A stretch of DNA of 27,480 nt, taken from positions 1 to 27,480 of IMG/VR virus record IMGVR_UViG_3300010296_000059. One strand, given 5' to 3'. A model generated the notes under the pieces. That model had not been told where the DNA came from and searched no databases. It saw nothing but the letters and a program-made list of their open reading frames with translations. Positions 1 through 27,480 of this stretch are shown in pieces. Within the stretch, counting starts at the first letter, position 1. The number at the start of each line of letters is the position of its first letter. Source of the DNA: a virus. Position numbers and translations under genes: made by a program.

Positions 1-186
1 TTCAAATGCATTAGTATAAGTTCCTTTGCGATTAGTATCAAGATATTTAATTTTTAATTTGCTTGGAGCATGAGGTATATCGCAAGATTTGTCATATACA
101 AACCCTATAATTTCGAAAGATCTTCCATGTCTTTTTTGAAGTGGATTATCAATCTCACAAATGTCACCAATTTTAAAGTTAATCAT
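1..186 (-). CDS. Hypothetical protein, C-terminus beyond the window
   Basis: An open frame reads from an ATG at 186 leftwards off the window edge, giving 62 visible residues (begins MINFKIGDICEIDNPLQKRH) with no stop. The N-terminal stretch, with its short alternating beta-like segments (KIGDICEI, FEIIGFVYD, KLKIKYLD), could be a small barrel or KOW/SH3-like fold, but that is only an impression. The start lies 4 nt after the stop of the nuclease gene at 191, so the two could be cotranscribed from the late promoter at 646-653. I do not recognise the family. It is absent from simple ORF lists only because its stop lies outside the window. Confidence 0.72.
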   Translation of the reverse strand, partial: MINFKIGDICEIDNPLQKRHGRSFEIIGFVYDKSCDIPHAPSKLKIKYLDTNRKGTYTNAFE

Positions 187-190
187 AATT

Positions 191-616
191 TCAATGTTCT
201 TGTAGGTATTCTATCATACTTTGGAGGATTTGGGTATTGTCTCCTACCAGCCCCAGTGCACGATTGCAACTATGACAGAGAAGTCCTCTAACATCACCCG
301 TATCATGACAATGATCTACTGCAAATACATCAGCACCACCACCTCTACCAGATTTTCTACCTTTGGTTTCAGTGGTTCCACAGATAGCACATTTGCCATT
401 CTGTTTTTCTAACATTTCATTATACTCATTCAGTGTAATACCATAACACCTTTTTAAATTTTCATTTCTTTTTTTCAGTGGGTCATAATTTTCTTGTTGT
501 TTTTTTACATAACATTCTTTACATTTTCCATGATACCCATATGCAACTCCATTTCTTTTAGTTTCGTAAAATTCATTAAGTGATTTTTCTTTTTTACATA
601 TCTTACAAGTTTTCAT
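191..616 (-). CDS. Endonuclease VII-like HNH nuclease, probable free-standing homing endonuclease
   Basis: 141 aa. The C-terminal half carries the recombination endonuclease VII signature: a zinc-binding CxxC at C76/C79, the catalytic D101-H102-C-H104 stretch, a second CxxC at C114/C117 and N118 right after it. This spacing parallels T4 gp49 (Zn Cys 23/26/58/61; D40, H41, H43, N62). An extra N-terminal zinc knuckle (C4/C7 with C32/C35) probably binds DNA. The gene sits just downstream of an intron-free psbA but is separated from it by a terminator and has its own late promoter. Known precedent: the free-standing homing endonuclease F-CphI, encoded beside psbA in cyanophage S-PM2, cuts intronless psbA. 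Inference: this is a psbA-linked selfish nuclease. It could instead be a phage resolvase, but the extra zinc knuckle and location favour a mobile element. Nuclease family is confident; homing role is moderate. Confidence 0.9.
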   Translation of the reverse strand: MKTCKICKKEKSLNEFYETKRNGVAYGYHGKCKECYVKKQQENYDPLKKRNENLKRCYGITLNEYNEMLEKQNGKCAICGTTETKGRKSGRGGGADVFAVDHCHDTGDVRGLLCHSCNRALGLVGDNTQILQSMIEYLQEH

Positions 617-645
617 TATTGAAACTTTTATTTCATAACTTCAAC

Positions 646-653
646 TATTTATA
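646..653 (-). promoter_or_regulatory. T4-type late promoter of the HNH nuclease
   Basis: The minus strand reads TATAAATA, an exact match to the T4 late promoter, 29 nt upstream of the nuclease ATG at 616 and directly after the psbA terminator. The nuclease is therefore likely expressed late and independently of psbA. Confidence 0.7.
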
Positions 654-654
654 C

Positions 655-679
655 AAAAAAAGACCTCCAAAGGAGGTCT
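655..679 (-). terminator. Intrinsic terminator of psbA
   Basis: An 8-bp perfect stem (661-668 with 672-679, loop of 3) is followed on the minus strand by a run of T at 655-661. It lies about 27 nt after the psbA stop. Confidence 0.85.
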
Positions 680-705
680 CAAAAAATATTAGATTTTTAG
701 AAAAC

Positions 706-1788
706 TCACCCAATAGAAGGAGCAGTCAAAGCAACAGGAGTTGTTTCGGCAGACGCAAGATCCAAAGGAAAGTTGTGGGCGTTTCTTTCATGGGATACTT
801 CCATTCCCAGGTTTGCACGATTAAGAACATCAGCCCAAGAGTTGATTACACGACCTTGATGGTCAAGGATTGATTGATTGAAATTCCAGCCATTGAGGTT
901 GAATGCCATGGTGCTAACACCAAGAGCAGCGAACCAGATGCCAACAACAGGCCATGCTGCAAGGAAGAAGTGCAGCGAACGAGAATTGTTGAACGAAGCG
1001 TATTGGAAGATCAGGCGACCGAAGTAACCATGAGCAGCAACGATGTTGTAGGTCTCTTCTTCTTGACCAAACTTGTAACCATAGTTTTGGGACTCATTCT
1101 CAGTGGTTTCACGAACCAGCGAGGAAGTAACAAGCGAACCATGCATTGCGGAGAACAACGAACCGCCAAAGACACCAGCAACTCCAAGCATATGGAAGGG
1201 GTGCATCAAGATGTTGTGTTCTGCTTGGAAGACAAGCATGTAGTTAAAAGTACCAGAGATACCCAAAGGCATAGCGTCAGAGAAAGAACCTTGACCAAAA
1301 GGATAGACAAGGAACACTGCAGATGCTGCAGCAACAGGTGCAGAGTAAGCAACCATGATCCATGGACGCATACCAAGACGATAAGAGAGTTCCCACTCAC
1401 GACCCATGTAGCAATAGATGCCAATAAGGAAGTGGAAAATTACTAGTTGGAAAGGACCTCCGTTGTACAACCACTCATCAAGAGTAGCAGCTTCCCAGAT
1501 GGGATAGAAGTGCAGACCAATTGCATTAGAAGAAGGAACAACAGCACCAGAAATAATGTTATTTCCATAAAGTAGTGAACCAGAAACAGGTTCACGAATG
1601 CCATCAATATCTACTGGTGGAGCACCAATAAAGGCAATAATAAAACAAGTTGTAGCAGCAAGTAGAGTAGGAATCATCAAGACTCCAAACCAACCAACGT
1701 ATAGACGATTGTTGGTGCTAGTTACCCACTGGCAAAACTGTTCCCAAGTATTTGATTGTGTTTGTTGACGTGAAAGTGTAGCAGTCAT
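706..1788 (-). CDS. psbA: Photosystem II D1 protein
   Basis: 360 aa, full-length D1 of the photosystem II reaction centre in the thylakoid membrane. Numbering runs one ahead of the usual cyanobacterial D1. Visible hallmarks are the GREWELSYR segment with Glu at canonical position 130 (E131 here, the high-light D1:2 type rather than the Gln of D1:1), the redox-active tyrosine in [11 protein letters not shown], the pheophytin/chlorophyll and iron ligand region [15 protein letters not shown], the PEST-like [22 protein letters not shown] loop, and the [13 protein letters not shown] manganese-ligand tail. A 15-residue extension follows the CtpA processing site. The gene is not interrupted by an intron. 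A strong sigma70-type promoter lies at 1956-1984, with a structured leader between it and the ATG. No clear Shine-Dalgarno sequence precedes the ATG, consistent with translational control by the leader. Role (established for cyanophages): it replaces photodamaged host D1 during infection. Confidence 0.99.
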
Positions 1789-1805
1789 TTTGATAAAAAT
1801 TTAAG

Positions 1806-1907
1806 TAAGACCATCAGGGACATGGTGGAGTTACTATTTCCCAAGACCCCTCGCCTTGGGATATGAGAGACGGATTGTTGACCCTGCCTAGTCTCGGTAG
1901 CGGCAGG
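1806..1907 (-). promoter_or_regulatory. Structured psbA leader, candidate PhotoRC-II-type RNA
   Basis: The roughly 160-nt 5' leader of psbA is unusually hairpin-rich. In minus-strand order there is a 6-bp stem pairing 1902-1907 with 1883-1888, a 6-bp stem pairing 1855-1860 with 1840-1845, and a 5-bp stem pairing 1822-1826 with 1810-1814. The loop of the first hairpin (GAGAC at 1891-1895 on the minus strand) can pair with GTCTC at 1867-1871, suggesting a small pseudoknot. PhotoRC-I and PhotoRC-II are named conserved RNA motifs found upstream of psbA in marine cyanobacteria and phages; this is a good positional candidate, but I have not matched it to a covariance model. Confidence 0.55.
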
Positions 1908-1955
1908 AGTTTGTAACAAAAACCTTAAGGAATTGTCACATTTGTTTACCTATTT

Positions 1956-1984
1956 AGTATAACAGGTGGTCAGGAATTCGTCAA
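1956..1984 (-). promoter_or_regulatory. Early sigma70-type promoter of psbA
   Basis: Minus strand: -35 TTGACG (1984-1979), a 17-bp spacer and -10 TATACT (1961-1956). It precedes the psbA leader by the expected distance. The architecture is nearly identical to the promoter of the hli/petF operon at 3731-3759, which suggests that the host polymerase reads both early. Confidence 0.85.
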
Positions 1985-2012
1985 GCCCTCAAAGTTGAGT
2001 ATTTGTGCTCAA

Positions 2013-2186
2013 TCAGAAGGAGGCATCCCTGACTTCGTAAGAAGTATAACATGGTTGAACCTCCCAGTGCAACCAATCTACTTGTCTTTCTGCAATCATT
2101 TGTTCCAGTTCTTCAACTGTCATACACACCTTAACAGGTTTGCTCGTTTTCTTGTCATAGATGTGGAACATTTGTGTATCAATCAT
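2013..2186 (-). CDS. Small hypothetical protein
   Basis: 57 aa from the chosen ATG at 2186 (MIDTQMFHIYDKK...); the frame opens at another ATG at 2204, and MFHIYDKK at 2171 is a third option. The sequence reads like a compact soluble protein: a beta-like MFHIYDKKTSKPVKVC, a helix TVEELEQMIAERQ, then WLHWEVQPCYTSYEV. No family recognised. It lies between the terminator at 2205-2241 and the psbA promoter, ending 29 nt before the psbA -35 box, so its own transcription is unclear; read-through of that terminator is one option. Real coding seems likely from the amphipathic helix and Trp/Tyr-rich, low-repeat composition. Confidence 0.65.
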   Translation of the reverse strand: MIDTQMFHIYDKKTSKPVKVCMTVEELEQMIAERQVDWLHWEVQPCYTSYEVRDASF

Positions 2187-2204
2187 AAGTTTATTTGTAA
2201 ACAA

Positions 2205-2241
2205 TAAAAAAGAGACCTTCTGTTAGTTGGCAGAGGTCTCT
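2205..2241 (-). terminator. Intrinsic terminator
   Basis: An 8-bp perfect stem (2211-2218 with 2234-2241, loop 15) is followed on the minus strand by a T run over 2206-2211. It would end transcripts coming from the hli/petF operon or from the putative promoter near 2389. Confidence 0.8.
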
Positions 2242-2388
2242 TATGACGCGACGACGATATTCAATTTTATTTAGTCAAGATGTGTCATGGCAGCATTGGC
2301 GAGAGCACAGACCAACTAAAAAGAGACATCGCGGATCCAATTGTTAAAGCGGTCATGGTGAAGTTCATAGGTTTTCATCAGAGGACAT

Positions 2389-2427
2389 ATTATATAGCAT
2401 CATTTTTGTATCATAGTGATACAAAAA
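2389..2427 (-). promoter_or_regulatory. Putative promoter with overlapping perfect palindrome
   Basis: The minus strand has a perfect -10 box TATAAT at 2394-2389 but no consensus -35. Where the -35 should be lies a perfect inverted repeat: 11 nt at 2403-2413 pair with 2417-2427 around a 3-nt centre, each arm containing GTATCA/TGATAC. Such symmetry suggests a dimeric repressor or activator site. It can also form a hairpin in RNA, but it is not a normal intrinsic terminator because no U run follows the stem. Confidence 0.4.
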
Positions 2428-2437
2428 GTATCTATTA

Positions 2438-2518
2438 TTACTCTTTTCCATCTTGTGTCAGCATAGCCGCACCAAAGAAGGTGCCTAAAAGAATTATTCC
2501 TGTTGCTAGAAGTGCCAT
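2438..2518 (-). CDS. 26-aa single-span membrane microprotein (putative)
   Basis: An ATG at 2518 opens a 26-residue frame: a hydrophobic span (MALLATGIILLGTFFGAAML) then a polar tail TQDGKE and tandem stops (TAATAATAG). It follows the second hli gene by 66 nt in the same direction and is the last frame before the palindrome at 2403-2427. Size and topology resemble the tiny one-helix subunits of photosystem II or cytochrome b6f, or a fragment-like Hlip helix, but I cannot match it to PsbT, PsbM, PetN, PetL, PetG or Psb30. No good Shine-Dalgarno is visible upstream, which lowers confidence. It is too short for most gene callers. Confidence 0.45.
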   Translation of the reverse strand: MALLATGIILLGTFFGAAMLTQDGKE

Positions 2519-2584
2519 TGTAGTAATGGAAAAAATTATTTATTTTTTTGATAAGTATAAGTGCTTACTTGTGTCAGTAAGTCC

Positions 2585-2704
2585 TCACCAAATGCCAGGA
2601 ATTATCTGCCCCGTAGTAGCATAAGTTCCTACGGCAATAATAAATCCAAGCATTGCAAGACGTGCGTTGAGGATCTCTGCCTCAGGGGTCCAACCGAATT
2701 TCAT
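2585..2704 (-). CDS. hli: High-light-inducible protein (Hli/Scp)
   Basis: 39 aa from the ATG at 2704, chosen over an upstream ATG at 2776 because AGGAG sits 8 nt before it and the protein then has normal phage Hlip size. The single membrane helix carries the chlorophyll-binding signature (AEILNARLAMLGF; E and N plus R as in ExxNxRxAM), followed by IIAVGTYATTGQ. Hlips are one-helix members of the LHC superfamily that protect photosystem II by binding chlorophyll/carotenoid and dissipating energy. It is part of the early operon starting at 3731-3759, ten nucleotides after the 53-aa gene. This copy lacks the longer N-terminal domain of the first hli gene. Confidence 0.95.
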   Translation of the reverse strand: MKFGWTPEAEILNARLAMLGFIIAVGTYATTGQIIPGIW

Positions 2705-2714
2705 TTTAATTCTC

Positions 2715-2876
2715 CTAAACTTTATAAGTGGTGTGAGGGTTTTGTGTTTTGTTAAGGATAATAACTTTGCTTCCATCGTGTGTGAAAACTAATTCATCAT
2801 CATGATCCCAACAAAGTTCTTCATAAAGGGCGTTAAGTTTCGCCATATCTTCATAGAGAGCGTTATGATTGGTCAT
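2715..2876 (-). CDS. Small hypothetical protein in the hli/petF operon
   Basis: 53 aa from the ATG at 2876 (MTNHNALYEDMAKLNALYEE...). This start overlaps the end of the upstream 84-aa gene by 14 nt, typical translational coupling; the longer frame to 2954 would overlap that gene far more. The first half is a likely amphipathic helix with a partly repeated NALYE motif (residues 5-9 and 16-20). The second half looks like a beta hairpin (ELVFTHDGSKVIIL). It is soluble, acidic and of unknown function. Its place between ferredoxin and hli suggests a role in the photosynthesis module, but that is context only. Confidence 0.7.
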   Translation of the reverse strand: MTNHNALYEDMAKLNALYEELCWDHDDELVFTHDGSKVIILNKTQNPHTTYKV

Positions 2877-3117
2877 GGTGTGCTTTGAGTTCTGGGTTAG
2901 GTAACGATGACTCAAAGATAGAACGCGATTTGTTCTTAATAACGATAAAAGCATCTTTGTTATATTTACGAGTTCCCTTTACTGGAGACCATTTTGTTCC
3001 TGAACCTTCAATTCCATAGACTGATGTACCACCGATCTCTACAACAATATCATCATTAGTAATATCCCATTCTAAAGCAGCATGTGCTTTAATGAGAGCA
3101 TCTTCAGTATAACGCAT
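2863..3117 (-). CDS. Hypothetical protein downstream of ferredoxin
   Basis: 84 aa. The ATG at 3117 overlaps the ferredoxin stop by one base (TGATG), so it is translationally coupled to petF. It begins [17 protein letters not shown], a helix, followed by beta-like segments (DIVVEIGGTSVYGIEG, DAFIVIKNKSRSIFES) and a polar tail. No cysteine cluster, membrane span or catalytic motif is visible. I do not recognise the family. The tight coupling suggests coexpression with the ferredoxin at matched levels. Confidence 0.75.
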   Translation of the reverse strand: MRYTEDALIKAHAALEWDITNDDIVVEIGGTSVYGIEGSGTKWSPVKGTRKYNKDAFIVIKNKSRSIFESSLPNPELKAHHDQS

Positions 3118-3407
3118 CAGTAAAGGTTCTCTTCTTGGTCAGCAAGAACAACACAATCGCTAGTGGGATATGATACACATGTCAAGATAAAACCTTCTTC
3201 AATTTGATCATCATCCAAGAAAGATTGGTCGCTTTGATCTACACTGCCGCTGACAAGTTTACCTGCACATGAAGAGCAAGCACCAGCACGACAAGAATAA
3301 TTTATATCAACACCTGCTTCTTCAGCAGCGTCAAGGATGTATTGATCATCTTCACACTGGAAGGTAGAATCGCCTTCAGCAGATTGAACGGTGATAGTAA
3401 AAGACAT
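3117..3407 (-). CDS. petF: Plant-type [2Fe-2S] ferredoxin
   Basis: 96 aa, the normal length of photosynthetic ferredoxins. The cluster ligands are C39, C44, C47 (CRAGACSSC) and C77; the acidic surface ([14 protein letters not shown]) and the C-terminal EENLY match ferredoxins docking to photosystem I and FNR. It carries electrons from photosystem I to host or phage reductases; in cyanophages it has been linked to supplying phycobilin reductases, though no pcyA/pebS is seen in this window. The ATG overlaps the stop of the 28-aa frame at 3407 (TAATG), and its own stop overlaps the next ATG, placing it in the middle of a tightly coupled early operon. Confidence 0.98.
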
Positions 3408-3493
3408 TAGTAAGTTTCGCAGATTTTTTCAACAGATGCTGCCAGGAGAACGAACCAGGCAACGGATATGATTGTAAAGGAAAGTGCTACCAT
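3407..3493 (-). CDS. 28-aa single-span membrane microprotein between hli and petF
   Basis: An ATG at 3493, two nucleotides after the hli stop, opens a 28-residue frame whose TAA overlaps the ferredoxin ATG by one base. It is a single hydrophobic span ([20 protein letters not shown]) with a polar C-terminus VEKICETY that contains one cysteine. The exact fit between two real genes, with coupling on both sides, is strong evidence that it is translated. It resembles in size the low-molecular-weight subunits of photosystem II or cytochrome b6f, but I cannot assign it to a named one. It would insert in the thylakoid or cytoplasmic membrane. Confidence 0.65.
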
Positions 3494-3495
3494 TG

Positions 3496-3705
3496 TCAAG
3501 CCACTCCAAAAAATAAGTTTCCTGTAAGAGCATATGATACAGCACCAAAAACGATACCAAGCATTGCCCAGCGACCATTTGCTTTTTCTGCCTTCTCAGC
3601 ATAAGGTTCAATACCATAACGCTCAAGATCTTCCTTCGTCATGTACATAGAAGGTTCCTTGGCAAACATATTCATTTGTCCAAACTCATTTTTAGTAACA
3701 GTCAT
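3496..3705 (-). CDS. hli: High-light-inducible protein (Hli/Scp), long form
   Basis: 69 aa from the ATG at 3705. A longer frame to 3759 is rejected because it would start inside the promoter: -10 TATAAT is at 3731-3736, so RNA starts near 3724. A soluble N-terminus (about residues 1-40, containing MYMTKEDLERYGIEPYAEKAEK) precedes the helix with the chlorophyll-binding signature EKANGRWAMLGIVFGAVSYALTG. It is the first gene of the operon and would protect photosystem II under excess light during infection. No strong Shine-Dalgarno is visible, so the leader is short (about 19 nt) and perhaps weakly initiating. Confidence 0.95.
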   Translation of the reverse strand: MTVTKNEFGQMNMFAKEPSMYMTKEDLERYGIEPYAEKAEKANGRWAMLGIVFGAVSYALTGNLFFGVA

Positions 3706-3730
3706 TTGTTTTGTAACGAAGTGTGACAAT

Positions 3731-3759
3731 ATTATATAGGAAACGTAAAGTTTCGTCAA
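3731..3759 (-). promoter_or_regulatory. Early sigma70-type promoter of the hli/petF operon
   Basis: Minus strand: -35 TTGACG (3759-3754), 17-bp spacer, -10 TATAAT (3736-3731). It is a near-consensus promoter placed 26 bp before the first hli ATG. Confidence 0.88.
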
Positions 3760-3793
3760 GCTAAGAGTGTGCCAGTTTATCAGGTGGTCAAAA

Positions 3794-3801
3794 CATAAAT
3801 A
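3794..3801 (+). promoter_or_regulatory. T4-type late promoter of the secreted-protein genes
   Basis: CATAAATA, 7 of 8 matches to TATAAATA, 18 nt upstream of the ATG at 3819. It stands back to back with the early promoter at 3731-3759, dividing early minus-strand from late plus-strand transcription. Confidence 0.55.
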
Positions 3802-3818
3802 AATACGGATCCAATTAA

Positions 3819-4316
3819 ATGGAAATTATGAGAAAATTAATTCCATTTGCAATGTTATTGATGGCGGCACCAGCACATGCCGATATTACACATAAAATTT
3901 CTTCATCAGTTCAACTTTCAGTAGAAGGTCCTGCAGTACAGTCTACCAGAGTTGGTTCTTCTTATTCTGTATCAGGCGATAACATCGCAGTTACTACTCT
4001 TGGTGGTCTTACTGGCAGTTCTGCAACTGCACCTGCAACTATCAATGCTGGTTCTTATGCAATCAATAATGATGGTCAGGCATTTAGTTTTTCAGAGAAT
4101 CAATTAATTGGAGATACTGTAGTCACCACACAAACAGCATTATCTTCTGGGCAGATTGATACTGCAAACCTCTATGGTAACACAACTACGCAAGTTGGTG
4201 GAACTGCTGGAGCACTTGCAGGAACTATTGACACCGCAGGAACAATTACTTTGACTGCTGGTGGGGCAGGAACTACAGCAACAGGACAATTTGTTAGTGA
4301 TATTACTGTAAGATAA
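3819..4316 (+). CDS. Secreted/virion-type protein with signal peptide
   Basis: 165 aa from ATG 3819, or 162 aa from the second ATG at 3828, which gives the cleaner signal peptide (MRKLIPFAMLLMAAPAHA, then DITHK). The mature part is low-complexity, rich in Thr, Ser, Gly and Ala (for example TLGGLTGSSATAPATINAG and GGTAGALAGTIDTAGTITL), suggesting repetitive beta structure as in surface or fibre proteins. It has no cysteine and no catalytic motif. The next gene starts directly after its stop (TAAATG). The late-type promoter implies a virion or lysis-stage role. Export of a phage late protein to the periplasm is unusual; alternatives include a virion lipoprotein-like or envelope-modifying protein. 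I do not recognise a family. Confidence 0.85.
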   Translation: MEIMRKLIPFAMLLMAAPAHADITHKISSSVQLSVEGPAVQSTRVGSSYSVSGDNIAVTTLGGLTGSSATAPATINAGSYAINNDGQAFSFSENQLIGDTVVTTQTALSSGQIDTANLYGNTTTQVGGTAGALAGTIDTAGTITLTAGGAGTTATGQFVSDITVR

Positions 4317-4769
4317 ATGTATCGTCTAAATGAATCTATCATATTAGGATTGATTTTAGGGGCAATTCATGGACTGCTTCAACCATCTGGAGCAGTTCCT
4401 GTTGTTCCTAATTTTTCTCAAGGTTCAATGACTAGTCATACAGAAACAAGAAGTACAGTAGTAGAAACAATTAATTCAATGGACTATCAAACTGGGTGGC
4501 AATACTCAGTTACTGGAAATAATATAAAAACAAATTCTCCATTATCTCCAAGTGGAGTATCAGAACAAAATCAAACTATTAACGGGGTGACATCTAGATG
4601 GACAGGACTCAGAGCAACAGAGAGACCCAATTGGGAAATCTACACTCAAGGAGGGGCATTTCAATTTACAGAAACTTATTCTGGTCCTGGATTAGTAAAT
4701 CAAACAATTATTCAAAGAGAAACAACAGTAGAATCAATAACAGACACAACCTCAATATTCCAACAGTAA
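4317..4769 (+). CDS. Hypothetical exported or virion protein
   Basis: 150 aa. The ATG follows the previous stop without a gap. The N-terminus is signal-like (MYRLNESIILGLILGAIHGL, then LQPSGAVPVV), with a hydrophobic core over residues 8-20. The rest is polar and Thr/Ser/Gln-rich with aromatic beta-like strands (DYQTGWQYSVTGNNIK, RPNWEIYTQGGAFQFTETY). It has no cysteines. Together with its neighbours it forms a three-gene plus-strand late unit. Function unknown. The last 172 nt overlap, in another frame, the open frame of the next gene. Confidence 0.82.
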   Translation: MYRLNESIILGLILGAIHGLLQPSGAVPVVPNFSQGSMTSHTETRSTVVETINSMDYQTGWQYSVTGNNIKTNSPLSPSGVSEQNQTINGVTSRWTGLRATERPNWEIYTQGGAFQFTETYSGPGLVNQTIIQRETTVESITDTTSIFQQ

Positions 4770-5521
4770 CAGGAGCAATTTTAATTGGATTACTATCCCC
4801 AACTAAAGCGATCGCTGAGACTGTTGGTGGTGTTAGCGCCACAGCTGCTCCTGTTGCTAACTCTTCAGGTAGTGTTACTAATCAAGCAATACAAGTTTTA
4901 CAAGGTCCATACATCACAAACACTTATGGCGGTGGGATCCAGTGTCAGGGACCTACTCTAAACATCACACCATATGTTACTGGTGCTGCGTCAGCACAAA
5001 AACCATATGAACCATATTACTATGATCCAGTTTATGATGTCACAGATAATTTTGGCGCCTTTGATGATGATGGTAGACCAATGGGTGATGGTATTTTAGA
5101 TAATCCAGGTGATATTATTTTTAGAAAAAAGGTAAGGACAGGACAGAAAGATACATACAACCTTTCATTGGGCGTGAGTGCCACCTGGAGCATCCCACAA
5201 GACAAGAAACTACAAGATCAGTGTAAAGAAGCAGCAGCGACTCAAATCGCCTTACAGCAGCAACTAACCGCCAATAAGAGATTGGACTTTGAAATTGCCA
5301 GACTTAAAAATTGTGGCGAATTAATGAAGCAAGGGATTAGTTTTCATCCTCGCAGTCCTTATTATAAAATCTGTGCTGATGTCGTAGTTCAAAATGTTAC
5401 AGAGATTAAACCACATAGACATACTATTCCTTCCCTTTCAAAGACCTCAAAGCGTGTGAGTAAGAACGCTGAAGATCTTGGCGTTCCTTTACAGATAAAA
5501 TCTCAGGTTCTTTACCCCTAA
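4598..5521 (+). CDS. Hypothetical exported or virion protein, start uncertain
   Basis: The open frame gives 307 aa from ATG 4598, but the first ~52 residues lie in another frame of the preceding gene and are Asn/Arg/Ser-rich, unlike the rest. A signal-peptide-like segment (IPTVTGAILIGLLSPTKAIA, then ETVGG) begins near 4757, where only ATT codons are available as starts; AGGAG at about 4770 precedes another ATT. So either the ATG at 4598 is used, a non-AUG start operates, or a frameshift joins it to the upstream gene. The mature part has GGGIQCQGPTLNITPYVTG, a Tyr/Pro-rich EPYYYDPVYD, an aspartate-rich segment, then a helical Cys-containing region (KKLQDQCKEAAATQIALQQQ; KNCGEL; YYKICADVV). Its 3' end overlaps the convergent gene by 98 nt. 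Function unknown. Confidence 0.78.
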   Translation: MDRTQSNRETQLGNLHSRRGISIYRNLFWSWISKSNNYSKRNNSRINNRHNLNIPTVTGAILIGLLSPTKAIAETVGGVSATAAPVANSSGSVTNQAIQVLQGPYITNTYGGGIQCQGPTLNITPYVTGAASAQKPYEPYYYDPVYDVTDNFGAFDDDGRPMGDGILDNPGDIIFRKKVRTGQKDTYNLSLGVSATWSIPQDKKLQDQCKEAAATQIALQQQLTANKRLDFEIARLKNCGELMKQGISFHPRSPYYKICADVVVQNVTEIKPHRHTIPSLSKTSKRVSKNAEDLGVPLQIKSQVLYP

Positions 5522-6203
5522 TTTTAGAAACTTTTTTAAGTATTTTTTTAATTGCTGGTTTCAATACTTTCAAAAGAATATCTGCAAGTGGTTTTGCCAT
5601 TAATGCTGAGGTGGTTGCAACAACTGCAATAGTAGATGTTGTGGTAACCATACCAGCATTAGGTATGTTATTGATTATTTGTTGAGGTATATCAAGATTT
5701 TCAGTAACTTCAATACATTCTTTTCCAACTAATTCATATCCTACAATCTTTTTGTTTCCTTGTAATATTGTTCCTATAGGATTTTTTAACTCCTGTGCTC
5801 TAGTAGGACAAATAGGTTGAGCAACAGAAGGTATAGGTTTTGATACCTCTTTAGGTAAATCTAATTTTGGTGTTTTAGTTTCTGGACTTCTCGTTTGTAT
5901 AGGTGCAGGTGAGGTTGGTATTATCTGTTCAGGTTCAAAATTAATAGGATTAAAACTGGGATAGCCAGAGTCACAAAACGTAAGAGTACCTCTTTTGTCA
6001 TCTGTAGTTAGATTGTCGTTTTTAGGGTTGTTAGTTTCATGAGCTTCTACACAACCAGGTACGTCTACAATAGGAACTCCAATATACACAGTTACAGGAG
6101 AAGCACTAGGAATTACTGACTGATTGAATGACCAGTCAGTAATTTTTGGTATGTCTAAAGATCTAATACTAATAACATTAGTATTGATTTCGGGAATTTC
6201 CAT
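5424..6203 (-). CDS. Proline-rich membrane-anchored hypothetical protein
   Basis: 259 aa. The ATG at 6203 overlaps the stop of the 42-aa gene by one base (TAATG). Residues 1-60 are beta-like (MEIPEINTNVISIRSLDIPK; SPVTVYIGVPIVDVPGC). A Pro/Thr-rich linker (about 90-130: PTSPAPIQTRSPETKTPKL) follows, then a short Cys-containing region. A hydrophobic span (about 184-205, VTTTSTIAVVATTSALMAKPL) precedes a strongly basic tail (KVLKPAIKKILKKVSKIRGK). Topology suggests a membrane- or virion-anchored protein with a basic, perhaps DNA-contacting, end. Its last 33 codons are antisense to the end of the plus-strand gene ending at 5521. Function unknown. Confidence 0.85.
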   Translation of the reverse strand: MEIPEINTNVISIRSLDIPKITDWSFNQSVIPSASPVTVYIGVPIVDVPGCVEAHETNNPKNDNLTTDDKRGTLTFCDSGYPSFNPINFEPEQIIPTSPAPIQTRSPETKTPKLDLPKEVSKPIPSVAQPICPTRAQELKNPIGTILQGNKKIVGYELVGKECIEVTENLDIPQQIINNIPNAGMVTTTSTIAVVATTSALMAKPLADILLKVLKPAIKKILKKVSKIRGKEPEILSVKERQDLQRSYSHALRSLKGKE

Positions 6204-6331
6204 TAGTCACGGAAAAAATTTACCACAGCAGTCCAGGCAGAATGAAAAGCAACGTATAGAAAGAATTTATCAACAGCATCTCTATTTGTGTTGTTGACGA
6301 TTCCCTTTTTTTTATATCCAGAACTAGCCAT
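6203..6331 (-). CDS. 42-aa small hypothetical protein
   Basis: An ATG at 6331 opens a 42-residue frame (MASSGYKKKGIVNNTNRDAV, then DKFFLYVAFHSAWTAVVNFFRD) whose TAA overlaps the next ATG by one base. The N-terminus is basic and polar; the C-terminal half is an aromatic, probably membrane-interacting helix. The coupled overlap and clean composition argue that it is real despite its size. It sits with three other small membrane-type genes of probable virion or membrane role. Function unknown. Confidence 0.8.
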   Translation of the reverse strand: MASSGYKKKGIVNNTNRDAVDKFFLYVAFHSAWTAVVNFFRD

Positions 6332-6370
6332 AGTGTTTTTAATGTTAATTTAAAATATATTTAATAAATT

Positions 6371-6652
6371 TTAAAAAGGTATAACACCTCCAGTAACATT
6401 AGGCACAGAATTTTGTGAGGATTCGTTAACAATACCCCCAGTCATATTAGGCATCTCTGGCATTTCTGGCATCAGTCCACCAACAATTCCAGGAACAGCA
6501 TCCATAACTGCTTTTTTTACTTCTTCAGTTGCTTTTTCTCTTGCTTCTTCAACAAGAGTGTCAACGTTTTTATACAAATAAAATGCTCCACCCAAGACTG
6601 ATAAGGATACCAGTCCTGATAGTAAAGCAACAATATTAATTAATTTTTGCAT
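6371..6652 (-). CDS. Small membrane-anchored hypothetical protein
   Basis: 93 aa from ATG 6652, which overlaps the end of the upstream gene by 17 nt. An N-terminal membrane span (about residues 5-27, INIVALLSGLVSLSVLGGAF) is followed by a charged coiled-coil-like helix (VDTLVEEAREKATEEVKKAV) and a Pro/Met/Gly-rich tail with repeats (MPEMPEMPNMTGGIV and SVPNVTGGVIPF). The tail ends share an NxTGG(V/I) motif. The anchor plus helix plus repeat tail would suit a virion or baseplate-associated peptide. Function unknown. Confidence 0.82.
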   Translation of the reverse strand: MQKLINIVALLSGLVSLSVLGGAFYLYKNVDTLVEEAREKATEEVKKAVMDAVPGIVGGLMPEMPEMPNMTGGIVNESSQNSVPNVTGGVIPF

Positions 6653-6947
6653 CTTTCTTTGTCTCCACAGCGGAAATAACTTCTGGTTCTTTTTTCTGTA
6701 CTACTTTGGCATTTGCACCACCGCCATTTTTAGCAGGGCTTAATCCAAATGCAGCTAAAGATCCAGAAAAAACAGAAGCAATAAACGTAGGATCAAAGTC
6801 TAAAATCTTTTGACCATTTGGAAGACGAACATACGAAAATGTTAGAAGTGAAGCGGACCAAATTAGTATCACTACTTTAACCAAATCACCTAACCATTCT
6901 TTCTTTTCATCATGGTCCCTTTCTTCTAATGGTTTTTTAATAACCAT
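6636..6947 (-). CDS. Small membrane protein
   Basis: 103 aa from the second ATG at 6947 (MVIKKPLEERDHDEKKEWLG). The frame also has an ATG at 6965, but the late promoter at 6969-6976 would start RNA near 6963, so the second start is preferred. A charged N-terminus leads to a membrane span (about residues 21-39, LVKVVILIWSASLLTFSYV). A second moderately hydrophobic segment (FIASVFSGSLAAFGLSPAK) and a Lys/Glu-rich tail follow. The span-loop-span plan with short size would also suit a holin, but nothing proves that; the neighbours look structural. It is first in a four-gene unit with the 93-, 42- and 259-aa genes. Confidence 0.78.
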   Translation of the reverse strand: MVIKKPLEERDHDEKKEWLGDLVKVVILIWSASLLTFSYVRLPNGQKILDFDPTFIASVFSGSLAAFGLSPAKNGGGANAKVVQKKEPEVISAVETKKDAKIN

Positions 6948-6968
6948 TGATGAGAAGCAAGGCATTAC

Positions 6969-6976
6969 TATTTATC
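6969..6976 (-). promoter_or_regulatory. T4-type late promoter, leftward
   Basis: Minus strand GATAAATA, 7 of 8 to consensus, just upstream of the 103-aa gene. It abuts a matching rightward element at 6977-6984, forming a 16-nt near-perfect inverted repeat. Confidence 0.5.
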
Positions 6977-6984
6977 AATAAATA
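6977..6984 (+). promoter_or_regulatory. T4-type late promoter, rightward
   Basis: AATAAATA, 7 of 8 to consensus, 24 nt upstream of the ATG at 7008. It pairs head to head with the leftward element at 6969-6976. Confidence 0.5.
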
Positions 6985-7007
6985 AACATGATAGGTGCTC
7001 TCCAACA

Positions 7008-9284
7008 ATGGCAAAGAAAAGGTTTAACAAATTTGGATTAAAGAGAGACTTGAATTTATCTGATGTTCCTGATAAAACTCTAGCTCTCAACAACCTTTTA
7101 TCTGGTCTTGCTACAGGCACGGAAACTTTTACTACAGAAGATTTAAATGTAATAAAAAATATAAACTTAACAAATGTAACAAATTCAACATTTGAATCTG
7201 TCTCAGATATTACTGTTAAAAAATTAACGTCAAATGGTCAATTAAGAACATACGATCCTCTAATTACATTATCAAATAGATTTGATAAAGCATACTTTAC
7301 CACAGCAAATCCATTTTTCTATGGTGGTGATGGACTTGATGCAACTTATTACGATACAGAAGCAATCATAAGAACAACTCCTGGAGACGCATCAAGTGAC
7401 TTTACTGGTATAAATTCTAACCTAGTATTAAAATCAGATAACGAATGGGGATTTGGCGATTTTCTTTTTGGATCCAAATTTACAACAGAAACTTCCACTT
7501 CTTTTGGAGCAGTTCAATGGGAAGGATACATCAAACCATTTGTTGATGGAGACCATACATTAGTAATAAGGACAAATTGTTTTCTAAAAGTAGAATTTGA
7601 CGACAAAACTGAATCAAGAGATTTTACTTATAATCCAAGTAAAGATACATATGATTATAACAACTATGATTTTACAAAACTAACTACACTAGTAGACAAA
7701 ACAAAACTAGATCAATCAAACGACTTAGAAACTGCAGTTATTAATGGAACATCACAATCTCTTGGAACTAATGAATCAAATTCTATTTCTTTAGGTTCTT
7801 TAGTAGCTTGGGAAGCATATAAAATAAGAATAACTTTGTTCGTAGATCAAGAATCTGTTCCAGAAAATAGATTTATAGATAAAAAAATTGAATTTAATTT
7901 AATACCTCCATCATCTAGCGTTTCAACAAATATTAACTACAAACTTTTATACGGGAAAAATTATTTTCAAAACTACGACATCGGAGATTTTAAAGAATTT
8001 GTTGACAACTCTATTAGTGTTGGCGGAACAGAGGTAGGATTAAAAGGAACTATTGGAGATGTTCAAGGAACTTTTGAAAGTCAAACTCCAGGAATTGGAG
8101 ATAGTTATAGCAATGTAAATAATATAAATCCAATTATTTCATATTACAAATTTCCAAATAGTAGAACAGATGTAGAAAATATAATAAGTGGATGTAATAT
8201 TACGAGTGGCGTAGACACCATCAGTATTTCAAATAATTTACCAAGTTCAACTGAAGGAATAGAAACTGGAAATTATGTATTTGGTCCAGGTATTCAGTCA
8301 GGAACTAGAGTTGTAACAGTTGTAGTTAATAATAGTATACAAATATATCCATCTCCTACTCAAACTACCACTAATACAGATTTAACTTTTGTTGATCACA
8401 GAGGGTTAGTTGCATATGGAACAGGAGATGTTTATGAAAATAGAATTGATAATATAACAAATGAATTCAACCTTACAGATATCAAAGAAAATCAAATCGT
8501 TTTATCTAATGGTCTTTCTTTTTTATATGATGATAGTATTGCCAACATCTCAAACATTAATGCAGTAGGAAGATTGTCAAGTGAATATAACGGAACAACA
8601 ATCTTATTAAAAGATTCTAATACTACTTTAATAGGAAACCAATTATTTTATGTTTATGAAACAACAGGTCTTGTAGATAATGGTTTAAAAAATTTCTGTC
8701 AGGGAGTTTTAAAAGCAAGATTACTAGCATCACAAACTGATACAACTTCAAATAGTGTTGATATTCTTTTAGACGATGTTACTGGCATTACAACAAACAT
8801 GTTTGTACATGCATTTCCATCCGTAAACTTTGCTCAAAGATTGGATGGAACAGCAGATGAGTTGTATAGCAGAGTTCAAGTAACTAACATTAACGGAAAC
8901 ACATTAACTATTACTGGCATTGGTGGAGACCCTGCATTATTATCTGGTCTAGAATACAACCCCGCAAAGATTAAAAATATTGTATTTACAGCAACAGATG
9001 TAAACAAAGAGGTATGTTTTAAACCTACTGATACATCACCTCCATTCTCTGCAAATGCTTCTGGTTTAACTACACCATTTGATGTGGCACTAGTGAATGA
9101 TTTTACTAGTAATGGTGGAGGGGTATTAAATAATGATTCAAAAGTAACTTACTCTGCTTTAGAAATCAAACACGATACCAATATTGCTGGAAATGTAATA
9201 ACATACAACAACGAAAATGTAACTGAGTATCTACCAATAGAAGATGTGGAAGGAAACAATTTTTACATTTTACTAGGTAGCTGA
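7008..9284 (+). CDS. Tail fibre/adhesin with PA14-like domain
   Basis: 758 aa. Residues 12-30 (LKRDLNLSDVPDKTLALNN) match the N-termini of the 454-aa and 1111-aa proteins, suggesting a shared virion-docking motif. Residues about 102-205 look like a PA14 carbohydrate-binding domain: GGDGLDATYYDT opens it and VQWEGYIKPFVDGDHTLVIR with LKVEFDD resembles the PA14 core. The rest is Asn/Thr/Ser-rich beta repeats typical of phage fibres, with no cysteine-rich region. It ends EGNNFYILLGS, like the end of the convergent 454-aa protein. Likely role: recognition of host surface glycans. It is the only plus-strand gene in the fibre block and its last 12 nt overlap the convergent neighbour. Structural role is confident; PA14 assignment is moderate. 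Confidence 0.85.
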   Translation: MAKKRFNKFGLKRDLNLSDVPDKTLALNNLLSGLATGTETFTTEDLNVIKNINLTNVTNSTFESVSDITVKKLTSNGQLRTYDPLITLSNRFDKAYFTTANPFFYGGDGLDATYYDTEAIIRTTPGDASSDFTGINSNLVLKSDNEWGFGDFLFGSKFTTETSTSFGAVQWEGYIKPFVDGDHTLVIRTNCFLKVEFDDKTESRDFTYNPSKDTYDYNNYDFTKLTTLVDKTKLDQSNDLETAVINGTSQSLGTNESNSISLGSLVAWEAYKIRITLFVDQESVPENRFIDKKIEFNLIPPSSSVSTNINYKLLYGKNYFQNYDIGDFKEFVDNSISVGGTEVGLKGTIGDVQGTFESQTPGIGDSYSNVNNINPIISYYKFPNSRTDVENIISGCNITSGVDTISISNNLPSSTEGIETGNYVFGPGIQSGTRVVTVVVNNSIQIYPSPTQTTTNTDLTFVDHRGLVAYGTGDVYENRIDNITNEFNLTDIKENQIVLSNGLSFLYDDSIANISNINAVGRLSSEYNGTTILLKDSNTTLIGNQLFYVYETTGLVDNGLKNFCQGVLKARLLASQTDTTSNSVDILLDDVTGITTNMFVHAFPSVNFAQRLDGTADELYSRVQVTNINGNTLTITGIGGDPALLSGLEYNPAKIKNIVFTATDVNKEVCFKPTDTSPPFSANASGLTTPFDVALVNDFTSNGGGVLNNDSKVTYSALEIKHDTNIAGNVITYNNENVTEYLPIEDVEGNNFYILLGS

Positions 9285-10637
9285 ATCAGTTAAAAGTAAA
9301 TTATATTCTTCACCATTAATAAGGACTGGAAGTTTGTGAGTAAACTTTTGATTTGGAATAATATTAGGAGCACTTTCAACAACCACAGATTGAATATTGT
9401 CAACAGAAATTGGATCTCCTTTTAATATCATGTTACCAATACTCATTTCTTGTTGAGTTGGATCGCTTCCAGCACCTAAAGAAGCAGCAGAATATTCTAA
9501 TGTAGACGTGTTAAGTTCCCATGGTGATGTGTTGTCAGAGAATGATCGCAACTTAATAATATTTTCTTTTGAAGAATTTGGATCAAGAATAAAAACTCCA
9601 GGACTTGTTTCTCCAAATATTTCTGCCGTTCCATCATTAAAATTATCTGGATCAATAGTAGTTAAACTTCCCTCAATTTTAATAGGATTTTCCGAAAAAA
9701 CATTATTAATTGATCTAACATATTTTGTTTGCTTAAAGAAATTAGAAGAGTCTAATATACTTTCAAGGTAATTAAAATTATCATTAATGCTTCTAAATCT
9801 AATATTATTTGAAAATGAAAATTCTTGTGTTTCTTCTACTACATTTTCAGAGTCTGGAAATACAAGATTAATTAAATTTTGTTGGGTGACTTCATTAGTA
9901 CGTTGGAAAACTAATGGGTTATCTACAGGGTCAGATAATAAAATTGGATTGACTAATTGACCTCTTACATATTCTGTTGCAATTTGAAATCTATCAGTTC
10001 CATTAGACAAAACAACATAGTATTTTTGACTATATGATAAAGGACTTGGTAGAGGTAAGTATTCGTTTATAGCATAAACATATCTAGTATTTTGATCTGG
10101 AGGAAGATTAACAGATGGAGCATAGTTTCCAGGAGGATTAGTAAATCTATCAGAATACCCAGTATCTTCTAATACTAAACTATTAACAGAAGTAATAGAT
10201 TTTATTAAAAATCCTTTGTCATTAAAAAATGTAGGGGATGGACCATCAAAATAAGAATCAACTATTGTCATTCTACTGCCAATAGAATTATTATTTAAAT
10301 TATGATTTCCACTAAATGTAATTGTTAGTTCATCATTTACATAATCATATACAATATCATTAATTTTTCTTGCACCTTTAAAGTTTATTACATCACCATT
10401 TCCATAACAAGACAAAAGATCAAAAGTAAATAAAGTACTTTGTCCTAAAACAGATACAGAAAATCCTTCTTCGCCTGGTTTATATAAAAGTTTAGTTGAA
10501 TTTTTAGTATTGGCATAAAAAACTGAGAGGTCACTTGAAATGCTACCTCCACCTAAGTTGTTTATAGTTAGAGTTTTGTCAGGAGTTTCTTCTAAATTTA
10601 AATTCCTGACATATCCTTGATTAGCTGTTATTGCCAT
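9273..10637 (-). CDS. Tail fibre/virion structural protein
   Basis: 454 aa. The N-terminus (YVRNLNLEETPDKTLTINNL, within residues 9-28) matches the convergent 758-aa protein and the 1111-aa protein. The middle has the beta-rich segment YVVLSNGTDRFQIAT, of a kind common in phage tail proteins. The C-terminus (KLPVLINGEEYNLLLTD) resembles the end of the 758-aa protein. The ATG overlaps the stop of the 1111-aa gene by one base (TAATG), so it is the last gene of the leftward fibre operon. No enzymatic motif. Likely a short fibre or fibre tip; could be an adaptor linking the leucine-rich-repeat protein to the baseplate. Confidence 0.82.
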   Translation of the reverse strand: MAITANQGYVRNLNLEETPDKTLTINNLGGGSISSDLSVFYANTKNSTKLLYKPGEEGFSVSVLGQSTLFTFDLLSCYGNGDVINFKGARKINDIVYDYVNDELTITFSGNHNLNNNSIGSRMTIVDSYFDGPSPTFFNDKGFLIKSITSVNSLVLEDTGYSDRFTNPPGNYAPSVNLPPDQNTRYVYAINEYLPLPSPLSYSQKYYVVLSNGTDRFQIATEYVRGQLVNPILLSDPVDNPLVFQRTNEVTQQNLINLVFPDSENVVEETQEFSFSNNIRFRSINDNFNYLESILDSSNFFKQTKYVRSINNVFSENPIKIEGSLTTIDPDNFNDGTAEIFGETSPGVFILDPNSSKENIIKLRSFSDNTSPWELNTSTLEYSAASLGAGSDPTQQEMSIGNMILKGDPISVDNIQSVVVESAPNIIPNQKFTHKLPVLINGEEYNLLLTDSAT

Positions 10638-13600
10638 TAGTTACTTATCTGAACTGACCAACCTTTTGATCTTAAAAATTCTGCTGCTGCAATACCAACA
10701 AAGACACTAGTGTCTACTACGGAAGTAATACTTTGAACTGTCAAATTCAATTCTCTAGTTATTATATTTCCAGTTATATCTTCAAATCTAATATTTGATG
10801 GTGTTGTTAATTGATCATCAACAGAATAAAAAGCTCCACCACTATTTATTGTTACAGCATAATTTGCACTATTATAATATCTCTCAATAACAGAACTAAC
10901 ACTAACAGTAACATCATTTTGTATAGTGATAGTATCTCCCGCAGTATATCCTGCCCCTCCAGAAACTAGAGTTACTCCTGTTACTTTTCCATTACCATCA
11001 ACAGAAACAGATACTTGAGATGCACTACCACCTGTTGGTGGATTCTCATCAGCAAATGTTCCACTAGTGTATGGAGATAGAGTATCAGAAACACTAGTAA
11101 CATCAATTACAATAGTATTTTGAACAGTAATAGTATCTCCTACAATATATCCTTCACCACCAGATAAAATTCCTACATTAGTAACTTCACCATTTACATC
11201 AGTAGTAATAGTAACAGAGGCTGCAACACCTCCTGCTGGTGGATTTTGATCTGTAAAATTACCAGAAGTATATGGAGAAGATGGGGCATTATAAGTTCCC
11301 AAACCATCAACTATACCTTGCGATTGAATATTTCTAGGTGCGCTAAATGAAGTTGATATTTGCGTAACAGCATTTTCATCATAACTAGAAGAAACATCAA
11401 ATTTTATTTGAGATGATACTCCACTTCCACCACTAAGATTAAACGTATAACTTTGATTTACAGGGAAGTAATTAAGAGGGACATTAATATTATTACCAAA
11501 CCCAGTTATCACACCATTTTCAATCGTAGGTTGATTGATAGGATCAAATGCAGATATGATTCCAGGCGTTACGGGGTATGGAGAAGGAGAATCATTTGAT
11601 CCACTTAAATTAACTACTACAGATCCACGAGTAAATGCATTGTAATTATCAACAAGATCAAATAATATATTATCAACTGCAGTTGTAGATAATGAATTTA
11701 CAGAAAGATCTAAAGATTTTAATTTTGATAATAACTCAAGTCCAGAACTCCTAGCGTAACTAGTGTATTGATTGTTAGACAAATCAACTATTTCTACATT
11801 AGGACAAGACACTCCTAAATTAGGCAAACTACCAGTAAAATTATTGGAGGATGCAAGTAAAGTTTTTAAATTAACTACATTAAAACCACTAGAAATAGAA
11901 TCTAGATTATTATTTGAAACGTTTATGTAACTCAAGGAAGATTTACTAGTGTATTGTAAATTGCCTGTAAAATTATTATCTTGCAAGAAAATATTTACTA
12001 TACCATTTGCACTAGCAAAGTTTGGTAGTGTAGATGACCATCCTTGACCATTACTTCTAACATCTACTAATGCATTACAAGTTTCTAAGTTTGGAAATGC
12101 TCCTGTAAATCTTCCTGCCGCATACAAACGAAGATTTCTAAGAGTATCTTCTACAGGAAGGAAAGTATTAACATCTACAGGACCAGCAAAATTTACATTA
12201 TTTACACTTAAGTAAAAATTTGTAAGAGATACAGAATCAATAAAAGTGTCATCATATAAACACTTTATATCTGTCCCTTTTTCTGGTCTTCCTGCAATTA
12301 AATTGTTACAAAAACGAAGATCAAGAGTTTTTAGACTTCTGTTCCCTATAAATTTTGGAATATATCCAGATACAGAAGTATTTGCATACAAAGAAAGTGA
12401 TTCAAGACTTGTACATCCACTAAACTTATAAGAAGCATCTGTTAGTCCTGTTGGTTCAGGTAAAGTTCCATCCCAGTTATTAAACAAAGATCCAAATCCA
12501 ATTGTATTAAATGTAGAAGAAAATGAAACTAAAGCACCTTTGTTTTGCATGTTGGGACAACTGAGTCTAGTAGCCCCAATATTAACTGATTTAATATTAT
12601 TACTAGCGATTTGAAAATTATTTTTTTCTAGATTACGATTTAAAAATACACTTAATGTTTCTAAAGAATTTAATTGTTCTATTGATAGTTCGTTGTTTGT
12701 ATTATTTGGTGATCCTATGCTTCTAAAGTCATTATAAGACGCATTTAAAAATCTAAGTTTATGCGTATCAGTATTATTAATATCACCAAAAAAGAAAGGC
12801 AATTCTCCAGTAGGATTTGTGCTATCTGGATAGAATATATTACTAGTGCTGCCAGGAGTGTTTATGTCTAAACGTATTAGATCTTCAAATTTTGTAAAAA
12901 TTCCTTGTTCAATGCCACCAACAAAACAATTTTGTAAATAAATTTCTCTAAGTGTATTTGGTAATTTATCAGCAATGTTTTGATTTAATCTTCTTTCATC
13001 TGCGTTACTAGAATTAAAGAATTTATTATTACGTAAGTCTAATTTTTCTAAAGAAAGTGCTAAGAAATTTACATCTGGAAAATCTACGAGTCCATTGTTT
13101 TGGAAAATCAAAGTATTTAAATTATCAAATCTTATTTTTGGAAGTGATCTTATGTTGCTATTGGAAATAGATATAGATGTAATTTGAAGAGGATTTTTAT
13201 ATATTTCAATAGTTCTTTGATCTGCAAGTGGATTTTTATAATCCAATCTATTTCCAAGGTTTGGAAAGTCTTCTATCCCTGAAGTTGATATGACTCTCCA
13301 ACTTGTAGACACTCCTCCGTTGGTTTCAATTTCTGCCAAAAAATTTCTAAAGTATCCAGTAAATTTAATTGGTATACCTTTCATTGCATAGATGTATTTG
13401 TCAACTCCATTTAAATTAATCTTAATTCTATGAGTTGGGACTTCAGAATCAAATTGTTTTGTATTTGCAATCGTTCTTGTTTTTATCTTACCAACTTTTA
13501 AAGTTCCACCAATTTCTACATCAGCACCATATGAAATGGTATTACCAATAGTGCTCCACGAACTTACTCTTGATGTAGAGATGTCACCCCATTTTAAGAC

Positions 13601-13972
13601 AGGCGTAGATCCAGGGGTTGCAGGGTCTGGTTCTGTATCTAGTATAGGATACCTAAAAGCAGTAGAACCAATTCCACCAGCAACTTTAAGATTTCCTCTT
13701 AATTGAAAATCAGCACCACCAGAGTCAGATAAAAGACCTGAGTAGGTTGTAACATCGTTTATGTATCTATCAAAAGTTTTCCATACAGGAACATCTAAAT
13801 TAGAAATAGTCTGAAGATCATCTCTGTCAAATCCAGAAATAGATATATCTCTAATAACTTCAAGATCTTTTTTATCAATACCAAGGTTTACTAAAGCCGT
13901 ATTTCTATCTGGAATATCAGCAAGTGATAAAGAAGCAGAAAGTCCAAATATCCTATCATTTTTAATAGCCAT
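10637..13972 (-). CDS. Leucine-rich-repeat tail fibre/adhesin
   Basis: 1111 aa. Residues about 9-31 carry the docking motif shared with the 454- and 758-aa proteins. Residues about 270-770 are leucine-rich repeats, for example SLEKLDLRNNKF, TLREIYLQN, SLKTLDLRFCNNL, LSYINVSNNNLDSI and LKSLDLSVNSLS. Several have plant-type flavour (NNFTGSLPNL, RFTGAFPNL, VSGYIPKFIG), matching the LxGxIP extension. Residues about 899-1030 hold two 67-residue repeats (SPYTSGxFxDxNPPxGG ... GGxGYxxGDTITxQN), then a GGAFYSVDDQL copy. Leucine-rich repeats form curved protein- or glycan-binding solenoids, so a host-recognition role is inferred. It lies in the late fibre operon, 4 nt after the 1403-aa gene. Such repeats are not typical of T4-like fibres. 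Confidence 0.9.
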   Translation of the reverse strand: MAIKNDRIFGLSASLSLADIPDRNTALVNLGIDKKDLEVIRDISISGFDRDDLQTISNLDVPVWKTFDRYINDVTTYSGLLSDSGGADFQLRGNLKVAGGIGSTAFRYPILDTEPDPATPGSTPVLKWGDISTSRVSSWSTIGNTISYGADVEIGGTLKVGKIKTRTIANTKQFDSEVPTHRIKINLNGVDKYIYAMKGIPIKFTGYFRNFLAEIETNGGVSTSWRVISTSGIEDFPNLGNRLDYKNPLADQRTIEIYKNPLQITSISISNSNIRSLPKIRFDNLNTLIFQNNGLVDFPDVNFLALSLEKLDLRNNKFFNSSNADERRLNQNIADKLPNTLREIYLQNCFVGGIEQGIFTKFEDLIRLDINTPGSTSNIFYPDSTNPTGELPFFFGDINNTDTHKLRFLNASYNDFRSIGSPNNTNNELSIEQLNSLETLSVFLNRNLEKNNFQIASNNIKSVNIGATRLSCPNMQNKGALVSFSSTFNTIGFGSLFNNWDGTLPEPTGLTDASYKFSGCTSLESLSLYANTSVSGYIPKFIGNRSLKTLDLRFCNNLIAGRPEKGTDIKCLYDDTFIDSVSLTNFYLSVNNVNFAGPVDVNTFLPVEDTLRNLRLYAAGRFTGAFPNLETCNALVDVRSNGQGWSSTLPNFASANGIVNIFLQDNNFTGNLQYTSKSSLSYINVSNNNLDSISSGFNVVNLKTLLASSNNFTGSLPNLGVSCPNVEIVDLSNNQYTSYARSSGLELLSKLKSLDLSVNSLSTTAVDNILFDLVDNYNAFTRGSVVVNLSGSNDSPSPYPVTPGIISAFDPINQPTIENGVITGFGNNINVPLNYFPVNQSYTFNLSGGSGVSSQIKFDVSSSYDENAVTQISTSFSAPRNIQSQGIVDGLGTYNAPSSPYTSGNFTDQNPPAGGVAASVTITTDVNGEVTNVGILSGGEGYIVGDTITVQNTIVIDVTSVSDTLSPYTSGTFADENPPTGGSASQVSVSVDGNGKVTGVTLVSGGAGYTAGDTITIQNDVTVSVSSVIERYYNSANYAVTINSGGAFYSVDDQLTTPSNIRFEDITGNIITRELNLTVQSITSVVDTSVFVGIAAAEFLRSKGWSVQISN
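10880..11278 (-). repeat. Two tandem 67-codon repeats in the LRR protein
   Basis: The copies start at 11278 and 11077, exactly 201 nt apart. Both encode SPYTSG(N/T)F(T/A)D(Q/E)NPP(A/T)GG and end with GYxxGDTIT(V/I)QN. The reading frame is kept, so it is a recent in-frame duplication or a selected beta-repeat. Confidence 0.85.
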
Positions 13973-13976
13973 ATTT

Positions 13977-16900
13977 TTACTGCTCTACGTAAGTTAATGT
14001 TCCTTGTATACTTCTATCATTATTTGGATCTGTTTCTTTTGATGTTGCTAAAAAGAAGTATGCTGTAGTATTTAGAAGATCTGGTGTAATAGTTTCCTTA
14101 TCAAAATCAAATATTTTATCATAGTCTATTGTTTTTGTTCCTTGTCCGATATAAATTTTATCAATAATTTCATATGGTCTTAACTGTGCTTGGTTTTGAA
14201 CATCAATAAGTGCAGATGACAACCTATCACTATCAACAAAATTTGGAGGTGCTTCATTTAAACTTCCAGTTGTCACCGTTGTATTTCCAATAGGACCAAT
14301 TTCAATATCTTCATTTGTAACAGTCATACTTTTAGACACAAACCAATTAGGATTATATGAGTTAACATTTTCTCCTTCTTCTTTTATCTCAAGACCGTTT
14401 GCTCTAGCACCATCTTTCATCTCAACAAAAAAGTATAATGGGAATGGATTATAATCAAAAGCTTTTGTCGCTAACTTCCTAAAACTCTCAAGAGATATAG
14501 GAATATACCATATAATAAGAGTAGTGATATTAGTTTGAGGTTGTCCAGGAAGATTACCTGTTAATTTAATAAGTTTATAAGTAACAGGATTTTGTGGATC
14601 AGATGAAGAATCACTATAAGTTATTATATCAGAATCAAAACGAATTCCAGATCCATTTACTGGTGGATTTACAGCATTTTGTGGATCACTTTGATTGAAT
14701 CCAACCTCAGCATTTTGTGGATTAAAATTAAAAGGGAACGATGTTGATCTTATATAATATGCATTTGGATCAAAAGTAGGATTACTTGCTTGAACATCTG
14801 CAAGAGGTAACTCAGTTCCATAAACCTGTTGACACTGAATAAACTGAGCTTGTTCTGTAGTTATTTTTACATAAGCACAAGACCCAGTGTTTGGTCCGTC
14901 TGGTTGAGGAATTCTATAATCAATTGTAAATGCTCGTTGTTGACCATTTACACTACTAAATTCACCTCGTTCATATCCATCCAAATCCCGACTAATTCCT
15001 TCAGAAAATCTTTCTGCAAATAATTTATAATCATCTGTAAATTCTCTAGGATTACCTTGAGAGTCATACCAATTTATTGTATCAACTCCATCAAATTCTG
15101 GTCTTAAAGAAGTAATTCCTATTTTATAATCTGCAAATTGATTACTAGAATATGATCCTTGGTCAGTTTTTTCACTTGATAAGAATAATAATGTATTTTT
15201 TGTTCCAACTACAGGAATAGGTGAAGCGGCTAGTGCATTATATCTAGACAATCTACCATTAAATTCAGAAGGATATAAAGCAAAACCAAAACCTTGTCTA
15301 AAGAAATCAGGTATTGTTCTACTGATTAAGTAATCTTCTAATTTAAATTGTTGAGTTCCAGCAACTGCTTCGCTATCAATTGTTCCTAAATTTACTGCAG
15401 TATATACGTTTTGTCCACCAATACTTAATAAACTATTATTATCATATTCTAAAATATATGTGTTATATATTCTAGAAGCAATCAACTTTGCTTTTAAATC
15501 TTGATCTAAAAATACAGGTTGTATTTGAACGTTTCCAGTATATACATTTGTTAACGAATTACTTAAAGTAACTACATTTGTATTGGTATCAATATCGGTA
15601 ATAATTGTTTCAGATGGTATTTCAGAAATGCTATTATTAAGATCAACAATATCTCCGATCCTGATGAAGTTAACATCAGATAGAGTTATTGTATTTCCAG
15701 AAGATGTAGTAACTTCTTTTGTTAATTCTTTTAATATTACTTTACTCCTATCATATCCACCAGAAATAGCAGGAAATACAAATGTTCTTTCATCACCAGA
15801 ATATCCAGAGTTTAAATTTGGTTGATAAGTATGAGAAAATCCAGGACATGCTTTACACTTTACAACTGTTATTTCTGTAAGTCCAGAAGATGACACAGAT
15901 AATTTTCTAGGAAATATTTGTTTTTTATTTTTAATAATTTCACCTAAAGAATTAGATAGCGTAGTTTTTGGTTGAATTGCTACTACAGTAGTAGACAATT
16001 CAGCTCCACCAGATTCAAGAGGTGCAGTCTTCAATGCTGATGTAGCAGATCCAACCTTAAGTGTTCCTTCATCACCTCCATCAATATAACAGGATGTTCC
16101 ATATTTGTATATGTATTGAGGTGTAGTAACATTAATGTGATCAAGTGTTACAAGAGAGTATCTAAATTTATAATATGGATCTCCCATACAAGGTTTTCCA
16201 AGTTTATTCTCAATAATAAGTCTATGTAACTTAACCCATCTTGCTTCACCATTATTTACAGGAACATATGCATAAAATTGAACACCAATAGCACCATACC
16301 AACCAAATTCAATCTTGTACATAGTGACATTTTCAGCACTCCATAAATATCCACTCGGACCATTGCCATTCAATTGATCTCCATTCCATTTATCTCTAGA
16401 GATAACAGTCTCATATACTCGTTTATTATCAAGTCCACTAAATGAATTGTTTTGAGTATCTTTTGTTATTAAAACTTGATCCTCAGGATTTAATTTATTT
16501 TCTTCTAGTACTTCATCTTCTAGAGGTACAATACTTCTTCTTACAATACTAAAGTTAGATCCTCTAATTTGAAAAACTAAATCGTCTGTATTATTACCAA
16601 TACCCCATTCAATAATAACGTTATTATCATCTCTAGCATCATTAGATGCTCTTACACCAAAAGTATAACCACTAATTCTTCCTGGTTGATATCTAAAAGC
16701 TTTTCTAGACTCAAGATAACCTCTTGTTTGCAATCCAGTTGAATATCCTGGACGCGATAACTCATCTGACAATATTGTTCCAATAAGTCCAAGCGGTTGT
16801 TGTATATAAGTTAAAATTTTACTTAGATTTTGAACATAGTCAGCATCAAGAGGAGAAAGATTAGGACGAAGAAATTCTCCCTTTATCATTTTTCTATAAA

Positions 16901-18188
16901 CTTCAGTCCAAGTATCAATTTGCGCAAACAATTCTTCATTTGAATTGTAATATGGATTTAATGGAGTAATAAAGTTAGAAAAATATAAATCACTACTACC
17001 ATAAGTCATATCATATCTAATTTCTGCAGTAGATCCAGATTGTGATCCTTCAATTGGTATAAATTCAACTGTTGGTTGACTATTAGTAAACACATATCCA
17101 ATATCTTCATTAAAATGCATAACTCTATCAACCATTCTATAGAGTTTTACTGTACCAATAACTTGACCAGTATCAGTTCTTGTAATTGTTTCCCCATCTT
17201 CAAAACTTAATATTGTATTTCCAAGTTCATCAGTCTGAACATCAGGACCATCTTCTACATCAAATAGTTCTACATGATTTGGAACATACGGGAGAAAATT
17301 TAGCGCATATTCTGGATTAGAATCTTTATATTCATCATAAAGTAATGCACCTATTTTCAAAAATGTATTAAATTTAACATATGACTCAGAAGAAAATGCT
17401 CCATCTCTAGGTCCATATGGATATCCATATGGAACTCTATATGATTCTAACGCAATTGCAGCTTCTTCTTTTACTTCACGTGCTCTTGATCTATAATGAT
17501 CTCCATATATTTTGTTCTTTCTATTTTCCCATAAGGCACCACCATTGGAGTCTCCACTATCTCTACGATAAAAAATAAATTCATCTTCATCTAGTCCGTA
17601 AGTAGATACATTAGAAAATAATCCCAATTGTTCTTCTGCTTTAGGATAACCTAAAATTGTAGTACTTACTTCAGTAAATGTAGGAAATTGTTCTTCTATT
17701 TTTAAATTTGGATTAGCAGTAAAAAAATTTATTTTTATTAGTTCACCAAACAATTCTAAATTTTGTGTGACAGCAGTAGCAATTTGACATGTATCATTAT
17801 TGTCTACACTTGTTATTGTTCTAGTTTCATAAACTCTAGTAGATCCAGTAAATCCTGTTGGAAGTAAAAGTTTATCACCAATATTTAATTCTTGTGTAAA
17901 CAATCCTGTTCCAGGTTCTGCAGTTATTATATTTCCAGTTGCATTAAAATTTTTACCACTCAACTTTACATTTTTTTGTTTGGTAATTTTGGGTTCATCT
18001 GTATATACAATAGAAGTTGCTTTAGCAGATGAAGCTTCAGAAGTCAAAAATGTATCTTCAGCAGATACAATAGGTGTTCCACCTTCATCAGTTAATATTT
18101 GTCCCGTTGTTAGATTGTACAACGGGACATTTTGATTAATTAAAGGAGCTGGTCTTTTATCATTACCAACTTTAATGTCTCTTGCCAT
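13977..18188 (-). CDS. Giant tail/baseplate-associated structural protein, paralogue A
   Basis: 1403 aa. It shares with the 1613-aa neighbour an N-terminal LGYPKAEEQLGLFSNVSTY segment (about 178-200), FRYQPGRISGYTFGVR (about 500), the core VTMYKIEFGWYGAIGVQFYA then NGEARWVKLHR (about 620-660), KYGTSCYIDGGDEGTLKVG (about 695-715) and the C-terminal QGTLTYVEQ. Most of the rest is beta-rich. These landmarks recur in large uncharacterised structural proteins of marine T4-like phages; role is inferred as long tail fibre or baseplate whisker. No enzymatic motif seen. AGGAG within the end of the upstream gene provides a ribosome-binding site, and only 3 nt separate the two genes. A Cys-x-Ala-Cys (VVKCKACPG, about 778) is a possible metal site. 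Confidence 0.85.
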   Translation of the reverse strand: MARDIKVGNDKRPAPLINQNVPLYNLTTGQILTDEGGTPIVSAEDTFLTSEASSAKATSIVYTDEPKITKQKNVKLSGKNFNATGNIITAEPGTGLFTQELNIGDKLLLPTGFTGSTRVYETRTITSVDNNDTCQIATAVTQNLELFGELIKINFFTANPNLKIEEQFPTFTEVSTTILGYPKAEEQLGLFSNVSTYGLDEDEFIFYRRDSGDSNGGALWENRKNKIYGDHYRSRAREVKEEAAIALESYRVPYGYPYGPRDGAFSSESYVKFNTFLKIGALLYDEYKDSNPEYALNFLPYVPNHVELFDVEDGPDVQTDELGNTILSFEDGETITRTDTGQVIGTVKLYRMVDRVMHFNEDIGYVFTNSQPTVEFIPIEGSQSGSTAEIRYDMTYGSSDLYFSNFITPLNPYYNSNEELFAQIDTWTEVYRKMIKGEFLRPNLSPLDADYVQNLSKILTYIQQPLGLIGTILSDELSRPGYSTGLQTRGYLESRKAFRYQPGRISGYTFGVRASNDARDDNNVIIEWGIGNNTDDLVFQIRGSNFSIVRRSIVPLEDEVLEENKLNPEDQVLITKDTQNNSFSGLDNKRVYETVISRDKWNGDQLNGNGPSGYLWSAENVTMYKIEFGWYGAIGVQFYAYVPVNNGEARWVKLHRLIIENKLGKPCMGDPYYKFRYSLVTLDHINVTTPQYIYKYGTSCYIDGGDEGTLKVGSATSALKTAPLESGGAELSTTVVAIQPKTTLSNSLGEIIKNKKQIFPRKLSVSSSGLTEITVVKCKACPGFSHTYQPNLNSGYSGDERTFVFPAISGGYDRSKVILKELTKEVTTSSGNTITLSDVNFIRIGDIVDLNNSISEIPSETIITDIDTNTNVVTLSNSLTNVYTGNVQIQPVFLDQDLKAKLIASRIYNTYILEYDNNSLLSIGGQNVYTAVNLGTIDSEAVAGTQQFKLEDYLISRTIPDFFRQGFGFALYPSEFNGRLSRYNALAASPIPVVGTKNTLLFLSSEKTDQGSYSSNQFADYKIGITSLRPEFDGVDTINWYDSQGNPREFTDDYKLFAERFSEGISRDLDGYERGEFSSVNGQQRAFTIDYRIPQPDGPNTGSCAYVKITTEQAQFIQCQQVYGTELPLADVQASNPTFDPNAYYIRSTSFPFNFNPQNAEVGFNQSDPQNAVNPPVNGSGIRFDSDIITYSDSSSDPQNPVTYKLIKLTGNLPGQPQTNITTLIIWYIPISLESFRKLATKAFDYNPFPLYFFVEMKDGARANGLEIKEEGENVNSYNPNWFVSKSMTVTNEDIEIGPIGNTTVTTGSLNEAPPNFVDSDRLSSALIDVQNQAQLRPYEIIDKIYIGQGTKTIDYDKIFDFDKETITPDLLNTTAYFFLATSKETDPNNDRSIQGTLTYVEQ

Positions 18189-18191
18189 GTA

Positions 18192-21100
18192 TCACTGCTC
18201 CTCCCAAGTAAGACTTGCTAAAATTTCTGCTCGTTTTCCATAAGAACCAGTTCCATCTCCATCATTATAGAATGATTTAGAAGATGCACAGACATATAAA
18301 GAATCAACTAAATCAGTTAATGGGAATGATAGGTAGTCTTTGTTGTAATCAAAATATGGTTGTAATTCATATTGTTCACCAGTATTTGGTGCAAATAATG
18401 TAGTAACAACAGTACCAGTTCCAGGAATTGGAGATCTTTGTTCAGTATCTATGGCGACTGCAGATAGTCTTGATAAGGAAGAAGTAAAGAATCCGTTAAA
18501 CGTTGAGTTTTCTACAGTAGTTGTAAGATCTGGATCAGATGGTCCAGGTCCAGACCAGTTTTTAATTCTTAAGAATGTTCCTCTAATATTGAGTTCATTA
18601 ATACTTACTTCACTAGCACTAAAGTAATATTCTCCATCAGTTTTTTCAAGTAGTCCAAGAGCTGTAGATGCAACGCCAGAAGTATCATTAACTAAAGTAT
18701 ATCTAAAGTAACCATAAGTTTTCTGACCCTCTAGCAAATAAGTTCCAGTTTCAGTAATATCAGTAGAAGGTAGAATAATTTTCTTTCCTCTCTTACCAAT
18801 ATTAATAGCGCTGTTAACAGAAATACTTGCTCCAGATTCTGGAACATCAAATGTTTGGAATAATGGAGATTTGATTAATTGAATAGCAACAGATTCAGAT
18901 ACATTAGTAAGACCAGTTGCCAGTCTTGTTGGATAAATTTGAACTCTGTTTCTAACACCATTAATTTCTCTTCTACACTTGATGCCAACAAGAGGTTGTG
19001 ATCTATCAACCACTAAAGATATATCACCAGTAGTTGCAGTTAAGTTTCTACTTAAATATAATCTTCCATTAGAAGAATCTGCCCAAACAACTCTAATGTC
19101 TTGGTCAATTGCACTACCAGTAATAACTCTAGCATTAATATAGTAGTCACTGATAGGAGGAGCACCATTAGTATTAGCAATTGTAATAGCAGGAGCATTT
19201 ACATAAGTACTTCCTGGAGCTACATCTAATTTTGTGTTGGCACTATCAAACAGATTAGGATTCTGAGATGCTTGTATTAGATACTTAGATCCACCAATCT
19301 CTTTTAGTGTTTCTGATGCATAACTAAAGAGTCTTACAGTTCCTCTATCGCCACCATCAATATAATATGATGCACCATACTTAACAAGTTGTTCTGAAAG
19401 CGATCCATATCCAGAAGAATTATTAAATTTTCTATCAGAATTTTGATATCCATATCTATTTTGACTTCCTCCACCATATACCATATACGTAATTGGAAGT
19501 GTGGCATTACCAAGAGAAGCAACCTTTAATTGGTTAGATGCTCTTAAATGATGAACTCTTACCCATCTTGCTTCACCATTGCCTACAGGAACATATGCAA
19601 GGAAAGTAGCACCAACAGCACCATACCATGAGAATTCAATCTTATACATGGTAACTTTGGTTGGATCTAAATCCCAAACACTTTCAAATTGCAATTGATC
19701 TTGTGTTGTAGGATCTTGTACAGGGTCACCTGCTCTCTTATCTAATACATTATCACTATAAACAATATCAGTTGTAATACCATTTAGTTTTTCACCACTC
19801 ATTCTAGAACGAGGGACACGATACTCATAAACTTTATAGTATCTTGGATCTACATTAAACCAAACCCAATTCTTATACAATCTTTTGTTTACATAATTAA
19901 ATTGTTGTTTTAGTGTAGAAATGCCTGTACTACCACCGAGAGTAGAATCAATATATCCAGATGCATTTGTATCATCTGGTGTAGCACCAGATGGATATAA
20001 GTAAGGGAATGCTCCATCAGAATAAGAATTAGCTTGATCGTTTAAAGATCCATCTGTATAATTCTGTCCTTTATATTTTCTAGAATCATCTGGTAGAAGG
20101 AATGGTACTGGAGTTTGAAGTGTAAACCCTGATGCAGAAATATCTAAGGTGTCTGAACCTGCAGAGAAAGGTATTAGTACATCATTTTCATCAACAAGTT
20201 CTTCAATAACAAACTCTTCTGCATCTGGATATGCTTTTGTAGAATTATTAACCCATGGATTAGATGAATTAGAAGTAGATCCTCCACCAACTGCGGTATA
20301 AATTTCTTCGTTATTTGGATGCTTAGATAATCTAACTTCCTGATAAACACCAAAATTATCACTAGTAATATTTCCTACTGCAAAAACATGCCAAATAGAT
20401 CCGTCTGGTAAAACATTTTCAGATCCATCTCTAACGTTGTTTGTAGATGCATTTTTGTTAAAATAAATTCCTTGACCAAGTTGAAGAAGTTCTGCTCTTC
20501 TTGGAATTTTAATTCTCATCCATAAATTAACATTATCATTGAACAAACTTATAATTTGATACGAGGTTTTCTCTTTCAATAGTGATGGATCAAATGCAGC
20601 TGCATGAGTCATTACCAATCCATCTCTGTAAATGCACATTTCACCAGCGGCAGAACCAACTGGATCTGGAATAGAACTATAGTTACCAGTTCCAGTAAGT
20701 GCAGTTGTAAGAATATTAATTAGACCACTAACAACAGAATACGCACCATTTTCAACGCTAGGTAAGGTTCCAGATATACCAGCATATGCACTATATCCTC
20801 TTAAAGGACTTAAGTATGGAGCAGTTGGAGCAAATGCTATGACCGCATTAGGATCAGCACTCACAAAAGTATGATCAGCTGTATCAGATGATGTTCCTAC
20901 ATCAATAGTAATTGTTGTTGCTGTTACAGATTCAACTCTTACACCTCTATTGTATGCTGGGTCTGCCTTACCAGTATTATCACTATTACTAGTTCCAATA
21001 CCAATTCCATTTTCTCCACTTGCTCTAGGATACAATTTAGTAACAGTATTACTATCAGAAGTACATGTAAATCCTAAAGATTCTGGTTGAAGAAGAACAG

Positions 21101-23033
21101 AAGTGCCAGGTTGAATACTATGCGAACCAATATTTAAAACTAACAATCCAGTTGCTGGATCATAAGAAGTTCCACTTACTTGAGGAGTAAAATAAGTAGG
21201 TTGGTATGCCTTAACTGCATCTGCATCAGCACTTACAAAAGTATGAGCAGAAGTATCAGAAGAAGTACCAACCTTAACAGTAATTGTTGTTGCCGTTCTA
21301 GCAGTAATTTCAACAGCAGTATTGTATGCAGGATCTGGTTTTCCAATATTGTTATTTGATCCTGGATTTACAAGAGTTCCATCTTCACCACTTGCTCTTG
21401 GATAAGTTTTTTCTTTTGATGGATCTAATGCACAAGTAAATGTTAAAGAATTTGGTGCTAATTGAACTCTTAGTCCTGGAACAAGATTATTAGTTCCAAT
21501 ATCAAGAGTTAAATCACCCGTTGCTGGATTATAAGTTGTTGCGGGTCCTGGAGTGAAATAAATTTCATTTGATAGACCAAAAATATCACTAATACTATTC
21601 AAAACTGCGGTGTATCTTGCAACTTCTATTGCAGGATCGTCAACATATAATCTAATATTATCTAAATCTGATTTATTAAAGAACCTCAAAGTATTAAAGA
21701 CTGTGCTTGCATTTCCACCATACTTAAGATCGTGGAGAATGCCTTCAATAACTAAACCAGAGTCTCTACGACACTTATCATACTCCGCATTTTGTGCAGA
21801 ATAAACAGTTACTGCATCTGCGTCAGCACTTACAAAAGTATGAGCAGCAGTATCAGATGATGTTCCTACATTAATAGTAATTGTACTTGCAGTCTCAGCA
21901 ATAATTTTCAAATCATTATTATATGCTGGATCTGGTTTTCCTCTATTGTCACTAGTGCTTGTACCAATACCAGTTCCATCTTCGCCACTTGCTCTAGGAT
22001 AAGATTTTATAGTAGGACCACTAGTACATGTAAATCTTAGTGATTCTGGTTGAAGAAGAACAGTATCTCCAATTTGATGTCCATGTCCATTAGTAATGGT
22101 AAGTGTTAAATTGCCAGTAGCAGGATCATAATTAGCAGCAGTTGGTTGATAAACACTAGGAGCAGTTCCTCCAGCATCTACATCCAATCCATCCAAAGAA
22201 TTTGTTTCAGTATTAATAAAGTCTGCCGCTACTTCTTGAAGAAATCTTTTGTTTGCTTTTAATACTTCGTATGCATGAGGATAGGTTGGCGTTTCCGATT
22301 CAACTTGAGGAACACCAGCCCAAGCATAATCTTGCGATTGATAATCAGCGTTAGAACTAAAAGGAAGAGGGTTATCTCTTATAATAGATTGAGTTCTTCT
22401 TATGCAACTAAAGTTATCACCATACCCATCATTCCTTGACTCAAAATAATATCCATCAAACTTGTCAAAGATACCATATTTTTTTAAAGATTGGTTTCTA
22501 ACAGAATCAAATGTTGGATCATTTTTTGTAATGCTATATGGACCACGATTAATTTTAACACCAAACGTAGCAGCAGAGACACGTCCTGGTTGGTATCTAA
22601 AAAATCTTTTTGATGTAAGAATAGAGTATTCATCAGAAGGTGCTTCAATCATAGCACCTGCTTCTTCAGCAATGTGTGTCAGACCCCAGTCTTGATTACC
22701 ACCATATCCTTCATACTTTTCCAGAAGAGTGCTGCCATCTGGACCATATTGATTTAATGATGTAAATTGCTCAGGAAATGCTGTCCATTCTGTAGGATTG
22801 ACATCATATGTATTAACGTCAGCAAAAATACCAAGAGCAACTTCAGATCTTGGAATACCTAATAAAGATAGAGCAACTTCAGATTGTTGTTTGTTCTGCT
22901 CTTCTACTGGAATTGCAGATTGATCACTTGCAATAACTACAGGAAGTGATTTTGCTGAAGTTTGTTGCCCTGAAGGGACTGGTGTAGTCCTTCCAATAAC
23001 AACAACAGATGAATTATTATTTACAGCTGCCAT
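18192..23033 (-). CDS. Giant tail/baseplate-associated structural protein, paralogue B with tandem repeats
   Basis: 1613 aa. AGGAG lies 6 nt before the ATG and a late promoter lies at 23077-23084. The N-terminus (VPSGQQTSAKSLPVVIASDQ, about 19-38) is of a type seen in many marine phage virion proteins. The core shared with the 1403-aa paralogue is split: LGIPRSEVALGIFADVNTY (about 58-76) and FRYQPGRVSAATFGVK (about 144) lie before, and MYKIEFSWYGAVGATFLAYV and KYGASYYIDGGDRGTVRLF (about 1126-1240) lie after, three copies of a roughly 110-residue repeat inserted at about 302-735. The C-terminus LASLTWEEQ matches QGTLTYVEQ. Likely an elongated fibre whose length is set by the repeats. It is the largest gene in the window; function is inferred from family context only. 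Confidence 0.86.
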   Translation of the reverse strand: MAAVNNNSSVVVIGRTTPVPSGQQTSAKSLPVVIASDQSAIPVEEQNKQQSEVALSLLGIPRSEVALGIFADVNTYDVNPTEWTAFPEQFTSLNQYGPDGSTLLEKYEGYGGNQDWGLTHIAEEAGAMIEAPSDEYSILTSKRFFRYQPGRVSAATFGVKINRGPYSITKNDPTFDSVRNQSLKKYGIFDKFDGYYFESRNDGYGDNFSCIRRTQSIIRDNPLPFSSNADYQSQDYAWAGVPQVESETPTYPHAYEVLKANKRFLQEVAADFINTETNSLDGLDVDAGGTAPSVYQPTAANYDPATGNLTLTITNGHGHQIGDTVLLQPESLRFTCTSGPTIKSYPRASGEDGTGIGTSTSDNRGKPDPAYNNDLKIIAETASTITINVGTSSDTAAHTFVSADADAVTVYSAQNAEYDKCRRDSGLVIEGILHDLKYGGNASTVFNTLRFFNKSDLDNIRLYVDDPAIEVARYTAVLNSISDIFGLSNEIYFTPGPATTYNPATGDLTLDIGTNNLVPGLRVQLAPNSLTFTCALDPSKEKTYPRASGEDGTLVNPGSNNNIGKPDPAYNTAVEITARTATTITVKVGTSSDTSAHTFVSADADAVKAYQPTYFTPQVSGTSYDPATGLLVLNIGSHSIQPGTSVLLQPESLGFTCTSDSNTVTKLYPRASGENGIGIGTSNSDNTGKADPAYNRGVRVESVTATTITIDVGTSSDTADHTFVSADPNAVIAFAPTAPYLSPLRGYSAYAGISGTLPSVENGAYSVVSGLINILTTALTGTGNYSSIPDPVGSAAGEMCIYRDGLVMTHAAAFDPSLLKEKTSYQIISLFNDNVNLWMRIKIPRRAELLQLGQGIYFNKNASTNNVRDGSENVLPDGSIWHVFAVGNITSDNFGVYQEVRLSKHPNNEEIYTAVGGGSTSNSSNPWVNNSTKAYPDAEEFVIEELVDENDVLIPFSAGSDTLDISASGFTLQTPVPFLLPDDSRKYKGQNYTDGSLNDQANSYSDGAFPYLYPSGATPDDTNASGYIDSTLGGSTGISTLKQQFNYVNKRLYKNWVWFNVDPRYYKVYEYRVPRSRMSGEKLNGITTDIVYSDNVLDKRAGDPVQDPTTQDQLQFESVWDLDPTKVTMYKIEFSWYGAVGATFLAYVPVGNGEARWVRVHHLRASNQLKVASLGNATLPITYMVYGGGSQNRYGYQNSDRKFNNSSGYGSLSEQLVKYGASYYIDGGDRGTVRLFSYASETLKEIGGSKYLIQASQNPNLFDSANTKLDVAPGSTYVNAPAITIANTNGAPPISDYYINARVITGSAIDQDIRVVWADSSNGRLYLSRNLTATTGDISLVVDRSQPLVGIKCRREINGVRNRVQIYPTRLATGLTNVSESVAIQLIKSPLFQTFDVPESGASISVNSAINIGKRGKKIILPSTDITETGTYLLEGQKTYGYFRYTLVNDTSGVASTALGLLEKTDGEYYFSASEVSINELNIRGTFLRIKNWSGPGPSDPDLTTTVENSTFNGFFTSSLSRLSAVAIDTEQRSPIPGTGTVVTTLFAPNTGEQYELQPYFDYNKDYLSFPLTDLVDSLYVCASSKSFYNDGDGTGSYGKRAEILASLTWEEQ
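20833..22130 (-). repeat. Three ~110-codon repeats in the 1613-aa protein
   Basis: Copies at about 21801-22130, 21205-21533 and 20833-21164. Each begins Y(D/N)PATG, continues with L.L.I and (V/S)LxFTC, a KxYPRASGE segment, PAYN, then TATTIT(I/V).VGTSSDT and ends HTFVSAD. Spacing is 597 nt then 369 nt because extra sequence separates copies one and two. Confidence 0.88.
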
Positions 23034-23076
23034 TTTTGCTCCTAATCTTTATAGCAAATGCTTAAGTGTCTTGGAG

Positions 23077-23084
23077 TATTTATA
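23077..23084 (-). promoter_or_regulatory. T4-type late promoter of the giant fibre genes
   Basis: Minus strand TATAAATA, exact consensus, 43 nt upstream of the ATG at 23033 and inside the short gap after the 929-aa gene. It can drive the 1613-, 1403-, 1111- and 454-aa genes as one unit. Confidence 0.75.
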
Positions 23085-23090
23085 ATTTCT

Positions 23091-25880
23091 CTATTGAACT
23101 ACAGAGACTACTCCTTTTGCAATAACAAAATTTTGCCTTACTTGTAAATACCCACCACCAATTGTTGGTTGCAATGGATTAGCACTAACACTAATAAGTC
23201 CACTACCTGGATTTAACGTTCCATCAGATAATTCTATGTATGGAATCAAAGATATTTTGAACTCTGGGGATGCAACTTTACTTTCAATTCTCCAAACTTC
23301 TGTTGATGGGTTTGGACTATAATCATGAGATACCAGTTTTATGTAATCACCAACTGCTAAAGAATTATATACTGCTTCATTAGTAATATTAACATCATAA
23401 GTATTAGGATTATTTCCAGATGCTATTCCTGTCCCAACAACGTTATTGATATCACTTCCTAACGTAATATAATCAATACCAACAATTCTATAAACAAGAT
23501 AATTACTAGGTGTAGTTGTTGGGATATTATTAGTTTGATCTATAGGTAATTTAAATCTTATTTGACCTAAAGTTTTATCATCTAATGGATTTAGATTAGC
23601 ATCAAGTGGATTGAATTCTTGAAATTTTACCGCAGTAAGTTGGTTGTTAAAATCAACAGTCTCTACTCCATTAGAAACAGTAGCATTATATATTTCAAAG
23701 TTTACTACAGTATCAGTAAGATCTTTTGATTCTCCATTTTGTTGATATTGATAAACTGGTGTTTGAGTTTCTATTCCTGGAGTTACAGAAATATTAACAC
23801 CATCATAATCACTATCATACAGATCGGGAACTGGAATAAATTCGTCTGCAGGTCCAAGAACAATGTTATCAATAACATCAGTATTTACAGATCCATAAAT
23901 TCTAATACCAGTTCCACAATTTCTAACAACACAACCAGTCATTGAAATAACTTTTCCAGTAGTAAGATCTATTTCCCCTGGATAATTTTGGAAAGTAGTA
24001 TTGTTTATAGTAGTATTTTCAGTAGATGACATTAAAACACAAGGAGTTTCATATCTCTCTGTATCCATACCATCAATAAAATAAGAACCAAAGATAGAAA
24101 AATTCAATGATCCTTCTGCATAAATTGCTGGACCATATCCATTCCTAACTTTTACATTCTGCAATCTTACAAACTCACTATTAGGAAATGCCAATAGTGC
24201 ATTATTACTTTCAACTCCTAAATCACTAGACGGATATAAAATTTGATTCTCAGAATTTCCGTCAATTAACATGTCTCTTAAACTAAAATTTTTCAATCCC
24301 CATGTTTCTTGTGGTTGTGTAGCGTCATAATTTTCTCCAATAAACATAGCATTTTGCAATCCACTTAACTGAGACGAAGACAAGTTGCCAGTTGACCAGT
24401 ATTGCTTTGTAAACACTGTGCTGTCATCTAGTCCACGAAGAGTAAATGTGGTGGGAAGTTTAATTTGATCAATAAGATAAGTTCCACCTGGAACAATTAA
24501 AAACTTTGTGCCATCAGCATAAACAGCATCAATTGCATTTTGTAATGCACGAGTGTCATCATGATACAGATAAATTGTATATCCACTAGTATCTTGAATT
24601 AGTCCAGGAACATCAAGTGTTATTGTATTTGCCGTTCTATTAACTTCTCTTAAAGAGGCAAGTGTCCATCCTCTTTTTGGAGATGCTGGAGGTGTTAATG
24701 GAAAATGAACTGTATCATCTTTGTAACTACCATCAGCATTCTTTCTTGACCATGGAGAAATATCATATTCACAATAATCTTTAAATGATACTGTCAATCC
24801 ATTATCAAATTCTTTTGGTCCTAGTACATGAACTAATTTAAACTGAGGTTTGTTTGAACTATTAATAGCAATATTAGCTTCGTTGGCAGTATCAAACTCT
24901 GCTCTATAAACTAACAAACCATTTCCAGCATTTCTAGTAATGTTCAACAAATTATAGTTGCCTTCATTCATTTGATTTGAAGAAAGGTTTTCTACTGCAG
25001 TGTTGTACTGATTATAATCACTAATATCACCAGTGTCTAATCTAAATGATGCAAAAATATAAACATAAAAAGACTTTGGAATATTAACATTATTAAATAA
25101 AGCTTCTTCAGATATACCCTGAACTGTAGATCCTGTGGGAGCAACAGGCAACTCATTGACAGGTGTAGTAGTAGCACCAAATATTTTTACTTGTTGTAAA
25201 GTATTAAAACTGGAAACACTATTTAATTGTACTCTTAAATAAGTTTGCGAATTTTCATTGATAAATTGTGTCCCTAAAACTTCATATTGCGTTGCATCAC
25301 CAGAAGATCCATACTGATTGGCAACATCATATAAAGTTTCTGATGGTGTAATAAAATTATAAAAAACAACTCCATCATTTGTAAATTGCCACCTAGATTG
25401 AGTTGAATCCCATGTAATTTTTGCGTTCGTATTAGATCTCTCAAGAGAATCAGATGTTATTAATGATCCACTAGAAGTAACACTATTAAATGTAACGTTT
25501 GATGTTGTGCTAATATCTTGTACTAAACCTATATTGAGAGTATCGCCAGTTCTAGATAAATTAAAATTTGAATCTCCTAAAAAATTAATATCATCTGGTA
25601 CTGCGTTATTATCAGAAAGTCTAAGTGTTACAGAATTAGAAGTAGTACCATCTAATAATGATAGAAAATAATTATTGTTTAGATCAGTTGGATTGCCCCA
25701 GTTAACTCCAGTTGACGTTGATAGTAATACTTGTCCAGGTTCTCCTAAATCTCCATCTTTATCAGCAAGTGGTCCTAAAACTGATAAAGTTTTTGAAGTA
25801 TTAATCTGCAATCCTTCCAGGACTTCAACCTGTCCATCATTATCTAAATTAGTTAGTTGATTAGTCTTTACTAGGGACAT
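23091..25880 (-). CDS. Tail fibre with pectate-lyase-like beta-helix
   Basis: 929 aa. The N-terminus (about 46-62, LGEPGQVLLSTSTGVNWG) is a motif recurrent in cyanophage tail fibres, followed by SVTLRLSDNNAV and a NVTFNSVTSSG linker. About residues 435-680 resemble a right-handed beta-helix of the pectate-lyase-3 type: an opening DTRALQNAIDAVYADGTKFL then VPGGTYLIDQIKLP, followed by rung-like repeats (FSLRDMLIDGNSENQI, VRLQNVKVRNGYGPAIYAEG, TTINNTTFQNYPG, NCGTGIRIYGSVNTDVIDN). Such domains bind or cleave polysaccharide; I cannot identify catalytic residues, so cleavage is only possible. The C-terminus is beta-rich. It has its own late promoter (25915-25922) beside the tRNA. A receptor-binding or capsule-degrading fibre is inferred. 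Confidence 0.88.
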   Translation of the reverse strand: MSLVKTNQLTNLDNDGQVEVLEGLQINTSKTLSVLGPLADKDGDLGEPGQVLLSTSTGVNWGNPTDLNNNYFLSLLDGTTSNSVTLRLSDNNAVPDDINFLGDSNFNLSRTGDTLNIGLVQDISTTSNVTFNSVTSSGSLITSDSLERSNTNAKITWDSTQSRWQFTNDGVVFYNFITPSETLYDVANQYGSSGDATQYEVLGTQFINENSQTYLRVQLNSVSSFNTLQQVKIFGATTTPVNELPVAPTGSTVQGISEEALFNNVNIPKSFYVYIFASFRLDTGDISDYNQYNTAVENLSSNQMNEGNYNLLNITRNAGNGLLVYRAEFDTANEANIAINSSNKPQFKLVHVLGPKEFDNGLTVSFKDYCEYDISPWSRKNADGSYKDDTVHFPLTPPASPKRGWTLASLREVNRTANTITLDVPGLIQDTSGYTIYLYHDDTRALQNAIDAVYADGTKFLIVPGGTYLIDQIKLPTTFTLRGLDDSTVFTKQYWSTGNLSSSQLSGLQNAMFIGENYDATQPQETWGLKNFSLRDMLIDGNSENQILYPSSDLGVESNNALLAFPNSEFVRLQNVKVRNGYGPAIYAEGSLNFSIFGSYFIDGMDTERYETPCVLMSSTENTTINNTTFQNYPGEIDLTTGKVISMTGCVVRNCGTGIRIYGSVNTDVIDNIVLGPADEFIPVPDLYDSDYDGVNISVTPGIETQTPVYQYQQNGESKDLTDTVVNFEIYNATVSNGVETVDFNNQLTAVKFQEFNPLDANLNPLDDKTLGQIRFKLPIDQTNNIPTTTPSNYLVYRIVGIDYITLGSDINNVVGTGIASGNNPNTYDVNITNEAVYNSLAVGDYIKLVSHDYSPNPSTEVWRIESKVASPEFKISLIPYIELSDGTLNPGSGLISVSANPLQPTIGGGYLQVRQNFVIAKGVVSVVQ

Positions 25881-25914
25881 AGCTTCCCATCAAACCTATA
25901 ATTTTATTCTTTTG

Positions 25915-25922
25915 TATTTATA
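25915..25922 (-). promoter_or_regulatory. T4-type late promoter of the beta-helix fibre
   Basis: Minus strand TATAAATA, exact consensus, 34 nt before the ATG at 25880 and only 3 nt after the tRNA 3' end, so the T run after the tRNA runs straight into it. Confidence 0.75.
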
Positions 25923-25925
25923 AAA

Positions 25926-25997
25926 AGCGGGTGATCGGACTCGAACCGACGACATCTAACTTGGAAGGATAGCGTTCTACCACTGAACTACACCCGC
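25926..25997 (-). tRNA. tRNA-Gly (anticodon UCC)
   Basis: 72 nt. The acceptor stem is a perfect 7 bp (25991-25997 with 25927-25933), the D stem is GTTC/GAAC, the T arm is GTCGG-TTCGAGT-CCGAT, and the anticodon loop is CTTCCAA, so the anticodon is TCC. The anticodon stem CTATC/GTTAG contains one T-T mismatch. The 3' CCA is not encoded; the discriminator base is T. It would help read GGA/GGG codons, frequent in a low-GC phage compared with its host. Confidence 0.95.
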
Positions 25998-26251
25998 ATG
26001 TTTGGGAGGCGGTCAAACCTCCCGAGCACATGCACGCCACTTGTTTGTTTTAGTTGTAAACAAGAACCAACTCACACGTTTTGGGTCATTTGGCACCACC
26101 ACTTGCTTTTTGACTGGAAGCAAGAAACCAGGCGGGAGTATAAACCCCATCCGCACCAACTGCCCTTTGAAGAGAGGCAGTAAACTCTCGGGAGAAGGGG
26201 AACCTTCAAACCGACCAGAGCGAGTTTATAGTCATCTCGGGACTGAAGTAT
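25998..26251 (-). ncRNA. Hairpin-rich non-coding region, candidate structured RNA
   Basis: 254 nt without a convincing gene between the 78-aa gene and the tRNA. It is visibly richer in G+C than its surroundings (32 of 60 bases in 26161-26220). Stems: 26004-26009 with 26018-26023 (6 bp), 26040-26046 with 26058-26064 (7 bp), 26102-26108 with 26118-26124 (7 bp), 26132-26135 with 26151-26154, and 26159-26164 with 26176-26181 (6 bp). A longer pairing joins 26166-26172 with 26204-26210. The two 7-bp hairpins are imperfect copies of each other (ACTTG(T/C)TT ... CAAGAA.CCA). No tRNA fold fits. Strand is assumed from the flanking genes. It may be a processed leader of the tRNA transcript or an independent RNA. 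Confidence 0.4.
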
Positions 26252-26488
26252 TTAGTTGTATTTGCGATAGGCACCTACTTCAGGATCAGGATCTAACCAC
26301 TTAGTATACTCAGGATCTTCAAGGCAAGTATCTAGTTGCATTTGATTATCAAGGAAATACATGTCTGAATAACGCTTGGTCCAGTCGTTAAACTTTTGAA
26401 TGCGATAGTCAGGTTTACCATTGATCTCTAGAAGACCGCACTGGACATAGCGATAAGGAGAACGTTCAAGGATAACAACGGGTTTCAT
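26252..26488 (-). CDS. Small hypothetical protein at the end of the talC cassette
   Basis: 78 aa. The ATG at 26488 overlaps the stop of the Phd-like gene by 4 nt (ATGA). It begins MKPVVILERSPYRYVQCGLL, a beta-like strand and hairpin, followed by a helix-like, aromatic, acidic region (DYRIQKFNDWTKRYSDMYFL) and a C-terminal LEDPEYTKWLDPDPEVGAYR. It does not resemble Doc, RelE or YoeB toxins, so I do not call it the toxin partner of the Phd-like protein. Function unknown; real by coupling and composition. Confidence 0.8.
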   Translation of the reverse strand: MKPVVILERSPYRYVQCGLLEINGKPDYRIQKFNDWTKRYSDMYFLDNQMQLDTCLEDPEYTKWLDPDPEVGAYRKYN

Positions 26489-26688
26489 GATGCTTCTGAA
26501 TGATTGCTATACAAATTATACCACTCATCCTCTTCCACTTGCTCTATCAGATGTTCCAGTTGTTTAGCTGGCACAGCAACAACTGCTTTACCATCCTCTG
26601 TACGAATTAAAAACTCTTCACCTTCTTCAATAGCATCCATATACTTATCAAAATCTTTTTCAAATTGATCTGCAGTAATTTCAATCAT
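26485..26688 (-). CDS. Phd/YefM-like antitoxin-family protein
   Basis: 67 aa from the ATG at 26688, which overlaps the glutaredoxin stop by 4 nt (ATGA); a longer frame to 26739 would run deep into the glutaredoxin gene. The N-terminal two thirds (MIEITADQFEKDFDKYMDAI, then EEGEEFLIRTEDGKAVVAVP) follow the Phd/YefM pattern of beta strand, helix with KY, a G-E-x-hydrophobic-I strand and a GK-V-V-P hairpin. The C-terminus (EHLIEQVEEDEWYNLYSNHS) would be the toxin-contact tail in a true antitoxin. Phd proteins repress their own operon and neutralise Doc- or RelE-family toxins. No toxin is recognisable next to it, so it may be a stand-alone neutraliser or a regulator. Assignment from pattern only. 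Confidence 0.65.
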   Translation of the reverse strand: MIEITADQFEKDFDKYMDAIEEGEEFLIRTEDGKAVVAVPAKQLEHLIEQVEEDEWYNLYSNHSEAS

Positions 26689-26930
26689 GGCACACAACAA
26701 ATTTTGTTTTCTTGCATATAACGTATAGATTCTTGACAACCACCTAAATGTAAATCGTCAAGAACAATCTGTGGGAAAGTAGCACCTTCACCAAACTCAG
26801 CATAAAACTCTTTACGTGAAAAATCTTTATCTAGTTCATAAACTACATGCCGCAGTTCTTCATATTCTACTACAGATTTAAATTTTTCGCAATAAGGACA
26901 ACCTGGTTTAGAATAAATTGTAAATGTCAT
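26685..26930 (-). CDS. nrdC: Glutaredoxin
   Basis: 81 aa, the usual size of a single-domain glutaredoxin. The redox motif CPYC is at C11-C14, the cis-proline loop TFPQI at 51-55, and a GGCQES glutathione-contact segment at 63-68, with the expected beta-alpha-beta order. It is likely the NrdC-type reductant for the phage ribonucleotide reductase. A CC pair near the C-terminus (KICCVP) is an extra feature. The ATG overlaps the talC stop by 4 nt (ATGA), and its stop overlaps the next ATG the same way. Family is confident; partner is inferred. Confidence 0.95.
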   Translation of the reverse strand: MTFTIYSKPGCPYCEKFKSVVEYEELRHVVYELDKDFSRKEFYAEFGEGATFPQIVLDDLHLGGCQESIRYMQENKICCVP

Positions 26931-27480
26931 TGTATTTCTTTGAAGTCTTTGTTGAATATTTCAAGACCCTCACGGGTCAAAACATGATCATACATTTTAT
27001 CAAATACTGAACAAGGCAAAGTAACTACATCAGCACCATATAAAAGACTACGAGATACATGATGAACATCACGTAAACTAGCAGCAAGAACTTTAGTATT
27101 TACTTTTTGTACGCCATACAAACTACTAATAGCACGAATTAACTCAACACCACTGAAAGAATTGTCATTACAACGTCCAACAAATGGAGAAACATATGTG
27201 GCGCCTGCTAGTGCAGCCATAACTGCTTGAGCACCAGAGAAACAAAGAGTGACATTAGTAGTAACACCTTGACCTGTAAGGATTTTACATGCTATCAAAC
27301 CTTCTTTGGTGAGAGGAAGTTTGATCGTGATGTTAGAACCAATTTCAGTATATTGCCGAGCATTATTTAACATGTCTTCTGCTTTATCACCATCTACTTC
27401 AGCAGAGATGCTCTCAAAAGCAAAGTCATTTGCTAGAGTTTTGATAAACTCATAGTAATTACATCCTGCCTTGCGAACAA
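26927..27480 (-). CDS. talC: TalC-type transaldolase, N-terminus beyond the window
   Basis: The frame stays open upstream of the ATG at 27373 to the window edge (VRKAGCNYYEFIKTLANDFA ...), so the start lies outside and about 30 residues are missing. Hallmarks of the short TalC/fructose-6-phosphate aldolase-like family are SNITIKLPLTKEGL (Schiff-base lysine strand), GVTTNVTLCFSGAQAVMAAL and AGATYVSPFVGR, then VLAASLRDVHHV and GADVVTLP. The enzyme moves a dihydroxyacetone unit between fructose-6-phosphate and erythrose-4-phosphate in the non-oxidative pentose phosphate pathway. In cyanophages it is a recognised auxiliary metabolic gene that diverts host carbon to NADPH and nucleotides. It leads an overlapping cassette with glutaredoxin. 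Confidence 0.96.
   Translation of the reverse strand, partial: VRKAGCNYYEFIKTLANDFAFESISAEVDGDKAEDMLNNARQYTEIGSNITIKLPLTKEGLIACKILTGQGVTTNVTLCFSGAQAVMAALAGATYVSPFVGRCNDNSFSGVELIRAISSLYGVQKVNTKVLAASLRDVHHVSRSLLYGADVVTLPCSVFDKMYDHVLTREGLEIFNKDFKEIQ

Follow-up and report, generated by a model that had tools for sequence, protein, structure and literature searches.

A leucine-rich-repeat protein in a structural cassette of cyanomyoviruses is a candidate tail adhesin

Results

We analyzed a virus fragment recorded in IMG/VR (27,480 nucleotides, hereafter the window) and found that a single unbroken minus-strand ORF of its structural cassette encodes a leucine-rich-repeat (LRR) protein, P0001, which is probably a virion tail adhesin of T4-like cyanomyoviruses with a concave LRR face that would recognize the cyanobacterial surface (Table 1). 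Tail-surface presence and receptor binding are both putative properties, 'virion structural' being the annotation of the homologue in the cultured phage S-TIM5. To our knowledge, few marine cyanophages have a receptor-binding protein that is known.

The LRR stretch proposed in the initial annotation was recovered by Pfam and AlphaFold2 alike, with 19 repeats of 21-42 residues (residues ~264-790) that follow the pattern LxxLxLxxN. LRR_8 and LRR_4 both match above their curated cut-offs (E 2.8e-9 and 2.9e-9, respectively; 37 versus 27 bits for LRR_8 and 37.3 versus 27 bits for LRR_4). Plant LRR receptor kinases head the phmmer search of the PDB (FLS2, E 4.6e-13), and a nine-member family profile matches FLS2 at 1.3e-41, a value inflated by the repeats. 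An AlphaFold2 model built from nine homologues has pLDDT mostly between 75 and 95 for residues 200-780 and is poor for residues 1-199 and after about residue 794. Structure alignment of residues 199-808 gave Z scores of 24-26 over 414-489 residues to the ectodomains of ERL1, BRL2, RGFR1, HAESA, BRI1 and FLS2 (Z 25.9, 462 residues, rmsd 4.6 for ERL1). Tandem repeats above the Pfam cut-off, together with a predicted solenoid bearing a parallel concave beta-sheet, place the protein in the LRR superfamily; the initial annotation was to be abandoned if structure prediction gave no solenoid, and the solenoid is predicted with high confidence. Pfam found no kinase domain in the protein, whose C-terminus consists of SGGxGY beta repeats, and does not list the BspA-type family LRR_5 for it, one relative scoring just 10.6 bits against a cut-off of 27.7.

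We then asked how far the repeats are plant-type, as the FTGxLPN and SGxIP extensions had suggested. The strict motif [FLIVAWN][TSA]Gx[LIVFY]P occurs three times compared to 0.04 expected, and none of 5000 composition shuffles reached three, indicating that some plant-type repeats are real; because the motif occurs only three times, just a minority of the 19 repeats is clearly plant-type. The plant-specific LRR class, taken here as regular repeats of ~24 aa with LTGxIP in most of them, does not describe a protein with three strict motifs among 19 repeats of 21-42 residues, which we therefore regard as an LRR protein that has some repeats of plant type and not as a regular plant-specific LRR.

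Table 1. Genes of the structural cassette and parts of the LRR protein, in window coordinates.
Feature	Coordinates	Strand	Basis
Convergent gene P0006, S-TIM5 gp116 counterpart, N-terminal module in common with LRR protein	7008..9284	+	weak PA14 signal below cut-off
Downstream structural gene P0002, S-TIM5 gp117 counterpart	9273..10637	-	by position
LRR virion protein P0001, 1111 aa, counterpart of S-TIM5 gp118	10637..13972	-	Pfam, AlphaFold2, structure matches
C-terminal helix-strand AAEFLRSKGWSVQI, residues 1089-1111	10640..10708	-	conserved in every complete IMG/VR homologue
C-terminal SGGxGYxxGD beta repeats, residues 901-1056	10805..11272	-	P-SSM4 match; low-confidence beta strands in model
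LRR solenoid, residues 264-790, 19 repeats	11603..13183	-	pLDDT mostly 75-95; Z 24-26 to plant LRR ectodomains; repeat table
Solenoid part, residues 611-724, plainest plant-type repeats (FTGAFPNLE, FTGNLQY, FTGSLPNLG)	11801..12142	-	PDB/profile searches, repeat table
N-terminal domain, residues 1-258, presumed attachment part	13199..13972	-	most conserved (dN/dS 0.11); low pLDDT
Upstream virion structural gene P0003, S-TIM5 gp119 counterpart	13977..18188	-	phrog_1645 E 3e-36; S-TIM5/66 41% identity, part of gene
Virion structural gene P0004, S-TIM5 gp120 counterpart	18192..23033	-	PHROG-type matches, synteny
Beta-helix (pectate-lyase-like) structural gene P0005, S-TIM5 gp121 counterpart	23091..25880	-	position; PF12708 2.7e-5, below cut-off

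The cassette is shared with relatives in IMG/VR, two of them close (99% and 91% identity along the whole LRR protein). Several others have 53-59% identity, and two further types lie near 42-43%, one of which occurs in two contigs. Gene order is constant in each locus that is long enough, the LRR gene following two large structural genes and preceding a gene of 450-530 aa and the convergent gene. S-TIM5 has the same six-gene order from gp121 to gp116, with gp116 likewise reversed, S-TIM54 has the same six genes plus one extra small gene, and an additional S-TIM5-like contig (38% identity) keeps the order as well. This synteny supports a place for the LRR gene in a virion structural gene cluster. 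P0005 matches the S-TIM54 gene at the same place (E 4e-4). Within P0004, a ~100-aa repeat (YDPATGNLTL...QPESLRFTC...AHTFVSADADAV) related to DUF7243 and to cyanophage structural PHROGs occurs in about three copies, and P0002 and P0006 overlap at their ends by 12 bases. Promoter and terminator scans returned matches at chance level only.

In S-TIM5 the gene at the LRR position, gp118, is annotated as 'virion structural protein and packaging' and bears no LRR label. We found that the S-TIM5 and S-TIM54 counterparts align with residues 1-328 of the window protein (hhalign E 4.8e-17), that blastp links the gp118 family to the window N-terminal domain and first LRRs at 4e-7, and that a Foldseek search of predicted viral structures with the window model puts gp118 (H6WFW9) first (E 1.5e-13, 967 columns). 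Pfam places the S-TIM54 counterpart over the LRR_4 cut-off, with LRR matches in P0015/P0018. With synteny that includes the reversed sixth gene, N-terminal homology and an LRR fold beyond it, the window protein belongs to the gp118 family, and its S-TIM5 and S-TIM54 counterparts are diverged LRR homologues. A tblastn search of 50,697 phage records with the LRR region found nothing, though S-TIM5 carries a homologue; taken alone, that negative would have been misleading, and recognizing the homologue required synteny, profile and structure searches. Among the papers searched, none describes LRR proteins of cyanophage tails, and the LRR nature of the protein carried no label even where the virus is in culture.

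Outside the solenoid, the first ~60-100 residues of the LRR protein are homologous to the N-terminus of P0006 (hhalign E 3.3e-9), so that the two genes have an N-terminal module in common despite lying on opposite strands. The N-terminus had been described as tail-docking; the start of this domain is indeed common to a neighboring structural gene, which supports docking indirectly, and a conserved N-terminus common to P0006 leads us to infer that both proteins would attach at the same or equivalent tail positions. Attachment through this part is thus a prediction for a domain that, like the C-terminal one, was modelled without confidence. We also considered an invertible (Mu-like) cassette, prompted by the facing genes with a common N-terminal module, and rejected it, as there are no good inverted repeats and the orientation is the same in all loci. 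The predicted C-terminal fibre repeats correspond to the SGGxGYxxGD block, which resembles structural proteins of T4-like cyanophages (29.5% identity to that of P-SSM4). The terminal helix-strand AAEFLRSKGWSVQI is possibly an LRR C-cap displaced by this block, which may itself be an island-like insertion ahead of the cap; a search with the LRR spliced to the C-terminus returned no significant phage LRR protein with the same GWxV end.

Two relatives (1641 and 1415 aa; L009/L020) carry SGxGY-type and other beta-rich blocks within the solenoid, after about residues 419, 500 and 563 in window numbering, where the window protein has long repeats of 31, 42 and 36 residues. In a model of a 1016-residue segment of the longer relative, the solenoid runs unbroken past the inserts (462-497 residues aligned, Z about 25), the inserts themselves being of only moderate model quality. 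BRI1 too carries an island insertion. The islands probably add or change binding surface.

To locate a candidate binding face, we compared concave-facing positions (2, 3, 5, 7, 8 and 10 of each repeat) with the remainder of the protein. Mean entropy among six homologues is 1.28 at concave positions, 0.77 in the rest of the domain and 0.46 in the core (p 1e-10). Against the 91%-identical relative, dN/dS follows the same order (0.55 for the concave face, which remains below 1, 0.25 for other LRR positions, 0.11 for the N-terminal domain and 0.06 for the core). Between the window and the 99%-identical contig, the LRR gene differs by 16 nonsynonymous and 2 synonymous codons compared to 43 and 43 in its neighbors (p 0.003), a ratio of small numbers from metagenome assemblies that may include population chimeras. 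Rapid change on the concave side is what one expects of a binding face when selection shifts, and it argues against a passive structural role, making host recognition, as originally proposed, the likeliest role. In laboratory co-evolution of another cyanophage, early mutations fell mainly in structural and adhesin-like genes (PMC9910659).

A rival explanation, to which we give limited weight, is that the protein is a structural connector whose solenoid binds tail or baseplate proteins (e.g. the adjacent beta-helix or PA14-like protein) and that another protein contacts the host. The gene does sit among several large structural proteins, one of them beta-helix-like; every cassette contains it, and it diverges in step with all of its neighbors. 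However, an assembly interface should be conserved, yet the concave face evolves fastest in the LRR, although a fast-changing partner could produce a similar signal through co-evolution.

We next assessed whether the LRR is a recent acquisition from a host gene, eukaryotic (algal) or cyanobacterial, and consider this very unlikely. The closest solved structures are plant receptors and some repeats are plant-type, but plant LRRs are over-represented in the PDB and the repeat carries little information. The LRR, the N-terminal domain and three neighboring genes vary together in pairwise identity (Spearman 0.88-0.94), the LRR tracking its neighbors in every pair, which indicates that it was inherited along with the cassette, and the diverged homologues at the same place in S-TIM5 and S-TIM54 indicate that it is ancestral to it. 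No close LRR homologue was found in 300 picocyanobacterial-family genomes (best and sole match 4.2e-5) or in 292 other cyanobacterial genomes (best E 6.7e-4). The sole picocyanobacterial-family match looks like a secreted protein and has plant-type repeats of textbook form (LTGRIPPALGNLTNL). In a picocyanobacterial-family genome (G055), L108:829-1923 encodes a 364-aa protein whose plant-type LRRs are nearly perfect. As bacteria have plant-type repeats too, a eukaryotic donor need not be invoked. There is no sign of recent transfer, and the suggested origin from a bacterial or eukaryotic LRR gene could not be traced.

Least probable of all is that, instead of serving as an adhesin, the protein is ejected or works within the cell as an LRR effector: the bacterial effectors SlrP and XopL are among its weak generic matches, but at 15-16 bits against cut-offs of 500-1113 these reflect the repeat only and were rejected as an identity, the protein has no catalytic domain, and its gene lies in a structural cassette with an N-terminal module common to another cassette gene.

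Finally, we examined which viruses carry the cassette. A 144-kb contig with the cassette (L019, IMGVR_UViG_3300047510_001256) has a gene for the T4-type major capsid protein Gp23 (E 5e-142), and its terminase is 81% identical to that of T4-like Synechococcus phages; by these sequences it is a Gp23-bearing T4-like phage. Neither protein family was detected in the S-TIM5 or S-TIM54 genomes, so the cassette is common to T4-like cyanomyoviruses and the S-TIM5 lineage, which suggests cassette exchange between two myovirus lineages. Assignment of the window itself to the T4-like phages would rest on kinship with the 144-kb contig and on its transaldolase, 79% identical to the counterpart in T4-like S-RIM32. 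Other cyanomyovirus-typical genes in the window are psbA, ferredoxin, a high-light-inducible-type protein and a glutaredoxin-like protein (named by sequence inspection, with psbA and transaldolase backed by searches).

Several smaller features of the window were also recorded. By inspection, a small HNH/recombination-endonuclease-VII-like ORF (191-616, -), possibly a homing endonuclease, adjoins psbA. Two ORFs (4317-4769 and 4598-5521, +) overlap by ~170 bases in different frames, as they do in three relatives (L014, L015 and L016), and the second may start elsewhere or involve a frameshift. A tRNA-Gly (anticodon TCC; 25926-25997, -) sits at the border of the adhesin cassette, immediately upstream of the beta-helix structural gene, and a small ORF (26485-26739, -) that adjoins the glutaredoxin-like gene resembles the Phd-like antitoxin annotated beside transaldolase in related cyanophages.

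Discussion

We propose that the conserved N-terminal module would attach the LRR protein to the tail and that the 19-repeat solenoid, predicted from sequence and structure modelling, would present a concave beta-sheet face able to bind a surface protein or glycan of a Synechococcus/Cyanobium-type host. The concave face diversifies as the hydrophobic core and N-terminus stay constrained, and the protein is a member of a six-gene structural cassette shared with the S-TIM5 lineage; beta-rich modules lie in the C-terminal part and, in relatives, form islands in solenoid loops. A broader and more tentative proposal, which we hold at somewhat short of even chances, is that a plant-receptor-like LRR ectodomain serves cyanomyoviruses as an evolvable scaffold for receptor binding, diversified by concave substitutions and by beta-rich islands in solenoid loops, and that the tail cassette carrying it moves between unrelated myovirus lineages.

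These results name a concrete receptor-binding candidate with a defined candidate binding face in the cultured phages S-TIM5 and S-TIM54. They also place a fold best known from plant immune receptors within the structural cassette of a prokaryotic virus, and the presence of an adhesin cassette in two myovirus lineages bears on how host range spreads among ocean viruses.

The nearest known counterparts are S-TIM5 gp118 (YP_007006107.1, H6WFW9) and S-TIM54 UYE97282.1 of the genus Aurunvirus, which occupy the same cassette place, are of similar size, have an LRR fold over most of their length and share a homologous N-terminus and first repeats with the window protein; they differ from it in having about 23-25% identity, no SGGxGY block and no LRR annotation. 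The plant LRR receptor ectodomains (ERL1, BRI1, HAESA and FLS2) have the same LRR solenoid fold and some LxGxIP-type extensions, whereas the window protein is about 20% identical to them, lacks a kinase domain, has irregular repeats of 21-42 residues and is encoded in a phage structural cassette. Leptospira LIC11098 and the BspA-type LRR protein of Vibrio phage vB_VhaM_pir03 (PMC7765460) are prokaryotic and phage LRR proteins thought to act at surfaces, but no N-terminal module or synteny is known in common with them, and BspA-type repeats are another LRR class. The YadA/SGGxGY-type structural proteins of the T4-like cyanophages P-SSM4, P-SSM3 and P-RSM3 resemble the C-terminal beta-repeat module of the window protein, and they match that block only and not the LRR.

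What the first reader, a model, noticed from the sequence alone, without database searches (positions are those of the whole stretch)
25998..26251. GC-rich hairpin array beside tRNA-Gly
At least five stem-loops occur in 254 nt, two being imperfect copies about 61 nt apart, in a region without a gene. Two alternative pairings near 26000-26023 are mutually exclusive. It is not explained by the tRNA, the terminators or the late promoters.
Basis: seen in the sequence. Interest (0 to 1): 0.62.

Follow-up and report, generated by a model that had tools for sequence, protein, structure and literature searches.

The report
Cyanophage RNA with repeated pseudoknots
The hairpin cluster beside a viral tRNA gene is a longer form of a known but unexplained RNA (wcaG) of viruses that infect marine cyanobacteria; it consists of repeated small RNA knots, and its position suggests it is the tail end of a message rather than the start-of-message switch it was assumed to be.

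Summary
The hairpins are real, but on the minus strand, and the core (26189-26088) is the known Rfam family wcaG (RF01761; 86.5 bits, gathering score 42). Rfam's model covers 102 of the 254 bases. P1 and P3 of wcaG, and the '61-nt copy' (26072-26035), are three related H-type pseudoknot modules; the third is not covered by the wcaG model. In 38 aligned phage sequences 96.4% of cells pair, 22 of 41 pairs show two-sided changes, and G-U cells outnumber A-C cells 129 to 4: minus-strand RNA. Context in 153 distinct loci argues against a 5' leader: the array ends a talC/glutaredoxin/Phd-like/phrog_481 gene block; the upstream stop codon lies inside a predicted module in 87 of 116 loci examined; single arrays are mostly followed by an intrinsic terminator whose U-run abuts a sigma-70-like -10 box; three-module arrays run into tRNA-Gly in 42 of 55. 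Best reading: a phage-borne 3'-terminal pseudoknot array whose 3' end is made by a terminator or, here, by tRNA processing. What it does (mRNA protection, stable RNA, decoy) is inferred. The 'mutually exclusive pairings' at 26000-26023 are not conserved. Verdict: new variant of a known kind.

The parts
26230..26244 (-). Module 0: stem-loop AGUC-CCGAGAU-GACU at the 5' end of the array, 8 nt after the stop codon of the 78-aa phrog_481 ORF
   Evidence: position; related AGTC/GACT stem-loops followed by ..CTGGT in 110 distinct forms among relatives (detector includes chance hits); a pseudoknot for this module was tested and not supported
26189..26213 (-). Hairpin CGG..GAAGG/CCUUC..CCG between module 0 and module A
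   Evidence: sequence, position; same stretch in S-PM2
26159..26187 (-). Module A (P1 of wcaG): H-type pseudoknot, S1 GAG:CUC, S2 ACUGCCU:GGGCAGU
   Evidence: covariation helix 1 (100% of cells, 6 of 7 pairs with two-sided change); S1 of this module by permutation, 82 of 90 distinct against mean 63, max 72 of 1000
26131..26154 (-). P2 hairpin of wcaG
   Evidence: nearly invariant, so no covariation support in A2
26097..26131 (-). Module B (P3 of wcaG): H-type pseudoknot, S1 CUGG:CCAG, S2 CUUGCUU:AAGCAAG-type stem, tail UGGUG
   Evidence: found by model R1 built from module C sequences, 25.2 bits, E 6.4e-5
26088..26189 (-). Rfam wcaG RNA (RF01761), model 1-98 of 98
   Evidence: 86.5 bits, gathering score 42
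26073..26097 (-). Linker between modules B and C
   Evidence: alignment
26035..26072 (-). Module C: third H-type pseudoknot, S1 AGUUG:CAACU, S2 CUUGUUU:AAACAAG, tail UGGCG; outside the Rfam match
   Evidence: 33 distinct sequences, 91.4% of cells paired, 9 of 12 pairs with two-sided change
26004..26023 (-). 3' hairpin GGGAGG-UUUGACCG-CCUCCC without U-run; terminator position in relatives
   Evidence: helix 7; U-run present or absent in relatives
25926..25997 (-). tRNA-Gly (anticodon TCC), starts 6 nt after the 3' hairpin; likely 3' end former by RNase P (inferred)
26252..26488 (-). 78-aa ORF of phrog_481, unknown function, directly upstream on the same strand
26485..26739 (-). Phd-like antitoxin ORF (phrog_375, PF02604)
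26685..26930 (-). glutaredoxin ORF (PF00462)
26927..27478 (-). transaldolase ORF, cut by the window end (PF00923, phrog_440)

Best explanation
The region is an extended wcaG RNA of a T4-like cyanophage, read from the minus strand: a chain of related ~53-nt modules (one stem-loop module, then three H-type pseudoknots, with hairpins between some of them) that begins just after the stop codon of the phrog_481 gene. It is most likely the structured 3' end of the talC/glutaredoxin/Phd-like/phrog_481 transcript, not the 5' leader of the next gene. In relatives with fewer modules the 3' end is made by an intrinsic terminator; in this window the terminator hairpin has no U-run and the RNA runs into tRNA-Gly, so RNase P would cut the array off as a separate 3' end. 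The stack of pseudoknots would then protect the upstream message, or the cut-off RNA itself, against 3'-to-5' decay, and may act as a stable phage RNA. Shown: family membership of the core, three homologous pseudoknots, strand, gene context. Inferred: co-transcription, RNase P release, protection or any function.
For: Core is RF01761. Covariation for all but the P2 helix, pseudoknot S1 stems by permutation, G-U 129 to A-C 4. Model R1, built from 33 module-C sequences, finds module B in the window (25.2 bits, E 6.4e-5) and A and B in relatives that lack C (best E 1.4e-5 over 741,860 bases), so modules are repeats. Window-operon genes lie upstream on the same strand in 75 of 87 distinct single loci and 43 of 53 distinct double loci with at least 600 nt upstream, and in none within 2.5 kb downstream. 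Upstream stop codon inside a predicted module in 87 of 116 distinct loci examined, module within 22 nt in 15 more, against 22 and 26 of 1757 other stop codons. After single arrays: terminator in 76 of 89, and in 67 of 77 with a U-run a TATAAT-like box directly after it, with TTGCAT, TTTACA or TTGACA 17 nt upstream in 56 of the 67: the next gene has its own promoter downstream of the array. tRNA-Gly follows 42 of 55 distinct double arrays at a fixed 33-39 nt. Terminator arms show no special complementarity to their own array (75 of 76 against a mean of 72.4 with swapped arrays), against an attenuator.
Against: No transcript data were seen. Downstream genes are on the same strand in 99 of 101 single and 76 of 78 double loci that have one, so a leader read by run-through is not excluded by orientation. 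Relatives share ancestry, so context counts are not independent. The upstream ORF was chosen by length and the module detector fires by design in the array. Promoter motif matches are not starts shown by experiment. 13 of 89 single loci had no terminator by my scan. Minus-strand folding energy is ordinary.
Confidence: 0.5

Rival explanations
1. wcaG is a cis-regulatory leader or riboswitch of the downstream gene, as Weinberg and colleagues and Rfam class it; in the window it would control tRNA-Gly or the tail-fibre-like gene.
For: Rfam type Cis-reg. Weinberg 2010 (PMC2864571, passages read) rates wcaG 'y' as riboswitch and notes EPS and high-light genes downstream. Compact pseudoknots are typical of small riboswitches (recalled). 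A terminator follows most single arrays, as in attenuating riboswitches. RNAalifold also offers an invariant competing helix, GCGGAUGGG with CCC..UCCGU.
Against: The same paper says 5' UTR location is assumed when a motif lies upstream of coding regions. A sigma-70-like promoter lies after the terminator (67 of 77); no antiterminator signal; upstream genes are the conserved side; in the window the next feature is a tRNA. The competing helix is broken in the window (AAAACG in place of CUUCCG).
Confidence: 0.2
2. The array is a separate stable non-coding RNA or protein-binding decoy with repeated binding sites, acting in trans on the host.
For: Repeated modules with conserved UUUC, AAA and UGGYG signature; both 3' contexts would yield a discrete 3' end; module C also occurs in loci without a full wcaG core, and two of them (L125, L136) give no Rfam wcaG match.
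Against: No promoter of its own is apparent; in the window only 7 nt separate the upstream stop codon from module 0. No binding partner was sought or found.
Confidence: 0.2
3. The array is mainly a DNA-level recombination or gene-shuffling site of the variable region, kept because repeats promote exchange of gene cassettes.
For: Different genes end in the array and different genes follow it; in S-RIM32 an endonuclease gene lies between array and tRNA-Gly.
Against: Compensatory changes with G-U on one strand only show selection on RNA.
Confidence: 0.07

Closest known systems
wcaG RNA (Rfam RF01761; Weinberg et al. 2010)
   Same: The core of the array is a clear member by covariance model; same hosts (marine T4-like cyanophages).
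   Different: The window has a third pseudoknot and a 5' stem-loop module outside the model, lies before a tRNA and not an exopolysaccharide or high-light gene, and context points to a 3' end. I have not seen the published figure or supplement, so I cannot say whether the A and B pseudoknots were drawn there.
STAXI motif (RF01728)
   Same: Pseudoknot repeated two or three times in tandem (PMC2864571, passage read).
   Different: Enterobacteria; UUCG tetraloops; no STAXI match in the window at E up to 10.
[quoted passage not shown]
   Same: Three consecutive pseudoknots followed by a tRNA-shaped 3' element (PMC4683447, passages read).
   Different: RNA virus 3' end, tRNA mimic and not a tRNA gene; no homology tested or claimed.
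PhotoRC-II, manA and glnA RNAs of cyanophages
   Same: Structured RNA families in the same phages.
   Different: Different families; PhotoRC-II is present elsewhere in this window.

Membership tests
wcaG RNA RF01761 | covariance-model score over the gathering score | tested here: met
   86.5 bits against 42
wcaG RNA RF01761 | three stems P1, P2, P3 of the model | tested here: met
   alignment; covariation for P1 and P3, P2 invariant
wcaG RNA RF01761 | marine cyanophage distribution | tested here: met
   81 phage records, all named Synechococcus phage, Cyanophage or Prochlorococcus phage; of 3 matches in bacterial genome contigs one has the array and also carries phrog_481 and Phd-like homologues, two are GC-rich chance matches
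wcaG RNA RF01761 | possible 5' UTR of exopolysaccharide or high-light genes | tested here: not met
   in the window tRNA-Gly and a tail-fibre-like ORF follow; not a requirement of the Rfam model
wcaG RNA RF01761 | ligand-dependent gene control (riboswitch) | not testable with these tools
   needs in-line probing or reporter assays
STAXI RF01728 | match to the STAXI model | tested here: not met
   no match at E up to 10 in 25880-26500
STAXI RF01728 | tandem repeated pseudoknot | tested here: met
intrinsic terminator (3' hairpin 26004-26023) | G+C-rich hairpin followed by a U-run | tested here: not met
   hairpin present, followed by AAACAU and the tRNA
TMV upstream pseudoknot domain with tRNA-like structure | consecutive pseudoknots directly before a tRNA-shaped element | tested here: met
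   architecture only: modules A-C then tRNA-Gly; homology not tested

The most novel reading that the evidence does not exclude
wcaG RNA as a whole has been read from the wrong end: it is not a 5' riboswitch but a phage-specific, modular 3'-terminal pseudoknot array, embedded in the stop codon region of the upstream message and cut free either by a terminator or by tRNA processing, a DNA-phage counterpart in design of the tobamovirus pseudoknot domain plus tRNA-like end.
Probability: 0.35. Interest if true: 0.75.

Novelty: new variant of a known kind. Interest (0 to 1): 0.5.

Why it matters
wcaG has had no tested function since 2010, and papers on new cyanophages repeat the assumed role (control of exopolysaccharide or high-light genes in cis; passages read in PMC9964418, PMC10665884, PMC9602691, PMC12197685). 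If the array is a 3' end element, those annotations point at the wrong gene. The search for a ligand would give way to tests of RNA stability, end mapping and binding partners, which can be done with existing phages such as S-PM2 and with deposited RNA-seq reads.

Tried and rejected
Late promoter: TATAAA in module 0 of the window is TAAAAA in S-RSM4 and S-H9-1, so it is not conserved as a promoter. Coding: the plus-strand ORFs are antisense to the RNA and not pursued. AniS, ar15, Vault and other weak Rfam matches are far below their gathering scores and taken as chance. A pseudoknot in the stem-loop type modules (module 0 type) was tested and failed: 89 of 110 against a swapped mean of 86.8. 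An antiterminator between array and terminator was tested and failed. The alternative pairing at 26000-26023 is not conserved. Literature: (five wcaG RNA terms) listed 3 papers and (wcaG, riboswitch, orphan riboswitch, pseudoknot; at least 3 of 4) listed none with the word wcaG among the 10 shown of 26; searches gave no report of a third module or a 3' location in what I saw. Supplements were not open to me and the Syn9 transcriptome paper is not held.

Rows dropped before counts: L201 (the window's own copy), L192 and L193 (chance matches), 13 of 207 loci without a core by my regular expression, duplicates by core plus 80 nt downstream (194 to 153; 95 single, 58 double), loci with short flanks as stated at each count, and L034 left out of the 39-sequence composite alignment by oversight of mine or as a truncated duplicate of L022 type; the window row was added by hand because my pattern missed it. 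One L115 chance hit was left out of A1. L114 and L006 carry a second pseudoknot after wcaG but are counted as single by the regular expression used.

Full report
What is there. On the minus strand, 5' to 3', the finding reads: stop codon of a 78-aa ORF (26252), a stem-loop (26244-26230), a hairpin (26213-26189), pseudoknot A (26187-26159), hairpin P2 (26154-26131), pseudoknot B (26131-26097), a linker, pseudoknot C (26072-26035), a 3' hairpin (26023-26004) and tRNA-Gly (25997-25926). Rfam's wcaG model matches 26189-26088 with 86.5 bits (gathering score 42) and nothing else in the region reaches a gathering score except the tRNA.

Structure and strand. For module C, 33 distinct sequences pair in 91.4% of cells, with two-sided changes in 9 of 12 pairs and 0 of 500 shuffles as high in covariation score; a pseudoknot can be drawn in 33 of 33, and 26 of 3300 shuffled sequences score as high. 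For the stretch from module A to the 3' hairpin, 38 sequences pair in 96.4% of cells, 22 of 41 pairs show two-sided changes, against 42-59% and at most 5 pairs when partners are slid. P2 is nearly invariant and has no covariation support of its own. The first stems of pseudoknots A and B were tested by swapping loops: A 82 of 90 distinct (mean 63, maximum 72 in 1000 swaps), B 45 of 45 with four bases (mean 32, maximum 38); only sequences that my parser could read entered (90 and 45 distinct from 194 rows). G-U cells number 129 and A-C cells 4, so the minus strand is the RNA. Folding energy does not help: z -0.43 for the minus strand and -2.21 for the plus strand.

Modules are repeats. A covariance model of module C (R1) finds module B in the window (25.2 bits, E 6.4e-5) besides C itself (46.3 bits; the window's C was among the model's sequences), and finds modules in 86 loci chosen as lacking C (best E 1.4e-5; for instance L079 at both sides of its core; L071, L082, L041, L018 and L100 at three places about 50 nt apart). 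I did not assign all 195 listed matches one by one. My own detector found 280 modules in 138 distinct loci against 24 after block shuffling, mostly 45-60 nt apart. So wcaG, in these phages, is a chain of modules of which Rfam models two. In L125 and L136, which keep module C but no core, Rfam finds no wcaG.

Context. 194 of 207 loci had a core by my pattern; 153 were distinct (95 without, 58 with module C). The four window genes upstream of the array (transaldolase, glutaredoxin, Phd-like antitoxin, phrog_481) have at least one homologue upstream on the same strand in 75 of 87 and 43 of 53 distinct loci with 600 nt of upstream sequence, and none downstream within 2.5 kb. The upstream stop codon lies in a predicted module in 87 of 116 distinct loci examined and within 22 nt before one in 15 more; for other stop codons in the same loci the counts are 22 and 26 of 1757. 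In several loci the last codons of phrog_481 or of a small membrane-protein-like ORF are the first module. Named phages show the same order: S-H9-1, S-RSM4, S-CAM4 and others.

What follows the array. In loci without module C an intrinsic terminator follows in 76 of 89; in 67 of 77 with a U-run a TATAAT-like hexamer starts mostly 1-2 nt after it and TTGCAT (34), TTTACA (12) or TTGACA (10) lies 17 nt upstream of that; other U-runs in these loci show this in 3 of 30. An earlier, stricter promoter scan found 35 of 89, with 29 of 89 in reversed sequence; it failed because TTGCAT was not accepted, and I tell it because taken alone it was not above control. With module C, tRNA-Gly(TCC) follows in 42 of 55 distinct loci at 33-39 nt, and a terminator-like hairpin was found in 28 of 56. 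Terminator arms show no more complementarity to their own array than to others.

Reading. These facts fit a 3'-terminal element of the upstream transcription unit better than a 5' leader. The original paper states that 5' UTR location is assumed for motifs upstream of coding regions (PMC2864571, passages). For the window I infer co-transcription with the phrog_481 operon, run-through into tRNA-Gly and release by RNase P. What the stack of pseudoknots does is not shown; protection from 3' exonucleases and a role as stable RNA are the simplest proposals. The tobamovirus pseudoknot domain before a tRNA-like structure (PMC4683447, passages) is a parallel in design, not a relative. STAXI is the nearest bacterial parallel.

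Novelty. wcaG is known; later phage papers only list it. In the searches named in Tried and rejected I found no report of the third module, of repeated modules in wcaG or of a 3' location; the paper's figure and supplement were not seen, so the A and B pseudoknots may have been drawn there.

Noticed in passing
window 1826-1921 minus, upstream of ORF 706-1788 minus: PhotoRC-II RNA (RF01717, 58.9 bits) before an ORF that I read as psbA (recalled, not searched).
   Followed up: no
window 191-616 minus: ORF with Pfam Endonuclease_7 (PF02945) directly after the psbA-like ORF, reminiscent of the homing endonuclease beside psbA in S-PM2 (passage in PMC12197685).
   Followed up: no
L001-L120, directly after the wcaG array: Terminator hairpin and sigma-70-like promoter overlap: the -35-like hexamer is in the hairpin and the -10 follows the U-run, 17-nt spacing. 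It may be a general device of these phages.
   Followed up: partly
L206 3584-4150 (S-RIM32): An endonuclease gene lies between the array and tRNA-Gly; in S-RIM32 the annotated reading frame overlaps the array.
   Followed up: no
alignment A2 columns 44-52 with 120-128: Invariant competing helix GCGGAUGGG with CCC..UCCGU, kept in most rows but broken in the window; a possible conformational switch, without covariation for or against.
   Followed up: partly
L208 (bacterial MAG contig NZVE01000057.1): Rhodobacteraceae MAG contig with wcaG also encodes phrog_481 and Phd-like homologues: probably a cyanophage contig binned with a bacterium.
   Followed up: partly
phrog_481 and small membrane-protein-like ORFs upstream of the array in L001-L120: C-terminal residues such as EDTDGL, DSVSSQN and LVSQN are encoded by the first module of the RNA, so RNA structure and protein end share sequence.
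   Followed up: partly
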